Below, piece by piece: positions 1 to 64,000 of a DNA stretch of 64,000 bases (its first letter is position 1; every line of letters starts with the position of its first letter). The notes below the pieces were generated by a model. The model had not been told where the DNA came from. It worked only from the letters and a program-made list of their open reading frames with translations, and searched no databases. Both the position numbers and the translations under genes were made by a program. The stretch is from Peptococcaceae bacterium (lineage in GTDB: Bacteria; Bacillota; Desulfitobacteriia; Desulfitobacteriales; Syntrophobotulaceae): contig JAAYUV010000025.1 in assembly GCA_012517475.1 (NCBI GenBank), forward strand, positions 1 to 64,000. Reading direction: 5' to 3'.

Positions 1-162
1 AATGTGTCGTTAGAGTTTCATCAGAATTTTCAAGTATGAATTTCATTCACTGCACCTGCCTGGTGAAATTTTCCCTGTTTAACTATTTCAATTATACCAA
101 GCAGCTTAGCCGATTAATAGTTATTTAATCACGGATTCAGGCCATAATATAGTTTCTATAAA

Positions 163-1059
163 TTACCAGCCTCGTTCCTGCATCCGTTCATTTTCACTGA
201 TTCCAGATATCTCAAGGCCCGGCATGGCTTCCCCCAGATCCCTGGATACTTCGGCAAGAACGTTAGGCTCATTATAATGAGTTGTAGCCAGAACAATTGC
301 CCTTGCCCGAACTTTCGGATTGGAAGATTTAAATATCCCAGAGCCTACAAAAATCCCGTCAACCCCCAGCTGCATCATGAGAGCGGCATCCGCCGGAGTG
401 GCAATTCCGCCGGCAGCAAAATTGACCACAGGCAGTTTGCCGGTTTCAGCCACGTGGAGCACCAAATCATAGGGCGCACCCATTTCTTTGGCAGCAGTCA
501 TGAGTTCTTCCTTCGGCATGGTTTTCAGTCTTCTGATATCGCTCAGGACGGTGCGCATATGTCTTACAGCCTCTACCACATTTCCTGTTCCGGGTTCCCC
601 TTTTGTTCTGATCATAGCAGCACCTTCCCCAATCCGGCGCAAGGCTTCCCCCAGATTCCGGGCCCCGCAGACAAAAGGCACATCAAAGGCATGCTTGTCA
701 ATATGATAAAGATCATCCGCCGGAGTCAGCACTTCACTTTCGTCGATATAATCCACTCCCAGATTCTCCAGTACCTGGGCCTCTACGAAGTGTCCGATCC
801 GGGCCTTGGCCATGACCGGTATCGTTACCGCTTCCATGATTTTCAATATGATTGTCGGGTCCGCCATCCGCGCTACCCCACCGGCAGCGCGGATATCAGC
901 AGGCACCCGCTCCAGAGCCATTACCGCACAAGCCCCTGCCTCCTCAGCGATTTTAGCTTGTTCCGGGGTCGTCACATCCATGATAACCCCGCCCTTGAGC
1001 ATCTCAGCCAAGCCCGTTTTAAGCTCCCATGTTCCTCTTTCTGTTCCCGTTTCCGTCAT
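163..1059 (-). CDS. pdxS: Pyridoxal 5'-phosphate synthase lyase subunit PdxS
   Basis: This 298-aa protein is the synthase subunit of the DXP-independent PLP pathway. It condenses ribose 5-phosphate, glyceraldehyde 3-phosphate and ammonia supplied by the glutaminase PdxT. It is full length for the family, a (beta/alpha)8 barrel. Visible family blocks are [10 protein letters not shown], which carries the Schiff-base lysine, [15 protein letters not shown] and [11 protein letters not shown]. The ATG follows GGAGG closely. It starts 18 bases after the stop of cysK, so the two are probably co-transcribed. This is notable because CysK needs PLP. No pdxT is visible in the 162 bases left downstream in the window. 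Identity is near certain. Confidence 0.97.
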
Positions 1060-1077
1060 TTTGTCCTCCGAGTGTTT

Positions 1078-2007
1078 CTAGTTTTCTTGGAATAAAACCG
1101 TACTTAAATACCTTTCTCCCGTATCAGGAAGTACTGCCACAATCAGTTTGCCTTCATTTTCCGGACGCTTTGCCAATTCTAATGCTGCGAATGCCGCCGC
1201 ACCGGAGGAAATACCTACTAACAATCCTTCTTCTCTGGCTAATCTGCGCCCTGTTTCCACAGCCTGGTCGTTGGTCACACGGAAAATCTCATCAACGATA
1301 CCCAAGTTCAGTACCTGAGGAACAAATCCGGCTCCGATCCCCTGAATCTTATGAGGCCCAGGTTTTCCGCCTGAGAGAACCGGTGAATCATTGGGTTCAA
1401 CCGCAATAACTTTTACATCAGGTTTACGGGATTTAAGGACTTCGCCAACCCCGGTGATGGTTCCGCCTGTTCCGACCCCGCCGACAACAATGTCTACTTT
1501 TCCGTCCGTATCAGCCCAAATCTCTTCAGCAGTTGTTTGTCTGTGGATTTCAGGATTTGCAGGATTTTCAAACTGCTGCGGGATAAAAGAATTAGGAGTC
1601 TCTTCCGCCAGCTCCAGGGCTTTCTTGATTGCCCCTTTCATTCCTTCAGCTCCCGGAGTCAGGACAAGTTCTGCCCCGTAAGCTTTAAGCAGGTTGCGTC
1701 GTTCAACACTCATTGTATCCGGCATGGTCAGGATCAACTTATATCCTCTTGCCGCAGTAACAAATGCCAGACCGATTCCGGTATTCCCGCTGGTAGGTTC
1801 AATAATCACGGAATCTTTATTAATCTTCCCTTGTTTTTCAGCTTCCCTGATCATATTGAAGCTGATCCTGTCTTTTACACTACCGCCCGGATTAAATGAC
1901 TCCACCTTAACAACTACGTTTGCTTTCAGCCCAGCCGATACTTTGTTCAACCTGACCAATGGTGTTCCACCTATTAAATCTGTTAAACCATCATAAATTT
2001 TTTCCAT
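1078..2007 (-). CDS. cysK: Cysteine synthase A (O-acetylserine sulfhydrylase), copy 1
   Basis: This 309-aa fold-type II PLP enzyme makes cysteine from O-acetylserine and sulfide. The PLP lysine lies in GGSVKDRI, the TSGNTGI loop binds the substrate carboxylate, GTGGT holds the phosphate, and the [10 protein letters not shown] segment is close to the classical OASS loop. The start is set at 2007. An AGGAGG lies 8 bases before this ATG, whereas the ATG 27 bases further upstream would place that ribosome site inside the gene. The gene leads a cysK-pdxS operon with a TTGACA promoter. A second, diverged copy lies at 11139-12074. Confidence 0.95.
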
Positions 2008-2066
2008 GAACCTATATCCTCCTTTAATAATCATAAAATCTATAGATTTAGTAGTATTTAATAAAA

Positions 2067-2095
2067 AGGATAATAAGATTTAATTTATTTGTCAA
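2067..2095 (-). promoter_or_regulatory. Sigma-A-type promoter of cysK-pdxS
   Basis: Reading the minus strand, TTGACA (2095-2090) is followed after 17 bases by TATCCT (2072-2067). The -35 is perfect and the -10 weak, which fits a regulated promoter. The leader to the cysK start is about 55 bases. Confidence 0.6.
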
Positions 2096-2196
2096 TAGTT
2101 TTTTGTGGTTTTGTCAAAAATTATGTAAAAAATTTCCGTCATTTCATTAAACAAATTACTAGCTGTTTCTACTGCTCTTAACTTGGTAATTTTTTA

Positions 2197-2574
2197 TTGA
2201 CCGATAAACTCAACAAAGCCGTCCCAACAGGATTACCCCTGGAGGATATTTATTTCTTTGCCGTAAAACAGAGAAAGGAATTAAATCTTTACGATAAAGC
2301 AATCTATAAAATGGCCTTAAAAGTTTGGCTTGGATTTGAAGGGAACGCTAAAGTAAGAACGAAACTTCAAGAATGGGAAAAAGAAAAACACGAGTCCACC
2401 AAAAAAATCTTTCAGATGTTCTATAAAGATCACCCTCATCTGGAAGCCGGTTCCCGTGTTGTTGTCAGAATATTGGAAAGCATGATTCAGGAAATCATAT
2501 TAAATAATGAGGAAATACCTGATCAAAAAATTAAGGAAGAACTCTTTTACGCCTTTCGTGTAATGAAACAATAG
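2197..2574 (+). CDS. Hypothetical protein, 125 aa
   Basis: The protein is mostly helical and charged, with no signal peptide, membrane segment or motif that I recognise. The only start in frame is TTG at 2197, because an in-frame stop lies just upstream at 2179. No convincing ribosome site precedes it. It could therefore be a 5'-truncated gene or a weakly translated one. Its composition is protein-like, with balanced Lys/Glu and regular hydrophobic spacing. It sits alone between the cysK promoter region and a decayed gene fragment. Function is unknown. Confidence 0.45.
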   Translation: MTDKLNKAVPTGLPLEDIYFFAVKQRKELNLYDKAIYKMALKVWLGFEGNAKVRTKLQEWEKEKHESTKKIFQMFYKDHPHLEAGSRVVVRILESMIQEIILNNEEIPDQKIKEELFYAFRVMKQ

Positions 2575-2697
2575 CTAAGAAATCACTGTCCCTCAAATTT
2601 ATCATACGTTAGATAAACAATATTCACATTTTGGGTTGATTGTATTCAATCTAAAGTATGAATATTTTATAAGGAATATAATAAAGAGGTGTTTCTG

Positions 2698-2868
2698 ATG
2701 GATCCAGAAAAGAAAGTTACCCTTCTTCAAACCTTTTATGCTACAGTGTTAGCCGATTCTACCCTTCAGTATTCCCAAGAAGGGATATTGGAAAAAAAAA
2801 TGCTTCTGATTAAAGTATTGACAATATTTGCATATATGTATATAATGAGTTTAAACTCAATGAGTTAG
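2698..2868 (+). pseudogene. Truncated 5' fragment of an unknown gene
   Basis: An ATG at 2698 preceded by AGAGGTG opens a 56-codon frame. Its first ~34 residues (beginning MDPEKKVTLL, containing LADSTLQYSQEGILEKK) look like the start of a normal soluble protein. The remaining residues are read through the consensus promoter of the next gene and look like noise. I infer that a deletion removed the rest of the gene and joined its 5' end to the tetR-family promoter. From memory the N-terminus resembles a small uncharacterised anaerobe family. This was not checked. Confidence 0.45.
2818..2858 (+). promoter_or_regulatory. Consensus promoter and palindromic operator of the TetR-family gene
   Basis: TTGACA (2818-2823), a 17-base spacer and TATAAT (2841-2846) form a perfect sigma-A promoter. 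It is followed immediately by the 12-bp perfect palindrome GAGTTTAAACTC (2847-2858) at the expected transcription start. This layout suggests autorepression by the TetR-family protein encoded 20 bases downstream. Confidence 0.75.
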
Positions 2869-2878
2869 GAGTCATTAA

Positions 2879-3463
2879 GTGAAGACGCAGCGTCAGACCC
2901 AAAAAGATCAAACAAGAAAACTTCTCCTTGATACTGCCATTGTACAATTGGCAAAAGATGGCTTGATTACCACAAAAACATCGGATATTGCCAAAGCGGC
3001 AGGAGTATCCCACGGAACAGTTTTTGTACATTTTCCTACCCGGGAGATTCTGCTTAGCGAAGTAATTGAAGAAGTCGGAATGCGCATCGCTTCCAGACTT
3101 AATGAATTAGCCGGTAACGGCGGTTCCGTCCGAGATATCTTAACGGCACACCTAAAAGGCTTGTCTGAATATGAAGCTTTTTACACCAGATTAGTTGTTG
3201 AAAATAACCTCATCCCGGAAAAATCACGCCATACCTTGATTATGATTCAGTCCGCTATTTCAATTCACCTGAACCATGCAGTAGAAAGAGAAGTAAGCCT
3301 TGGCTCAATCCGGCCTTTCCCAACCCACTTGCTTTTTAATACCTGGGTAGGATTGATTCATTATTATCTGTCAAATGCAGATTTGTTTTCCCCTAATCAT
3401 TCTGTTTTGCATCGTCACGGGCAGACCTTGATAGACCACTTCCTGACGATGATTTCCCCGTAA
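2879..3463 (+). CDS. TetR/AcrR family transcriptional regulator
   Basis: This 194-aa protein has an N-terminal TetR helix-turn-helix (about residues 10-55, with TTKTSDIAKAAGVSHGTVFVHF) and a C-terminal ligand/dimer region. The start is GTG at 2879 after TTAGGAG. The closest downstream gene is the 82-aa zinc-ribbon protein, which may be a target. The palindrome in its own promoter points to autoregulation. The ligand is unknown. Confidence 0.9.
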   Translation: MKTQRQTQKDQTRKLLLDTAIVQLAKDGLITTKTSDIAKAAGVSHGTVFVHFPTREILLSEVIEEVGMRIASRLNELAGNGGSVRDILTAHLKGLSEYEAFYTRLVVENNLIPEKSRHTLIMIQSAISIHLNHAVEREVSLGSIRPFPTHLLFNTWVGLIHYYLSNADLFSPNHSVLHRHGQTLIDHFLTMISP

Positions 3464-3546
3464 ATCATTAATATATTAGCTTATTTCTATTTTTCATATC
3501 GCGGCCCGTTCTTATTATCATGTACATCATATTTAGGAGGGATAAA

Positions 3547-3795
3547 ATGAAAATCTGTATCGCTTGCGGAATGCCAATGCAGACAGCTGCCGACTATCCT
3601 CAGGGTGACATGGAAAAAGACTATTGTCTTTACTGCGCCAGACCTGACGGCAGCATGCACACTTTCGATGAAAAGCGGGAAGGTCTAACGAATTTCATTA
3701 TTAAGACACAGGGATTGGATGAAGAAGCTGCACGCAAGACTGCTCTGGAAATGATGGCTAAACTTCCTGCCTGGAAAAGCTACTTTAACCCGTAA
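3547..3795 (+). CDS. Small putative zinc-ribbon protein, 82 aa
   Basis: Paired cysteines CIACGMP and CLYCARPDG near the N-terminus form a four-cysteine zinc ribbon. This matches the small putative zinc-ribbon family found in many anaerobic Firmicutes, followed by a short helical tail. The start at 3547 has AGGAGGG 7-8 bases upstream. The upstream in-frame ATG at 3520 lacks a site. The gene follows the TetR gene in the same direction and ends at a clear terminator. Molecular role unknown. Confidence 0.8.
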   Translation: MKICIACGMPMQTAADYPQGDMEKDYCLYCARPDGSMHTFDEKREGLTNFIIKTQGLDEEAARKTALEMMAKLPAWKSYFNP

Positions 3796-3834
3796 TTCAA
3801 ATCGGTATCAGAAATAAACATATTTTCCATAAAT

Positions 3835-3868
3835 AAAAGATGCAGCTTGGATGTTGCATCTTTTATTA
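3835..3868 (+). terminator. Rho-independent terminator after the zinc-ribbon gene
   Basis: AAAAGATGCA (3835-3844) pairs perfectly with TGCATCTTTT (3855-3864) around a 10-base loop, followed by a T-rich run. The insertion sequence landed only a few bases further on. Confidence 0.8.
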
Positions 3869-3884
3869 TTAATCATTGATTTAT

Positions 3885-5469
3885 CATTAGCGTTGCATAA
3901 AACTTTTTAAAAAATTTCAAGTCAAAATCTAGTATCCTTTATAAGGAAAATATGGTGTATACAGTAAGTTAATTTTTCTTCCATCTTCCAAAGGGGCATC
4001 GACTTAAGAAGTAGCCTTATCCCACATTTTACCAATATGCTTTTTATAAGATCACTGGGTCATAGGTCAAATCATTCAGTAAATAGAACTCTCCGGCTTC
4101 AACTTGCTTTTCAGTTGCTTCAAACAATATCTCGTGTTTCAGTCGCCTTCGTCCTTTGGTACTTTTACCGTATTTGCAGTGAATCTTTCTTACAAACACG
4201 CTGAATTCTTCATACAGACATTCTCTTAGTATTCTTGTCACCTGCAGCAGTGTCCCTTGGTACCCGGATTTTAGTTTCATCAACATTAATGCACAGTACG
4301 TAATTAGGGCAATCATTATTTGATTTACAACCGCTGCCGGGCTTTGCCCATATAAATGCTTAATCTGGAGGTGTTGTTTAATCCATTTAAAGAAGAGTTC
4401 TATCTTCCAGCGGTTGCGATAAATACTGCCGATCTCTTCCGCACTCTTATCAAAGACGTTGGTTAGAATCATTACCGGGTTTCCTTGGGTATCCTTAGTA
4501 ACCACCAGCCTTAATTCATGCTTCATTTTGGTTTGATTCTTACCCAGAATTACGATTAAATCTTCTTCTATAGGGCTGTCTTCACTAATATAAGCGGCTT
4601 TTATTTCCTGGGTATAAGCATTCTCTTTGAGCCTGGTTACAAAGCGGATACCTGCTTCACAGTATTCATCAAACTTTTCGTAGTCAACATAACCTCTGTC
4701 AAAAACGTTGATGACATCTTTGTCGTAGACAACAAGCTTATCCATCTGGGTTTTGTCATTTTTCTTTGCTTCAGTAATAAGACCGTTAACAGGAATAGGT
4801 TCTTTGTAAAAATTTAGTCCCAGATGGAGCTTGATACCGCTTTTGGTTTTGCGGAATTTTGCCCAAGGATACAGGGTGAAGGCTAGAGAGACTGTTGAGG
4901 AATCGATGAGGTTAAGTCTGCCGATTGTTTGTCTTACCGCCTCCATTGAAGTATTAATCCCTACTTGCCTTACATGTTCACCCAGCAATTGATCAGCGAT
5001 ATTGGTAGGCAGGTCTTGTAATCTCCGAGATAACTGAGAAGCACTGATGGATTCAAGTTGAAGGGACTGACTTAAATGTTCATTACTTAGACTGAAACTG
5101 ATTTCCTGTAAGCTCTTTTTTTGCTCAAGATGAGCAAGCATTATGAGTTGGATTAACTTTGGGGCAAAGAGCTTTTTCACGTAGCTGTCCAGGTTAGGAT
5201 TTAAACTTTTGATTCTTGTCCAAATTTTTTTGGACAAAATGGTTTGAAACAGTTGCGAAAATGTGGAATGTGTAGTATTCTTGTCCTGCATTTTAAATCT
5301 CCTTATTTTTAGAGATTTGGGACAAGACTACCTATCTCTAATTATAAGGATTTTTTTATTGGATTAATAGAGGATAAGCAAGAATATCTTCGCTTTTCAA
5401 CGAATTCCTTTCATTTTCTTAACAAAATGCTTGTTGACAATTTTAAAAATTATTTATGCAAGGCTAATG
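3885..5469. mobile_element. Complete IS4-family insertion sequence (1585 bp)
   Basis: The ends are inverted repeats: CATTAGCGTTGCATAAA at 3885 on the plus strand and CATTAGCCTTGCATAAA at 5469 on the minus strand (16 of 17 identical). The element is flanked by a perfect 9-bp direct repeat TTGATTTAT (3876-3884 and 5470-5478), which is a target-site duplication. The single transposase gene is intact. Intact ends, duplication and gene point to a recent insertion between the zinc-ribbon terminator and the double-cubane operon. No passenger gene is present. Confidence 0.92.
4044..5291 (-). CDS. IS4-family DDE transposase
   Basis: This 415-aa transposase has the N-terminal helical region typical of IS4-type enzymes and then an RNase-H-like DDE core. 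The first Asp lies in NLIDSSTV, the second in NVFDRGYVDYEKFD, and the catalytic Glu lies in the Y-(2)-R-(3)-E-(6)-K signature YRNRWKIELFFKWIK. The frame is uninterrupted. It fills most of the element bounded by the inverted repeats at 3885 and 5469. Confidence 0.95.
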   Translation of the reverse strand: MQDKNTTHSTFSQLFQTILSKKIWTRIKSLNPNLDSYVKKLFAPKLIQLIMLAHLEQKKSLQEISFSLSNEHLSQSLQLESISASQLSRRLQDLPTNIADQLLGEHVRQVGINTSMEAVRQTIGRLNLIDSSTVSLAFTLYPWAKFRKTKSGIKLHLGLNFYKEPIPVNGLITEAKKNDKTQMDKLVVYDKDVINVFDRGYVDYEKFDEYCEAGIRFVTRLKENAYTQEIKAAYISEDSPIEEDLIVILGKNQTKMKHELRLVVTKDTQGNPVMILTNVFDKSAEEIGSIYRNRWKIELFFKWIKQHLQIKHLYGQSPAAVVNQIMIALITYCALMLMKLKSGYQGTLLQVTRILRECLYEEFSVFVRKIHCKYGKSTKGRRRLKHEILFEATEKQVEAGEFYLLNDLTYDPVIL

Positions 5470-5519
5470 TTGATTTATATAAAGTTAGTGTTTGCTCTAA
5501 AGAATGATTTATGTCTTTT

Positions 5520-6662
5520 CTATAGCATCTCTAAAAAGGCATCCACTCTCAGTTTGATTTGCTGGCTGTCCGCATCACTGTAGTCGGTTTCGACCTGCAA
5601 GAGAGGCAAATTATGTTTCTTTTTCAAATGTTCTTTTACAGAGTATGACTCAATATTATACGTATGACAGGCTTGCAGGGTAATGTCCACAACGCCGTCA
5701 ATCCGGTATTCTTCCACAAGTCTGCTCAATAATTCGAGACGCCTCTTATTAGGAGAAACACAAGAACAAGGAGTTTTACTGTATTTATCAGCTAAGGCTT
5801 CAAAGGGGTCCATCTCTTCAGAAACCAGGTCAACAAATGCTTTTATCCCGCTGCAGGATTCCTGTAAAACGATGGCTCCACCCGATTCTTCAATGATACG
5901 CATCACCTTTTCCTGACCAACACCGGTCGGACATCCCGTGACAAGGATTCGTTTGCTTGAAACTTGAGAAGCACTTTCTCCACGTGCCGCCATGTCCTTT
6001 AATTCCGCAATCAGTTCCTTGACCTTGGCAGTAAATTCATCGCGTTTAAACTGGAAGCTTCTTCCCCACATCACTTTCAGCAGGTCAGTCCCGGAAATCG
6101 GGGTCGGATGCTGTTTGTTGAGGCTTACCAATTCCATCAGCAATTTTCTTTCTTCGTTGTAGATCTTAATCACATCCGCTAATTTTTCTTCGGTGATTTC
6201 CGTTCCTAAGTTCTTTTCGAAATAGGCTTTTGCCCTGTATACTTGTTTGATCCAATGTTCCTGATTATCTTCGAAATTGGAAGAATTGGGAATATCCAGG
6301 ACGATCATCGGTTTATGCTCCGCCAACAACTCGTACATCTTCTTTTTGCCATCACAAGTCGTCTCAGCTAAGACCAGATCCGAAAAATGAAAGAAAGGAC
6401 ATTTTCCGCTTACAGCAAACCCGTAACTGGATTTGACCAGAGGACAAAGGTTACGAGGCAATACCTTTTCAGCTTCGGCAATCGGTTCCTGTTTGGTAGC
6501 ACAAAGACCTACCGGGATGGCTCCTGCAGCTTCAATTAACTCGATCGGGGAAAATACGCAATAGTAACCTACGATATTCCTGCCTTGTTCTTTCGCCTCC
6601 TTTGCCAAGAGCATCCCACTCGGGATTAACTGATCAAAGTAAGCCATCGTCTGTGCACGCAT
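5520..6662 (-). CDS. Double-cubane-cluster anaerobic reductase (2-hydroxyacyl-CoA dehydratase D-like family)
   Basis: This 380-aa protein is of the HgdB/FldB-like family but shows the cysteine pattern of double-cubane proteins: a Cys in GAIPVGLC, NLCPLV, GKCPFF, AETTCDG, TGCPTG, QESCSG, TPCSC and LQACHTYN. In the family such proteins take electrons at very low potential from an ATP-driven activator. Carboxydothermus DCCP reduces acetylene and azide in vitro, but its natural substrate is unknown. The ATG follows AGGAGG. The activator gene lies 4 bases upstream on the same transcript. No CoA-transferase or second dehydratase subunit is nearby, which argues against a normal 2-hydroxyacyl-CoA dehydratase. 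Confidence 0.85.
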   Translation of the reverse strand: MRAQTMAYFDQLIPSGMLLAKEAKEQGRNIVGYYCVFSPIELIEAAGAIPVGLCATKQEPIAEAEKVLPRNLCPLVKSSYGFAVSGKCPFFHFSDLVLAETTCDGKKKMYELLAEHKPMIVLDIPNSSNFEDNQEHWIKQVYRAKAYFEKNLGTEITEEKLADVIKIYNEERKLLMELVSLNKQHPTPISGTDLLKVMWGRSFQFKRDEFTAKVKELIAELKDMAARGESASQVSSKRILVTGCPTGVGQEKVMRIIEESGGAIVLQESCSGIKAFVDLVSEEMDPFEALADKYSKTPCSCVSPNKRRLELLSRLVEEYRIDGVVDITLQACHTYNIESYSVKEHLKKKHNLPLLQVETDYSDADSQQIKLRVDAFLEML

Positions 6663-6666
6663 TTCT

Positions 6667-7455
6667 TTATTCCTCCTCTTTAATCAGGTCATAACCCAGT
6701 ATCGCTGCTCCCAAAGCCCCTATAGATTGGGGCTTTGGGGGCACAAACAATTTGCAACCTATTTCTTTGCTTAATAAACCTTTGAGCACTTGATTCTGGG
6801 CAACTCCGCCGCAAAAAATAATACAACCCTGAAAATTGAGCTTTCCGGCCATTACCCCTATACGTTTGGCGATTGATTGCAACAGTCCCGCAATAATACA
6901 ACTCTTGGAAATCCCTTGGGCCAATAACCCAATCACCTCGGACTCGGCAAAAACAGCGCACATGCTATTAATGGCCACCGAGTTTGCTTCCCGGGCAAGA
7001 TCGGATAATTGGGAAACCTCCAAACCCATGGTTTGTGCCGTTACCTGCAAAAATCTCCCCGTTCCGGCAGCACACTTGTCATTCAAGACAAAGTCCCGGA
7101 CTTTGCCGGTTTTAGCAAGAGCTACGACCTTGCTGTCCTGACCGCCGATATCGATGAACCCGCAAGCTTCCGGAAGCAGATACGAGGAACCGCGGGCATG
7201 ACAGGTTATCTCACTAAAAGTCTTATCAAACATTCCCTCTTGAATCCGCCCATAACCGGTCCCCACAACGATTTGAATCTGATCACGGGTTAATCCATGA
7301 GTCAGGAGCAAGCGTTCCAGTACTTCTTTCCCAGCCTGGGAAGGGCTCCAGCCTGTCGAAATTACTTCTGAATGCCAAACCTGACCGTTATAAAGAACGC
7401 CCTTTGTTGAAACAGATCCGATATCAATACCTATAGACCATTTCATCTTCCGCAT
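6667..7455 (-). CDS. Acyl-CoA dehydratase activase-type ATPase (BadF/BcrD/HgdC family), partner of the double-cubane protein
   Basis: This 262-aa member of the ASKHA ATPase superfamily has the phosphate-1 motif GIDIGSVSTKG at the N-terminus and FIDIGGQDSK as the second motif. The two cysteines that bridge one [4Fe-4S] cluster across the homodimer lie in NDKCAAGTGRF and NSMCAVFAESE. It hydrolyses ATP to fire single electrons into the partner reductase encoded 4 bases downstream. Two ATGs (7455, 7446) are possible and neither has a strong ribosome site. I keep the longer form. Confidence 0.88.
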   Translation of the reverse strand: MRKMKWSIGIDIGSVSTKGVLYNGQVWHSEVISTGWSPSQAGKEVLERLLLTHGLTRDQIQIVVGTGYGRIQEGMFDKTFSEITCHARGSSYLLPEACGFIDIGGQDSKVVALAKTGKVRDFVLNDKCAAGTGRFLQVTAQTMGLEVSQLSDLAREANSVAINSMCAVFAESEVIGLLAQGISKSCIIAGLLQSIAKRIGVMAGKLNFQGCIIFCGGVAQNQVLKGLLSKEIGCKLFVPPKPQSIGALGAAILGYDLIKEEE

Positions 7456-7559
7456 CCCAATTAATCCCTTTTTTCAAGGGAGCATTCTTTTTTATGCAAC
7501 TATTTTAGCACAACATCACCTGCTTATGGATTTTTTAGATAAGATTTTTTCAGAAACGC

Positions 7560-7588
7560 TTGACGAAAATACTAGAATTACTTATACT
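7560..7588 (+). promoter_or_regulatory. Promoter of the SAM-riboswitch operon
   Basis: TTGACG (7560-7565), a 17-base spacer and TATACT (7583-7588) form a good sigma-A promoter. It lies about 35 bases before the S-box aptamer. Confidence 0.7.
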
Positions 7589-7621
7589 CTTTCTAAAGAT
7601 GACTAATTTTATAGGAATACT

Positions 7622-7726
7622 ATCTTATCAAGAGCGGTGGAGGGACTGGCCCTGTGATACCCGGCAACCGACCCTGGCGGTACGGTGCTAATTCCAGAGG
7701 ATATTTTTATCCTGGAGATGAGATGC
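7622..7726 (+). promoter_or_regulatory. SAM-I (S-box) riboswitch
   Basis: The conserved S-box core is present in order: CTTATCAAGAG, GGTGGAGGGACTGGCCC, TGATACCCGGCAACC, GGTGCTAATTCC and the closing GAGATGAG strand. In the family SAM binding stabilises this fold and lets the following terminator form, so transcription stops when SAM is plentiful. It controls the metI-metC pair starting at 7818. Confidence 0.95.
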
Positions 7727-7733
7727 TTTTTTG

Positions 7734-7768
7734 CCTCTTCTTTTCCGGGAAGAGGTTTCGTTCGTTTA
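7734..7768 (+). terminator. Intrinsic terminator of the S-box expression platform
   Basis: CCTCTTC (7734-7740) pairs with GAAGAGG (7749-7755), followed by the T-rich TTTCGTTCGTTT. It sits directly after the aptamer and before metI, as expected for SAM-controlled attenuation. Confidence 0.8.
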
Positions 7769-7817
7769 ACGCCTTTGAAAGATAGCTTTTATTAGAATTG
7801 AAAGGTGGAACATCAAA

Positions 7818-8960
7818 ATGAAAGACCGGGACATTATGACCCAGTTAGCCCAGATTGGAAACAGAAACGATTCAACCGGAGCCATTAGTTTCCCTATTTA
7901 TTATTCTGCAACTTTTGCCCACCCCGAACTCGGAAAGAGTACCGGATTTGATTATTCAAGGTCAGGAAATCCCACCCGGAAGGTCCTGGAAGATGCCATC
8001 GCAGGGCTCGAAAAAGGATGTAAGGGATACGCTTTCTCTTCGGGGATGGCAGCCATCACAACGCTTCTATCGCTTTTTCAGAACGGGGATCATTTAATTG
8101 TAACGGAAGATTCTTACGGAGGCACCTATCGCCTTTTGGACAAAATATTTAAGGAATTCGGCATTTCCGTCTCATATGTGGACACCAGCTGGACTGAGCT
8201 GATCCGTAATGCCATCACCCCTAAAACCAAAGCCATTTTTTGCGAAACTCCTACCAATCCGTTAATGAAAATAGCTGACATCCAAAGTATCTGCGAATTG
8301 GCCAAATCCAGGAATATCATTACGATTATTGATAATACCTTTTTAACCCCTTATTACCAGCGGCCATTGGAACTGGGTGCAGATATTGTCGTTCACAGCG
8401 CCACTAAATTCATTGGCGGGCATAATGACGTGGTGGCCGGCCTGGTTGCTGTGAAAGGGGAAAAATTGGCAGAGCGGGTAGGTTTTCTTCAAAATGCATT
8501 AGGGGCAACTTTGGGACCTCAAGATTCCTGGTTACTGATCAGGGGGTTAAAAACACTCGGACTCCGTTTGGACTGCCAGCAGCGCAATGCCTTAACGATT
8601 GCCCGTTGGCTGGAAAACAATCCGCACGTAGACACGGTATATTACCCAGGATTACCAAATCATCCCGGATATGCTACCCAGCAGAGTCAGGCTTCAGGAT
8701 TTGGAGCCATCATTTCCTTCACCCTCAAGGATAAAAAACAAATTCCAAGCATCTTGAAAAACGTGGAAATAATTTCCTTTGCTGAAAGCCTTGGCGGTGT
8801 GGAAAGCTTAATCACTTATCCTTTTATTCAGACCCATGCCGATATTCCTGCCGATATCAGGGAGCAATTAGGAATCGACGACTGTCTCCTTCGTATCTCC
8901 GTTGGTATAGAGAACATAGAGGACTTAATCAGTGACCTTAACCAAGCTTTCAATAAATAG
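7818..8960 (+). CDS. metI: Cystathionine gamma-synthase / O-acetylhomoserine thiolyase, MetI-type
   Basis: This 380-aa PLP enzyme of the Cys/Met metabolism family joins O-acetylhomoserine with cysteine (or sulfide) on the way to methionine. The PLP lysine is in VVHSATKFIGG, with YSRSGNPTR and SSGMAA upstream. The C-terminal FAESLGGVESLITYP block and SVGIE arginine motif are intact. It resembles Bacillus subtilis MetI more than MetC. The start follows an AGGTGG site. It is the first gene of the S-box operon and is followed 52 bases later by its paralogue, an arrangement like metI-metC. Confidence 0.88.
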   Translation: MKDRDIMTQLAQIGNRNDSTGAISFPIYYSATFAHPELGKSTGFDYSRSGNPTRKVLEDAIAGLEKGCKGYAFSSGMAAITTLLSLFQNGDHLIVTEDSYGGTYRLLDKIFKEFGISVSYVDTSWTELIRNAITPKTKAIFCETPTNPLMKIADIQSICELAKSRNIITIIDNTFLTPYYQRPLELGADIVVHSATKFIGGHNDVVAGLVAVKGEKLAERVGFLQNALGATLGPQDSWLLIRGLKTLGLRLDCQQRNALTIARWLENNPHVDTVYYPGLPNHPGYATQQSQASGFGAIISFTLKDKKQIPSILKNVEIISFAESLGGVESLITYPFIQTHADIPADIREQLGIDDCLLRISVGIENIEDLISDLNQAFNK

Positions 8961-9012
8961 CGAATTCACTCATGCCCCTTAAAAATTATATTTTTATCGA
9001 GGAGTTTATGAA

Positions 9013-10161
9013 ATGAAAGATGATTATTCCGGTATAAATACACTTTTCCTGCATGCAGCCGGTGACCAAGATCCGGCGACCGGGGCTTTGAGTACCCCGA
9101 TCTATCAGGTATCCACTTTCCACAGGGATGCCGATAACCCATCTGATTATGAATATTCGCGGTCTGCCAACCCAACCAGGGATGTTCTGGAAGAATACAT
9201 CGCCAAGGTGGAAGGAGGAATTCGCGGATACGCCTTTTCTTCCGGAATGGCCGCCATCAGTACAATCCTTTTTATCTTCTTCCCCGGAGATCATATCCTT
9301 GCCGGAAAAGATATTTATGGAGGAAGCTACCGTATCCTTACCCAAGTATTTAAGCAATGGCAGTTAGAAGTAGACTTTGTGGATATCACAGATATAGAAA
9401 CGGTCAAAAAAGCCGTCAAACCCAATACCAAAGCCATATTTTTTGAAATTGTCTCTAACCCCTTTCAAAAGATCGCAGATTTAAAAAGTATCCTTGCTAT
9501 TTGTCGTGAAAAAGGACTGCTTTCAATTATCGATAACACTTTCCTGCCTCCGTATTATTGCCGCCCGCTGGAATTAGGTGCGGATATCGTCCTGCACAGT
9601 GCAACCAAGTTTCTCAATGGGCACAGTGATGTTGTTGCCGGTGTTGCAGCGGCTAAGGACCCAGTGCTTGCTAAAAAAATCGGCTTTATGCAGAATGCTG
9701 TTGGGGCAGTCTTAGGCCCGCAGGATTCATGGCTCCTGCTCAGAGGATTAAAAACTTTGGGCGTGCGTATGGAGAGACAGGAAAAAAGCGCCCAAAAAAT
9801 AGCGCCTTGGCTTCTGGAACAGTCATGGGTGAAAAAAGTATACTATCCGGGACTCCCCGGTCATCCCGGAAAAACATTGTTAGAGAATATTTCCACCGGA
9901 TACGGGGCCATTATCACCTTTGAAGTGACCACTTCTGCAGTAAAAAATAACCTTATGCAAAAGCTTTCCCTTCCCGCTGTAGCAGTAAGCTTGGGCGCTG
10001 TGGAAAGTATCCTGACCCACCCGGCGACGATGTCGCATGCTTCCATGCCTAAAGCCGTCAGAGAAGAACTCGGGATCTGCGATAATCTCTTCAGGCTGTC
10101 AGTCGGGCTGGAAGATCCCGAGGACCTAGTGAAAGATTTTTTAACTGCAGTGGAGTCTTGA
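9013..10161 (+). CDS. metC: Cystathionine beta-lyase, MetC-type
   Basis: This 382-aa paralogue of the preceding gene has all family blocks: YSRSANPTR, SSGMAA, HSATKFLNGH with the PLP lysine, SLGAVESILTHP and LSVGLE. By order and similarity to the Bacillus MetC/YjcJ type it most likely cleaves cystathionine to homocysteine, pyruvate and ammonia. The ATG at 9013 has GAGGAG 8 bases upstream. A nearer out-of-frame ATG at 9009 stops at once. Exact substrate choice within this family cannot be settled from sequence alone. Confidence 0.85.
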   Translation: MKDDYSGINTLFLHAAGDQDPATGALSTPIYQVSTFHRDADNPSDYEYSRSANPTRDVLEEYIAKVEGGIRGYAFSSGMAAISTILFIFFPGDHILAGKDIYGGSYRILTQVFKQWQLEVDFVDITDIETVKKAVKPNTKAIFFEIVSNPFQKIADLKSILAICREKGLLSIIDNTFLPPYYCRPLELGADIVLHSATKFLNGHSDVVAGVAAAKDPVLAKKIGFMQNAVGAVLGPQDSWLLLRGLKTLGVRMERQEKSAQKIAPWLLEQSWVKKVYYPGLPGHPGKTLLENISTGYGAIITFEVTTSAVKNNLMQKLSLPAVAVSLGAVESILTHPATMSHASMPKAVREELGICDNLFRLSVGLEDPEDLVKDFLTAVES

Positions 10162-10257
10162 TGGACATGTACGATTCACGTATTCTTGATACGACTCACA
10201 TAATAAAGGATCTTCATCTTAACGATAACAAAGGATCAAAGAATAGGTTGAATAAGT

Positions 10258-10297
10258 GGCTGTCTCTAAAATCAAATGGAGGCAGCCTACTTTTTTA
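10258..10297 (+). terminator. Terminator of the metI-metC operon
   Basis: GGCTGTCTC (10258-10266) pairs with GAGGCAGCC (10279-10287), with one G-U pair, followed by a run of Ts after ACT. Confidence 0.75.
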
Positions 10298-10336
10298 TTA
10301 TTAGAAATTTTCATGGAGCCACAACTAAAAATAAGG

Positions 10337-10503
10337 AGGGGCTGTTGCAAAACGACTAGTTTCCGTAATGTATAGACAGCGTCAAGCGCGTTACGCATGC
10401 GTAACGCGATGCGGAGCGCGGCTGTTTGCGCCACGGATGGCGCAATCTGCCGAGAGCGGCTATACATTATGGAAACCTTCTTAGGAGTTTTGCAACAGCC
10501 CCT
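10337..10503. repeat. MITE-like element with long terminal inverted repeats and internal palindromes
   Basis: The ends are perfect 17-bp inverted repeats AGGGGCTGTTGCAAAAC (10337-10353) and its complement (10487-10503). They are followed inward by a second pair of 17-bp arms, 16/17 matching (10359-10375 and 10460-10476). Inside are a 22-bp perfect palindrome (10387-10408) and a hairpin TTGCGCCA/TGGCGCAA (10426-10445). The ends resemble transposon termini. No coding frame or clear target duplication is present. It separates the metC terminator from a metQ remnant. Confidence 0.8.
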
Positions 10504-10536
10504 TCATTCTCATAACCCATCCTTTGAGGGATCGGG

Positions 10537-10680
10537 TTAAAATACCGGAATAACGGCTCCTTTGTACTTGTTGTTAATAAAGTCTTTCACTGCCTGAGAG
10601 TTCAGTACTTCTTTCAGGACGGCAATTTCCTGTTTGTTTTCATCACCGGTACGAGCAGCAACAATGATAGCCACAGCCTA
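10537..10680 (-). pseudogene. C-terminal remnant of a MetQ/NlpA-type methionine-binding lipoprotein
   Basis: On the minus strand the frame ending at TAA (10539-10537) reads VAIIVAARTGDENKQE and continues through LNSQAVKDFINNKYKG to AVIPVF. This is the characteristic C-terminus of NLPA-family lipoproteins. About 46 codons remain. Upstream the frame runs at once into TAG, and no start or lipobox exists. It is a deletion relic of a methionine transporter, next to the MITE-like element and the met operon. Confidence 0.8.
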
Positions 10681-10741
10681 AAAAATTTCTAAGAATGTGC
10701 CCTACGAACATGAACAATTATTAAAAGCGACGCAATCTAAA

Positions 10742-10783
10742 GGGACTGTCCCCGAAACCAAAACTGGCTGGTGGGACAGTCCC
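10742..10783. repeat. Inverted repeat GGGACTGTCCC / GGGACAGTCCC
   Basis: Two 11-bp arms (10742-10752, 10773-10783) are perfect complements around a 20-base loop, with a T-run after the second arm. It could act as a terminator on the plus strand or be a dispersed repeat. No gene reads into it from the left except the metQ relic region. Confidence 0.6.
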
Positions 10784-10856
10784 GAATAGTTTTTTCCCGT
10801 ATCTTATCTAAGTAACAATAATATCCTTCATGCAAAACCCAATTAGGTTACAATTA

Positions 10857-11042
10857 TTATTTGTCACAAGCAAGTTTACCGGCGATGGCATAATTTTCTT
10901 TGGACATATCTCTGATAACAATTTTTACGTTTTCCGGCGCGGTATTGACTGACTCTACGATAGCTTGAGTCACTTTTTCCACCAGCATTCTCTTTTGTTC
11001 CAGGGTGCGCCCTTCGAACATCTCAATTTGAACAATCGGCAT
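10857..11042 (-). CDS. 4-oxalocrotonate tautomerase family protein
   Basis: This 61-aa protein begins MPIVQIEMFEGRT. The N-terminal proline that acts as the general base in tautomerases is in place after Met removal. Length and the VTQAIVES and VKIVIRDM blocks fit the 4-OT family. The start at 11042 has AAAGGAG upstream. It is encoded downstream of the second cysK on the same strand, with about 96 bases between. Substrate unknown. Confidence 0.85.
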   Translation of the reverse strand: MPIVQIEMFEGRTLEQKRMLVEKVTQAIVESVNTAPENVKIVIRDMSKENYAIAGKLACDK

Positions 11043-11138
11043 AATCACGAACTCCTTTAAATTAAATGATTTTTCCTTAGATATTAATAATAAATTCTTT
11101 TGGAAAAATAGACAATAGCTCAAAACTGAATTGAAAGA

Positions 11139-12074
11139 TTATCCTTCCTGGAAAAGTGCCGTAGATAGATATCTCTCACCGGTATCCGGCAATAGGACAA
11201 CGATTGTCTTTCCTTTATTTTCCGGCCTTTTTGCTACCTGAGAAGCTGCGAACGCCGCAGCACCGGAGGATATCCCCACCAGCAGCCCCTCTGTTTGGGC
11301 CAGTTTCCTTGAAGTCTCAAAAGCTTGATCCGCTTTTACCATGAATATTTCGTCAACAACTTCTCTCCTAAATACTTCCGGCACAAACCCTGCACCAAGA
11401 CCCTGAATCCGGTTTGGCCCCGGCTTTCCTCCGGATAAGACCGGTGATTCGTAAGGTTCTACAGCAATAATTTGGACTGCAGGATTTTTCTTTTTTAATA
11501 CTTCACCCACACCGGTCACTGTTCCCCCGGTTCCTACACCGCCAATGAAGATGTCCACCTGTCCGTCCGTATCTCTCCAAATTTCTTCAGCCGTAGTATT
11601 TCGATGAATTTCGGGGTTGGCAGGATTTTCAAACTGCAGTGGAATATAGGAATTCGGAATCTCTGCAGCCAACTCTTTAGCCTTCTTAATAGCACCAGGC
11701 ATTCCTTCCGACCCCGGGGTTAAAACCACTTCAGCACCTAATGCTTTTAGGAGGCTCCTTCTTTCCACACTTACAGCGTCAGTCATGGTAATGATGATCC
11801 GGTATCCCTTGGCTGCAGCCACAAAGGCAAGAGCAATCCCCGTATTACCGCTGGTTGGCTCTATGATAACGGAGTCTTTATTGAGAAGCCCCTTCTCCTC
11901 AGCATCTTTAATCATGGCATATCCAATCCTGTCTTTAACGCTTCCTGCCGGATTAAAATATTCGAGTTTAGCCAGGACTGTTGCTTCCAGTTTGTCGCTT
12001 TTGCCATAGTTGGAAAGTTCCAACAAAGGTGTATTTCCTATTAGATCAGTAAGGTTCTTTGCAATCTTAGCCAT
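11139..12074 (-). CDS. cysK: Cysteine synthase, copy 2
   Basis: This 311-aa paralogue of the enzyme at 1078-2007 keeps the PLP lysine (GSVKDRI), the TSGNTGI loop, GVGTGGT and GISSGAAA. Its substrate-loop segment is [10 protein letters not shown] rather than the more usual [10 protein letters not shown]. This may shift activity or the acetylserine/acetylhomoserine preference. The ATG follows GGAGG. It has its own TTGACA promoter. Two cysK copies under separate promoters suggest different sulfur conditions for each. Confidence 0.93.
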
Positions 12075-12129
12075 GTTTTATCCTCCATGCACTTAATTCC
12101 TAGTAACTTTATAGTTTTATGGTAATTTA

Positions 12130-12158
12130 ATTATGGGATTATTTCTATTATTTGTCAA
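12130..12158 (-). promoter_or_regulatory. Promoter of the second cysK
   Basis: On the minus strand TTGACA (12158-12153), 17 bases, CATAAT (12135-12130). Between the start point and the gene lies a TAGGAAT motif also found in the sulfate-binding-protein and met leaders. Confidence 0.7.
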
Positions 12159-12219
12159 GACCGTTAAAGTACATGTTCAAAACAGCGTGACTGGTGAAAA
12201 TCTCGCTATTGATTGATAG

Positions 12220-13269
12220 CTATTTCCTCACGGGATTGTTTAAATGATCTCCCCGGCCCATATCAACTTGTAAACCGACAGAGTTAATCCTTCTCTCGAT
12301 GCATCCCTGGCAATGGGCGGGCTCATCATTCAGGCAAATCTTATTCTCGTAAAGTTCATATTTATCCCTGTATTGAACGGGCGTAAGATTCGGCATTACA
12401 ACGTTAGCCCCTGCTTCCAACGCCAGCTCTCTTCCCCTGGGGTGAAGACTTCCCATCGCCGTTGTAGCAGGAATCAGAGCATCCGGGACCAATAATCTTG
12501 CCAGTGCAACCAAAACAACCGTATCCTCCACCGTTCCTCCTTTTTCATCTTTCAAGGGTGTCTCACTGTGAGGGATAAACGGACCGATTCCGATCATATG
12601 AGGATGGAATTCTTTGAGAAAGATCAGGTCTTCTGCCAGATGAACCGCTGTTTGTCCAGGTAGCCCTACCATAAAACCTGCTCCAACCTGGTAGCCAATT
12701 TCTTTCAGCATTTTCAAACATTTCATCCTGTTTTCGTAGCTCATTGTTGGGTGCAATGTCTTATAAAGCTCTTTGGAGGCCGTTTCATGCCGTAAAAGGA
12801 AACGGTCTGCTCCTGCCTCGTATAAGTTTTTATATACTTCGAAATCCCTTTCCCCGATAGACAGTGTTAAAGCGGCATCAGGGAAAAGCTGTTTTACTCC
12901 CCGGATAATATCAATTAGAATTTGTTCTGTATAAGTATAGTCTTCACCGCTTTGAAGCACAAATGTCCGGTAACCTAAAGCATAACCTTCCTGACAGCTT
13001 GAGATTATTTCTTCTTTTGTCAGCCGGTAACGGATTACCTCCTTATTTGAAGCCCTTAATCCGCAGTATAAGCAATCTTGCTTGCAATAATTGGAAAACT
13101 CCACCAGCCCGCGCATGAATACTTTAGGTCCATAATACTTTAATCTTGTCTCATGTGCATACCGAATGAGAACCGGCTTATCCTCTGTTGTTAAGTTTTC
13201 TAACAAATAGACAAGCTCTTCGCGGCCCAAGTCATTGGTTTCGTAAAGTTTTTTTAGGGTATCGGTCAT
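12220..13269 (-). CDS. hydE: [FeFe]-hydrogenase maturase HydE (radical SAM)
   Basis: This 349-aa protein has the radical-SAM cluster motif CKQDCLYC in the HydE-specific context RGLVEFSNYC. A second, C-terminal cysteine set CLNDEPAHCQGC corresponds to the extra cluster seen in several HydE proteins. HydE helps build the diiron dithiolate site of [FeFe] hydrogenases, acting on sulfur-containing substrates. The ATG follows AGAAGGA. HydF, HydG and the hydrogenase are not in this window. It lies between cysK and metA. Confidence 0.92.
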   Translation of the reverse strand: MTDTLKKLYETNDLGREELVYLLENLTTEDKPVLIRYAHETRLKYYGPKVFMRGLVEFSNYCKQDCLYCGLRASNKEVIRYRLTKEEIISSCQEGYALGYRTFVLQSGEDYTYTEQILIDIIRGVKQLFPDAALTLSIGERDFEVYKNLYEAGADRFLLRHETASKELYKTLHPTMSYENRMKCLKMLKEIGYQVGAGFMVGLPGQTAVHLAEDLIFLKEFHPHMIGIGPFIPHSETPLKDEKGGTVEDTVVLVALARLLVPDALIPATTAMGSLHPRGRELALEAGANVVMPNLTPVQYRDKYELYENKICLNDEPAHCQGCIERRINSVGLQVDMGRGDHLNNPVRK

Positions 13270-13315
13270 AAAATCATCCTTCTTTACAGATTGGCGAAAG
13301 TAATTATCCTGAATA

Positions 13316-14242
13316 CTATACCTGATTCAGTTCACTTAAGTCGTAAGGTGTTTCCTGATATACATAATAATTCAACCAGTTCATAAATAATAGATTCGCA
13401 TGTCCTCTCCAGGTAACAAGAGGGTCACAATTTGGATCATTGTTTGGAAAATAATTTTTGGGGGGAGCAATTTCCAGTCCCTTATTAATATCCCTTTCGA
13501 ATTCCCCTTTTAAGGTTAACGGATCATACTCGGGATGACCTGTAACGAATATCTGTCTCCCGTCTTTCCGGGCAGCCAGATAAACTCCTGCTAAATCCGA
13601 TTGGGCCAATATCTCTAAAGCTTCGTGTTTTATGATATCTTCCGCTCTTACTTCCGTGTGGCGGGAATGAGGTGCATAAAAAAGATCATCGAATCCCCGC
13701 AGAAACCTGTTATTATTCTTATTGATCAGGCGATGAGGAAAAACTCCGAACATTTTTGAGGGAAGCGGATATTTGGGAATCCCATAATGATAATATAATC
13801 CGGCTTGGGCTCCCCAGCAAACATACATCGTGGAATAAACGTTCACAAGGCTCCATTCCATGATCTGGCACAATTCTTCCCAGTAATCCACTTCTTCAAA
13901 ATGTAAGGTTTCAACCGGAGCTCCGGTAATGATCAACCCGTCAAATTTTTGGTCTTTTACCTCCTCGAAGGTACTGTAGAATCTGGTCAGGTGTTCACCG
14001 GGAGTGTTTACCGGATTATGAGTTTGGGTATGAAGCAAGGTAATATCAATTTGTAAAGGGGAATTGCTTAAGAGTCGCAGGTATTGTGTTTCGGTTACAA
14101 TTTTGGTAGGCATCAGGTTTAATAAGGCAATCTTCAGGGGACGAATGTCCTGGTGAAGCGCCCGGTCCTCATCCATAATAAATATATTTTCATTTTCTAA
14201 AACATTCTTAGCCGGTAGGTAATCCGGTATCTTGATCGGCAT
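13316..14242 (-). CDS. metAA: Homoserine O-acetyltransferase, MetA family
   Basis: This 308-aa protein has the catalytic Cys142 in CWGAQAG and the His/Glu pair in TGHPEYDP. Residue 111, right after ITGAPV, is Glu, and Lys47 is present in LNLMPTK. In characterised MetA proteins Glu111 marks acetyl-CoA use and Gly111 succinyl-CoA use, so this enzyme should make O-acetylhomoserine. That is the substrate of MetI and of the sulfhydrylase at 17-18.6 kb. The start at 14242 has GAGGAGG upstream. The upstream in-frame ATG at 14275 would bury it. Confidence 0.92.
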
Positions 14243-14314
14243 AGTACTTCCTCCTCTGCAAAACGACATCTGCATATAATAATGGAATGATTTCTTTCTA
14301 TTATGCCATATATA

Positions 14315-15118
14315 TTAGAGTATCTTCTCATTCATACTTCCGCTTCGATATCCTTTCAGATCAAGAGCCGTATAAGTGAAGCCGATTTTACTAAAAACCT
14401 CATAGATATCTTCCACATTTTGCTGTTCCAGTATCTTCCCTCGTTCCTCAGGGGATACTTCAATCCTGGCAATATCTCCGTGGTGGCGTACTCTGACTTG
14501 TCTAAAGCCCAGACCCAGCAAATATTGTTCTGCTTGCTCTATCATTTTCAGTTTTTCTCTGGTAATCTCTTCCCCATAAGGGATTCTTGAAGATAAACAA
14601 GCGAAAGACGGTTTATTCCATGTAGCAAGTCCTAATTCTTTGGACAGTATTCTGATCTCTTCTTTTGTTAATCCGGCTTTCAGAAGGGGACTGTGAATCC
14701 CCAGCTCTGTTAGAGCTTGCCTGCCTGGCCGGTAATCACCCAAATCGTCAAGATTGGAGCCTTCGGCAAGATGCCGGAAACCAAGTTCCCCTGCTATCAA
14801 TTGTATTTTGCCGAACAGCTGCTTTTTACAAAGATAACATCGATTGATAGGATTTTTCCCAAAATCCGGATCATCCAATTCATCGCAATCAAAAATCAGA
14901 TGTCTGATTCCTTGTTCTGTACAAAAACGACTTGCTTCCTTTATCTCCCTCTCGGGAAAAGTAGCTGACCTGGCAGTGACCGCAATGACGTTTTCTCCCA
15001 AAACATCCTGAGCAATTTTTAACAGGAAGGTACTATCAACCCCTCCGGAAAAAGCGATAAGCACCTTCTCCATACTTTCTAAATCCTGTTTGAGTAAAAC
15101 CAGTTTATCATGATACAT
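14315..15118 (-). CDS. larE: LarE-type ATP-dependent sulfur transferase (PP-loop)
   Basis: This 267-aa PP-loop protein carries the ATP motif AFSGGVDSTFL at residues ~20-30. LarE adenylates a pyridinium dinucleotide and adds sulfur during synthesis of the nickel-pincer cofactor of lactate racemase. Here three cysteines, in NRCYLCK and SFACLSSRIP, match the LarE type that holds a [4Fe-4S] cluster rather than sacrificing a cysteine. No larA, larB or larC is in the window, so it may serve another thiolation. The start at 15118 follows AAGGG. A longer in-frame start (15202) overlaps the Rrf2 gene. It is encoded 31 bases after that regulator. Confidence 0.85.
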   Translation of the reverse strand: MYHDKLVLLKQDLESMEKVLIAFSGGVDSTFLLKIAQDVLGENVIAVTARSATFPEREIKEASRFCTEQGIRHLIFDCDELDDPDFGKNPINRCYLCKKQLFGKIQLIAGELGFRHLAEGSNLDDLGDYRPGRQALTELGIHSPLLKAGLTKEEIRILSKELGLATWNKPSFACLSSRIPYGEEITREKLKMIEQAEQYLLGLGFRQVRVRHHGDIARIEVSPEERGKILEQQNVEDIYEVFSKIGFTYTALDLKGYRSGSMNEKIL

Positions 15119-15149
15119 GGCAAAAGCCCTTCTTGATATTATTTTCGAA

Positions 15150-15599
15150 TTAAATACTATAATTGTAATATGCATTCTCCTGCATATTTCTAGCTTCCTC
15201 AATCAGATCCTCCAAGGAATACGAATCCAAAACCTGATTAATCGCAATTTTAAGATCATTCCAAACGATCTTGGTAACGCAGAAATCCATTCGGGAACAC
15301 GATCCCTGTTTCCCGTCATCTACACATTCAACCGGAGCAATCGGCCCTTCTAATGCTCTGACCACGTCGCCGACAGAAATATCCTTTGGCTCTTTATTGA
15401 GGACATAGCCACCTTGGAAACCGCGAATACTCTTTATTAACCCATTTTGTTTCAGGGTTATGAGCAGCTGCTCCAGATACCGTTCGGATATTTCCTGCCT
15501 TTGGGCGACACTGTGAATCGTAACCGGACCTAAATGTTGATTCATAGCTACATCCAGAATAGCACGAAGACCGTACCTTCCTTTAGTTGACAATTTCAA
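15150..15599 (-). CDS. Rrf2 family regulator (IscR/CymR-like)
   Basis: This 149-aa winged-helix regulator begins with the typical MKLSTKGRYGLRAILD. Three cysteines in ECVDDGKQGSCSRMDFC could hold an Fe-S cluster as in IscR. CymR, the cysteine regulator of Bacillus, lacks such a set. The start is TTG after GAAGGG. It precedes larE in an apparent two-gene operon. Its position inside a sulfur region suggests control of cysteine or Fe-S genes. Which sub-type it is remains uncertain. Confidence 0.85.
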   Translation of the reverse strand: MKLSTKGRYGLRAILDVAMNQHLGPVTIHSVAQRQEISERYLEQLLITLKQNGLIKSIRGFQGGYVLNKEPKDISVGDVVRALEGPIAPVECVDDGKQGSCSRMDFCVTKIVWNDLKIAINQVLDSYSLEDLIEEARNMQENAYYNYSI

Positions 15600-15731
15600 A
15601 GCTTTTCCCTTCTTTCAGTAATCACTCTGTACCAATAATATACCACAAAACCTAGGTCTTTTATATATTTTACCCAGTGAAGATTAGATTGAAATCCTAT
15701 AGCCAAAATTTATCATCAAATTTCCCCGTTT

Positions 15732-16358
15732 TCAAAACTTTTCCTCATTAATCAGCATGTTATGTGTTTCATCACAAAAAGGGGTATTTTTGGTACACCC
15801 GCACCTGCACAAACAGTACCGTTCCTGGTCTGCCGGTGGATGGGTGTCCCCGCAGAGTTCAATGCCCCCTTCAACGTTGAATGGTCCGTTCTCGGCGATC
15901 ACAATTTTCGTTTCCCGCTGCAGGGTTTCATGTTGCTTTCCATGTAGCACATACTTTAAAGCCCCTGAAGGACAATCATCAATGGTCTTCATAATCTGTT
16001 GGGTTTTTGCGCCATTTGCATTGATCCAGGGCCTTCTGTTTAGATTAAATACCGAAGGAAGCTGATTTAAACATACCGCAGAATGGGAACATACGCTTAA
16101 ATCGAAGTATATTGTGATCTCTCTTCCGTAGTATTCTTTTATTTCTCCCGGGAAATCTTCTTTGGACTGATTGAGAAATCCTGACTCAATATGCTTACCG
16201 TCACAATATGGCTTGGTTTTCGACTTGCCGCACCGGCATAATGCCATGATTGGTTTGGTGGGCAGGATTTCTCCCTCGCAGTCTTCCAATATATCTACGT
16301 CCTGGACGATGTATGGACTGGATTTGGAAAAAATGATTTGCGGTTTCCTTGTGTTCAT
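15732..16358 (-). CDS. CDGSH iron-sulfur protein with a central ferredoxin-like domain
   Basis: This 208-aa protein has an N-terminal CDGSH motif CRCGKSKTKPYCDGKH and a C-terminal one CRCGCTKNTPFCDETH, each a three-Cys-one-His [2Fe-2S] site. Between them (~residues 75-145) lies a divergent ferredoxin-like segment with CSHSAVC and DDCPSGALKY. Such triple-cluster proteins occur in bacteria but their redox partner is unknown. The ATG follows GAGGAG. It is monocistronic, between the Rrf2 promoter and a DUF2325 gene. Confidence 0.85.
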   Translation of the reverse strand: MNTRKPQIIFSKSSPYIVQDVDILEDCEGEILPTKPIMALCRCGKSKTKPYCDGKHIESGFLNQSKEDFPGEIKEYYGREITIYFDLSVCSHSAVCLNQLPSVFNLNRRPWINANGAKTQQIMKTIDDCPSGALKYVLHGKQHETLQRETKIVIAENGPFNVEGGIELCGDTHPPADQERYCLCRCGCTKNTPFCDETHNMLINEEKF

Positions 16359-16420
16359 GAATTCCGCTCCTCTATCGTTTATATTTTTATCCTAAAAATA
16401 AACGATGAAGGATAGGATAA

Positions 16421-16717
16421 TCAAGCACAGGTCACTTGCTCTTCAAATTGCTTTAGTATTTCCCCAAGCGAGGTAGCGCTGCTGGAGTGACTTCTGAGCA
16501 ATGGTATATTTCTGCTTTTTGCAGCTTTCACAGCGGCATGTACCATTACATGAGATACCGTACTGGTAAAAATAACGATGCAATCCGGACGTCCAATCAC
16601 TTTTTCCAAATTCACAGGCATTTGTGTATATACTTTTATCCCGTAGCCTTGTTTGGCACAGATTCCTTTATACTCCTGGTGCATCCGGTCATGGCCTCCT
16701 ATCAGTACAATCTTCAT
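16421..16717 (-). CDS. DUF2325 domain protein
   Basis: This 98-aa protein has a Rossmann-like start MKIVLIGGHDRM, a central DCIVIFTSTVSH and the SHSSSATSL segment. These are the usual blocks of the small DUF2325 family common in anaerobic Firmicutes, often near metal or redox genes. The start has GGAG about 10 bases upstream. Function unknown. Confidence 0.8.
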   Translation of the reverse strand: MKIVLIGGHDRMHQEYKGICAKQGYGIKVYTQMPVNLEKVIGRPDCIVIFTSTVSHVMVHAAVKAAKSRNIPLLRSHSSSATSLGEILKQFEEQVTCA

Positions 16718-16828
16718 TTATGTAACACTCCTCTCTTGGCTTATCAGTATAATAAAAGCTTCTTAATCCCTAGTATATCTATGGTATTTATGTAGTTTAA
16801 GTGTATCACTTTTTTGTTTTGGTTGTCA

Positions 16829-16861
16829 ATAAAAAATAAGAGCCCGTTTAAGTACGAGCCC
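16829..16861 (-). terminator. Terminator after the 26-codon gene
   Basis: On the minus strand GGGCTCGT and ACGGGCTC (16861-16854 and 16847-16840) form an eight-pair stem with two G-U pairs, followed by TTATTTTTTATT. It lies 12 bases after the stop of the small gene and also shows a short T-run on the other strand. Confidence 0.75.
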
Positions 16862-16873
16862 TTTTTGGGGAGT

Positions 16874-16954
16874 TTACCGTCTTCCCCAGGACCAGATTAT
16901 GCAGTCTTCTTTGCAGTGCGCGGTTTCACGCAGCATCCAGTGTTTTGTAAACAT
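16874..16954 (-). CDS. Candidate 26-aa Cys/Trp-containing peptide
   Basis: Reading from ATG at 16954 the peptide is MFTKHWMLRETAHC then KEDCIIWSWGRR. It contains two cysteines in HCKEDC and three tryptophans. A near-perfect GAAAGGAGGT lies 7 bases upstream, and a terminator follows the stop. It is preceded by a GC-rich structured leader and lies just downstream of the sulfhydrylase-MarR gene. It could be a regulatory leader peptide, a redox or metal peptide or a precursor peptide. I do not recognise it. Translation is supported only by the ribosome site and layout. Confidence 0.55.
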   Translation of the reverse strand: MFTKHWMLRETAHCKEDCIIWSWGRR

Positions 16955-16978
16955 ATCGACACCTCCTTTCGCGCTTCT

Positions 16979-17024
16979 TGCCATCCATGGCACTGCGGCA
17001 CTAGGCCGTCCTGGCCGTCGCCGC
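16979..17024 (-). ncRNA. Structured GC-rich leader of the small peptide gene
   Basis: On the minus strand an outer stem GCGGC/GCCGC (17024-17020 with 16999-16995) encloses GGCC/GGCC (17016-17013 with 17007-17004). It is followed by a second hairpin TGCCA/TGGCA (16992-16979) just before the ribosome site. This block is much more GC-rich than its AT-rich flanks. It may be a cis-acting RNA or just a stable leader. It does not match any riboswitch class I know. Confidence 0.4.
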
Positions 17025-17054
17025 TCCCGGACATCCTGTGAAAAATCGAAATGC

Positions 17055-17067
17055 TTGTATCATACAA
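17055..17067. promoter_or_regulatory. Palindrome TTGTATCATACAA, possible MarR operator
   Basis: A 13-bp perfect palindrome with a one-base centre lies 18 bases after the stop of the MarR-containing gene. On the minus strand it overlaps a possible -10 (TATGAT) feeding the peptide gene. MarR proteins often bind TTGTATACAA-like palindromes, so this is a reasonable candidate operator. That is an inference. Confidence 0.45.
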
Positions 17068-17084
17068 CTATTTATATAAATTTT

Positions 17085-17531
17085 TTAACAGCATTTATGG
17101 TCGTTCAATAAATTTTTAATCGCTGTTAAAAAAAGTCTTACACTGTTATAAACTTCCTTGTGTTTATCCTCTGGGATTTGCGAAGAAAGTTTTTCTAAGA
17201 AGCTATTTAGGCGTTCCCATAGCTCTTCTTTTATTTTTCTTCCGCTATCTGTCAGTACCAGATTGATCGCTCTGCAGTCAAATTCCGATCTTTGCTTTTT
17301 CACCAGCCCCTGCTGCACAAGTGGTTCAACCAGCCTTGTGGAAGTACTCTTCTCAACAGACAGTAAGTCATGCAAATCTGAAAGCTGTAAAGTTCCGTTC
17401 TTTCCGATCAGATCCAAAATGTAAAACTGGGTAAAAGTAATACCCCCACCAAGGATGGCATCCTGTTGGCAGCACCTTGATGCTTTTGTCATTTCGGCAA
17501 GAAGGGAGAGCAGTTCACGGTTATTAGTCAC
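17085..17531 (-). CDS. Internal MarR-family regulator frame with its own ribosome site
   Basis: Inside the fusion gene AAAGGAG (17546-17540) lies 8 bases before GTG at 17531. This gives a 148-aa MarR protein beginning MTNNRELLSLLAEM. It is in frame with the upstream enzyme, so both a fusion and a free MarR could be made. The winged helix spans about residues 35-105. Cys pairs RCC and KCC at both ends could allow thiol or persulfide sensing (inference). This start explains the fusion as deletion between two formerly adjacent genes. Confidence 0.65.
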   Translation of the reverse strand: MTNNRELLSLLAEMTKASRCCQQDAILGGGITFTQFYILDLIGKNGTLQLSDLHDLLSVEKSTSTRLVEPLVQQGLVKKQRSEFDCRAINLVLTDSGRKIKEELWERLNSFLEKLSSQIPEDKHKEVYNSVRLFLTAIKNLLNDHKCC

Positions 17532-18638
17532 AACAATTACTCCTTTAGTTGTATGAATGACCAGAGTTCTCGAATCTCCTATGTTTGCAAGGTTGGAAGC
17601 ATACTGCAGGTGATTAATCACCTTGAACGCGTTTTCTTTTGACCCGACTCTTATGGTAAGAATTGCTCCATACCTATCGTTGAACTGCTCTTTAGCAATT
17701 CTGTAATAATTGTTATCCCTAAGGCCGGGATAATTGACTGAAAGAACTTTTCCGTTTCTTTTAAGGCTCAAGGCCAGTTGTATAGCGTTTTCACACAATT
17801 TTTCCATCCTTAAGCCCAAAGTTTCCAGACCGATACTGTTTAAATAGGCATTAAAAGGAGATATGCAAGGGCCTAAATTTCTAAATAAGCTGTTCCTGAG
17901 TTTAGCAAGATAAACAAAAGCACCAAATTTTTTGAACTCCTTCAAGGACGTAAATTTATCGAAGTCCCATTTGAACTTGCCGCTGTCTATAATGACTCCT
18001 CCGATGGAATTTCCGCTCCCATTAATATATTTGGATGTGGAATGGACGACAAGGTCCGCCCCTAGTTTAATTGGCTTTACCAAATATGGGGTAGTAACGG
18101 TATTATCCACAACAAGCGGTATTCCTTTAGAATGAGCCAATTCAGCCAAAGCGCGGAGGTCCGGAACATCCAGTTTCGGATTGCCAATGGTTTCAACAAA
18201 TAGGAGTCTGGTTTTTTCATTAATCGCCTTGTCAAAGGTTTCAATATCATTGTCCTGAACGTATCTGGCTTTGATTCCATAGGCTTCGAGATCGTGGAAA
18301 AGAGAGCAGGTGCCTCCGAAAATGCCGCTTCCTGCTACAATTTCTTCTCCCTGTTTAACAATATTCATAATGGCAAGCGCGACAGCAGCCATTCCGGAGG
18401 CGCAGGCCACAGCGCCTACCCCTCCTTCCAGAAAGGCAAGCCGTCTTTCAAAAGAGTCAATCGTTGGATTGTTAATTCTGGTATAAACATAACCCGGGGC
18501 ATTCCCTTTGAAGATACTTTCCAATTCCTCAGCAGTCTTGTGTTGAAAAGATGTGGACTGATAAATCGGTGCTCCCGTTGCACCGGTTCTTTCATCTCCG
18601 GAAAAATTGCCATGAAGCAGAGAAGTATTAAATCTCAT
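17085..18638 (-). CDS. In-frame fusion: C-truncated O-acetylhomoserine sulfhydrylase + MarR regulator
   Basis: The 517-aa frame starts as a MetY-type PLP enzyme: GAPIYQSTSF, YTRINNPT, CASGMAA, and the PLP lysine in HSTSKYINGSGN. It runs through NIGDSRTLVIH at about residue 365. The normal tail of ~60 residues, which holds the substrate-carboxylate arginine in the LRLSVGIE-like motif, is missing. From about residue 370 it is a complete MarR winged-helix protein. Its start overlaps the tusA-like stop (ATGA) at the end of the sulfate operon. It may be a dead or altered enzyme, a regulator with an enzyme-derived sensor, or the scar of a deletion. The PLP fold and MarR parts are clear. Confidence 0.85.
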   Translation of the reverse strand: MRFNTSLLHGNFSGDERTGATGAPIYQSTSFQHKTAEELESIFKGNAPGYVYTRINNPTIDSFERRLAFLEGGVGAVACASGMAAVALAIMNIVKQGEEIVAGSGIFGGTCSLFHDLEAYGIKARYVQDNDIETFDKAINEKTRLLFVETIGNPKLDVPDLRALAELAHSKGIPLVVDNTVTTPYLVKPIKLGADLVVHSTSKYINGSGNSIGGVIIDSGKFKWDFDKFTSLKEFKKFGAFVYLAKLRNSLFRNLGPCISPFNAYLNSIGLETLGLRMEKLCENAIQLALSLKRNGKVLSVNYPGLRDNNYYRIAKEQFNDRYGAILTIRVGSKENAFKVINHLQYASNLANIGDSRTLVIHTTKGVIVVTNNRELLSLLAEMTKASRCCQQDAILGGGITFTQFYILDLIGKNGTLQLSDLHDLLSVEKSTSTRLVEPLVQQGLVKKQRSEFDCRAINLVLTDSGRKIKEELWERLNSFLEKLSSQIPEDKHKEVYNSVRLFLTAIKNLLNDHKCC

Positions 18639-18883
18639 GTCAGACCATCCTTTTCCACGAGAACAGTATAGGTCCCATCACCATTATTCTCAACCCGGAT
18701 CACCTTATGATCTTCATCCTTTAAACTCCTGGGAACATTCTGGATAGGTTCTCCTTCATTCATTCTTATCTCCAGGATCTGCCCCGGCTCAAGTTCTTCG
18801 ATCGCAACCTTTACTTTGACAAAAGTAACCGGGCATACCACATCCGTAATATCTACAAAGGCATCTGCTTTTCCCTTATTCAA
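18635..18883 (-). CDS. TusA-like sulfur-carrier family protein, operon copy
   Basis: This 82-aa protein has the conserved cysteine in DITDVVCPVTFVKVKVAIEEL. TusA proteins carry sulfur as a persulfide on the Cys of a CPxP motif. Here it is CPVT, as in related sub-families. It overlaps the sulfite reductase gene by 8 bases and the sulfhydrylase start by 4, so translation is coupled. It likely handles sulfide or persulfide between sulfite reductase and the thiocarboxylate carrier (inference). Confidence 0.85.
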   Translation of the reverse strand: MNKGKADAFVDITDVVCPVTFVKVKVAIEELEPGQILEIRMNEGEPIQNVPRSLKDEDHKVIRVENNGDGTYTVLVEKDGLT

Positions 18884-19742
18884 TGTTCAAAACCTCCAAC
18901 TCTTTCTCAAACAGTTCCCAGCCAACCCTATCCAGGGTATTCCTGAACCTTTCGCTCTGTTTCCCGTATTTTTGGAAAAACGCCAGGGTCAAATCAATGA
19001 CTTTATAAAGGCTCTCCTTAGAAGAAACAATCGGAAGGATTTGTTTTCCTACAGCAATTCTGTTGCCAAATAATCCTCCGAAAGAAAGGATAAACCCCTT
19101 TTCTCCCTTCCAGGCTTCGACAGGGCAAGCCTTGACACACTTCCCGCAGTAATTGCATTGCGTTTCATTCAAACTAACAGTATCTCCACTTACAATCTCA
19201 ATTGCTTTGACAGGACAAACCGCTTGGCATAAACCGCAATAATTGCAGACGTCCGCCTGCCAGGCAGGCTTTAATCCGCCTTTAATTCCCAGATCGTTTT
19301 CCTCAGCTTTTAAGCAATTATTACAGCAACCCGTTACCCCGATTTTGAATTTATGCGGAAGCTCCCTGGCAAAATACCTGTTGTCCAATTCCTTGGCTAA
19401 AGAAGTCGTATCGATCAGGCCGCTGGGACAAATGTTTTCTCCCTGGCAGGCTGTGATTGTCCTTACTCTGGGTCCGCAGGCCCCGGGCTGCAATCCAACC
19501 TCACTTAACTCTTTTTTCACAGCATCAATATCCTGAAGTTTGACAAACGGGATTTCTATCCCCTGCCTGGAGGTCATATGAATATAACCTTGTCCATACT
19601 TTTCAGCAATCTCGGTCACCTTTTGCAGTTGTTCAGCCCGAATCTGACCGCCCACAATTCTAAGCCGGAGTGAAAAGCGGTCCTTCTGGACTTGCCTCAT
19701 AAAACCGCCTTTTTTTAATTCCTTGTAATCTACTTCCGCCAT
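18876..19742 (-). CDS. Siroheme sulfite reductase with inserted 4Fe-4S ferredoxin domain
   Basis: The 288-aa protein has an N-terminal sulfite/nitrite reductase half-domain. It is followed by siroheme-cluster ligands ACQGENICPSG and GVTGCCNNCLKAEE, and a two-cluster ferredoxin insert (CNYCGLCQAVCP, CNYCGKCVKACP). This is the small single-subunit type related to AsrC/Fsr rather than DsrAB. In this operon it should reduce sulfite from APS reductase to sulfide. The ATG follows GGGGAGG and starts 2 bases after the JAMM gene. Confidence 0.9.
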   Translation of the reverse strand: MAEVDYKELKKGGFMRQVQKDRFSLRLRIVGGQIRAEQLQKVTEIAEKYGQGYIHMTSRQGIEIPFVKLQDIDAVKKELSEVGLQPGACGPRVRTITACQGENICPSGLIDTTSLAKELDNRYFARELPHKFKIGVTGCCNNCLKAEENDLGIKGGLKPAWQADVCNYCGLCQAVCPVKAIEIVSGDTVSLNETQCNYCGKCVKACPVEAWKGEKGFILSFGGLFGNRIAVGKQILPIVSSKESLYKVIDLTLAFFQKYGKQSERFRNTLDRVGWELFEKELEVLNIE

Positions 19743-19744
19743 GA

Positions 19745-20173
19745 TTAATCCTCCCCTTGTACCAGAATTTGTTCCTCATCAATATTCTCCCGGCGTATCC
19801 TGAAACCCTTTAATACCGGATTATCTTTGTCCATTAAGGATAAGATCAAATAACTGATTTCCGGATCATACGCCAGCCTTTTATCTTCTTCGGAAGGTCT
19901 TGAAGGGGATTCAGGATGGCTATGAAAATTTCCAAGGATTATCCATCCGCTCTTCCGCATGTCTTTCACAGCAGCAAATTGCTCTTTGGGGTCCATGGAA
20001 AAATGTTCAGGGCTTTGATCGGTATTGGTAAGAAGGTAGACTTTTTCCACAACCTTCATATCATCATCGATTTTTCCGCCTAAAAGTCCGCAGGCTTCAT
20101 TGGGGAGAGCACGGAGAGAATGACTCAGGATTTCTTCATATTGTTGTTTCTTCAGTACAATCAAAGCAATCAC
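19745..20173 (-). CDS. JAMM (M67) metallopeptidase, HcyD/Mec-type
   Basis: The 142-aa protein has the JAMM zinc site: Glu in NEACGLLGG, then HSHPESPSRPSEED giving H-S-H-P and the distal S-x-x-D. In actinobacteria (Mec+) and Wolinella (HcyD) such peptidases act on ThiS-like carrier proteins. They cut an amino acid from the carrier C-terminus or release the product. The carrier here ends GGGTL and would need trimming. The start is GTG at 20173. A TTG four codons in is also possible, as both have only weak ribosome sites. Confidence 0.88.
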   Translation of the reverse strand: MIALIVLKKQQYEEILSHSLRALPNEACGLLGGKIDDDMKVVEKVYLLTNTDQSPEHFSMDPKEQFAAVKDMRKSGWIILGNFHSHPESPSRPSEEDKRLAYDPEISYLILSLMDKDNPVLKGFRIRRENIDEEQILVQGED

Positions 20174-20205
20174 CCGCTATTATTATTTTTTTGACGCCCC
20201 GGATT

Positions 20206-21018
20206 CTAATGCTTTACATCACATGCAGCCTGTTCATAGTCTATCAGTTCTTTGATCGTCGCATTTTCTCCGCAAACCTGGCATTTTTCGTTATTTGACA
20301 GTTTCACCTTCCTGAATTCCATCAGCAGGGCATCATAAGTCAAAAGACTACCTGTAAGCAATTCCCCGATACCAAGTACATATTTAATGGCTTCGGTTGC
20401 CTGGATCGTTCCGATGATCCCGCCCATAACCCCTAATACTCCTGCCTGTTTACAAGTAGGCACAGCATCCGGCGGGGGAGGGCTTTGAAATATACACCGG
20501 TAACAAGGCCCTTGTCCGGGCACATAGGTCATGGTCTGCCCAAAGAACCGGATAATGCCGGCATGGGAAAAAGGTTTTTTCGTCAGAACGCAGGCATCAT
20601 TAATAAGAAATTTAGCAGGGAAATTATCCGTCCCATCGATAATAAAATCATACTCCCGGTCGTGAATGATGTCCTTCATATTGGCCGAACTAACCCATTC
20701 GTGGTAGGTGACGACATCCACATCCGGGTTCATTTCCCGGATGGTTTCCTTTCCCGACAGCACTTTGGGCTTGCCGACATCCTTGGTGAGATGAATGATC
20801 TGTCTTTGCAGATTGGAGAGTTCTACTGCGTCGAAATCTACCAGTCCGATAGTTCCTATTCCTGCTGCTGCCAAAAACATCGCTGCGGGTGCACCGAGAC
20901 CGCCGGTACCGATAACCAGAACCTTAGATTCGAGCAGCTTATTTTGTCCCTTTACGCCAACTTCTTTAAGAATAATGTGCCTTGAGTACCTTTCCAACTG
21001 TTCATTCGTAAAACTCAT
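20206..21018 (-). CDS. ThiF/MoeB/HesA-family adenylyltransferase, HcyF-type
   Basis: This 270-aa E1-like enzyme has the nucleotide loop GTGGLGAPAA at residues ~36-45. DGTDNFPAKF is the second ATP-site block, CYRC and CQVC are the zinc cysteines, and PTCKQAGVLG is the crossover-loop cysteine. It has no rhodanese domain. It would adenylate the C-terminal glycine of the carrier encoded just upstream (ATGA overlap) to prepare thiocarboxylate formation. Confidence 0.92.
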   Translation of the reverse strand: MSFTNEQLERYSRHIILKEVGVKGQNKLLESKVLVIGTGGLGAPAAMFLAAAGIGTIGLVDFDAVELSNLQRQIIHLTKDVGKPKVLSGKETIREMNPDVDVVTYHEWVSSANMKDIIHDREYDFIIDGTDNFPAKFLINDACVLTKKPFSHAGIIRFFGQTMTYVPGQGPCYRCIFQSPPPPDAVPTCKQAGVLGVMGGIIGTIQATEAIKYVLGIGELLTGSLLTYDALLMEFRKVKLSNNEKCQVCGENATIKELIDYEQAACDVKH

Positions 21019-21224
21019 AATGTGCCTCCTCCCATGAAGTAAAGGAATTCTACCTCATCTCCCTCAACTACAATCAGATTTTCGAAATCTTCTCTATCTA
21101 TCAGTTCCTCATTGATTTGCACGGTTACATATTGGGGCATTTCAACGTTTAGCGTTTGCAATAGTTCGTTGACACTCAACTCTTTTTCAAGGGTTTCTTT
21201 TTTTCCGTTTACAGTGATCTCCAT
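21015..21224 (-). CDS. ThiS/MoaD-family sulfur carrier ending GGGTL, HcyS-type
   Basis: The 69-aa beta-grasp protein starts MEITVNGKKETL and ends YFMGGGTL. Active carriers end in GG, so the extra TL (or GTL) must be removed before activation. A JAMM peptidase in the operon could do it. Context argues for homocysteine synthesis rather than thiamine, since no thi gene is nearby. It is co-translated with the E1-like gene and starts about 80 bases after cysN. Confidence 0.9.
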   Translation of the reverse strand: MEITVNGKKETLEKELSVNELLQTLNVEMPQYVTVQINEELIDREDFENLIVVEGDEVEFLYFMGGGTL

Positions 21225-21302
21225 ATCTCATAACCTCCAATTTAATCGTTGCTTTTTACTATTTGATCAGATATCTTACTCTTTAGAAAATAATCTATTA
21301 TT

Positions 21303-23099
21303 TTAAATGTTATAATCAAAGATCACTTCCTGTTTTTTCAAGAGATCACAGACTCTGTCCACTGCTCCATCCGGTTCGATGCTGGCATCGGGACGAAAGG
21401 TGTTAAAAGGAGTGTCTCCAATGTTAACAATCAAGATATCATTGGGTTGGTTCAACAATTTAAGTTTCTCCGCTTCATAGTCATCCAGATTAAATACCGA
21501 TGTAATGAAGATCTGCCCTGAATCGGTAAATATTCTTGCCAGTTCTCCAATCTGCCTGATATGCTCATCCCTTCCTTCATAACCGGAAACAAGTTCAGAA
21601 GCAAGACCAAGAGAAAGACTCGAAACTCCAAGATAATACGCCTTAAACTTTTTATCAAAGAGTATCTTTTCCAACCTCCTCCCAATATCCTGTATAGCGT
21701 TTTCATTCCCTTCAGTACCTGAGGTAATCACAATGAATTTTGATTTATGACCGTAAAATGTTTCTCGTTGCGAAGAAGGGATTAACCCTTTATCCCATAA
21801 ATACTCCCTGTCTCTTACATGTTCCACCAAAGTATGCTCAGAATCGGCTATTCCCTCCAGGATAATACCGCCGCCGGATATTTCATAGTTGTCAACGATA
21901 ACAAATCTTCCGGTCAATTCAATATCGACTATGGTGTCATAAGCAATCGGCTTTACGGTTTCAAAAATACATTCTGCTACATCATGTCTTTCCACTTGAT
22001 CCTTAAATGTGTCTATATTTAATTCCGCTGCATCAATAATATTTAAGATGTCAACGAGCTTCACCCCGATTCTCATGGCGCCTATTTTGAGTTTATAGCT
22101 TTTATGTTTAACCAGGGGGGCTTTACCCACCCAGAAAATATTGGCTTTAAACCGGGAGCTTAATATTGGCTGTTTTTCGCCGGCCTTCACCAATAATTCT
22201 CCGGGTTTAATATAAATTTGAGTCTGCAGTGTTAATCCTATGGCTTCTTCAGCATAAGCAGTGTTGTGCGGGCTAACGTTAAATCGCTCAACGCTTTTTA
22301 CCACGCTTCTTTTATTTGAAGGCAGGAAGACGACCTCTTCTCCGCAGCTGATTTGGCCGCTTAAAATGGTTCCCGCAATGATCCGGCGATCATCACCCTG
22401 TTCCGTAAACTTATAAATATCCTGAACAGGCATACGGAAGGGCATTTCCTGATTTTGTTTTTTATTGGCAAATCCGTCTAATTGCTCCAAGACGGTTGGC
22501 CCGTCATACCATAAAGTATGGGGCGACTTAAGAGCAATATTGTCTCCATGAAAGGCACTGATGGGGATGAAATTAACCGGGTTGATATTTACTTTATGAA
22601 GAAATTCACTGAATTCTGAACGGATCGAATGAAACACATCCTTATCAAAATCCACAAGGTCCATTTTATTAACCAATACTACTACCTGGCGGATACCCAG
22701 CATGGAAACAATGTGCCCATGCCTTTTGGAATTTTCCCGGATACCTTCTTTGGCATCAATAACCAGAAGGGCGGCTTCTGCCCTTGAAGCCCCTGTTACC
22801 ATATTTTTGAGGAATTCGATATGCCCCGGGGCATCAATGATAATGTAATTTCTTTTGTTTGTTTTAAAGAAGCTCCTGGCGGTATCAATGGTGATTCCCT
22901 GTGCCTGTTCATCTTTTAAAGCATCCAGAAGAAAAGCATATTCAAAAGGTTTGGAATTTTTTCGGCAGTATTCTTTTACCGACTCCAGCTTCCCCTCAGG
23001 AAGGGAACCGGTATCGGCCAGAAGTCTCCCGATCACGGTACTCTTCCCATGATCAACATGTCCGACGATGACGATATTCATCTGTTCTCTGGTTTCCAT
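21303..23099 (-). CDS. cysN: Sulfate adenylyltransferase subunit CysN with degenerate APS-kinase-like C-terminal domain
   Basis: This 598-aa protein is first an EF-Tu-like GTPase: P-loop GHVDHGKST at residues ~13-21, DAPGH, NKMD, then two beta-barrels to about residue 430. It drives APS synthesis by CysD. The remainder looks like CysC, but the site where GLSGAGKST is expected reads [10 protein letters not shown], lacking the Walker lysine. The APS-kinase part therefore cannot bind ATP normally. PAPS is not needed, as the operon encodes an APS reductase. The gene begins 1 base after the cysD stop. Confidence 0.92.
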
Positions 23100-23100
23100 T

Positions 23101-23982
23101 TTACATATACCCGCCTCTTCTTAAAGTTTCGAGTCCTCCGCCATCATCTTTATCCTGAGCCCTTCCGGACCTTTCCGCAATATTGGCAAACTTTCCGCTT
23201 TTCAACTCTTCAATGATTTCTCCCACATTTTTCGATGTGGAATCAACCGGAAAAGTACAAGGATAGCATCCCAGAGATCTGTACCGTTTGCCGTTGCCCT
23301 GATCAAAGTAAAGGGACGTAACCGGGATATTTTCTCTCTCGATATATTCCCATACATTCAATTCCGTCCAGTCCAATAAGGGATGGATTCGAATATGGGT
23401 GCCCGGCGCAAAATCGGTTTTGAACTGGTTCCAGAATTCAGGAGGTTGGTCTCCTACATCCCAATCGTTTTCCTTATCCCTGGGCGAGAAGTATCTTTCC
23501 TTGGAACGGCTTCCCTCTTCATCAGCCCTTACTCCTACAATCACTCCGGTAAATTTTTCTTTTTTCGGATCGACTTTGTATTTTCCATTGTTCAAGTCCA
23601 TGATATACCGGGTCCACTCTCCCGAGAGCGTATTTTTCAGCGCTTCGGTTTTTAAAGCCTGGCAGCAGCTGATACGGTCGGCATTCCCATCAGGAAATGT
23701 TTTTTTCTCTTGCAAAGCATAGCTGTTTTCGCCATAAATCATGGTCAGTTTCCACTTCAATGCAAGTTCATCCCGGTACTTGATCATTTCCGGTATTTTA
23801 TAGTGAGTATCAATGTGCACCAGCGGTATGGGTACATGTCCGAAAAATGCTTTCCTGGCCAGCCATAAAAGTACGGTGCTGTCTTTCCCTATGGACCAGA
23901 GCATGCATATATTTTTAAATTCTCTGTACGCTTCTCTTAAGATATAGACACTTTGAGCTTCAAGTTTATCCAAATGATCCAT
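23101..23982 (-). CDS. cysD: Sulfate adenylyltransferase subunit 2 CysD
   Basis: This 293-aa PP-loop enzyme makes APS from ATP and sulfate, with energy from the CysN GTPase. Blocks [14 protein letters not shown] (PP-loop), [22 protein letters not shown] and RSLGCYPCT are typical. The start is placed at 23982 ([10 protein letters not shown]), which has GGAGGG 7 bases upstream. A longer frame reaching 24039 would include that site. Confidence 0.95.
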
Positions 23983-24054
23983 CGATTTTCCCTCCATCTC
24001 TGCTGTCATTTTCTTTCTGCCAGGGCTTATTTTCAGCAATGTATTTTATACTCT

Positions 24055-24768
24055 TCATGGTTTACTGAGATGAAGCCCGCACTCTTTTTTATCGGGGCTT
24101 TCCCACCACCATCTCCCGCTGCGTACATCTTCTCCCGGCTTCACCGCCCTGGTGCACGGCTCGCAGCCGATACTGCGGAACCCGGTATTGTACAGGTTAC
24201 TGTAAGGCACATTTTCCTTTTTGATGTATTCCCAGACTTGTTCCTCATTCCAAAAAGCAAGCGGGTTAATTTTATATATGGAATGATTCCCATCCCATTC
24301 AACCAGGTGAATTTCTTCACGGGTTGAAGACTGTTCCCTTCTCAAACCGCAGATCCAAGCGTCCACAGTGTGTAATACTCTTTGTAAAGGCTTAACTTTT
24401 CTCAGTTCGCAGCACTTTTTCCTGAGTTCCACACTATCATAAAAAGAATTGGGTCCGTATTCTGAAACCAGGTACTCTAAATCTTTGCTTTCCGGAGCAT
24501 AGACTTCATAATGAAACTCATATCTTCTCATGGTTCGCTCCATGAGGTCATAGGTCTTTTGAAAATGCCTTCCGGTATCAATAAAGAAAATTCTGGCCTT
24601 GGAGTTGATTTTCAGAAGCATATCGGTAAGAATCTGGTCTTCGATGGAAAGACTGGAAGCGAGCGCAACCTTGGATGACCCGATTTTCTCCAGTACATAT
24701 TCCATCAACTTCTCCGGATCTTCCTGTGTAAATTTTCTATTCAATGTGTCGAGATCAAAACCCACCAT
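24055..24768 (-). CDS. cysH: APS reductase, CysH family, [4Fe-4S] type
   Basis: This 237-aa protein reduces adenylyl sulfate to sulfite. It has the cysteine pattern of APS rather than PAPS enzymes: CC in RKKCCELRKV and CxxC in SIGCEPCTRAV bind a [4Fe-4S] cluster, and the C-terminal ECGLH holds the catalytic cysteine. The ATG follows GGAGG. It explains why APS kinase is dispensable here. Confidence 0.94.
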   Translation of the reverse strand: MVGFDLDTLNRKFTQEDPEKLMEYVLEKIGSSKVALASSLSIEDQILTDMLLKINSKARIFFIDTGRHFQKTYDLMERTMRRYEFHYEVYAPESKDLEYLVSEYGPNSFYDSVELRKKCCELRKVKPLQRVLHTVDAWICGLRREQSSTREEIHLVEWDGNHSIYKINPLAFWNEEQVWEYIKKENVPYSNLYNTGFRSIGCEPCTRAVKPGEDVRSGRWWWESPDKKECGLHLSKP

Positions 24769-24821
24769 TTCTTTTTCCTCCTTCTCTTTTATTGATCTTG
24801 CTCATACTCTTTTCCGCTTTG

Positions 24822-25079
24822 TTAACTTCTTTCATGTTGATGCTCTCTATCTAACAAACTTTCCACAACCAAGGCAGCGGAACCGATTGAAATAGCATTT
24901 TCGTGAAAGCTGCCGCCCCTGCTGAAAACAATATTTTTCCCCGTATTCCAATAACTTTTTTTCTTTGCCGTTTCAACACTCTCGTCATAGAAAAGCTTGG
25001 AATACCTGATAACCGGTCCGCTCAAAATAACAATATTAGGATTTAAGAGTTGTATAAAATTTGCCAGCCCCGTACCCAT
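24822..25079 (-). pseudogene. C-terminal fragment of a ROK-family protein
   Basis: The 85 codons match only the last part of ROK sugar kinases/regulators: GLANFIQLLNPNIVILSGPV, then NAISIGSAALV. A normal ROK protein has about 300 residues. The nucleotide site is gone, and no ribosome site precedes the ATG, which lies 6 bases after the cysA stop. A deletion probably removed most of the gene between cysA and cysH. Confidence 0.75.
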
Positions 25080-25085
25080 GATTAC

Positions 25086-26159
25086 TCAAATTACATAATC
25101 TTCAGGTATAAATACCTTGAAATCTCTCGGTTTCACATAGACCTTTTGTTTTTCCTTTAGATCCAGTTTTCTATAAACCTCTTTGCTGATCTCTGCTTCA
25201 ATGTAATCGCCATTTTCCAGTCTTTTCAGTTCAAGATTGACAATAGGGCCCACCGCCCGGATAAATAAAATCTCGGCTTCAATATCATCTCTTCCTCCGG
25301 CTTCCAGACTAATGTCAATATCATGAGGACGGAAAAAGCTGACAATCTCTTTATTCTTAGTTCCCGCATGCTCAGGTACATCTAATTTCAACGAACCAAG
25401 TTCAACCTTGCCATTATGCACCCTTCCGTGAAACAGGTTAAAATTTCCGAGAAAATGATAAACAAATGGATTAACCGGATTATCATAAACTTCTTCGGGT
25501 GTACCGATTTGTTCTATCTTGCCTTGATTGAGAATAACAATCCGATCGGCTACATCCAGGGCTTCCTCTTGATCATGGGTTACAAAAACACTGGTAATGG
25601 GGTATTCGTCATGCAGTTTCCGGAGCCATCTGCGCAGATCTTTTCTGACCTTAGCATCCAAGGCCCCAAAAGGTTCATCCAGCAATAAAACTCTCGGTTC
25701 GACCGCCAAGGCCCTGGCCAGAGCAATTCTTTGGCGCTGCCCTCCGGAAAGCTGGGCGGGATAACGTTTGGCCAATTCCTCCATCTTTACCAGCGACAAA
25801 AGTTCTTGTACTTTTTGCTGAATCGCTTCTTTGCTGGGCCTATGCTTGGAAGGTCTCACTTTTAAGCCAAACGCAATGTTTTCAAAAACTGTCATATGCT
25901 TAAAAAGCGCATAATGCTGGAAGACAAATCCTACCTTACGGTCTTGGGCACTTTTTTCGGTGTTGTCTTCCCCGTCAAAAATGATGTTCCCCTGGTCTGG
26001 GGTTTCAAGCCCGGCAATAATTCTCAAAAGAGTCGTTTTCCCCGAACCTGAGGGCCCCAATAAAGCAACCAGTTCTCCGGTATTGATGGTTAAATTGATA
26101 TCTTTCAGTGCCTGGAAAGAGTCAAAGGTTTTTGTCACATTGGATATTTCTATACTCAT
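25086..26159 (-). CDS. cysA: Sulfate/thiosulfate ABC transporter ATPase CysA
   Basis: This 357-aa ATPase has Walker [11 protein letters not shown]-loop FQHYALF, signature LSGGQRQR, Walker [12 protein letters not shown] and switch [10 protein letters not shown]-terminal TOBE-like domain follows, with the [10 protein letters not shown] block found in CysA. It powers import by CysT/CysW. The ATG follows GGAGG. It is followed by the broken ROK gene. Confidence 0.95.
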
Positions 26160-26213
26160 AGCCAGTCCTCCATTTCAGGTTACGCACATACCCCTTCAGA
26201 GATTTTCTTACGT

Positions 26214-27098
26214 TTAGGTATTTTCTTGTTTATTTATTTTCCATTCAGAAATATTTTTAATAACCAGATTCAAAATCGCTATGATTGTTAAAAGGGAAGC
26301 TACAGCAAAGGCAGCCGAAAACTTGTATTCGTTATAGAGAATTTCCACATGGAGAGGAAGCGTATTGGTCAACCCCCTGATATGCCCGGAGACAACGGAA
26401 ACTGCGCCAAATTCACCGGCAGCCCTCGCTACTGTCAGGACAACGCCATATAAGAGAGCCCATTTAATATTGGGCAGCGTAATAAACCAGAAAGTTTTCC
26501 AGCCACTGGCTCCCAAGGTAAGTGCGGCCTCTTCTTCCGCAGTTCCCTGAGCTTCCATCAAGGGAATAAGTTCCCGGGCGACGAAAGGAAGGGTAACAAA
26601 TATGGTCGCAAGAATAATACCGGGAGGCGCGAAAATAATCTTTATTCCCCAGGCATTTAAAAGAGGCGCCGTAACCCCATGGGTTGTACTGAAAAGCAAT
26701 ACGAAAATCAAACCGGCAACAACCGGGGATATGGCAAAGGGCAGGTCAATAAAAGTAACCAATAAATTCTTGCCTTTAAACTTAAATTTTGCTACCGCCC
26801 AGGCGACAGTAAGACCAAAAGCAGTATTAATCACGACCGCAAATCCCATGGTAATAAGCGTAAGCCTCACAGCCTTTAAGGCAATTCGATCTGTAATCGA
26901 AGCAATATATACCCCGGCTCCTTGTTCAAACGCTTTTAGAAAAACAGAAATAAGCGGAATGATGAGTATTATGATAAAAACAAACAGGACAGCCCCGATC
27001 AGAAGAATTTCTACGGCTTTCGAGCTGTTTCTCCCTGATGAATGATTCAGTTTCTTTTGATTATCTTGGATAATCCTGCCATGAGTTGAACCGGCCAT
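26214..27098 (-). CDS. cysW: Sulfate ABC transporter permease CysW
   Basis: This 294-aa membrane protein has six predicted segments. The cytoplasmic loop EEAALTLGASGWKTFWFITLP contacts CysA. The N-terminus has a ~40-residue polar extension before the first helix. It starts 12 bases after cysT with GGAGGG upstream. Order cysT-cysW-cysA identifies it as the CysW partner. Confidence 0.93.
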   Translation of the reverse strand: MAGSTHGRIIQDNQKKLNHSSGRNSSKAVEILLIGAVLFVFIIILIIPLISVFLKAFEQGAGVYIASITDRIALKAVRLTLITMGFAVVINTAFGLTVAWAVAKFKFKGKNLLVTFIDLPFAISPVVAGLIFVLLFSTTHGVTAPLLNAWGIKIIFAPPGIILATIFVTLPFVARELIPLMEAQGTAEEEAALTLGASGWKTFWFITLPNIKWALLYGVVLTVARAAGEFGAVSVVSGHIRGLTNTLPLHVEILYNEYKFSAAFAVASLLTIIAILNLVIKNISEWKINKQENT

Positions 27099-27110
27099 TT
27101 TACCCTCCTA

Positions 27111-27959
27111 TTACGCCTTATCTCTGCTGCTTGCCCACCACTGGGTTAAATTGATAAACAGCAGCATCAGAAATGAAATTACCAGCATCACCGCCGCGAT
27201 CGCTGTGCCCCCGGCATAATCATATTGTTCAAGCTTTGTCCGGATTAACAAAGGAGTTATTTCCGTTTGCATCGGCATATTGCCCGAAATAAATACAACA
27301 GATCCGTATTCCCCTAATGCCCGGGCAAACGCAAGTGCAAACCCGGTGATGATCGCAGGAAGAAGTGTCGGAACAATTATTTTATAAAAAGTTTGAAACC
27401 TTGTTGCGCCAAGGCAAGCGGCCGCTTCTTCTGCTTCAAGGTCAATGCTTTGCAAAACGGGCTGGACCGTTCTAACGACAAATGGGAAACTGATAAATAT
27501 TAATGCTAATGTAATCCCCAAAGGGGTGTAAGATATTTTTATTCCCAAAGGGGCAAAAAGCCTGCCTATCCAACCATTTTCCGCATAGAGAGTGGTGAGG
27601 GAGATACCGGCCACAGCAGTGGGTAAAGCAAAAGGCAAATCGATCAGGCCATCAATAATTCTTCGTCCGGGAAAAGAATATCTTTCCAGAACCCAGGCAA
27701 AAAGAACCCCAAAAAAGACATTGACAGAAGCCGCTAAAAAAGAAGTGGTGAAGGATACTTGTAAGGAGGCCAACACTCTTTCAGTAGAAACAGCTTCCCA
27801 GAACGTTTTTAAACCCATGCTTGAACTATTCAGAAAAACCATCGAAATAGGGATTAATACCAGCAAACTGAGGTACAGCAAAGAAAACCCCATTGTTATT
27901 CCGAATCCGGGTATGACACTTTTATGCTTTAGTCTGAATGGTTTACCTATCGAGTTCAT
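27111..27959 (-). CDS. cysT: Sulfate ABC transporter permease CysT (CysU)
   Basis: This 282-aa permease has six membrane helices. The coupling loop [21 protein letters not shown] and the [12 protein letters not shown] block are typical of CysT. It is preceded by a stable hairpin that may lower its expression relative to the binding protein. The ATG follows GAGGTGG. Confidence 0.93.
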
Positions 27960-27987
27960 GAATCCACCTCATTAAAGAACTTTCAAC

Positions 27988-28050
27988 GAAAATAGGCGGA
28001 ACGGTTCCTGGTTTCTTGTCCGCTAAAACTCGGAACCGTTCCTATTTAAT
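27988..28050 (-). terminator. Stable hairpin between the binding protein and cysT genes
   Basis: AATAGG plus GGAACGGTTCC (27991-28008) pairs with GGAACCGTTCCTATT (28032-28046). On the minus strand it lies just after the binding-protein stop and has only short T-runs. It may be a partial terminator or an mRNA-end stabiliser giving more binding protein than permease. Confidence 0.55.
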
Positions 28051-28061
28051 TCTATTAAGTT

Positions 28062-29141
28062 TTATTTTTTTGTATAAATCTGGTCGAATACCCCTCCGTC
28101 AGCAAAATGCTCCTGTTGGGCCTTATTCCAGCCGCCAAAAACATCCTGAATGGTAAAGAGCTTTACTTGAGTGAATTGGGAAGCATACTTTTTCGCAATC
28201 GTCTCGTTTCTGGGCCTGTAAAAGTTTTTGGCTGCGATTTCCTGACCTTCGTCACTGTAGAGATATTGCAGGTAAGCTTCAGCAACTTGACGGGTTCCTT
28301 TTTTATCGACAACCGAATCTACAACCGCGACCGGAGGCTCTGCCAAAATACTGATGGAAGGAACGACTATTTCAAAATTATCTTTATTTTTCAGTTCTTT
28401 GGTTGCCAGGAATGCTTCGTTTTCCCAGGAGATCAAGACATCGCCGAGACCTCGTTCGGTAAAGGTTGTTAAGGAATCGCGGGCTCCTGAATCCAATACG
28501 GGTGCATTTTTATAAATCGCTTTTACAAATTCCTTGGCTTTTTCAGCATCGTTATTATTCTTATTCAGAGCATAACCCCAAGCTGCAAGGTAATTCCAAC
28601 GAGCACCGCCAGAAGTTTTGGGATTCGGAGTAATGACTGACACGCCAGGCTTCGCCAGGTCATTCCAATCCTTGATGTTTTTGGGATTTCCCTTTCTAAC
28701 AAGAAAAACGATGGTTGATGTATAAGGAGTAGAATTATTGGCCAAACGTTTCTGCCAATCCTTGTTGATCAATTCTTTATTCTTGTTGATGGAATCTATA
28801 TCATAAGCTAAAGCCAGTGTTACGACATCCGCTTCTAATCCGTCCAGTACAGCCCTGGCTTGCTTCCCTGATCCGCCGTGTGATTGTTCCACGGTTACAT
28901 CCTGTCCGGTTTTTGCCTTCCAATATTTAGCGAAGGCCGCATTGTATTCCTGGTATAATTCACGTGTTGGATCGTATGATACGTTAAGCAGGGTCACAGG
29001 CTTTGCGGATCCTGTATTCGCGGCAGTTCCCTGGTTTTGAGCTCCGCATCCTGCCAATGAAACAATAAGCACGATAATGAGCGCCGCTCTCATGATGTTT
29101 AGAAAAACTCTTTTCTTGTTACTATTTTGGGGACTGATCAT
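28062..29141 (-). CDS. sbp: Sulfate-binding lipoprotein of the ABC transporter
   Basis: This 359-aa protein has a basic N-terminus, a hydrophobic signal and lipobox SLAGC, so it should be a lipoprotein. The body shows SBP-family blocks: [51 protein letters not shown] and RPRNETI. It delivers sulfate (or thiosulfate) to CysTWA. It is the first gene of the sulfate operon, with AGGAGG before the ATG. Confidence 0.94.
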
Positions 29142-29160
29142 TTTTCTTTCCTCCTCTAAA

Positions 29161-29182
29161 CCATAGTACAGTATTCCTATGG
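29161..29182. promoter_or_regulatory. Palindromic candidate operator in the sulfate-operon leader
   Basis: CCATAG (29161-29166) and CTATGG (29177-29182) flank a 10-base centre. On the minus strand it lies about 10-30 bases past the predicted start point and contains ATAGGAATACT, a string also present in the met S-box leader. It is well placed to block elongation. Confidence 0.45.
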
Positions 29183-29197
29183 GTTTTATTGTAGTTT

Positions 29198-29226
29198 ATT
29201 GTAACGGGCACTTTTTACCATGTCAA
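29198..29226 (-). promoter_or_regulatory. Promoter of the sulfate assimilation operon
   Basis: On the minus strand TTGACA (29226-29221), 17 bases, TACAAT (29203-29198). It is a strong sigma-A promoter. With no clear internal terminator it could serve genes down to 17085. Confidence 0.75.
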
Positions 29227-29392
29227 TAGATTTTTGAAAAAAAATATATTGCAATCTCTATGTGTTTACTGCAGATTGTTTCCAAGATGATTTTTATTGC
29301 CTAACATGTAAAAAATAAGAAAAAGGACTGATTTTTACTCACCCTTTTCCTTTTATAAAATAAGCCGTATAAAATTTTTGTGAGGCTCTCTT

Positions 29393-30277
29393 TTATTTAC
29401 CTATTACCTTTTCGAGGTCAGAGTAAAGAGGAGCGTGCACAGTAATCGGTGTTCCTGTTTTAGGATGGATAAAAGTAACCGATTCGGCATGCAGGGCCTG
29501 ACGAGCTATTTTAGGAGAACTCTTTCCATACATGGTATCCCCGATAATCGGGTGTCCAATATGAGCCATATGAACACGAATCTGGTGTGTCCGGCCTGTT
29601 TCAAGCTCCAGTTCCACTAAAGACATATCCGGAAGGAATTGAATCACCTTATAATGGGTAACAGCTCTTTCTCCCTGTTCATGAACGGTGCGGCGGTTGG
29701 GTAGGGTAGGATGCTTTCCGATCGGAAAATCCAGCGTACCCGTTTGCGGTTCAATATTACCGCTAATCACAGTCAGATAGGTTCGCTTAAAAACCCCCTG
29801 CAGCATTTGTTGTTCAAGCATGGACTGGGTCAGCGCATTTTTGGCAAATACCACACAGCCCGAAGTATCACGATCAAGACGATGCAGCGGGCGAATGGTA
29901 AAAACATCTCCCCGTTGTTGAAAATAATAAGCCAAATAATTGGCCAATGTTCCCTGAAAGGTATGTCCTGCCGGATGCACCAGCATTTTCGGCGGCTTGT
30001 TTAACACAATGATCAAAGGATCTTCAAATAAAACTTCAACCGGCCCTTCCTGCGGCACAACACCATAAGATTGGTCCTCCGGGCTGAGAATGCTTAAGAC
30101 ATCTCCTTCTTTTATCTTTCTTTGAAGGAAAACGGTTTTTTTATTCAGCAGGATTCCTTTTTTTCTGGTAAGTTTTTGAATAGCTCTTCCTGAATACTTT
30201 AAAACTTGCTTGAGATATTCCTCAACAGTTAAGCCACTATGCTGATTTTCAACAGGAAATGTATGATATGATTTCAT
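29393..30277 (-). CDS. RluA-family pseudouridine synthase
   Basis: This 294-aa protein has an N-terminal S4-like RNA-binding part and a catalytic domain. The catalytic Asp is in RPLHRLDRDTSG, and LETGRTHQIRVHMAHIGHPI is the family block. It converts uridine to pseudouridine in rRNA or tRNA. The exact target is not readable. The start at 30277 has GAAGGA just upstream. The longer frame to 30301 has none. Confidence 0.92.
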   Translation of the reverse strand: MKSYHTFPVENQHSGLTVEEYLKQVLKYSGRAIQKLTRKKGILLNKKTVFLQRKIKEGDVLSILSPEDQSYGVVPQEGPVEVLFEDPLIIVLNKPPKMLVHPAGHTFQGTLANYLAYYFQQRGDVFTIRPLHRLDRDTSGCVVFAKNALTQSMLEQQMLQGVFKRTYLTVISGNIEPQTGTLDFPIGKHPTLPNRRTVHEQGERAVTHYKVIQFLPDMSLVELELETGRTHQIRVHMAHIGHPIIGDTMYGKSSPKIARQALHAESVTFIHPKTGTPITVHAPLYSDLEKVIGK

Positions 30278-30477
30278 GGCAGTCCTTCCCGGATATTTCA
30301 TTCTAGCTTTTTTACTATTCTACAAAACTTCTTTCGGATAAGCAAAAGAGTCAGCCGATTACCGTTTCGAATAGCATATTCCCATTGGCCAAAAACAAGA
30401 TGATGAGAATAATTATCCAATTACTCCAAATACTAATGAAAGCTACTGAAGAAGCATTTTTAAAGGAGAGCTGTGTC

Positions 30478-30702
30478 ATGATGAAATACCGGATTGAAAA
30501 TTCCCAAGGAAATGACGAATTGGTGCTACGAAACATGATTTTCAGTAAAACTCTCACTGCCCCGGAAGCAGGGGTATATTCTCTTCTCAACCTGGCAGGT
30601 TCCGAGGTCGATTTCAAAAGTCATTTGTTGAATGTAACCTGCTTAGCTTTTTCATATCCCAGTAACTCGATTGATGTTTTATCCTTAACGAAGAAAGACT
30701 GA
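30478..30702 (+). CDS. Possible small protein, 74 aa
   Basis: ATGATG at 30478 is preceded by AAAGGAG at a workable distance and opens a 74-codon frame beginning MMKYRIENSQGNDELV. Its 3' third overlaps, on the opposite strand, the end of the next gene (30621). The ribosome site supports it and the overlap argues against it, so it may be spurious or a shorter gene read into its neighbour. No function suggested. Confidence 0.3.
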   Translation: MMKYRIENSQGNDELVLRNMIFSKTLTAPEAGVYSLLNLAGSEVDFKSHLLNVTCLAFSYPSNSIDVLSLTKKD

Positions 30703-30998
30703 TCTTTGAATTCCGCAGCCGGATTGAGCTTATAGATTAAACTCAATAGCAGCGGGTCTGCCCCGGATAACTGAGCTTCAAAACTTCCCGCAATATTCCT
30801 GGCAGGAGAATCCATCCACATACTCGGCTTTCTTTCTTTTTCTATTATCTCCACTTTTTTTAACAGCACATTGCTGTCCTGATCCCAACCGGGTATAACC
30901 ATAGTTTTAACCGTAATCCGGTGTTCAAGATAAAAGTAAAGACTCACTGCAAGCCATAGTGAGAATACTGTTAAAAAAAATTTCGATCCCCTTATCAT
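30621..30998 (-). CDS. Hypothetical membrane-anchored protein, 125 aa
   Basis: The protein has one N-terminal membrane segment (~residues 7-24, FFLTVFSLWLAVSLYFYL) and an extracytoplasmic, mostly polar domain. The ATG follows GAGGTG. No lipobox or catalytic motif is seen. It stands alone between the pseudouridine synthase and the ymaF-like gene. Function unknown. Confidence 0.65.
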   Translation of the reverse strand: MIRGSKFFLTVFSLWLAVSLYFYLEHRITVKTMVIPGWDQDSNVLLKKVEIIEKERKPSMWMDSPARNIAGSFEAQLSGADPLLLSLIYKLNPAAEFKDQSFFVKDKTSIELLGYEKAKQVTFNK

Positions 30999-31165
30999 CT
31001 TTGCACCTCTTATGTTCCGCAGGACTCATACAACAATTTTCCTGCTCTTGTATTCTAGGAGGCACGTGGAAATACCTTCCAACCAAAGATAAAATTACAG
31101 CTTATTTCTCGCATGTGGCGTTTTTATCCCACATGCAAGAATCAGATGATAAGCAGCGCTTAACC

Positions 31166-31208
31166 ATGGAATAAAAAACTTGAGTTTCTCCCGCAGAAAA
31201 ACTCAAGT
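31166..31208 (-). terminator. Terminator after the ymaF-like gene
   Basis: ACTTGAGTTT (31178-31187) pairs perfectly with AAACTCAAGT (31199-31208). On the minus strand a TTTTTTATT run follows. Confidence 0.8.
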
Positions 31209-31258
31209 AAAAAACAGTGATTCGTTTCTATCTCACATATATCTCACACAAGAATTGC

Positions 31259-31570
31259 TTAGATCCCCGGAGCCGGCATATCCAATCCCTTGATATGGTG
31301 CCTGTGCCCATTGTTGACAGTGGTATAGAAATCCCAGTTATGGACATGGTAACCGTTTACCGTCCGGATTGACGGTCCTGATGTAGCCTGGTAATAATGA
31401 GCATGCCCATATTCATAGACCACAAAGTTTTCCGAATAATGAACATGGCTTTCTCCCGACGGAATAGATGGTCCTGATACATCCAGACATTGATGGGAAT
31501 GGTTCTGGTCACAAGAAGTATGTGTAACACTTCCATGATTATGATCCAAAGGCGCTTTCTTTGCATCCAT
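31259..31570 (-). CDS. YmaF family protein
   Basis: The 103-aa protein is rich in histidine, with repeated short blocks ending in SGPSI followed by HVH/HAH (HSHQCLDVSGPSIPSG, HAHYYQATSGPSI, HRHHIKG). This pattern is typical of the YmaF family, whose role is unknown. The His clusters suggest metal binding. The start at 31570 has AAGGGGG upstream. An ATG at 31642 lacks a site. Confidence 0.8.
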   Translation of the reverse strand: MDAKKAPLDHNHGSVTHTSCDQNHSHQCLDVSGPSIPSGESHVHYSENFVVYEYGHAHYYQATSGPSIRTVNGYHVHNWDFYTTVNNGHRHHIKGLDMPAPGI

Positions 31571-31662
31571 AGGTCTTTCCCCCTTCGGTCTATGATATGA
31601 AGGGATAATGGATTGTGTACTCCGGAACCTTTTAAACATCATGATATTGTTGGCATTTATAC

Positions 31663-32331
31663 CTATTTAGCTTCGTTCATGTTTTGTTTTTTCTTGGATT
31701 GCCTGAACAAAAAGAAGAGATAGACCGCACAAATTAATGTCACGAGGCTTAAAACAGTTATTTTATAACCAGGGTTGGTCATATTCTGCCATATTCCGAT
31801 ATAGCCGAAAGTTATAAAAATGCTCGCGGATAAAGCTTTCACCAATTTTTCCGGGATTCGTTTTCCGAGGACAACCCCTACCATGATCCCAATGATATTG
31901 GAAATAATCATTCCTAAGGTAGTTCCCAACCAAACGAACAGCAGAGAGTGGTATTTTGCTGCAAGCGCGATAGCTGCCAGTTGGGTCTTGTCCCCCATTT
32001 CAGCGATAAAAAAGGCAATGACTACTGTCCAGAACGGATTAAAATAGGTCTTTTTATCTTCCCCGTCCAGGGAATCCCCCCGGAGTGTCCATAATCCGAA
32101 AAAAACGAAAGAAAATGCAGCCACTAATTGGATCGTTGACAAAGGAATAAAATTTGTTAAAAAATCGCCCAGAGCCACAGCGAGCAAGTGATTCAACAGT
32201 GTGGCAATTAAAACCCCGAGCAAAACGGTAGTGGCCTTGTACCTGGTGGCAAATGCCATTCCAAGCAGTTGGGTCTTATCTCCCATTTCCGCAAGTACAA
32301 CAAAGATTGTGGATGATAAAAGTGCTTCCAT
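31663..32331 (-). CDS. TMEM165/Gdt1 (UPF0016) family transporter, probable Mn2+ exporter
   Basis: This 222-aa protein has two homologous halves, each with the family motif E-M-G-D-K-T (VLAEMGDKTQLLG at ~11 and IAEMGDKTQLAA at ~110) and about seven membrane segments. Bacterial members such as MneA export manganese. The upstream manganese riboswitch supports this role. The gene is monocistronic. Confidence 0.92.
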   Translation of the reverse strand: MEALLSSTIFVVLAEMGDKTQLLGMAFATRYKATTVLLGVLIATLLNHLLAVALGDFLTNFIPLSTIQLVAAFSFVFFGLWTLRGDSLDGEDKKTYFNPFWTVVIAFFIAEMGDKTQLAAIALAAKYHSLLFVWLGTTLGMIISNIIGIMVGVVLGKRIPEKLVKALSASIFITFGYIGIWQNMTNPGYKITVLSLVTLICAVYLFFLFRQSKKKQNMNEAK

Positions 32332-32360
32332 AAATAGTCCTCCATTTATTAAAAAATAAA

Positions 32361-32397
32361 AGACCTAAAGCACATCATAAATATGTGCCTTAGGTCT
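32361..32397 (-). terminator. Terminator of the manganese riboswitch platform
   Basis: AGACCTAAAGCACAT (32361-32375) and ATGTGCCTTAGGTCT (32383-32397) form a 15-bp stem with one mismatch. On the minus strand it is followed by TTTTATTTTTT. Confidence 0.85.
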
Positions 32398-32399
32398 CG

Positions 32400-32476
32400 T
32401 TTGGCAGATCAGATCAGCCGATAAAGCCAGGCCAAAGCCATTGTGTTGACTTTATCACTAAGAAACTACTCCCCTA
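32400..32476 (-). promoter_or_regulatory. yybP-ykoY manganese riboswitch
   Basis: On the minus strand AGGGGAGTAG (from 32475) is followed by AAAGTCAACACAATGGC and GGCTTTATC. The terminator arm GAGACCTAAGG then follows. These match the yybP-ykoY motif, which turns genes on when Mn2+ binds. It precedes the Gdt1-type transporter, one of the classes this riboswitch controls. Confidence 0.85.
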
Positions 32477-32570
32477 ATGACATTCTAAAGTTATAACGAG
32501 AATATTTTACATGATCCCGCAAAAATAAGCAAGAAATAATCAAATCGTTTGAAGTAATAATTTGTGCAAA

Positions 32571-32702
32571 TCAACTTTTTGAAGCGATCTTCTCTTTTTT
32601 AAGCACTGCCTTCGCCGGTATCCTGCCATATCTTTTCCGAGTGATTAAATGAAAAATAATTACTGCCAAAATAAGATATGGAAGTAACTCTATGAAAAAC
32701 AT
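32571..32702 (-). CDS. Small single-span membrane protein, 43 aa
   Basis: ATG at 32702 with TAGGAGGG upstream opens a 43-codon frame. It reads MFFIELLPYLILAVIIFHLI, then a basic tail TRKRYGRIPAKAVLKKEK and four more residues. One membrane helix with a Lys/Arg-rich C-terminus would sit with the tail inside. Such small proteins are often overlooked. The ribosome site is the main support. Confidence 0.55.
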   Translation of the reverse strand: MFFIELLPYLILAVIIFHLITRKRYGRIPAKAVLKKEKIASKS

Positions 32703-32938
32703 TGCGGTCACCCTCCTAAATTACGCCAAAATCCCGAGTCTTATGTAAGCAATAAATATAGAAGGATTTTTACAAATCATACTCGATAATATGAACGAAT
32801 GCAAATGGTAATTCCTTGTACCAGCGTAGAAAAACTTCCTCATCTCCGAATATACACGATAATCATACTTATCATAAATAGGATAGATTTTCTTCGGAGA
32901 TAATAAGATATAAATTTGTCTGAAAAGGAGTAATGGAT

Positions 32939-33436
32939 ATGTCCAACGCCAAAGATATTGAATTACTGAACAAGGTACAGGATGCCATTGAGAAGGATTT
33001 TGAACTAAGCGAGCTTTACGATATCAATGTGGATGTTGTGGACGGTGAAGTTCAATTGGTAGGAATCGTCGATACCCTTTCGGAAAAAGAGAGACTGGAT
33101 CGGATTGTTAGAAACATTCCGGACGTTAAGACTCTGAGCAATGATCTGACCATTTCCACCGACGGACCCATCACAGACCGCGGTGTAGAATTTGAAGTCG
33201 CTGAAGAACTTCAGGCAGACCCCAGGGTAAATATGAAACATATTGGGGCAAAAAGCAGTCATGGCAAGGTCTTCTTGGTTGGCCGCTCCAACGATCATGA
33301 GGAAATCCTGGCGGCAATGGAAGACGCTTCTTCGGCCAGGGGAGTAAAGCAGGTAATCTCCCAGATTAAGCCTGAGAAGAAGAATACCCCCTCCGAACAG
33401 ATTTTTCATAGCCAGGTCCGTAACGACAAGGAATAG
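32939..33436 (+). CDS. BON-domain protein
   Basis: The 165-aa cytoplasmic protein carries two BON-like repeats (about residues 10-70 and 85-150) with the INVDVVDGEVQLVGIV and KVFLVGRSND strands. BON domains bind membranes or phospholipids. The start at 32939 has AAGGAG 8 bases upstream. The ATG 6 bases earlier is too close to it. Followed by a terminator. Confidence 0.8.
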   Translation: MSNAKDIELLNKVQDAIEKDFELSELYDINVDVVDGEVQLVGIVDTLSEKERLDRIVRNIPDVKTLSNDLTISTDGPITDRGVEFEVAEELQADPRVNMKHIGAKSSHGKVFLVGRSNDHEEILAAMEDASSARGVKQVISQIKPEKKNTPSEQIFHSQVRNDKE

Positions 33437-33446
33437 AAAATAGACC

Positions 33447-33488
33447 AAAGCTCCCAGGCCTTACCGGCTGGAGGAGCTTTTGCTTTAT
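33447..33488 (+). terminator. Terminator after the BON gene
   Basis: AAAGCTCC (33447-33454) pairs with GGAGCTTT (33473-33480), and TTGCTTT follows. Confidence 0.7.
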
Positions 33489-33520
33489 AAATATGCTTTT
33501 AGATAACGGGTTATAAGTTT

Positions 33521-35035
33521 TTAGATGATGGGCAAGGAGTTGGAAGACCGGTTGTTATTGCCGACACTTTTTTTAGTGGCCTCTTTTAAGGATACCGACA
33601 GCCTTTTTATTCCTTCGGCTAACTCCTGAGGAGAATGTGTCGTGAAACACAAACGAATTTGCCGTAAATTCTGGGGTCCGGTATAAAACACTTCTCCCGG
33701 AACATAGGATACTCCTCTTCGGGCAGCTTCATACAGCAGCAAAGAAGAAGAAAAAGAGGATTGGAGCGTACACCAAAGATAGAAGCCGCCATCAGGGACA
33801 ACAAACCGAAAATCCTTGGCGCAAAAACGCCCGATGGCTTGGACGAGAGCGTCCCGCCTGATTTTATATTCCCCCCGGACTTTTTTCAAATGCTCATGAA
33901 GCAACCCCTCATTTACATATTGGGTCAAAAGCCATTGTGTCAGATTATTGCTATGGAGATCAGTATACTGTTTTTCCAGCGAAAGCCTTTTAATCACTTC
34001 ATTGGGGGCAACAACCCATCCCGTACGAAGACCCGGAAAAAGAATTTTAGAAAAAGTGCCAAGGTAAATCACCCCGCCATAACTATCCAATGCTTTTAAA
34101 GAAGCGGGGGGTTTTTGTGAAGAATAGTACAGGTCTCCATACGCATCATCTTCAATGATTGTAAGCCGGTGCCTGGCAGCCAGCTGGATTAAACGTTTTC
34201 TTTCCTCCAACGAAAGCACCCGTCCGGTAGGATTGTGAAAAGTAGGCATAATATAAAAAAGTTTTGGCCGGTAGCGTATAAGGTAATCCTCAATCAGTTC
34301 CAGATCCAGACGGTCTGAATAAGGCACGGTCAGAAGACGGGCTCCTGCCATTTGAAACGTCTGAATAGCTCCGATATAGGTAGGACTTTCAACAATAACA
34401 TAGTCGCTGGGCTCCACAAAAGCTTTGGTCAAAAGGTAAAGTCCTTGCTGAGAACCCGATACGATCATGACTTCTTCAGGTTGGACAACTATGTCCTTGT
34501 CAGCCAAGAGATTTGTGATCGATACCTTTAACGGAGGGTAGCCTTCCGTAGGGATATGTCCGAAATCGCGGGGACAAGCAGAAGATATGGTACTGAGAAG
34601 ACTGTTGATTATTTCCAAAGGATAAAAGCTGGGGTTAGGCATCCCGGCAGCCAGGGAGATGTGGTCGTCAGTATACGGAGAAGAGACCAATTCTCTGAGG
34701 ATACTGCCTTGCGATGTCTGCGGAAAAGGCCGGTAAAGCTGATTCCACGGCATCGAAGAACATTCCCTTTCAGAATCCTGCTCCGTAATATAGGTTCCAC
34801 TGCCAACCCTGGTTTGGGCAACGCCTTTCTTTTCCAAATAACGATAAGCATTAATAGCAGTAGTACGGCTAACTCCCAGTAAATCCGAAAGTTCCCTTTC
34901 CGGGGGTAACTTTGAATGAGGAAAAAGCACCTTCTCCTCGATAAGTCCAAGAATAAATTCGCCAATTTGAATGTATAAGGGTACAGGGGCTTCGGAGTCA
35001 AGCCGTAATGTCGAGAAGAATTTGGATATATCCAT
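33521..35035 (-). CDS. MocR-type GntR/aminotransferase-like regulator
   Basis: The 504-aa protein has an N-terminal GntR winged helix (~residues 18-85, PPERELSDLLGVSRTTAINAY) and a fold-type I aminotransferase domain. The PLP lysine is in GTFSKILFPGLRTGW and the PLP-anchoring Asp in IIEDDAYGDL. MocR proteins sense PLP, amino acids or related ligands. It is divergent from azlCD and shares with it a perfect inverted repeat, so it probably controls this branched-chain amino-acid exporter. Confidence 0.93.
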   Translation of the reverse strand: MDISKFFSTLRLDSEAPVPLYIQIGEFILGLIEEKVLFPHSKLPPERELSDLLGVSRTTAINAYRYLEKKGVAQTRVGSGTYITEQDSERECSSMPWNQLYRPFPQTSQGSILRELVSSPYTDDHISLAAGMPNPSFYPLEIINSLLSTISSACPRDFGHIPTEGYPPLKVSITNLLADKDIVVQPEEVMIVSGSQQGLYLLTKAFVEPSDYVIVESPTYIGAIQTFQMAGARLLTVPYSDRLDLELIEDYLIRYRPKLFYIMPTFHNPTGRVLSLEERKRLIQLAARHRLTIIEDDAYGDLYYSSQKPPASLKALDSYGGVIYLGTFSKILFPGLRTGWVVAPNEVIKRLSLEKQYTDLHSNNLTQWLLTQYVNEGLLHEHLKKVRGEYKIRRDALVQAIGRFCAKDFRFVVPDGGFYLWCTLQSSFSSSLLLYEAARRGVSYVPGEVFYTGPQNLRQIRLCFTTHSPQELAEGIKRLSVSLKEATKKSVGNNNRSSNSLPII

Positions 35036-35054
35036 TTTCGCAATTCACCTCATT

Positions 35055-35093
35055 AATATCCAATTATTTTGTATAAATCTATAATTGGATATT
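35055..35093. promoter_or_regulatory. Perfect 13-bp inverted repeat, likely MocR operator
   Basis: AATATCCAATTAT (35055-35067) and ATAATTGGATATT (35081-35093) are exact complements 13 bases apart, so they are about 2.5 helical turns centre to centre. They lie midway in the divergent region between the MocR gene and azlC. Confidence 0.8.
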
Positions 35094-35165
35094 TACGATG
35101 TTTTTCCTTCTGGTTATCATTCATAATAACAAAAAAAATAAATACAGAGATATGAGGGAAAGCAC

Positions 35166-35882
35166 GTGAATGTAAAACAGATTTCTATTCCTGGTTACGG
35201 CAAGCCGCATCCGGTATGGCAGCAAGCTGTTCAAGACAGCGCCCCAATCCTCCTGGGTCTTATTCCTTTCGGACTGACGTGCGGGATCATGGGTTTGACC
35301 GTTGGGTTAAATCCATTTGAGATTATTATGATGTCCGTTTTGGTTTTTGCGGGGGTGGCACAATTTATTGCCATTACCATGATTGGTTCAGGTATAGCTT
35401 TTTGGGGAATTGTTTTGACTTCTTTACTGGTAAATCTCCGTTATCTTTTAATGGGAGCTTCCCTTGCTCCTTTTACGCTCAAGCAGTCTTTCCCCTCTCA
35501 GGCTTTGCTGTCATTTCTCCTAACCGATGAGTCTTATGCTTTGACGATTTCCAGGGCAACCAAAGAAGGTTATTCCTTTGTGTATCATCTTTGGGTCAGT
35601 CTTCCGATTTATATCGTTTGGATCCTTTCTACCATCGCAGGGGTTATTCTGGGAAACTATATTTCCGATCCCCTGGCTTGGGGGCTGGATTTTGCTATGC
35701 CTGCTACCTTTATGGTGTTATTATTCCCCCTGTTAAAAGACCGGATCAGTTTCATGGTCTGCGGGGCTTCTGCTCTGGCTGCTGTGTTGGGCTCCATGTT
35801 TTTGCCCGGAAAATGGTATATTATTGTTTCCTGCCTGTTGGCAACTATTTTAGGTGGAATCCTGGAAGGGGAAAAAAAATAA
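35166..35882 (+). CDS. azlC: AzlC family branched-chain amino-acid exporter subunit
   Basis: The 238-aa membrane protein has the AzlC block PILLGLIPFGLTCGIMGLTVG at the first helices, GVAQFIAITMI, and LLVNLRYLLMGASLAP. With AzlD it exports branched-chain amino acids or analogues. The start is GTG at 35166 after GAGGGA. It overlaps azlD by one base. Confidence 0.93.
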   Translation: MNVKQISIPGYGKPHPVWQQAVQDSAPILLGLIPFGLTCGIMGLTVGLNPFEIIMMSVLVFAGVAQFIAITMIGSGIAFWGIVLTSLLVNLRYLLMGASLAPFTLKQSFPSQALLSFLLTDESYALTISRATKEGYSFVYHLWVSLPIYIVWILSTIAGVILGNYISDPLAWGLDFAMPATFMVLLFPLLKDRISFMVCGASALAAVLGSMFLPGKWYIIVSCLLATILGGILEGEKK

Positions 35883-36199
35883 TGCGTGAAGACATCCTTT
35901 TTATCATCTGCGGAATGGCTCTTGTGACATTTGCGACCCGGTTTGCCAGTCTGGGACTTTTCCGTACAACCGGGATTCCCGCCTGGCTTGACCGCTGGTT
36001 GAAACATATACCGGCGGCGATTCTTACCGCTCTCATCGTTCCATCCCTTCTTTTACCCCAGGGCGAACTCTTTCTTTCCTTTCAAAATCATTACCTGGTG
36101 GCGGGTATCGTTTCCGCGTTTATTGCCTATCGCAGCAGGAATATTGTTGCAACGCTGAGCATTGGTATGGCAGCCATGTTCCTTCTGCGTTTTATCTAG
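35882..36199 (+). CDS. azlD: AzlD family exporter subunit
   Basis: This 105-aa protein with about four membrane helices (starts MREDILFIICGMALVTFATR, contains YRSRNIVATLSIGM) is the small partner of AzlC. Its ATG shares one base with the azlC stop (TAATG). A longer reading from 35591 is only an out-of-frame extension through azlC. Confidence 0.92.
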   Translation: MREDILFIICGMALVTFATRFASLGLFRTTGIPAWLDRWLKHIPAAILTALIVPSLLLPQGELFLSFQNHYLVAGIVSAFIAYRSRNIVATLSIGMAAMFLLRFI

Positions 36200-36308
36200 G
36201 TATCCATACCACGATAAGTGCTTGAAGATATTTTACACTTGGCTTTTTTATCCTCTAAAGTTTACAATATTAAATATGAAATATGTAATCGCACCGGGGG
36301 AACAAAAA

Positions 36309-37202
36309 ATGTCAATTAATTATCTGGACAGGAAAACAGGCCAATATCACGAAGAGATCGTGTTCGGCGATAAATTTCTCAAGTGGATTTACGAAACCAA
36401 CTCCGGTTCCTTTCTGCTGGAATCCCTTGTGAAACGAAAATTATTTTCTTATTTTTACGGAAAACTTCAGGACCTTCCCTCCAGCAGTAAAAAGATAAAA
36501 AAATTTGTCAACCATCAACGGATTGACATGCGCGAGGCTAAACAAGAAAAACTTGAATCCTACCGTACTTTTAATGAGTTTTTTACCAGGGAATTGAAAG
36601 CCGGCGCCAGGCCGATTCAATCTGATCCTGGTATCCTCATTTCTCCGGCAGACGGCAAAATACTGGCTTGGGAGAAGATTGATAAGGACCGGCTTCTCCA
36701 GGTTAAAGGCAGCACCTATTCGCTGGAAAACCTTCTCGGGAATAAAGAGCTGGCTTCGGTTTATGATCAGGGGACATGCCTTATTATTCGTCTTTGCCCC
36801 TCTGATTATCATCGCTATCATTTCCCGGACAGCGGTATCCCGTCTAAACCCCGGAGGATCAACGGTTACTACTACTCTGTAAATCCTCTGGCCTTAAAAA
36901 AGGTTGCTAAACTTTATTGTGCCAACAAAAGGGAACTTACAATTTTAAAGTCGGATCATTTCGGAGAAATTTTAATCATCGAAGTAGGGGCTACCTGTGT
37001 TGGATCCATCATCCAAACCTATTCCCCCGAACAGCATGTGCAGAAAGGATCCGAAAAAGGCTATTTCAAGTTCGGTGGTTCCACAATCATCTTGCTCTTC
37101 CGGAAAAACACCGTGCAAATTGATCCTGATCTCCTTTCAAACTCCTCAGAAGGGATTGAAACCAAGATCATGATGGGGGAAAGAATCGGCTGCAAGATAT
37201 AA
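36309..37202 (+). CDS. psd: Phosphatidylserine decarboxylase proenzyme
   Basis: The 297-aa enzyme decarboxylates phosphatidylserine to phosphatidylethanolamine at the membrane. FNEFFTRELK, SPADGKI, SDYHRYHFPDSG and the self-cleavage site FGGSTI are visible. Cleavage before that Ser makes the pyruvoyl group. Length fits the Clostridium-type Psd. The start at 36309 follows GGGGGA. Longer frames run back through azlD. Confidence 0.93.
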   Translation: MSINYLDRKTGQYHEEIVFGDKFLKWIYETNSGSFLLESLVKRKLFSYFYGKLQDLPSSSKKIKKFVNHQRIDMREAKQEKLESYRTFNEFFTRELKAGARPIQSDPGILISPADGKILAWEKIDKDRLLQVKGSTYSLENLLGNKELASVYDQGTCLIIRLCPSDYHRYHFPDSGIPSKPRRINGYYYSVNPLALKKVAKLYCANKRELTILKSDHFGEILIIEVGATCVGSIIQTYSPEQHVQKGSEKGYFKFGGSTIILLFRKNTVQIDPDLLSNSSEGIETKIMMGERIGCKI

Positions 37203-37203
37203 C

Positions 37204-38292
37204 TTAAACATTGAACCGGAAATTAATAATATCTCCATCTTCTACAATGTACTCTTTGCCTTCCAAAGTTGCGAGGCCTTTTTCCTTAACCTTGTTCATG
37301 GAGCCCAGTTCCTTTAAATGACGGAATTTACATACTTCCGCACGGATAAATCCTTTTTCAATATCGGAATGAATTTTTCCGGCAGCCTTTTTGGCGGCGG
37401 TATTCTTTCTGATTGGCCACGCCCTTACCTCATCCTGACCTGCGGTAAGAAAAGAAACCAGCCCAAGATAATCATACGCTGTCTTGGACAGCTTATCGAT
37501 CCCTGATTCGGTAATTCCCAGATCTTCAATAAAAATTTTCCTGTCTTCCGGATCCAATTGGTTAATCTCCAGTTCAGTTTTAATGCATAATTCTATCAAC
37601 GGGGTATTTACGCTCTGGGCATACTTAATTAATCCGTCTTTTGCAGGATACTCTTTCTCCAGAAGCTGATTCTCATCCATATTGACAACTAAAATCATAG
37701 GCTTTTCCGATAAAAACGAAAAAGTTTTAAGCAGTTCATTTTCTTCTTCCGTGAGGTTCAGGTTGTGGATAAGAAGCCCGTTTTCCAGGCCTTCCTTACA
37801 TTTTTTCAATACTTCAAGTTCTTCAAGGTTTTCCTTGGTAATTTTTTTGGAAGTCTGGATACGCCCGATACGATTTTCGATTACCCCAAGATCTGCAAAT
37901 AATAGTTCTAAGTTAATCGTCTGAATATCCCGCATGGGGTCAATACTGCCTTCATCATGTATAACACCCTCATTTTCAAAGGCCCTCAGGACATGGACCA
38001 GCGCGTCAACTTTTCGGATATTATCAAGGAATTGGTTGCCTACCCCTTTCCCTGTGCTGGACCCGCTCACAAGACCGGGTACATCAATCACTTCAATCGT
38101 AGCATAGGTCGTTTTTTTGGGGTTGTACATTTCCGCCAGAAAATCAATTCTTTCGTCCGGTATTTTGGCAATTCCCAGGTTCGCTTCAACCTTACCTTTG
38201 GAAAAACCTGAAACTTCGATATCGGATCCAGTCAAGAGATTAAAAAGTGTTGTCTTCCCTACCGAGGGTAACCCAATCAAGCCTATCTTCAT
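37204..38292 (-). CDS. ychF: Redox-regulated ATPase YchF
   Basis: This 362-aa Obg-related P-loop protein has G1 GLPSVGKTTLFNLL, DVPGLV, VNMDENQ in place of a guanine-specific NKxD, and a C-terminal TGS-like end EGKEYIVEDGDIINFRF. YchF binds ATP and associates with ribosomes and the proteasome. The N-terminal half is clear. Length is normal. It converges with psd with only one base between. Confidence 0.94.
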   Translation of the reverse strand: MKIGLIGLPSVGKTTLFNLLTGSDIEVSGFSKGKVEANLGIAKIPDERIDFLAEMYNPKKTTYATIEVIDVPGLVSGSSTGKGVGNQFLDNIRKVDALVHVLRAFENEGVIHDEGSIDPMRDIQTINLELLFADLGVIENRIGRIQTSKKITKENLEELEVLKKCKEGLENGLLIHNLNLTEEENELLKTFSFLSEKPMILVVNMDENQLLEKEYPAKDGLIKYAQSVNTPLIELCIKTELEINQLDPEDRKIFIEDLGITESGIDKLSKTAYDYLGLVSFLTAGQDEVRAWPIRKNTAAKKAAGKIHSDIEKGFIRAEVCKFRHLKELGSMNKVKEKGLATLEGKEYIVEDGDIINFRFNV

Positions 38293-38538
38293 CTATTAGC
38301 GCAGAACAACCTAGGTACGAATAAATGGTTCTGCTCTTCAACTCCTTTTTTTCCATTATACAACGCTTATGTTAGCATTGACGGGTTCAGCGGTCAACTT
38401 TTATATTTAAATCCAGTCTTCACAAAATAACATTTTCCTTTAAAATGTTAGTAAGCAGCTTTGAATATCACATTACCCGAACTGCTAACACTAGTGTTAA
38501 GATTTAAGAAAAGTATTGTCAAGAAAGAAGGTAAGTTC

Positions 38539-39168
38539 TTGTACTTTGACCTGACGGAAACTTTATATTCTCTTCCCGGAATTTTAATCGGTTTTGCTTT
38601 TCATGAATTTGCCCACGCGCAGACCGCAGTTTATTTAGGAGATGATACGCCCAGACTCCAAGGAAGAACTACATTAAATCCTTTTGCCCATATTGATATA
38701 ATTGGTTTTCTGATGATACTTCTGGCACACTTTGGTTGGGCTAAACCGGTTCAAATCAATCCCTATCATTTTAAAAATAAAAAAAGAGACGACTTCCTCG
38801 TCTCCATCGCAGGACCCCTGATGAATTTATTCATTGCATTCCTTTTTGTATTACTAAGCAAACTTTTTTTGTATCTTCCGGAAAATTTATTGGATAAAAG
38901 CACCTATGACATTGTCATAAATATCCTTGATTATACAGTATGGATTAACGTCGTTCTCTTTGTGTTTAACCTGCTCCCAATACCTCCGCTGGACGGCTCT
39001 CACATCTTTTTTGGTTTAACAGGTTTATCAGGCAGCCCGTTGTATTATCGGATTCAGCAGCTAAGCACAATGATTCTCATTGTCCTCATTATTACGAACC
39101 TCCTTGACAAGATCATTGGTCCGCCCATTATCTATATTTATGATAATTTAACCGGAATCTTATTCTAA
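38539..39168 (+). CDS. Site-2 protease-like M50 membrane metallopeptidase
   Basis: The 209-aa membrane protein has zinc motif FAFHEFAHAQTA (HExxH) and the distal ligand in NLLPIPPLDGSH (NPxxDG-like). This is the short YwhC-type S2P family of Firmicutes, which cleaves within membranes. Substrate unknown. I place the start at TTG 38539 with GAAGG 7 bases upstream. An in-frame TTG at 38461 would add 26 residues without a site. Confidence 0.85.
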   Translation: MYFDLTETLYSLPGILIGFAFHEFAHAQTAVYLGDDTPRLQGRTTLNPFAHIDIIGFLMILLAHFGWAKPVQINPYHFKNKKRDDFLVSIAGPLMNLFIAFLFVLLSKLFLYLPENLLDKSTYDIVINILDYTVWINVVLFVFNLLPIPPLDGSHIFFGLTGLSGSPLYYRIQQLSTMILIVLIITNLLDKIIGPPIIYIYDNLTGILF

Positions 39169-39288
39169 GATTTTTCGTATGATTTTATTTTTGAAAGGCA
39201 AAGAAAAAACCTTAGATCAAATACAATTATTGTACTATAATAATCTAGAGGAACCTTTTTCCTTGATTAATGGATATGGGTGATAGGT

Positions 39289-40119
39289 ATGATCAAAATT
39301 GCAACCGACAGTGTCTCTGATCTTCCTTCGGAGTTAATTGAAGAGTACGGTATTACGATTATTCCCTTACATGTTAATATTGAGGATCAAACTTATTTGG
39401 ACGGAGTCAATATCACATCGCTTCAAGTATGTGAACAGATAAAAAATGGCCACTCTCCAAGCACCTCTCAGATTCCCCCTTCGAAGTTTTATGAGGTTTT
39501 TGAGAAGTTAACCAGTGATGGGGATGAAGTAATTGCCATTACCATGTCCTCCCAACTTAGCGGAACCTATAATTCCGCTATGTTAGCCAGGCAGCAGCTT
39601 CCGGACAGAAAAATAGAAATATTGGACAGCATGGGGGTTTCCCTGGGGCAGGGACTCCAAGTCTTAGAAGCCGCGAGAATGGCTTTATTAGGAATGATTT
39701 CCCAGGAAATCATTACCCGGCTAAACCAATTGCGTAATAAAATGAATTATGCAATTATCATTGATTCCTTAGATTATTTGTTTAAAGGAGGCCGCATTAG
39801 TAAAGTCCAGTACATAGCGGGTAATCTCCTCAACTTAAATATTGTATGCGGTTCAGACGGGGCCGGTAAAATCAGCGTCATAGAAAAATTTATCGGAAAA
39901 GAAAAAAACATTCTGAAGTGGATAGGCAAATACCTTTCCAAACTGGATCTCAAAAACAAAACGGTGGGTATTTGCACGATCAATAACGAAGCTCTCCTCT
40001 CAGAAGTGAAGTCTCTCATTCAGGGTTATTGTCCCAAGGAGATCATAACTTCTCACATCGGTTCAACTGTAGCCTGTTATGCAGGTCCCAATGCCATAGG
40101 GATCTTCGCAGAAAGTTGA
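39289..40119 (+). CDS. DegV family fatty-acid-binding protein
   Basis: This 276-aa protein begins MIKIATDSVSDLP, with TSQIPPSKF, SSQLSGTYNSA and a C-terminal HIGSTVACYAGPNAIGI. In Gram-positives such FakB-like proteins present fatty acids to the kinase FakA. No fakA gene is nearby. GTG at 39280 is an alternative start. Confidence 0.9.
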   Translation: MIKIATDSVSDLPSELIEEYGITIIPLHVNIEDQTYLDGVNITSLQVCEQIKNGHSPSTSQIPPSKFYEVFEKLTSDGDEVIAITMSSQLSGTYNSAMLARQQLPDRKIEILDSMGVSLGQGLQVLEAARMALLGMISQEIITRLNQLRNKMNYAIIIDSLDYLFKGGRISKVQYIAGNLLNLNIVCGSDGAGKISVIEKFIGKEKNILKWIGKYLSKLDLKNKTVGICTINNEALLSEVKSLIQGYCPKEIITSHIGSTVACYAGPNAIGIFAES

Positions 40120-40150
40120 GCTTCTCTAAATCTTAAAATCTACGCAGCAT

Positions 40151-40199
40151 AAAAATCCCCTTCCGGTTCTTCCAATATGGTACCTGATGGGGATTTTTT
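40151..40199. terminator. Bidirectional terminator between degV-like and dsrE-like genes
   Basis: AAAAATCCCC (40151-40160) pairs with GGGGATTTTT (40189-40198) and both strands end in T-runs, serving the converging genes. Confidence 0.8.
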
Positions 40200-40224
40200 A
40201 TGGCCCTTACCATTTTCCAAAAAA

Positions 40225-40692
40225 CTAGATAAACAAATTGACATTCGCTTCGTCTGCTTCTGCCAGATAAGTAGCTACTCCGGCAAACTCGAGCCCTTCC
40301 ATCAATTCTTCTTCCCGGATGCCCATCACATCCATAGACATGGTGCAGGCAATCATTTTAATACCCTGATCCTTAGCCGTCTGGATCAGTTCAGGCAGAG
40401 ATGTGACGTTTTGCTGCTTCATGACCACTTTCATCATGGAAGCGCCCATACCTCCGAAATTCATCTTGGAAATTCCCAGTTTGTCCGCTCCCCTGGGCAT
40501 CATCCGACCAAACATGGCCTGCAGGAAACTTTTTTTGGCACTGACTTTCTCAGGCTTCCTTAACGTATTCAGCCCCCAGAAGGTGAAGAACATGGTGACG
40601 TCGTCACCCATTGCGGCCGCACCGTTGGCGATAATAAAGGCCGCCATGACCTTATCCAGATCGCCGCTAAAGACTATGATTGTTTTTTTCAT
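40225..40692 (-). CDS. DsrE/DsrF/DrsH-like sulfurtransferase
   Basis: The 155-aa protein starts KKTIIVFSGDLDKVMAAFI and has FFTFWGLNTLRK and the conserved cysteine in KMIACTMSMDVMGI. Members bind persulfide sulfur and pass it to or from TusA. It lies 150 bases after the hdrB-like gene with room for its own promoter, at the end of the TusA-Hdr cluster. Role as sulfur carrier for the cluster is inferred. Confidence 0.9.
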   Translation of the reverse strand: MKKTIIVFSGDLDKVMAAFIIANGAAAMGDDVTMFFTFWGLNTLRKPEKVSAKKSFLQAMFGRMMPRGADKLGISKMNFGGMGASMMKVVMKQQNVTSLPELIQTAKDQGIKMIACTMSMDVMGIREEELMEGLEFAGVATYLAEADEANVNLFI

Positions 40693-40842
40693 TGCAAACC
40701 CTTCCTTTTAATCATTAAATTTTTAAGTCGTTTAAATACCAATAAAGAAATTCAAGAAATGTTCTTAACTAATCTTCCGGTCAATGAGTATTTGTTCAAC
40801 CATAAAATAAAGCCGCTTAAACCGAATACCGTTTAGCTTAAC

Positions 40843-41799
40843 CTATAAATAAGCCTTTACAAGATAATCCGATATATCCTGCAGTTCGATTTCACCCTGA
40901 GTTGCTTTATGCAAATTCACCAAACAAATCGGACACATCGTAGCCCCTTTGGAACAAACCGCTTTCAGCTGGTCAACCCTTTTGCAGGCGCTTTCCCTGG
41001 CCTTTTTAGGAAAGAGGGATTCCGCCGGTCCCCCGCAGCAAAGCGTAAACGTTCCTGAATCAACAGGTTCCTTCAAGGTGATTCCGGCATTTTGCAGAAG
41101 CGTTCTCTGTTGAGACAGGACGTTTTCGTAGCGGGCATAAACACAGGAGTCGTGAAGTACCAGCTCCATGTCCAATTGATTTTTGGGCTGAATGTTCTTT
41201 TCGACCAATACTTCCATATAACTTCTCACGTTCAGGTCGTAGTCCCTGATAAATTTTGGGTAGACGGAACGCAGCATATTGGTGGTATGCGGATCCACCG
41301 TAATCACGTTTTTTACCTGATATTTTTTGAATACCGCATAGACCTTACGGGCATGCTCTTCCAAAATATCATCCATCCCCAGGTCGTAAACCAGGGCACC
41401 GGAATACAGATCATCCTCATATAAAGAACCAAATTCAACTCCGGCCTTTTGTAAAAGTTTGGCTATATTGGCGAGCATTTTGTCAAACGAATCCCTTAAC
41501 TCTTTGGAAGGCCTGGCCATAAAATCAGTAAGATTTACGGCCTTATTGACTATCCGGCCGTATTTGATCAAGTCAACAATCCGGGTATCCTCGATCTTTT
41601 CCTGAGCTTTATTCATGGCTTCTATATAAGGAATGAGCTGGTACATCATCCCGGTATACAGTACGGTTTCTCCACCTTTGGGCAGATCCAAACCCTCAGC
41701 CCACTTCGTTGCATTTTTGGCGGAAATGGGCAGTACCGACTTTCTGATCTTTAAATTGTCGGCAAGAATTCCTATGGTATCACCGATCGGCAACGGCAT
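40843..41799 (-). CDS. HdrB/HdrD-like CCG-domain protein with one intact CCG motif
   Basis: In this 318-aa protein the C-terminal half keeps HDSCVYARYEN, TLCCGGPAESL and ATMCPICLVN, a full CCG site for a noncubane [4Fe-4S] cluster. The N-terminal half has the same layout but with cysteines replaced (LYTGMMYQLIPY, LYSGALVYDLGM, DPHTTNM), so only one such cluster is expected. In methanogen HdrB this type of cluster cleaves a heterodisulfide. The target here could be a disulfide, persulfide or trisulfide. The ATG follows GGGGGAG. Confidence 0.88.
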   Translation of the reverse strand: MPLPIGDTIGILADNLKIRKSVLPISAKNATKWAEGLDLPKGGETVLYTGMMYQLIPYIEAMNKAQEKIEDTRIVDLIKYGRIVNKAVNLTDFMARPSKELRDSFDKMLANIAKLLQKAGVEFGSLYEDDLYSGALVYDLGMDDILEEHARKVYAVFKKYQVKNVITVDPHTTNMLRSVYPKFIRDYDLNVRSYMEVLVEKNIQPKNQLDMELVLHDSCVYARYENVLSQQRTLLQNAGITLKEPVDSGTFTLCCGGPAESLFPKKARESACKRVDQLKAVCSKGATMCPICLVNLHKATQGEIELQDISDYLVKAYL

Positions 41800-41828
41800 G
41801 TCTTGACTCCCCCTAACATTAGACTCCC

Positions 41829-42131
41829 TTAGACACGAAAGACATTTTTATTCAGATAATAGCGCAGCAATCTCACGTTTTCCGCAATATGGACCTTTGC
41901 CGGACAGTTTGCTTCACACATCCTGCAGAGAAGGCAGGAATAGATGGTTTCCTTATTTTCCAGTACTTTGTCTTTAAACCCCAGCAAAACATACCTGAAC
42001 AGTTTGCGGGGGAGAAGCTCGATACCCATAGGGCATACTGCGCTGCATACCCCACAGTTCATACAGGCCGAGGCATTAAACTCATTAGACTTTTTAACTT
42101 CTTCCACAAAGTTGGGATTAGCAACTGTCAT
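41829..42131 (-). CDS. HdrC-like 4Fe-4S ferredoxin
   Basis: The 100-aa protein has two four-cysteine motifs, CMNCGVCSAVCP and CLLCRMCEANCP, typical of HdrC, which wires HdrA to HdrB. Its start overlaps the preceding winged-helix gene by 4 bases, and it is followed by the HdrB-like gene after 29 bases. Confidence 0.9.
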   Translation of the reverse strand: MTVANPNFVEEVKKSNEFNASACMNCGVCSAVCPMGIELLPRKLFRYVLLGFKDKVLENKETIYSCLLCRMCEANCPAKVHIAENVRLLRYYLNKNVFRV

Positions 42132-42370
42132 TTAGCTTCCTCCTTTACCGGCCTGTAGAGAAAGTACCCCTCATCCGTTTGCCCATCCTCAGTAACGTAG
42201 CCGTATTTGCGCATCCCCATCACCCAGTACATCACTTCGGGAGAGGGGTATTCGATGGCATCAGCAATTTCCGGGACAGTTTTGGATCCCTCTTGGAGGA
42301 CTTCAAGAATCCTGTCCCGCATCACCATTTCTTCCCGGATAATTTCCCTTACATCTCTTATTCCATCCAT
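42128..42370 (-). CDS. Small winged-helix-like protein inside the Hdr operon
   Basis: The 80-aa protein has a helix-turn-helix-like stretch (RILEVLQEGSKTVPEIADAI, then EVMYWVMGMRKYGYV) and a basic/acidic tail. It overlaps hdrA by one base and hdrC by four, so it is translated with them. It could be a small subunit or a regulator. No cysteine is present. Function unknown. Confidence 0.7.
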   Translation of the reverse strand: MDGIRDVREIIREEMVMRDRILEVLQEGSKTVPEIADAIEYPSPEVMYWVMGMRKYGYVTEDGQTDEGYFLYRPVKEEAK

Positions 42371-44097
42371 CAGAACTTCTCCTTTAAGAGTCCATCAATC
42401 ATCGCTTTCATCTGCCCATCGGTATATCCTTTCAGATCAAGCGCATGGTTTGGACATATTGGAATACAACCGCCGCACCCTTTACAGAGTGCTTCGTGGA
42501 TTTTAGCTACTTCTTTGCCTTGCACCTGTTCCTTACTAATAGCGGTGTAAGGGCAGGCCGTCTCACATTCACCGCACCAGGTACAAGCTTCCCGGTTAAC
42601 CATGGCGATCAGGGGCTCCAATTCCACATACCCCTTCTTGAGAATGGCCGCGCTCTGAGAGACCGCCGCTAGAGCCGAAGCCACACTTTCAGCAGAATTC
42701 TTGGGACCCTGGCAGGTACCGCAAATATATACTCCGTCCACTACAGTCTCCACCGGACGCAGCTTGGGATGGATTTCATTAAAGAACCGGTCCCGCCCGA
42801 CCGGCAGTTTCAGAATATCCACCAGCTTTTGATTTTCTTTGGGAACCATGCCTGTTGCCAGTACCACAAGATCGGCTTCAATCTCCACTTCTTCCCCGAA
42901 AGTCAGCAAATCTTTTACGGTTACATTGAGAGTTCCGTTGGCACCCTTGGTAATTTGAGGCGGTTCGTTTTCATCAAACTTAAGAAAAATAGAGCCGCGC
43001 TTCAGTGCATCATTGAGAAGCAGTTCAAATTTGCCGTAAGTTCTCATATCCCTGAATAAATGATATTGATGGACTTGCGGATTCTTTTCCAAGGCCTGAA
43101 TAGAGGAGTGGACGGCGGCGTTGCAGCAGTAACGGGAACAGTACCGGTTGCCGTCTTCCGCCTCATCGCCTTGCCTGCTCCCCACGCAATAAACATACAC
43201 CACATTTTTGATCTCTTTTCCTTGGCGAATAATTTTTCCTTCACTTTTATCCAGGAGTTTCTTAAACTCCGCCAGGGTGACTACCCCGTCCATACCATAC
43301 CCATACTCATCTTCATGGGGCTTATAAGCATTAAATCCTGTAGCCGTAATGATAGCTCCAACATGAAGAGCGATTTCTTCCTGGTCCCGGACTCTGATTT
43401 TTACCCGGAAATCCCCAACACTCCCTGTTTTATCAATCACTTCAGCCTGGGTAAAAAGGGTTATACTGTCCCGCTTCTTTACTTCATTTACCAGTTGGTT
43501 AATGATTTCTTTGCCGTTTCTTCCGTGCGGGTACATTTTTCCGAAACCTGCCACCCAGCCTCCGGGCTCCTGCTCTTTTTCCGCCAGATATACAGCAATC
43601 CCGATATCATTCAGCCCTATTGCCGCCCTCAGCCCGGCGATACCCGCCCCGATAATGAGCACTTTGGGAACAGTATTGATCTTGATCGAATGGAGGGGTT
43701 CGGTCAGGTTTGTCCTGTTAATTCCGGCCCTGACCAGCCGTATGGCCTTCTCCGTAGCCCCTTCGTGGTCGTCTGTATGGGTCCAGGAACATTGCTCCCT
43801 GATATTCACCTGGGTGTACTGGTACGGATTTAAACCGGCTCTTTTTGCTACGTCCCGGAAAGTATGCAGGTGAAGTTTGGGGGAACAGGAAGCTACAACC
43901 AACCCGTCCAGATTTTGCTCCTTGATATCCCGGATAATATCCTGCTGCCCGGCATCCGAACAAGTAAACATGGAAGTTTTGGCTACCACCACTCCGGGTT
44001 CATCCTGAACGGCTTCCTTGACTTTATCGACATTAACATAGTCTGAAATATTCCCGCCACAGTGGCAAATATATACTCCTATTCTCCTGTCACTCAT
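42370..44097 (-). CDS. HdrA-like FAD/iron-sulfur protein
   Basis: The 575-aa protein begins IGVYICHCGGNISDYV. It has a Cys-containing N-terminal region (TSMFTCSDAG, SCSPKLH) and the FAD fold GAGIAGLRAAIGL at ~residue 150, with YCSRYCCNAAVHS and GTCQGPKNSAE later. It ends with two 4Fe-4S motifs CTWCGECETACP and CKGCGGCIPICP. This is the HdrA layout. HdrA can bifurcate electrons at its FAD. The start overlaps the preceding gene by 4 bases (ATGA). Confidence 0.92.
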   Translation of the reverse strand: MSDRRIGVYICHCGGNISDYVNVDKVKEAVQDEPGVVVAKTSMFTCSDAGQQDIIRDIKEQNLDGLVVASCSPKLHLHTFRDVAKRAGLNPYQYTQVNIREQCSWTHTDDHEGATEKAIRLVRAGINRTNLTEPLHSIKINTVPKVLIIGAGIAGLRAAIGLNDIGIAVYLAEKEQEPGGWVAGFGKMYPHGRNGKEIINQLVNEVKKRDSITLFTQAEVIDKTGSVGDFRVKIRVRDQEEIALHVGAIITATGFNAYKPHEDEYGYGMDGVVTLAEFKKLLDKSEGKIIRQGKEIKNVVYVYCVGSRQGDEAEDGNRYCSRYCCNAAVHSSIQALEKNPQVHQYHLFRDMRTYGKFELLLNDALKRGSIFLKFDENEPPQITKGANGTLNVTVKDLLTFGEEVEIEADLVVLATGMVPKENQKLVDILKLPVGRDRFFNEIHPKLRPVETVVDGVYICGTCQGPKNSAESVASALAAVSQSAAILKKGYVELEPLIAMVNREACTWCGECETACPYTAISKEQVQGKEVAKIHEALCKGCGGCIPICPNHALDLKGYTDGQMKAMIDGLLKEKF

Positions 44098-46811
44098 TTT
44101 TTCATCCTTGTCCTTTCCACATAAGCTGCTGCCTGGGCCGCAGCCGCACCCGCGTGCAAGATGGAATCCGGAATATCCTTTGCTCCTGACGCTGCCCCCG
44201 CGACAAATACTCCTTCTATACTGGTCCTGGCAGGACTGATATCTTCATCGATTTCTTTGACAAAGAAATGTTCGTCCGTTTCCAAGCTGGCATTCTGGAA
44301 CAAGTTCTTGGCATCGGGACTGGCCAGAAGGCCCACGGACAAAACTACCAGATCATGTTCTGCTTCCATGACTTTCCCGCCGTTATTGATATCTTCATAA
44401 AAGAGGGTCAAATTCCCGTCATCTTTCTCCCGGATCCCGGCAATTCTTCCTTTGACAAAATTGGCTCCCATATCCTTTGCCTGCTGGTAAAATTCTTCAT
44501 ACCCTTTGCCAAAGGCCCGAACGTCAATGTAATATACTGTGACATCAGCCAGTGGCAAGGCTCCCATAATCAGCTGGTTCTGCTTCACGGAATACATGCA
44601 GCAAACTCCTGAGCACAGAGAGTTATTTACGGCCTGATCTCTGGAACCGGTACAAAGCACATAGGCGATATTTTCCGGAACTTTGCCGTCGTGCGGGCGC
44701 AACACCGTATTATAAGGACGGGTAGGGGACAATAATCTGTCCATCTGCATCCCGGTAATGACGTTTTTGTATTTTCCATATCCATACTGTGGTTTAAGCT
44801 TGGCGGGGAAGAGATTAAAGCCTGTGGAAACGATCACGGAACCCACTTCAACTACTTTTTTCTCTTCTTTCATCGACAAGTCGATCGCTTTAGCCGGACA
44901 GGTATGAACACAAGTCTGACATTCAGAGCAAACCCCGCAGTCCAGACACCTTCCCGCGCTGTACCTGGCTTCCTCTTCCGTCAACGGGAGCTCTGTTTCC
45001 GTAAAATCAAGATCTTTGGAAAGCAAGGTTTTGTTATTTGCAACGGGAATAAGCTTTCTGTAATTTTGCTGCCGGGCGATAACCTTGTCTTTGTCCACCA
45101 CCGGCATCTTGTATTCATACTCTCGGGCATGCACACCTTCCAGGCTTTCGTCATTCAAGAAGCAATCTATAAAGAACGCCGCCTTACGCCCTTGTCCCAC
45201 AGCCTCGACAATCATGGAAGGGCCGGTTACCACATCTCCTCCGGCAAAAACATGAGGAACTGAAGTCTGAAGAGTTTCGGGGTTTACCACGAGGGTTTCG
45301 TTGGAATTAACTTGCAAGAGCTTCTGAAAAGCCTTGGTCTCAGGCTCCAGACCGATCGCAGTAATGACCATATCGACTTCCGTCCGGTATTCGGACCCTT
45401 TCACTGGCACAGGTTTTCTCCGCCCACCGGCATCCGGTTCGCCCAATTCCATTTTGATGCTTTCCACTTGGGCAAGTATCCCACCGGAACCGGTATATTT
45501 TACAGGTGTACTCAGATATTCAAACTCGATCCCCTCATCTTCCGCAGCCTGAATTTCCCAATCGTGAGCGGGCATTTCCGCCCTGCTCCGGCGGTATTGA
45601 ACTATAACCTTTTTCGCCCCAAGCCTTACTGCCACTCTCGCTGAATCTATGGCGACATTCCCACCGCCGACCACGACGACAGTCTTATCCTTTAAGGAAA
45701 CATCTTTTCCGAGGTTTACTTCCCGCAGGAAATCAATACAACTGATAACACCCCCCAGGTTTTCTCCCTCAATCTCCATTTTCCGGGTGCCATGCGTTCC
45801 CGATGCTACAAATATTGCTTCATATCCTTGATCCTTCAGTTCATTCAGGTCATCTATCCGTACTCCGGTCTTGATCTCAACGCCCAGAGCTGTTACATTC
45901 CGGATATCCCTGTCGACTACATCTTTAGGGAGTCTGTATGAGGGTATCGCCGTTCTCAGCATCCCTCCCGGTTCGGAGGCGGCTTCAAAAATTGTTACCG
46001 GATAACCTTTCCGGGCAAGAAAGAATGCCGCGGTCAAACCTGCCGGCCCTGAGCCCACAACCGCTACTTTTTTATCCTTTCGTTCTTCCGATACGCCATA
46101 GGCCGGCTGGACATGATCTTTGTAATACTCATCAGCGACAAATCGTTTGATTCTCCGAATAGAGATCGGCCCTTCCAGCCTGCCTCTGGCACATTCCCCT
46201 TCACACGGGGCATAACAGGCCCTGCCCAGACTGCCTACGAGAGGAGCATTTTCCAGCACAAGGTTGAAAGCTTCTTCATATTTTCCTCCTCTGACCAGGG
46301 CCGTATAACCATGCGCTTTTATTCCCGCCGGACAGGTATAGGTGCACGGGGAGGTCCCTTCTCTTTCGATGACAGCCTTTTTGGGGACAGACTGAGGAAA
46401 GGCAATGTAAGCCGCCCTTCTCGCAACCATGTCAAAGTTAAATTGATCCGGAACCGCTACGTTGCAGTTCATTTCGCATTCGCGGCAGCCTGTGCAAAGA
46501 TTTTCATTAATGAAGGTAGGCTTTTTGAGTACTGTTACCTCAAATTTGCCTGCCTTGTTCCTTTTTATTTCTTTCACTTCGGAATAGGTCATGACGTCGA
46601 TATTGGGGTGGTGAATCGTTGAGGCCATTTTGGGTGTGGAAATACAGCTTGCACAGTCCAATGTGGGAAAAACCTTGCTGAGCAAAATCATTTTGCCGCC
46701 GACACTGGCTTCTTTCTCTACCACCAAGACTTTATAACCCATATCCCCGAGTTTCAGGGCGGACTCCATCCCCCCGATACCGCTGCCGATCACAAGAACA
46801 TCATAGTTCAT
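44094..46811 (-). CDS. HdrA-like protein with an inserted GltD-type NAD(P)H oxidoreductase domain
   Basis: The 905-aa protein opens as HdrA (FAD motif GSGIGGMESALKL, PTLDCASCISTP, ferredoxin motif CTGCRECEMNC). From ~residue 150 to ~570 it carries a GltD-like domain: CTYTCPAGI and CYAPCEGEC cluster ligands, FAD site GSGPAGLTAAFFLARKG, and NAD(P) site VVGGGNVAIDSARVA. After that the HdrA C-terminal half resumes, with CLDCGVCSECQTCVHTCP and SGVCCMYSVKQ. It could feed NAD(P)H electrons into the Hdr complex. It is 3 bases after the flpD-like gene. Confidence 0.9.
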   Translation of the reverse strand: MNYDVLVIGSGIGGMESALKLGDMGYKVLVVEKEASVGGKMILLSKVFPTLDCASCISTPKMASTIHHPNIDVMTYSEVKEIKRNKAGKFEVTVLKKPTFINENLCTGCRECEMNCNVAVPDQFNFDMVARRAAYIAFPQSVPKKAVIEREGTSPCTYTCPAGIKAHGYTALVRGGKYEEAFNLVLENAPLVGSLGRACYAPCEGECARGRLEGPISIRRIKRFVADEYYKDHVQPAYGVSEERKDKKVAVVGSGPAGLTAAFFLARKGYPVTIFEAASEPGGMLRTAIPSYRLPKDVVDRDIRNVTALGVEIKTGVRIDDLNELKDQGYEAIFVASGTHGTRKMEIEGENLGGVISCIDFLREVNLGKDVSLKDKTVVVVGGGNVAIDSARVAVRLGAKKVIVQYRRSRAEMPAHDWEIQAAEDEGIEFEYLSTPVKYTGSGGILAQVESIKMELGEPDAGGRRKPVPVKGSEYRTEVDMVITAIGLEPETKAFQKLLQVNSNETLVVNPETLQTSVPHVFAGGDVVTGPSMIVEAVGQGRKAAFFIDCFLNDESLEGVHAREYEYKMPVVDKDKVIARQQNYRKLIPVANNKTLLSKDLDFTETELPLTEEEARYSAGRCLDCGVCSECQTCVHTCPAKAIDLSMKEEKKVVEVGSVIVSTGFNLFPAKLKPQYGYGKYKNVITGMQMDRLLSPTRPYNTVLRPHDGKVPENIAYVLCTGSRDQAVNNSLCSGVCCMYSVKQNQLIMGALPLADVTVYYIDVRAFGKGYEEFYQQAKDMGANFVKGRIAGIREKDDGNLTLFYEDINNGGKVMEAEHDLVVLSVGLLASPDAKNLFQNASLETDEHFFVKEIDEDISPARTSIEGVFVAGAASGAKDIPDSILHAGAAAAQAAAYVERTRMKK

Positions 46812-46814
46812 TTC

Positions 46815-47243
46815 TTATCCCTTCCTGGCAGATCCGAGTTTTTTTAAAGACTCGGAGAATTCTTTCATATGATTGACAAAAGGTTCAGCACAAACGGAAC
46901 AAATTGCGGACATCCTTAATCTTTGCGGTTCATATCCATGCTGGGTAAGAAGTTCCTGTGCCTCATGCACGATATGAGAGGTTCTTTCGGCACAATCCGG
47001 CAAGTAGGCACACTCTTCCCCGTCCGCAGCCAGAAAAACCCCGTCAAAACCCTTTTCCACCGCATAGAGAATCCATTCAGGCTTCACCCCGCTGGTACAG
47101 GGCATGCTGATCACCGATACCGAAGGGGAATAATGCAGGTGTGAGCTTCCGGCAAAGTCTATTCCCGGGTCTGAAATATTGTTGGTTGAAAAGACAAGGA
47201 TTTTCGGTGTAAAATCCTTGTCTGTGCTTGCCTGCCCTTGCAT
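46815..47243 (-). CDS. MvhD/FlpD-like iron-sulfur subunit
   Basis: The 142-aa protein matches the MvhD family. Cysteines in SVISMPCTSGV, DGEECAYLPDC and ICSVCAEPFV would hold a [2Fe-2S] cluster passing electrons to HdrA. It follows tusA by one base and precedes the large HdrA fusion. Confidence 0.88.
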   Translation of the reverse strand: MQGQASTDKDFTPKILVFSTNNISDPGIDFAGSSHLHYSPSVSVISMPCTSGVKPEWILYAVEKGFDGVFLAADGEECAYLPDCAERTSHIVHEAQELLTQHGYEPQRLRMSAICSVCAEPFVNHMKEFSESLKKLGSARKG

Positions 47244-47244
47244 A

Positions 47245-47499
47245 CTACTTCATCCTCTTAATATAAAGTTTATAAGTTCCCGCATCATCGATGACTCCCA
47301 AAAACTCATGTCCCATCTTTTTAGACCAAGCGGGGATGTCTTTCTGGGTTCCTGAGTCAGTAGCGAGAATCTCCATCACTTCTCCAACTTTAACATCCAC
47401 AATTGCTTTTTTTGCAGCAAGAATAGGACCCGGGCAGGAAGTACCTCTGGCATCTACCACTTTGTTAACAATCATGTTTTTCAGTTCGTCGTTTGTCAT
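47245..47499 (-). CDS. TusA family sulfur carrier leading the Hdr cluster
   Basis: The 84-aa protein has the active-site motif RGTSCPGPILAAKKA (CPxP) that carries sulfur as a persulfide. It is the first gene of the cluster and is joined tightly to the flpD-like gene. Combined with the distal DsrE it suggests that sulfane sulfur is the substrate or product of the Hdr complex (inference). Confidence 0.92.
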   Translation of the reverse strand: MTNDELKNMIVNKVVDARGTSCPGPILAAKKAIVDVKVGEVMEILATDSGTQKDIPAWSKKMGHEFLGVIDDAGTYKLYIKRMK

Positions 47500-47649
47500 G
47501 TTATAAAATCCTCCTCACACTTTGTGAATAACATCACTTTTTTAAAATTGTGGTTCACTTAGCTATATTGTAATATTATAATATTCAAATATCAAGATGT
47601 TGTTCGCAAAAAAATATCCCTTCTCGCAAAGGAATTTTTATTTTCTATT

Positions 47650-47999
47650 TCATTTAACTATTTGCCATTTTTGCCTTTCCATATTCCAGCAAAACACTGC
47701 ACCGCTCTGTCGGGGAACAGGAATTTCTTCAAGATATCTTTGCTCAAGAAGTATTTGAAGTCTTTCCCTGTCGCTGCCCGTTCCCTGAAAAATGCTGCCG
47801 CCTGCACCCTCCTGAGCCAATATATAATAGGCAGTAGCCGAATTCAACAAGATTACCGAAGTTTCATCAGCCGCCAGGGCTTTTGATTTCATATAGCCTC
47901 GTGCTGAAAACAAAAACAGAACCCCAAGAATTGCGACAATAATCATAAATTCCAATAAAATTAACCCTTTTTCCCTTTGGCCGCTTCTAAAAGATTCAT
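47650..47999 (-). pseudogene. Type IV prepilin-like gene with a frameshift in the leader
   Basis: From 47955 down the frame reads a class of pilin N-terminus: LILLEFMIIVAILGVLFLF with the conserved Glu5, then a 75-residue globular part. The only good start, ATG at 47999, encodes MNLLEAAKGKKG, an ideal prepilin leader ending in Gly, but one reading frame off. One extra base in the A5 tract (47968-47972) joins them exactly. This is either a sequencing error, a recent mutation or phase variation. No pilus assembly genes are near. Confidence 0.65.
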
Positions 48000-48144
48000 T
48001 AAAGAATTTCCCTGCCCCTTGTCCTAGATTCTATTTCAATATATGCCGGACAGAACGGGTTAATCCCTTTTAAAGCAAAAAGTCCTGCATTCGGTTTATT
48101 TACCCTTACAGAACTTTATTGGCTAATTGTTAATAGTTTTTAAG

Positions 48145-48480
48145 TTATTTTCTTTCCTTGGCCGTCCCGATCATCACTGTTCTGAAGTCACAGCCGATGT
48201 AGACTTTTTTGCCGCCGGGCAAAGCGTATGTACAATGGGAAGATTCATTGGTCCAATCGTCGACAACCGGTCCAAGAAGGTCAATAATCGATTCCAAACC
48301 ATTTTCTTCATCAATGACCTCCGTTGTCGCAAAACCGTAAGCCGAAGAATTGCTCTCATGAATCTCAAAAGGCACCAGTTCACAGTCCTCCGGTAAAAGT
48401 GCCAGCACCTTTACAATATGTTTCTTTTTCAGACCGCTTTCCAGCGGTACCATCCAGGCCGCTGCATGAAAATCAGACAA
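48145..48480 (-). CDS. Hypothetical protein, 111 aa, in the fluoride-riboswitch operon
   Basis: Start TTG at 48480 after GGAGG. The protein is soluble and acidic with blocks PEDCELVPFEIHESNSSA and TYALPGGKKVYIGCDFRTV. It follows the DUF190 gene by 15 bases, so it is probably co-transcribed with crcB under fluoride control. I do not recognise the family. Confidence 0.7.
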   Translation of the reverse strand: MSDFHAAAWMVPLESGLKKKHIVKVLALLPEDCELVPFEIHESNSSAYGFATTEVIDEENGLESIIDLLGPVVDDWTNESSHCTYALPGGKKVYIGCDFRTVMIGTAKERK

Positions 48481-48495
48481 GGAAACTGCCTCCTT

Positions 48496-48870
48496 TTATT
48501 GCGGATTTCCGTCCTTTTTGATTTTATCAGGTTCCCTCTTAGGAGAATACCTGATAATCTCCAGGTCTTCTACTGTAATAAGCCCTTCTTGAACCGCTTC
48601 ATCCAAAAAGGGTATGATTTTTTCAATATATTCGATGCTGTCAACGATATCAATGACAATGGGAAGGTCATGCGAAAGCTCAAGTATCTTCGCTGTTTTT
48701 ATCCGGGAATTTGCGCCGAAACCTTCTATTCCCCTGAAAACGGTCACACCTGCAAGGCCCAGTTCCTTAGCCTTTAAGACGATAGTATGGTATAGAACCG
48801 TTCCTTTGTATTTACTCGCTTCCCCGATGTAAATCCGAATTCTGCGAGCCTGTCCGGAAATTTTAGGCAT
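48496..48870 (-). CDS. DUF190 family PII-like protein
   Basis: The 124-aa protein matches DUF190: RRIRIYIGEASKYKG, GLAGVTVFRGIEGFG and LPIVIDIVDS, a ferredoxin-like PII fold. DUF190 genes commonly accompany crcB, and a role in fluoride or ion sensing is suspected but unproven. ATG after AGGGGG. Confidence 0.9.
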   Translation of the reverse strand: MPKISGQARRIRIYIGEASKYKGTVLYHTIVLKAKELGLAGVTVFRGIEGFGANSRIKTAKILELSHDLPIVIDIVDSIEYIEKIIPFLDEAVQEGLITVEDLEIIRYSPKREPDKIKKDGNPQ

Positions 48871-48965
48871 AATAAAATCCCCCTTACATGTTCATTCCCT
48901 AATTCTTATAAACCCATATAGAATTTTAGAATGACTCTCCTCTCCGGATTTAAATTCATTTTGTG

Positions 48966-49340
48966 CTACATGAGACGCGCCAGCTCCATACCCAAGTATA
49001 CTCCTAAAAAACCGATAATAATGCTGAATAAAGTATAGATCCCTGCCGTAAAGAGTTGTCCGTCTTTGATCAGCATAATATTTTCATACCCAAAAGTGGA
49101 AAAGGTAGTAAAGGCGCCGATAAAACCGATTCCTAAAGCAAGCCTGATTTCCGGGCTTACCGTAAGTTTGTCCAGAAACAAGGTATTTAAGAAGCCCAAT
49201 AAAAATGCGCCGCTAATATTAATGATAAAAGTATGGAGAGGAAAAGCATGGATCCACTTATTGGATACCCAGCTTCCGAAACCGTAGCGCAGGATTGCTC
49301 CGAATGCCCCTCCGACAGCCACAAAGAGGTAATTCATCAT
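48966..49340 (-). CDS. crcB: Fluoride channel CrcB/Fluc
   Basis: The 124-aa protein has four membrane helices with GGAFGAILRYGFGSW, the pore-region NISGAFLLGFLNT and GFIGAFTTFSTFGYE that form the Phe box and sodium site. Fluc channels release fluoride. The upstream fluoride riboswitch supports the assignment. Double ATG start after GGAG. Confidence 0.95.
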   Translation of the reverse strand: MMNYLFVAVGGAFGAILRYGFGSWVSNKWIHAFPLHTFIINISGAFLLGFLNTLFLDKLTVSPEIRLALGIGFIGAFTTFSTFGYENIMLIKDGQLFTAGIYTLFSIIIGFLGVYLGMELARLM

Positions 49341-49387
49341 GTGCGGTCTTACTCCTTATTTTATATGTATTTTTCCAAACAGAAAAC

Positions 49388-49415
49388 CCCTACCTGGCTA
49401 TACCCATATATAGCC
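49388..49415 (-). terminator. Terminator of the fluoride riboswitch
   Basis: GGCTATA (49396-49402) pairs with TATAGCC (49409-49415). On the minus strand AGGTAGGGGTTTTCTGTTT follows. Confidence 0.75.
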
Positions 49416-49462
49416 GGCAGGAGCCATTAACCTTAAGGTAAAAAGCGAGCCCCATCGCTTTA
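49416..49462 (-). promoter_or_regulatory. Fluoride riboswitch (crcB motif)
   Basis: On the minus strand AGCGATGGGGCTCGCT (49459-49444) is the conserved first stem-loop, and AATGGCTCCTGCC (49428-49416) is the pseudoknot-forming end of the aptamer. It precedes crcB and a terminator, as expected for switch-on by fluoride. Confidence 0.88.
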
Positions 49463-49491
49463 TTTGTTATATTTTATCCTTAATATTAGAA

Positions 49492-49596
49492 TCATGCAAG
49501 TATTTCCGCTATTTCCTTTGATTTTAAAACCTTGCCATAAGAAACCACTTTCTCATTAATAACCAGAGCGGGGAGCGACATAGGAATAATAATTCG
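49492..49596 (-). pseudogene. C-terminal remnant of a small thioredoxin-like redox protein
   Basis: The minus-strand frame reads RIIIPMSLPALVINEKVVSY followed by a GKVLKSKEIAEILA end. This is the cis-proline strand and tail of MTH895-type small thioredoxins. The part with the CxxC active site is missing. It lies between the fluoride riboswitch and the 54-aa gene. Confidence 0.65.
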
Positions 49597-49727
49597 TTTT
49601 AAAATCGGTTATAATATTAAAAATAGTGGTTTTGACCGTAAAGATGATTATAAGTGACTTGGGAGCCATTGAAATCATTCAGGATTAGTTAAGGTTTTTA
49701 AGGATAACAGGTTAAAGGAAGATAACG

Positions 49728-49892
49728 ATGAGCAGTAATTTCAATCAGGACGACGTTGACGATATCAGGAAAACCCAGCAAACCATTATGAACAACCAGC
49801 AAACGATCATAAACAATCAAAAGCTAATCATTCAAAATCAAAGCAAATTGGATACGATTATGCAAAAACTGGATAAACATAACCTCGGTTAG
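49728..49892 (+). CDS. 54-aa Gln/Asn-rich heptad-repeat protein
   Basis: ATG at 49728 after AAAGGAAG. After 14 residues it consists of seven-residue repeats with Ile at fixed places (TQQTIMN, NQQTIIN, NQKLIIQ, NQSKLDT, IMQKLDK). These predict a short parallel coiled coil with polar Asn/Gln flanks. Terminators follow. It could be a phage-like or oligomerising peptide. No family recognised. Confidence 0.65.
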   Translation: MSSNFNQDDVDDIRKTQQTIMNNQQTIINNQKLIIQNQSKLDTIMQKLDKHNLG

Positions 49893-49899
49893 AAAACTG

Positions 49900-49925
49900 A
49901 AACCCGATTTCCAACCCGGGTTTAT
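49900..49925 (+). terminator. Possible terminator after the heptad-repeat gene
   Basis: AAACCCG (49900-49906) pairs with CGGGTTT (49917-49923), followed by ATCTATCTT. Confidence 0.5.
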
Positions 49926-49957
49926 CTATCTTCAAAATACTATGCGCTGCCAAATGC

Positions 49958-49987
49958 AGGAACCGGCTATTTGCCGGTTCCTGTTTT
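49958..49987. terminator. Strong terminator between the 54-aa gene and the TVP38 gene
   Basis: AGGAACCGGC (49958-49967) and GCCGGTTCCT (49973-49982) are perfect 10-bp arms with a 5-base loop, and GTTTTA follows on the plus strand. Confidence 0.8.
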
Positions 49988-49989
49988 AC

Positions 49990-50634
49990 CTACCTCCTGT
50001 GATCCAATACAAACTTTTTCCGGTTTAGCAGATAACTTGCAGCCCAAAAAGCCCCAACCCCTATTCCGCCCAACAACAGCCAATACCATGTTTTCATGGT
50101 TATTCCCATAAATAACAAGGCTGTTCCAACATAATAAGGAATGATGGATATGGCTGCTGTCCAAAGGTAGGGCCACAGCCGGATAGAAGGAATAATCCCG
50201 GCGATATAATTTACCGCAAACGCAGGCAAAGGAAGTAATCTGGCTACAAACAAGCCTACTGTTCCTTTTCGTTCAACCCAGCCATTCACAATTTCGAAGC
50301 GTTCAGGGGTGATCACTTTTCGCATCAGATCTTGTCCATATTGTCTGGCGATAAAAAATATGATTAATGCGCTTACAATTGAGCCTAACCAGGAAAGAAC
50401 TGCTCCCCATATAACGCCATAGATTTTGAGATACATCATGAGAAGAGTCTCTGAAGGCACAGGTGTCATGCAAAGCAGGGCCATCAAGAAAACAGCCAGT
50501 ATTGTGCCCGACCATCCTAGTTTCAAAATAACTGCAGAAATGGCATTTTGCCGGTCAAAATAGAAAAAGGCAGATACCAGGCCGGCTGCAATCAAGATCA
50601 ATATAACCGCAATCAAACTGCTATTTTTCTTCAT
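49990..50634 (-). CDS. TVP38/TMEM64 family (VTT domain) membrane protein
   Basis: The 214-aa protein has about five membrane segments and the VTT-domain motif block ARLLPLPAFAVNYIAGI with the preceding GSIVSALIIFFIARQYG. The family is related to DedA and proposed to move lipids or ions. The start at 50634 has AGGAG 6 bases upstream. An ATG at 50649 includes that site. Confidence 0.88.
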   Translation of the reverse strand: MKKNSSLIAVILILIAAGLVSAFFYFDRQNAISAVILKLGWSGTILAVFLMALLCMTPVPSETLLMMYLKIYGVIWGAVLSWLGSIVSALIIFFIARQYGQDLMRKVITPERFEIVNGWVERKGTVGLFVARLLPLPAFAVNYIAGIIPSIRLWPYLWTAAISIIPYYVGTALLFMGITMKTWYWLLLGGIGVGAFWAASYLLNRKKFVLDHRR

Positions 50635-50821
50635 AGATGCTCCTAACAACTGTTTTAATCCTATATTAGAACAAAAATTACCATTATACGTTTTGGCATT
50701 ATACGAGACTCTGCTGATTGTTTATATTTATTCTTTTTTATTTATTTCTTTTGTATTGATGATTAAGATACTATAATAGAAACAGTATTTGGATAAATTA
50801 CCCAAATTACACGCAAGGGAT

Positions 50822-52483
50822 ATGGAGAAGAAAAACGTGCAAATAGTTTATTTTTTATTTCTGCTTGTAAATAGTGCAAAAATAGCTATTTTTAACTTGT
50901 TTCTGCTTAACGAACGGAAGCCGGCAATGATTTTATATAAATTTGTTTATACTTTTTTCTGGATGACGTTTATTTACCTTGGCCTGATTTTTAATTCCAT
51001 GATTCTATTAATAGGATTTTATCTTTTCCAACTGATTTATTTGAACATTTGCATGTCCTATTTTAACTTTTATTCTTATTTTCTCCATCTGCCTCAAAGC
51101 ATTAAGCTTATCCGGGAATCCCTTGATGTTGTGCGCCATAAATCCGTACCCAGAAACGCCAATCAACTTCTTGCTGTTATGGATTTACCTTTATTTTTAC
51201 CTGCTGTAATTTTATATGACCAAAATGTGATTCTCGAAATGGAATACTACGCGAACTTCTCAGTTTTTACAAGCCTGGTGTTGATTCTCCTATTTGAATT
51301 GTTTCACGGGCTAAAGAGGAAATCCTTGTTCCACTTGGTTAGAACCTATCCCGGCAGCGAACTCGAAGTCGTGTCCAACTATGGAACTCTGATCAATCTC
51401 TTGATCGATTTTTGCTTATTTCACAGATACGATAAAATTACAAGACAATTTGATTATGGAAAGCCTTTGGTGTTAAAGGGAAAAAAACGGAACAAACCGA
51501 ATTTTGTCGTAATCCAGTTGGAATCCCTTGATTCTAATGCTATTCATCTATGCTATCAGGGAAAAAGTGTAATGCCTTTCCTTCATTCCCTTTCTGAGGA
51601 AAGCATCTATTATCCTTTTATGCTCAATTACCATAAGGCCGGGGGCACTTCCGATGCCGAATTTTCCATTATAAACAGCGTCGAGCCCTTAAGCAACTTT
51701 CCTTCCATTAAGATTCCTTCATATCATTATAAAAATTCCTTCGTAAGGTTATTATCTGAAAATGCTTATCACACCGCGGTTTTCCATGGAAATCAAGGGA
51801 GCTATTACCAGAGGGATAAAGCCTTTATGAAAATGGGCTTTGACAAGTTTTATGATATCAAAGAAATGAATTTAAAAGAAGTTGGCTGGGGTGCACCCGA
51901 TCATGAAGTATTCCAATTCGTTATCGATCAAATCCGAAAGCAGACCCCTCCTTTCTTTTATTACATCATTTCGATGAGTAACCATTGCAGGTTTACCAAT
52001 GCTAACTGCTATTACCAAAATCACGAATACCAATCCATCAAAAACAATGACCTGAAAAATTTCTATAATTCCCTATCCTATGTAGATACAACGTTAAAAA
52101 CCTTCGTGGAACAAGTAAGATCTTCAGGCGAGGAAACTACTATCATGATTCTTGGAGACCACACTCCCGGCTTACAAAAGAATTTATACCGGGAAGCTTC
52201 CTTGAAAATAGAACAAAGGCATCTGGAATTTGTACCTTTATATATCATAACCCCGGAAAGAAGTATTTATCGGCAGAATGAGATTGTTGCATCTTTCTTG
52301 GATATTGCTCCTACTGTTCTTGAGCTTGCGGGCATTGACACAGAGTATACGACATATGGAAGCAGCCTTTTATCGCCAAACTGTCTAAAAGAAACCATAC
52401 CTTATCGGGGCTATTTCTTTGACCGGAGACAATTGTATAAGGAAATAGAAAAAATAAGCTCAAAAGAAAAGCAACCGGTTTAA
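50822..52483 (+). CDS. LTA-synthase-like sulfatase-fold membrane enzyme
   Basis: The 553-aa protein has about five N-terminal membrane helices and an extracellular alkaline-phosphatase-superfamily domain. VVIQLESLD carries the first metal ligand, AGGTSDAEFS the nucleophile Thr, and MILGDHTPG the second metal site. LtaS enzymes transfer glycerol phosphate or phosphoethanolamine to lipids or glycans. Start ATG at 50822 with AAGGGA close by; GTG at 50837 is possible, with a better-spaced GGAG. Confidence 0.88.
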   Translation: MEKKNVQIVYFLFLLVNSAKIAIFNLFLLNERKPAMILYKFVYTFFWMTFIYLGLIFNSMILLIGFYLFQLIYLNICMSYFNFYSYFLHLPQSIKLIRESLDVVRHKSVPRNANQLLAVMDLPLFLPAVILYDQNVILEMEYYANFSVFTSLVLILLFELFHGLKRKSLFHLVRTYPGSELEVVSNYGTLINLLIDFCLFHRYDKITRQFDYGKPLVLKGKKRNKPNFVVIQLESLDSNAIHLCYQGKSVMPFLHSLSEESIYYPFMLNYHKAGGTSDAEFSIINSVEPLSNFPSIKIPSYHYKNSFVRLLSENAYHTAVFHGNQGSYYQRDKAFMKMGFDKFYDIKEMNLKEVGWGAPDHEVFQFVIDQIRKQTPPFFYYIISMSNHCRFTNANCYYQNHEYQSIKNNDLKNFYNSLSYVDTTLKTFVEQVRSSGEETTIMILGDHTPGLQKNLYREASLKIEQRHLEFVPLYIITPERSIYRQNEIVASFLDIAPTVLELAGIDTEYTTYGSSLLSPNCLKETIPYRGYFFDRRQLYKEIEKISSKEKQPV

Positions 52484-52505
52484 TCTGGGTTGCTTTTCTT
52501 ATTTT
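52464..52505 (+). terminator. Terminator overlapping the end of the sulfatase-fold gene
   Basis: AAGAAAAGCAACC (52464-52476) pairs with GGTTGCTTTTCTT (52488-52500), then ATTTTATTT. The stem starts inside the last codons. Confidence 0.8.
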
Positions 52506-52567
52506 ATTTGCCCTCTCTATCACGGACAATTTAGGCAAGGACATACAATAGTAAGGGGGGATCAATT

Positions 52568-52765
52568 ATGATGATAAGAAAAGTGCATTTTACAAGCAAA
52601 GACCTGAATTTGTTCTTAAATGACCAGATGGCAAAAATTATTCAAAATATTGAGCTTCGAAATGGCGAACTTAAATCTTTTGATCTGAATTTCCATTTTG
52701 AAAAGAGTAGTTATTGTCTTACCGAAAAAGATATCCGGTCTTTCCGTTCAAGGAAAAATGAATAA
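52568..52765 (+). CDS. Hypothetical protein, 65 aa
   Basis: The double ATG is preceded by AAGGGGGG. The protein is basic, starts MMIRKVHFTSKDLNLFLND and contains no membrane segment or cysteine cluster (one Cys). It is a small gene of its own between a terminator and the converging GGDEF/EAL gene. Function unknown. Confidence 0.6.
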   Translation: MMIRKVHFTSKDLNLFLNDQMAKIIQNIELRNGELKSFDLNFHFEKSSYCLTEKDIRSFRSRKNE

Positions 52766-52815
52766 CGAAATATGGCGGCACATTTATTAAAAGCCTGGCA
52801 AATCGTTAATTACGC

Positions 52816-55752
52816 TTAACCCAAAAAACATTCAATTTTATCTACCGGCATAGGTTTGCTGAAATAATACCCCTGTGCCTTGTCACAGTGTAATTCCCTC
52901 AGGAAAATCATATCTTCCCTATCTTCGATGCCCTCGGCAATCACCTCAAGCCGAAGAATTTTAGCCAGGTTAATAATAGCAGTGGTAATTTGGGCCTTTT
53001 TTTCTTCTTTCTTTAGGTCTTGAATCAATGATTTGTCTATCTTCAAACAATGGATACTCATATTTGCTAAATTGCTTAAGGAAGAATACCCTGTGCCAAA
53101 GTCATCAATAGCAATCTTTATCCCCATGCTCGTAAGTTTGCTAATAATGAGCGACGAAAAGGCAAAATTCTGCATGGCAATACTTTCTGTTATTTCCAAC
53201 GTTAACAAACTTGGGTTTAACTGAAAATCTTTCATTATTTCCGCTAATTTTTCTACAAAATCAAGCTGGTAAAACTGTTTGGCAGAAATATTGACCGCTA
53301 CCTGCACCGGAGAATATCCTTTATCTATCCAGCTTTTACATTGTCTGCATGCTTCTCTGATGACCCAGTCACCAATTGGAATGATTAAACCGGTTTCTTC
53401 AGCAAACGGTATGTATTCGTTAGGTAATATCAACCCATTAGGCGAAAACCATCTGATAAGCGCTTCCACCCCAACCATCTTTTGAGAAGCCAAATTGATA
53501 ATCGGTTGATAATATAAAGCAAATTCAGAATTTTTAAGAGCCTTATTCAACAGCCCTAACATGGTAAACCGTTGAAACATTTCGCTGTCAACTTCAGAAA
53601 TATAAAGATTGTACTTATTTCCCCCGCTTCTTTTAGCAGAATACATTGCCAAATCGGCATGTTTTATTAATGAATCTGCATGTTCACCATGATTGGGGTA
53701 GAGCGCAACTCCCAAACTTATACTGATGTAAAGTTCCTCCCCTTGAGCATCAAATTTCTCCGCGCAAGACTTAACTAGCTTTTCAGCCCTTTCAAATATT
53801 ATCTCGTGATCTTCAAAACCATTGATGATAATTGCAAATTCATCTCCACCGTACCTGCATACCACATCCATATTTCCGAAATGATTTTTTATCCGTTTTG
53901 CGATTTCGACCAGCAGCGAATCGCCTACGGTATGGCCGTAGTTATCATTGATAAACTTAAAACGGTCAATATCAATAAAGAATAAAGCAAATTGCTTGCC
54001 TTTATTCTTGCTCTTTTCGAGGATCTCATTCAATACACTGTGAAATGTAACCCGATTAGGCAAGCCCGTCAAACCGTCATATTTTGCTAAATAATTCAAT
54101 TCATTTAATAGCTTTCTTTTTTCACTTACATCATAAAATACGAGCACAGCTCCGATGAATTCACCATAACGGTCCCGTATCGGGGATGCAGAATCTTCAA
54201 TATATATTCTTTTACCATAACGGTTTATTAAAATGGTGTGATTTGCTAACCCTACAACCCGTCCGGTTTTCAGGCATTTTTCTACGGGATCTTCCGCCGG
54301 TAATTGCGTGACTTCATTTACAATATGAAACACAGTCAAAAGGGGCAGCCCTTTGGCCTCGTCTCCATTCCATCCGGTGAGCTCTTCGGCAACAGGATTC
54401 ATAAAATCGATATTTCCAAATGGGTCTGTTGTTATCACTGCATCGCCTATGGATTTAAGGGTAACCTGAGCATGTTCCTTAGCATTCCATAAAGCCTCTT
54501 CCGCCTGTTTTTCCAGGGTTATGTCCTGGAAGACGTTTACTATTTCTTCTGTACTCAATTTAAAGATATAGTTTTCGGTCCACCTGGTTATTCTTTCATC
54601 TGCATAAAGTGATACCGGGCAGTGCTCTGCCTTACCGGTTAACCATACCCGCTGCAAAGAATCAAAAATATTTCCGGTTTCGCTGACTCCCGGAAATACT
54701 TCAAAAAGTGATTTGCCGATCACTTCTTCTTTTCTGATCTGTCCGATTCTTTCTGCCGATTTGTTATACTCCTTAATAATAAAATCCCCATGCTTATCAA
54801 CAGTATAAACCGCTACCCCATCGCTCATATTGTCAAAAATTTCCTGATAGCGTTCTTCGCTTTGTTTCAGATCGTTTTCTATCGTTTTTCGGTCAGTAAT
54901 ATCTCTAATGATGCTTAATAATAAAGGTCTGCCTTTAAATACCCCGCCTTTGGAACTTACTTCCACAGGAAAAACGCTGCCGTCTTTACGACGATGAACT
55001 GTCTCAAATAAAATCCCCTGGGATCCCGCTTTAGCCATCTGTTTTGCAACGAAAGTGTTATCATCTAATCTAAGATCAAAGATGTTCATCGTTTTTAGTT
55101 CTTGCCTGGAATAACCGTATGCTTTTTCTGCAGCAAAATTTGCGTCTACGATCTTTCCATCGGGACTGATGAATAGAATAATGTCTCTTGATTCCTCTGA
55201 AAGAAAAGAATACCGTAATATCCTTTCACTCCGTTTTTCCATTTCCAGTAACAGAGATAACTGTAAAGCATAGGACTCTAATATTTCGATTTTCTCCGGT
55301 TCAAATTTTTCGATATCTCTGGAGTAAATAACCAAAACCCCTAATACTTCATCATCACTGCAAATAATAGGCAGCGCCAGGGCTGTATTGATTTTTAGTT
55401 CTTTTATCGTAGTCAGCCACGGCAGATTAATATTTCGAAATCCCCTAATATCCAAAAACTGTATCGAACCCGATCTAATTGCCATACCCGCAGAATTCTG
55501 GCCTAACCTTGTGTCATCCCACCTCATGCTGGAAGTATCCAGATATTTTGAAGCTTCCCCTGCTTTAGCGCAACATTTAATTGCACCCTCTTCTTCTTTT
55601 AGGCCAATCCAGACACAGGGACAATCTAAGCTTTCCGCCAGACCTTGACAAAATCCGGCTACCGCCAGTGAAAAGTCAAAAGAATTCGAAGTCAAATTCT
55701 CCTTAACATTTTTCAGAATGTTAAAGAACTGGGGAGTCAATTCTTTAGACAT
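52816..55752 (-). CDS. GAF/PAS/GGDEF/EAL cyclic-di-GMP signalling protein
   Basis: In this 978-aa cytoplasmic protein a GAF domain (~20-175) is followed by three PAS segments (~185-300, 305-420, 425-545). Then come a GGDEF domain with intact RYGGDEFAI (~560-715) and an EAL domain (~730-970) with VEALIRW, DDFGTGYSS and QGYYFSKP. It could both make and break c-di-GMP. No membrane segment is seen. The start at 55752 has GAGGTG upstream. An ATG at 55770 includes that site. Confidence 0.93.
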   Translation of the reverse strand: MSKELTPQFFNILKNVKENLTSNSFDFSLAVAGFCQGLAESLDCPCVWIGLKEEEGAIKCCAKAGEASKYLDTSSMRWDDTRLGQNSAGMAIRSGSIQFLDIRGFRNINLPWLTTIKELKINTALALPIICSDDEVLGVLVIYSRDIEKFEPEKIEILESYALQLSLLLEMEKRSERILRYSFLSEESRDIILFISPDGKIVDANFAAEKAYGYSRQELKTMNIFDLRLDDNTFVAKQMAKAGSQGILFETVHRRKDGSVFPVEVSSKGGVFKGRPLLLSIIRDITDRKTIENDLKQSEERYQEIFDNMSDGVAVYTVDKHGDFIIKEYNKSAERIGQIRKEEVIGKSLFEVFPGVSETGNIFDSLQRVWLTGKAEHCPVSLYADERITRWTENYIFKLSTEEIVNVFQDITLEKQAEEALWNAKEHAQVTLKSIGDAVITTDPFGNIDFMNPVAEELTGWNGDEAKGLPLLTVFHIVNEVTQLPAEDPVEKCLKTGRVVGLANHTILINRYGKRIYIEDSASPIRDRYGEFIGAVLVFYDVSEKRKLLNELNYLAKYDGLTGLPNRVTFHSVLNEILEKSKNKGKQFALFFIDIDRFKFINDNYGHTVGDSLLVEIAKRIKNHFGNMDVVCRYGGDEFAIIINGFEDHEIIFERAEKLVKSCAEKFDAQGEELYISISLGVALYPNHGEHADSLIKHADLAMYSAKRSGGNKYNLYISEVDSEMFQRFTMLGLLNKALKNSEFALYYQPIINLASQKMVGVEALIRWFSPNGLILPNEYIPFAEETGLIIPIGDWVIREACRQCKSWIDKGYSPVQVAVNISAKQFYQLDFVEKLAEIMKDFQLNPSLLTLEITESIAMQNFAFSSLIISKLTSMGIKIAIDDFGTGYSSLSNLANMSIHCLKIDKSLIQDLKKEEKKAQITTAIINLAKILRLEVIAEGIEDREDMIFLRELHCDKAQGYYFSKPMPVDKIECFLG

Positions 55753-56053
55753 AACAAACACCTCAAACATATACTAGACCAAAAAATAAAATTCCAAGGG
55801 ATACATTTTGATTAAACTAGACTATGTACGGTTTGTTTTAATTATTTTTCCGAAATATTTTGTTTTCGAAATTCTTCTATCTAGGTCTTTTTTCCTAGAA
55901 TACACATTTGTGATTATAACGTATTTATACAAAAATTTACACAGCCGTCTTGAAAATAAATTTTGTTTTTTTAGCCAAAAAGGAAAAACGTTTACAGCAG
56001 AGAATATTTTATTCACTCATGTTGGGGGGATTTTGCAGTCTTGGAGGAATCAT
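55753..56053. other. AT-rich intergenic region between divergent genes
   Basis: No supported gene lies here. An in-frame extension of the downstream lipoprotein gene runs through it but lacks a ribosome site. Small hairpins are visible (CTAGG/CCTAG near 55880). Promoters for the divergent genes should be here, but none is close to consensus. Confidence 0.5.
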
Positions 56054-57592
56054 ATGACACGTCGGATTTATCTGATTTTTATCCTGTTTTATATATGCTT
56101 TACTCTTACCGCCTGCAATAAAGAAAAAGAATTACCGGTACAAAAAAGCAACCCGGAAATACCTGTATCACAGGATTTTGTCCTCCATGATGAAATCGCT
56201 TCAGATGGTTTCAATTATCACAGCAAAGGAGCAGAATGGGCCAGGGCTTGGCTGGAACGCACTTATGCAGACTATGGTCTTACCGGTATTGAAGTTTCTT
56301 ATGAATCCAGCGCCGTTTTTGATCAACTGTCGGAGGGTTTTGATATCCGGCCAACACTTTATTCCATTCAATTTGCATCCCAAAAACCCTTCCAGGGAGC
56401 AATCAAGAACGAAAAAAAATACAAAATAAAAGTCATGGAAGTTGTAGTTTTTGAAAAAGGAAAAATTATATTATCCGGCCTGCTTGGTCCTACCCAGTTC
56501 AATGAATATAGTGCATTGCAGGAAATCTATAATGTGGTCTCCAAAGACAAACGTTTTTCATCAAGGTTAAAGCCTTTTCCTAAATTTGACCTTCCCAATA
56601 ATTTTTCCTTAATCGATATGAGTCAAATTACAAATGGGCGTAATAGTTACACGGAACACTTTTTGCCAGGTGAGATAATAGCTGCAGTCTGCACAACCCC
56701 TGTAGATGGAGAGAACTATTCCCTGGAAGTTTCTTTTTATGACCTGGTGAAAAACAAAACACTTGGAACGATCTCTATCGGAACCTATTCGAGTCATAAT
56801 TCCAAAGTTGAAGAAGGAAATATCCTTCTTTATACCTGGAAAAATGGATCTTCCAATCCTACTATAGTCAGAATAGACCCGCAGAAAAATATCACCAGAG
56901 AGGAATCCTCGGAAAACAAAGCATTTGTCCGGTATTCCCCGGATAGAAATCAATATGCCTATTCCAATCAAGGCAGTTTATATGTTGCGGATGTGAAAGG
57001 ACAATATCCTCCAAAGCTTCTGATTAAAGGGAATGCATCTCAAGGCCAAGACAGGATGTACTACTATCCTTTTGCCTGGTACGGCAATTCTATGATCGTT
57101 TACGGGGTCGGAGGATATGAGTGGTCCAATGGATGCGGGGTTGTAGATATTCCTGCGGGCAGGGACACATTATTTGAGCAGGCAGGCCGTTTCGCTTTAC
57201 CGATTGCTATACGGGAAAATAAGCTCTTTGCTGTAAATGGGGATATGGGTGCTCCTTTTGACCCGGTGGAAATCGATTTATCCGCGCCCCTGTTTCCGGC
57301 CAGAAAAATCATCACCGATGATGGGTTTAAAGAAAGACTTAAACAGGCAAGCTTTGCCTTTTCTCCCGATGGAAAAAAGATTGCTGTTTTAGATTTTTCT
57401 GATACACAAAATGAGAAGTATCACCTGTATATTTGTTCCGCTTCAGACGGGTCCCTGTTAAAAGAATACCAATTTCGAACCGTGTTTAGCAGTGCTCAGA
57501 ATGTTGATTTTGTTAATGATCATCTTCTTGCGATATCATCGCAAAGATATGCTTTTTCGGCCAAATACCTGTATCTGGTCAATCTCGAATAA
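56054..57592 (+). CDS. Lipoprotein with a C-terminal beta-propeller-like domain
   Basis: The 512-aa protein starts at ATG 56054 after GGAGG. It has a signal peptide ending in the lipobox TLTAC and a mixed domain (~35-180). A C-terminal region then has repeated strands such as RYSPDRNQYAY and FAFSPDGKKIAVLD that resemble TolB/WD40-type propeller repeats. Probably anchored to the outer face of the membrane. Function unknown. Confidence 0.75.
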   Translation: MTRRIYLIFILFYICFTLTACNKEKELPVQKSNPEIPVSQDFVLHDEIASDGFNYHSKGAEWARAWLERTYADYGLTGIEVSYESSAVFDQLSEGFDIRPTLYSIQFASQKPFQGAIKNEKKYKIKVMEVVVFEKGKIILSGLLGPTQFNEYSALQEIYNVVSKDKRFSSRLKPFPKFDLPNNFSLIDMSQITNGRNSYTEHFLPGEIIAAVCTTPVDGENYSLEVSFYDLVKNKTLGTISIGTYSSHNSKVEEGNILLYTWKNGSSNPTIVRIDPQKNITREESSENKAFVRYSPDRNQYAYSNQGSLYVADVKGQYPPKLLIKGNASQGQDRMYYYPFAWYGNSMIVYGVGGYEWSNGCGVVDIPAGRDTLFEQAGRFALPIAIRENKLFAVNGDMGAPFDPVEIDLSAPLFPARKIITDDGFKERLKQASFAFSPDGKKIAVLDFSDTQNEKYHLYICSASDGSLLKEYQFRTVFSSAQNVDFVNDHLLAISSQRYAFSAKYLYLVNLE

Positions 57593-57652
57593 GATTTTAC
57601 CCTATTCTTGAATTCCCCGATATCTTTATCTGTTTATTGCATATACGAATTC

Positions 57653-57698
57653 AAAAAGAGCTAAGCAGGTACATTTTAATACTTACTTAGCTCTTTTT
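57653..57698. terminator. Bidirectional terminator
   Basis: AAAAAGAGCTAAG (57653-57665) pairs with CTTAGCTCTTTTT (57686-57698). It separates the lipoprotein gene from the converging SHOCT gene. Confidence 0.85.
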
Positions 57699-57700
57699 GC

Positions 57701-57982
57701 TTATTTTGACTGATTCGCCTGCTCAAGTTCAGCCTTTCTCTGTTTAAATTCTTCCAGCTCGATTTCTCCCTTGGCAAATCTTTCCCGGAGAATCATCATG
57801 GCTGAATCTTCATTGACTCTTTTCCGGTCAGCCCTCTCCAAATACTTTTTCAGAAATTTCACGGCTAAAAAGATCACCACGCCCCAGAAGAGAAGATGAA
57901 TAATCATTGAAGCCACTCCCATCCACCAAAAATTGCCTTGAGAGATCAAGTTGCTTCCGTGCCCATACCAATTGTGCATCAT
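57701..57982 (-). CDS. SHOCT-domain small membrane protein
   Basis: The 93-aa protein starts MMHNWYGHGSN. It has one membrane helix (~28-48) and a C-terminal SHOCT domain (ILRERFAKGEIELEEFKQRK), a short motif of unknown function common in oligomerising membrane proteins. The start at 57982 follows AAGGAGG. The longer frame to 58033 has no site. Confidence 0.85.
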   Translation of the reverse strand: MMHNWYGHGSNLISQGNFWWMGVASMIIHLLFWGVVIFLAVKFLKKYLERADRKRVNEDSAMMILRERFAKGEIELEEFKQRKAELEQANQSK

Positions 57983-58127
57983 ACCTATTTTCCTCCTTTT
58001 ATTAATTAAATTCTGATCAATCTTGAATGCCATTATTGATTGAGTATTTTTCGATTCTTAATTTGATTTCATAATAGTCTATTTTGCTTAAAGAAAGATG
58101 AATGAATTGCATAGGAAGATAAATTTT

Positions 58128-59309
58128 TTATTTTATTTTCTGAGAACCATTGGCTTCTGTTTTGGGCAGGTTTTCTGCTCTGCCGGCCTTGGCTTTGGCT
58201 TCGTCAAAACTATACTCAGGTACCTCTTTGGAAATATCCTTTAGTTTTGTACTTTTGGCTACCCTTGCAGGAATGTCCAATTTTGCATATACTTCCTCAA
58301 GAGATAACCCGGTGGCAACAGCCGTTTCCTCAATAGAGTAATACCCTTTGGCTTCCGATATCGATACGACTTGCCCGTTTTTAAGGGCAGACGGCAGGAC
58401 ATCATAATTTCCTGTAGCCTGGGCAACCGTTATTGTACCGAAGAATATACCTGCTACGATAACCAGAATAGCCAACGGATGAAATGCTCTTTTCGCGGCC
58501 TTAACTTCTAAAGCGCCTTTTCTGGGGCAGGCCAGAACGCATTCATTGCAATTGATGCATTCGGCGGTCGTTACCTTTTCTGTTTTAACCACATTGATAT
58601 TCACCGGGCAAGCCTTATTGCATGCCTTGCAATGGCTGCAAAGTTCATCATTACGTTCGATTTTCGTCGGGCTTAGCTTGCCGATAATTCCATAGAAGGC
58701 TCCTGCCGGGCAGAGATATTTGCAAAAGAACCTGTCATAAAGGAAGGAACCGGCCGCAGTGAGAATAAGCAGGATATAACCAATGATTGCAAGCGGGTCT
58801 TCTTTAATCGTGTCTGATACAGCCGATAAATGCGAATAGGCTGAATAAGGGTCATACGCAGACATCCAAAGGGTTCCTGTATACCAGGCCATTCCTATAG
58901 TAAGGAGTAAGATGAAATATTTCAGATACCGCAACGGCCTATCTATTCTTTCCGGTATTACATAACGTTTCTTAAATACTTTATATCCAATTTTCGCAAA
59001 GATTTCCTGCAATGCACCAAAGGGACAAAGCAGACCGCAAAAGCTTCTGCGAAAAAGAATTGCCAAAACTACGGTGAGAATCAATAAAACTACGGTTCCG
59101 GAATAGATTTTTTTAATAAAAGTTCCCATAAAGAGCAATGCATATAAACTTTCAAGCGCGCCAAACGGGCATAAGGCATGGACAGATGGGGCTTTTCCCC
59201 CACCAAGAACCTGATGCATATACAATTCATACGTTACCCAGGCCAGTAAAGCAATGAGTATAAACATTCTCAGCCATTTAGAAACCTTGTTTCCATTCAA
59301 TTCAAACAC
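58128..59309 (-). CDS. Polytopic 4Fe-4S ferredoxin (NapH/NosR/YccM-like)
   Basis: The 393-aa membrane protein has six or more helices, two CxxxCP motifs on the cytoplasmic side (CGLLCPFG, CKYLCPAG) and a two-cluster ferredoxin segment (CSHCKACNKACP, CINCNECVLACP). A periplasmic tail with a FAD/FMN-less helical region ends the protein. Such proteins pass electrons between the quinone pool and periplasmic or membrane reductases. The partner is not evident. A transposed role with the divergent two-component system is possible. Confidence 0.85.
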   Translation of the reverse strand: MFELNGNKVSKWLRMFILIALLAWVTYELYMHQVLGGGKAPSVHALCPFGALESLYALLFMGTFIKKIYSGTVVLLILTVVLAILFRRSFCGLLCPFGALQEIFAKIGYKVFKKRYVIPERIDRPLRYLKYFILLLTIGMAWYTGTLWMSAYDPYSAYSHLSAVSDTIKEDPLAIIGYILLILTAAGSFLYDRFFCKYLCPAGAFYGIIGKLSPTKIERNDELCSHCKACNKACPVNINVVKTEKVTTAECINCNECVLACPRKGALEVKAAKRAFHPLAILVIVAGIFFGTITVAQATGNYDVLPSALKNGQVVSISEAKGYYSIEETAVATGLSLEEVYAKLDIPARVAKSTKLKDISKEVPEYSFDEAKAKAGRAENLPKTEANGSQKIK

Positions 59310-59426
59310 TTCTTTATCCCCTCATAAATTTCTTCTTTTTAATAACTCACTCCGGATTGCAAAACCGGCTGCCGGAATATACTATGAATGCCGCACTTCC
59401 GGCAACCGGAATCTATAGAGGAGAAT

Positions 59427-59882
59427 CTATCTGTTTAAACCTCTTCCTGCTCCCATTCCTTGACCGAATCCGGTGCCATTACATGAGCCCATGCCTTTTC
59501 CTAATCCAAAACCGGCACCGTTCCTTTGACCGATTCCTGCATTTCCGGTAGCATCGCAGTTAGCCTGGTTATTTTGGATCCTGGCCAGAATTTGGTCGGC
59601 CTGTTGTTGGGTAAGGGTTCCTTCCTTTACCCGCTCATCAAGAATAGCCTTCTTTTGTTCCAGCATTTCGGCTTTAAATTCATCAAGCTTACCCGCTTCT
59701 TTGGCAATCGTTCCATAGGTCTTTCCATCAGCGCGTTCCTGATTTACTTCCGTAATGCTCTTTCCGGTAAGCGCTGCGGCAATATCCGCCGGTGTTCTTA
59801 TTTCAACCGCATACACCGCCCCGGATATCCCTAATACTGTTATGACAGTAGCCGCAAGAATTTTTTTGATTTTTTTCATCAT
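59427..59882 (-). CDS. Secreted DUF2680-type protein with Gly/Met-rich tail
   Basis: The 151-aa protein has a signal peptide (~1-25) and DUF2680/YckD-like helices with SITEVNQERADGKTYGTIAKE and LTQQQADQIL. The C-terminal ~35 residues are mostly Gly, Asn and Met (GKGMGSCNGTGFGQGMGAG). The Gly-Met motif echoes the sensor of the divergent kinase. It may be the target gene of that system, as response-regulator repeats lie in its promoter. Confidence 0.8.
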   Translation of the reverse strand: MMKKIKKILAATVITVLGISGAVYAVEIRTPADIAAALTGKSITEVNQERADGKTYGTIAKEAGKLDEFKAEMLEQKKAILDERVKEGTLTQQQADQILARIQNNQANCDATGNAGIGQRNGAGFGLGKGMGSCNGTGFGQGMGAGRGLNR

Positions 59883-59949
59883 GTGTCACTCCTTTTTGAT
59901 TTTTCGGCTCTTTATCGTCCGGCTATGGCTTTATCTTAAAAGGAAAATG

Positions 59950-59993
59950 TGACAAAAGTTTGACAAAAGTTTGAAACAAAAATGACAAATCAC
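59950..59993. promoter_or_regulatory. Four 11-bp direct repeats, likely response-regulator site
   Basis: TGACAAAAGTT (59950-59960) and TGACAAAAGTT (59961-59971) are followed by TGAAACAAAAA (59972-59982) and TGACAAATCAC (59983-59993). Phase of 11 bases is typical for OmpR/PhoB-type regulators. On the minus strand it precedes TAAGAT (59938-59933), a -10 for the DUF2680 gene. Confidence 0.7.
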
Positions 59994-60106
59994 GCCATAT
60001 TTTTGTCACAAATCAATTTTTTTAAGATGATATAATGGAAAAAAACAGGCTTCACCAAATTTGTTTAAGATGTTAGATAAGCCGAGTCAGATGGGGGGAA
60101 TAAGGT

Positions 60107-60799
60107 TTGAACAGGTATATTTTAATTGCGGATGATCACGAAGGAATCGTGGACATATTACAGTCTTATGTAACCAAAGAGGGATTCGTCCCATTAATAG
60201 CTTATGACGGCCAGGCAGCCCTTGATTTGTTTAACCAATACTCGCCTTTGCTCATCTTGCTGGATGTCATGATGCCCAAAAAAGACGGTTTTGAGGTTTG
60301 CAGGGAGATTCGCAGGAATTCCAACGTTCCGATCATTATGGTTACTGCGAAAAGCGAGGATGCTGATCGGATTATGGGTCTGGATATCGGCGCGGATGAT
60401 TACATTGTGAAACCCTTTAGTCCGGGTGAAGTCATGGCCCGTATTCGCGCAGTATTAAGAAGAATCGATATCCCCGAAGAATCCAAGAAGGATATTGTCC
60501 GTTATCCCGGACTGGAAATTAATATTTCGGATTATCTCGTTAAATTAAACGGCAAACCTGTAAACCTGACCAAAAAAGAAATAGAAATTCTTTGGCTTTT
60601 GGCTTCCAATCCCGGAAAGGTTTATTCCAGGGATAATTTACTGAACAGTGTCTGGGGATTTGAATATTTTGGCGATACCCGTACGGTAGATACACATATC
60701 AAAAGGCTCCGTGCTAAGATCGAAACAGTGGGTCTTTTTAGATGGGAAATCAAAACGATTTGGGGTGTAGGCTACAAATTTGAGGTGAACCATGATTAG
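60107..60799 (+). CDS. OmpR-family response regulator
   Basis: The 230-aa protein has a receiver domain with acidic pair DDH, phospho-acceptor Asp in LLILLDVMMPKKDG and Lys in IVKPF. A winged-helix output domain (~130-228) carries the RTVDTHIKRLRAKI recognition helix. Start TTG at 60107 after GGGGGG. It overlaps the kinase gene by 8 bases. Confidence 0.94.
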   Translation: MNRYILIADDHEGIVDILQSYVTKEGFVPLIAYDGQAALDLFNQYSPLLILLDVMMPKKDGFEVCREIRRNSNVPIIMVTAKSEDADRIMGLDIGADDYIVKPFSPGEVMARIRAVLRRIDIPEESKKDIVRYPGLEINISDYLVKLNGKPVNLTKKEIEILWLLASNPGKVYSRDNLLNSVWGFEYFGDTRTVDTHIKRLRAKIETVGLFRWEIKTIWGVGYKFEVNHD

Positions 60800-62288
60800 A
60801 AAAAGAATTGCTTTCCAACTAACCACCGGGTTTGTTTTAATTGTTCTGGTTTCCATGCTTACCCTCGGACTGATTTTTGTCCAGGTGTTTCGTCAATATG
60901 CCTTTGAAAGCCGTCAACAAACCATGCTGGAAAGAGCAAGAAGCATCTCCCAGGTTGTGTCCGAAAACATGCAAAGTAATGGACAAATGCGCGGGTTTGG
61001 GGGGTTAATGCGTTTCCTGGATACCATGGCGGAGGCAAGAGTTTGGATCATGGACAAACAAGGAAATCCTCTCATTTTAACGGGCGGAATGGGAATGGGG
61101 ATGGGAATGGGAATGGGAGCCGGATCAGGACAACAAGCTCATTCCTTCTATTCCGGTCCGCTCCCTGCAGAAGCAAAAAATGTCATCAATGATGTCGTTT
61201 CCGGCAAAGAATCAATAAGCCAAAGTTTTAGTGACGTATACCAGGAAGCAACTTTAACTGTCGGTGTCCCGATTATGGATTCCAACAAAAATATCATCGG
61301 ATCCGTTCTTTTACACACTCCCGTAAACGGAATCACCGGCGCCCTATATAAAACAATAAGCATTCTCCTAATCAGTTTATTGATTGCTCTTGCCATCGCG
61401 ATCGGACTGGGAGTTTTTTATTCCATCATTTTTACCCGCCCCCTGAAAGCAATGAACAATGCCGCCTTGGAAATGGCTCATGGGAATTACGGGGCAAGGA
61501 CGGGAATAAACCGTCAGGACGAAATCGGCCAGCTCGGAAGCTCCTTAGATTATTTAGCCTCTGAACTTGCTGGCGCTATGGAAAAAATCAATCAATTGGA
61601 ACAAGTACGAAGAGATTTTGTAGCCAATGTCTCCCATGAATTCAGGACTCCCCTAACGGTAATCAGGGGTTCCCTTGAGGCCCTTTCCGACGGCACAATC
61701 CAAAATCCTTCTGATATTGAAAGTTATTATAAACGTATGCTTTCGGAAACCAGGAGTCTGGAGAGACTGGTCAGTGACCTGGTGGAACTCTCCCGCCTGC
61801 AGTCCGGGAAAATCACATTGAACATTGAGCCCGTCCACATCCCCAGTCTTCTCTTTGATGTGGCCAAAAGTATGCAATCCATTGCGGATAAAAAGAAAAT
61901 TTTGCTGGATTGCCATATCTCTGAGGATATCCCTCCTATTTCCGGAGATTATGACCGGTTCAGACAGTTGTTTGTCATTTTCATTGATAACGCCATAAAA
62001 TATTCACCCGAAAATTCGGTTGTTACAATCCATGCAGACAAAAAAAATACCCTGAATGTAATCATTCAGGATCAAGGTTACGGAATAGCTCAGGAAGAAC
62101 TTCCTTATATCTGGGACCGGTTTTACAAAACAGACAAATCGCGGAAAAGCAGCGGCACCGGTCTCGGTCTGGCTATTGCCAGACATCTGGTTCAGCTGCT
62201 TAACGGCCAGGTATCTTTAGATAGTCAAATTGGCAAGGGAACAACGGTCACGATAGCATTTCCCTTCGGTTCATCCAGTATAGCCTAA
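60792..62288 (+). CDS. Membrane histidine kinase with Met-Gly sensor tract
   Basis: The 498-aa kinase has two membrane helices (~10-32 and ~185-210), an external domain between, HAMP, HisKA (His in NVSHEFRTPL) and HATPase with NAIKYSPEN, DQGYGIAQE and GTGLGLAIARH. The external domain carries five Met-Gly pairs (GGMGMGMGMGMGAG, residues ~99-112). This could bind copper or other soft metals or simply be a slippage product. Cognate to the preceding regulator. Confidence 0.93.
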   Translation: MIRKRIAFQLTTGFVLIVLVSMLTLGLIFVQVFRQYAFESRQQTMLERARSISQVVSENMQSNGQMRGFGGLMRFLDTMAEARVWIMDKQGNPLILTGGMGMGMGMGMGAGSGQQAHSFYSGPLPAEAKNVINDVVSGKESISQSFSDVYQEATLTVGVPIMDSNKNIIGSVLLHTPVNGITGALYKTISILLISLLIALAIAIGLGVFYSIIFTRPLKAMNNAALEMAHGNYGARTGINRQDEIGQLGSSLDYLASELAGAMEKINQLEQVRRDFVANVSHEFRTPLTVIRGSLEALSDGTIQNPSDIESYYKRMLSETRSLERLVSDLVELSRLQSGKITLNIEPVHIPSLLFDVAKSMQSIADKKKILLDCHISEDIPPISGDYDRFRQLFVIFIDNAIKYSPENSVVTIHADKKNTLNVIIQDQGYGIAQEELPYIWDRFYKTDKSRKSSGTGLGLAIARHLVQLLNGQVSLDSQIGKGTTVTIAFPFGSSSIA

Positions 62289-62318
62289 ACATGATCGTAT
62301 ACGTTATAGATCATTTCG

Positions 62319-62345
62319 CCTCCATGATTACATGGGGGTTTTTAT
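62319..62345 (+). terminator. Terminator after the histidine kinase
   Basis: CCTCCATG (62319-62326) pairs with CATGGGGG (62331-62338), with a G-U pair, followed by TTTTTATT. Confidence 0.7.
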
Positions 62346-62375
62346 TATTTATTGATGAACAGTCTTTTACCGTAA

Positions 62376-63014
62376 TTACTTAATTCTTTGTTTTACTACG
62401 CCAATAACCCCGGGCATAACAGATATGATAATAATCGCAAAAATAACAAAGGTAAAATTACTTTTGACAGAGGGCAAATTACCGAAATAATAACCTAAGA
62501 GTGTAAATAGTCCTACCCATGATACTCCGCCGATGATATTGTAAAAAGCAAATTTAGCAAAGTTCATATTCCCTATTCCGGCTACAAAAGGTGCAAAGGT
62601 CCGGATAATTGGAATAAACCTTGTTATAATAATCGTTTTTCCCCCGTGTTTGTGGTAAAACGCCTGGGTTTCATCCAAATAACGCTTCTTGATAAAGCGT
62701 ACGTTTTTCTTTTGGTATATCTGCATCCCAATTTTTCTTCCAATAAAATAATTGACCGTATTCCCCAGGATCGCAGCCAGTGTTAATAAGATAAAGAGTA
62801 AAGAAACATTGAATGACCCGATCGCTGCAAAAGTGCCTGCGGCAAATATCAGGGAATCTCCGGGAAGAAACGGAGTAACTACCAACCCCGTTTCAATAAA
62901 GATAATAAAGAATAGCAGAAAATAACTCCAAAAACCATACGCTTGAATGATCATATCCATGTACTTATCAATATGCAAAACAAAGTCTATCGCTTGTGAG
63001 ATCAGATCCAACAA
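62376..63014 (-). CDS. DedA family membrane protein
   Basis: The 212-aa protein has DedA blocks FIETGLVVTPFLPGDSLIF, IGRKIG, KKRYLDETQAFYHKHGGKTI and ITRFIPIIRTFAPFVAGIG. DedA proteins recycle undecaprenyl phosphate or flip lipids. About five membrane segments. Monocistronic. Confidence 0.94.
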   Translation of the reverse strand: MLDLISQAIDFVLHIDKYMDMIIQAYGFWSYFLLFFIIFIETGLVVTPFLPGDSLIFAAGTFAAIGSFNVSLLFILLTLAAILGNTVNYFIGRKIGMQIYQKKNVRFIKKRYLDETQAFYHKHGGKTIIITRFIPIIRTFAPFVAGIGNMNFAKFAFYNIIGGVSWVGLFTLLGYYFGNLPSVKSNFTFVIFAIIIISVMPGVIGVVKQRIK

Positions 63015-63191
63015 AATTTTATCCCTCCGAATTCATGATTTAGCTTTATTTCCATATTATAACCACCTCGCGCGTTTGTGGTTACGCTATTTGAAAGGAT
63101 GATAAGGTCTTAAGAAATCACTCCTTTTTATATAAGTTAACTATACTATGTTATTCGTTCTATTTGTAAGATAATCCTTTTATTAATCTTT

Positions 63192-64000
63192 CTATTCCAA
63201 TAATTCATGATGCGACTTTCCCATCCAAACCAACAGTAGAATTACCAGGATGCCAGCAACTCCGCCACACATGAATAATCCGATTGAGGCCCCGAAAACT
63301 TCCATAATACTCCCGGCAAAAAAATTTCCAAGCGGTGTCATGCCGTTATTGCTCAAAGCATATACACTCATAACCCGTCCGCGGTATTCATCACTTGAAT
63401 TTAATTGAATGATTGAGTTAACGGAAGTTAAGAAAAGAACGTTGGAAAAGCCGATGAGGATTACTGCCGGCATCACCAAATAGTAATTATGCAGGAAACT
63501 GGCTATTATTTCAAAAAGGCAGATTAAAAAGGCGCCCAGGAAGATGATGCTTTGTTTGGGAATACGAACTCTCGCCGCAACAAAAAGAGCCCCGATTAAC
63601 GACCCGAATCCCATAGCCGAGAGAAGGAATCCATATCCGTGAACCCCCAATCCGAGCACTCTATCGGCGAAAACTGGTATGATTACTTCCATGTTGATGG
63701 CAAAGGCTCCAATGGCCAGTAAAGCTAAAATAGGGATACGAAGAGACGGAAGCCGCCAAATATACATAATTCCATCGTGAATACCGGCAATGATGTTTTT
63801 GCGCTCTTTCTGAATTTTGGCTGCTACCGGTTTCGTAAGAATCAGGCTAAAAATAACGGGAATAAAGCTTATCCCATTAAGAAAAAAACAGAGGGCCGCC
63901 CCGTAGCGGGCCATCAGAACAGCGGACAATGCCGGACCGGCTATTCTCGCGAAGTTAAAAACACTGGAATTAAGAGCAATGGCATTGGGCAAATCCTTTC
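63192..64000 (-). CDS. MFS transporter, 5' end outside the window
   Basis: The C-terminal ~270 residues are visible, starting near NAIALNSSVFNFARIAGPAL, a block of the EntS/MFS_3 drug or siderophore exporters. Several helices follow, including GFSNVLFLTSVNSIIQLN and YRGRVMSVYAL. The frame stays open to 64000, so the first ~130 residues lie beyond the edge. Substrate unknown. Confidence 0.88.
   Translation of the reverse strand, partial: KDLPNAIALNSSVFNFARIAGPALSAVLMARYGAALCFFLNGISFIPVIFSLILTKPVAAKIQKERKNIIAGIHDGIMYIWRLPSLRIPILALLAIGAFAINMEVIIPVFADRVLGLGVHGYGFLLSAMGFGSLIGALFVAARVRIPKQSIIFLGAFLICLFEIIASFLHNYYLVMPAVILIGFSNVLFLTSVNSIIQLNSSDEYRGRVMSVYALSNNGMTPLGNFFAGSIMEVFGASIGLFMCGGVAGILVILLLVWMGKSHHELLE

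Follow-up and report, generated by a model that had tools for sequence, protein, structure and literature searches.

An O-acetylhomoserine sulfhydrylase gene (metY) that runs in frame into a complete marR raises the question of whether the locus encodes a new kind of regulator or records an accidental loss of DNA between two genes. The fusion lies in a 64,000-nucleotide stretch of Peptococcaceae DNA (the window), and our answer is that it most likely arose by accident as the genome decayed, and does not represent a new kind of regulator. A reading made from the sequence alone had described, without giving a strand, a continuous 517-codon frame, and we found that frame open without an internal stop on the minus strand, from 18638 to 17085. 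It is laid out as MetY residues 1–362, seven junction codons (TTKGVIV, between LVIH and a GTG) and a complete 148-aa MarR (Table 1). Pfam places Cys_Met_Meta_PP at aa 5–365 of the fused ORF, matching only profile positions 2–339 of 381, and a MarR winged helix-turn-helix (wHTH) at aa 399–457; the MarR part scores 38.9 bits with PF12802 and 37.8 bits with PF01047, both over the cut-off, as for a full wHTH. The AAAGGAG and GTG that the same reading had placed at the joint are present at 17546–17540 and 17531 with an 8-nt spacing, the GTG being codon 370 of the fused ORF. In five separate marR orthologues an ATG occupies the aligned position, which makes this internal GTG the start codon inherited from the ancestral marR and not a chance occurrence.

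Table 1. Features of the metY–marR region, in window coordinates
Feature	Coordinates	Strand	Basis
Fused ORF metY'::marR, 517 aa	17085..18638	minus	Frame and Pfam
Truncated MetY (O-acetylhomoserine sulfhydrylase), residues 1–362	17553..18638	minus	Pfam, NCBIfam, orthologue alignment
Joint, codons ACA ACT AAA GGA GTA ATT GTT	17532..17552	minus	From right half of marR operator, Shine-Dalgarno (SD) and spacer
AAAGGAG, ancestral marR SD	17540..17546	minus	AAGGAG at the aligned position in five separate marR genes
Complete MarR with intact wHTH, 148 aa counted from GTG	17085..17531	minus	68–72% identity to separate orthologues
Putative surviving MarR-type operator GTTGTATGATACAAG	17054..17068	minus	Identical to site downstream of marR in UBA6116 (G003)
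Promoter-like TTAAAA-18-TATGAT, overlapped by the operator, would drive mini-gene	17059..17088	minus	Consensus match only
Mini-gene MFTKHWMLRETAHCKEDCIIWSWGRR (stop)	16874..16954	minus	First gene past marR in the window and in marR-bearing relatives
Covarying H-type pseudoknot, overlaps mini-gene end	16866..16892	minus	Covariation
Remaining genes of the apparent sulfur operon (protein-thiocarboxylate type), upstream of metY	18635..21224	minus	Same order in L046 and L127
ThiS-like carrier, 69 aa, ending GGGTL	21015..21224	minus	Sequence
ThiF	20206..21018	minus	Sequence
JAMM	19745..20173	minus	Sequence
Sulfite-reductase-like	18876..19742	minus	Sequence
TusA	18635..18883	minus	Sequence

The MetY part retains what is needed to recognize its family, namely the PLP lysine K203 (STSK), YTR 52–54 and DNT 178–180, and by these cofactor motifs and a Pfam score of 330 bits it belongs to the Cys/Met PLP family. 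Its end is indeed lost after LVIH (aa 359–362), as had been noted from the sequence, though the loss amounts to 47 residues relative to the 409-aa orthologues and not to about 60. The C-terminal domain is thereby incomplete, and the NCBIfam OAH/OAS sulfhydrylase model (TIGR01326) gives 407.6 bits against a cut-off of 495.1, its match stopping at position 376 of 418. The missing residues include the HPAST Ser and the LIRISVG Arg, which are invariant in eight full-length MetY orthologues and also conserved in solved relatives. In cystathionine gamma-lyase (CGL; the human enzyme in PMC6073527, see also PMC10160035), the substrate carboxylate is held by Arg375 and Ser340; going by motif, we read the MetY Arg and Ser as the probable counterparts of these two. 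Because the missing segment holds the carboxylate-binding Arg and the conserved Ser, the truncated MetY should be inactive, and catalysis by it appears very unlikely. On both the location of the substrate-carboxylate arginine and the inactivity of the enzyme, then, our results side with the sequence-only reading. An AlphaFold2 model of the fusion (15 aligned sequences; pLDDT 57.8, pTM 0.42) is too poor to judge whether MarR replaces the missing MetY strands.

Synonymous sites are saturated in the comparison with the nearest relative, so we judged constraint on otherwise invariant columns instead of Ka/Ks. Changes were found in 5 of 189 such columns in MetY 1–362 and in 11 of 420 in the operon neighbours (P=1.0), and the dN of 0.132 for this fragment falls beside values of 0.09–0.21 for the other operon genes. 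Given the saturation, even a small neutral part of the branch would bring many more changes to MetY than these. Selection on the fragment is thus not relaxed relative to the operon neighbours, and either it was cut short recently or it remains under constraint.

The ThiS-like carrier, together with ThiF, JAMM, the sulfite-reductase-like protein and TusA, makes the genes upstream of metY look like a homocysteine operon of the protein-thiocarboxylate type. In a Syntrophobotulus-like locus (L046), the same operon ends in a 409-aa metY of the same subtype, 79% identical over residues 1–362, with a clear terminator of hairpin and T-run beyond its stop codon, and separate full metY genes of 409–411 aa occur at seven further loci (L038, L039, L052–L056). 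For orientation among the genomes compared, we take G007 to be Syntrophobotulus glycolicus and G002 to be Dehalobacter. A family member, G010, has the same operon at 73–91% identity to that of the window, but there tusA is the last gene (L127, 8570–8818) and no metY of this type follows, so that absence of this metY is tolerated. The window's genome also encodes two other full-length MetY proteins (G000:C98, 426 aa, and C12, 429 aa) and a MetB/MetC-type (transsulfuration) pair at 7818–10161, behind a SAM riboswitch. Taken with the G010 operon, these genes mean that loss of the enzyme does not equal loss of homocysteine synthesis. A 13.7-kb block of the window that includes the sulfur operon, marR and the mini-gene next to it (15672–29392) is missing from the same-genus genome G001 (L129), where the flanking genes are joined directly.

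Five separate marR orthologues, from four Dehalobacter-like genomes and UBA6116 (G003), share about 70% identity with the MarR part and have free frames of 157–164 aa. Directly before its SD, each carries the perfect palindrome GTTGTATNATACAAC, with TTGAC upstream and surroundings that resemble a promoter; in the Dehalobacter-like genomes and UBA6116 it overlaps marR's own promoter, and MarR in these relatives would also repress itself. An order-level search of 74 genomes found this MarR in 6 of them and fused in 1; in a phylum sample of 398 genomes, 5 had a MarR at E<=1e-20, again fused in 1. The MarR frame is 530 aa long in the fused genome as opposed to 157–164 aa in all others. The fusion therefore has a single known assembly as its source, being absent from every other genome of the 74 of the order and 398 of the phylum, and a literature search for MetY–MarR fusions returned nothing relevant. 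The sequence-only reading had held that separate, full genes in relatives would mark a deletion scar and a shared fusion a selected regulator; metY and marR proved separate and complete there, with no second fusion, which falls on the side of the scar. Otherwise invariant columns are changed more often in MarR (20 of 105) than in its neighbours larE and cymR (22 of 277; P=0.003), with few of the changes in the winged helix, a pattern that may reflect a MarR that is drifting yet functional or one that is adapting to a new setting.

At base resolution, metY sequence ending in CTGGTCATTCAT runs into the right half of the marR palindrome (CATACAACTAAAGGAG). To the left of the joint the window aligns with metY (GGAGATTCGAGAACTCTGGTCATTCAT in the window, GGGGATGTCCGGACTCTGGTCATTCAT in L046) and is identical to the L046 gene over ACTCTGGTCATTCAT; to the right it tracks the marR leader from CATACAACTAA on, its CATACAACTAAAGGAG aligning with TATCATACAACTAAGGAG of G023. 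The two sides overlap in TCAT, four bases at most. The alignments indicate that what was lost at the joint is the last 47 codons of metY with its stop and terminator and, from marR, the promoter together with the operator's left half. The distance from operator to start is 16 nt in the window, compared with 12, 14 or 15 nt in relatives. In three Dehalobacter-like genomes the marR leader holds an in-frame TAA, and the unbroken frame at the joint is therefore a chance outcome. The lost C-terminal piece of metY was not found elsewhere in the genome except inside the intact paralogues, which fits a deletion and not an inversion.

We consider it very probable that metY'::marR is a deletion scar. 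The ancestor would have carried a cysD cysN thiS thiF jamm sir tusA metY operon, with a marR under its own control downstream of it. A deletion at the shared TCAT would then have taken the end of metY, the intervening DNA, and the promoter and half-operator of marR, leaving by chance a joint in frame. The MetY part would be unable to bind substrate and, with its C-terminal domain incomplete, would not be an active sulfhydrylase, homocysteine synthesis presumably being carried by the two other full-length MetY proteins and the transsulfuration pair. MarR would still be made, mainly from the retained SD and GTG, along with some 517-aa read-through fusion, and the sequence-only reading's suggestion of both a free and a fused MarR is in this sense plausible. 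Transcription of marR would now be under the sulfur operon with autorepression gone, so that a repressor that once controlled itself would have come under a biosynthetic operon, and the surviving operator would still let MarR repress the promoter of the mini-gene that comes next. In the 64-kb window, 2.7 near-matches to the palindrome with <=3 mismatches are expected and a single one is not rare; the site at 17054–17068 draws its weight from conservation of the same position in G003. A regulon search of the whole genome with the palindrome showed no enrichment over a reversed control. No single genome showed a metY of this type immediately preceding an intact marR, so the order before the deletion and the size of the deletion are reconstructed. 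Against the scar, an unbroken and conserved metY frame is equally expected if the truncated domain is still useful. The locus nonetheless offers a clear case of recent gene fusion by deletion, in which relatives still preserve the ancestral operator, SD, start and terminator. Its annotation should name neither a functional homocysteine synthase nor a novel class of PLP regulator.

A variant compatible with the deletion scar, and one to which we give a small but real chance, is that decay has gone further and the locus is a compound pseudogene whose MarR is also non-functional. The change of the start from ATG to GTG, the lost promoter and the faster evolution of MarR than of its neighbours all point this way, against which the MarR frame, its recognition helix and the putative downstream operator and promoter are intact.

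It is very unlikely that an assembly or library artefact joined two places that are apart in the organism. The assembly is a draft of 115 contigs, the nearest relatives differ by side (Syntrophobotulus-like for the operon, UBA6116/Dehalobacter-like for marR), and a repeat present at least 40 times in the genome lies at 16972–17020, 0.5 kb from the joint. However, the joint itself holds no repeat, and an overlap of <=4 bp does not give an assembler enough sequence to make a join. G003 shares with the window the gene order marR, mini-gene, DUF2325 (decayed), cymR, larE, so the nearby repeat was not misjoined; further out, the genes flanking the block described above on its two sides (metA-larE-cymR; 29393–39168) are contiguous and collinear in G001. 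The two sides are similar in composition, and there is no second copy of metY, marR or the lost metY end.

Highly improbable, in our view, is a selected fusion in which the MetY domain, inactive but able to bind PLP or some sulfur metabolite, governs the MarR joined to it, as an analogue of MocR-type regulators in reversed order. Retention of K203 and the other cofactor motifs, an open and well-conserved frame, and MarR residue changes that leave the recognition helix untouched would suit such a protein. Yet the substrate-binding residues are the very ones missing, marR keeps an independent SD and start, its domain evolves faster than larE and cymR, and the fusion is confined to a single assembly; the conservation of metY' equals that of the intact operon genes and so may predate the fusion. 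The earlier suggestion that the enzyme had been turned into a sensor finds nothing in its favour beyond the open frame and the kept PLP motifs. Least credible of all is a functional 517-aa protein, caught at birth, in which a dead PLP-binding MetY relays the sulfur or homocysteine state to MarR.

The putative MarR-type site fronts a widespread mini-gene that is, to our minds, a more interesting lead than the fusion. The mini-gene encodes a free-standing, conserved 18-aa peptide, MFTKHWMLRETAHCKEGC, with synonymous codon changes and an SD in front (window; L085–L095, L101–L126), and ends near TAG or TGA, with no TAA in the copies read. An H-type pseudoknot, GUCC-NGGGNA-NGAC-nnUAAACU-NCCC, overlaps or comes after its end and covaries, with 95% of cells paired versus 33–46% when slid and 11 double changes. 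The mini-gene occurs in 35 of 398 Bacillota genomes, in varied neighbourhoods and in up to three copies in the window's genome. Rfam gave no match in this region for the window copy at E<=5 and none that was credible for seven other loci, and a literature search for the peptide found no paper with it; the mini-gene is possibly an undescribed peptide/RNA family. Its leader contains the repeat at 16972–17020, a GC-rich element of about 50 bp (GCCATCCATGGCACTGCGGCACTAGGCCGTCCTGGCC...) that is also many-copied in five relatives, and several contigs of the assembly start or stop inside it.

Three known systems bear comparison with this locus. The first is the MetY of protein-thiocarboxylate operons, as in Wolinella succinogenes (Krishnamoorthy & Begley 2011, as cited in reference 34 of PMC5764234), which is alike in residues 1–362 and in its ThiS, ThiF, JAMM, sulfite-reductase-like and TusA genes; the window copy differs in lacking the last 47 residues with the conserved Ser and Arg, and cannot be filed as a working MetY. 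The second is the MarR family (PF01047/PF12802) of the Dehalobacter/UBA6116 group, which has the same wHTH and flanking helices, start, SD, downstream mini-gene and putative operator, whereas the window marR lacks its own promoter and half of its upstream operator and stands behind metY. The third is MocR/GabR (GntR wHTH with a fold-type I PLP domain; PMC6677901), which likewise combines a PLP domain and a wHTH in one polypeptide. There the GntR wHTH is N-terminal and the aminotransferase-like domain is full, while in the window the PLP part is N-terminal and truncated, the C-terminal wHTH is of the MarR type, and the arrangement occurs in one genome.
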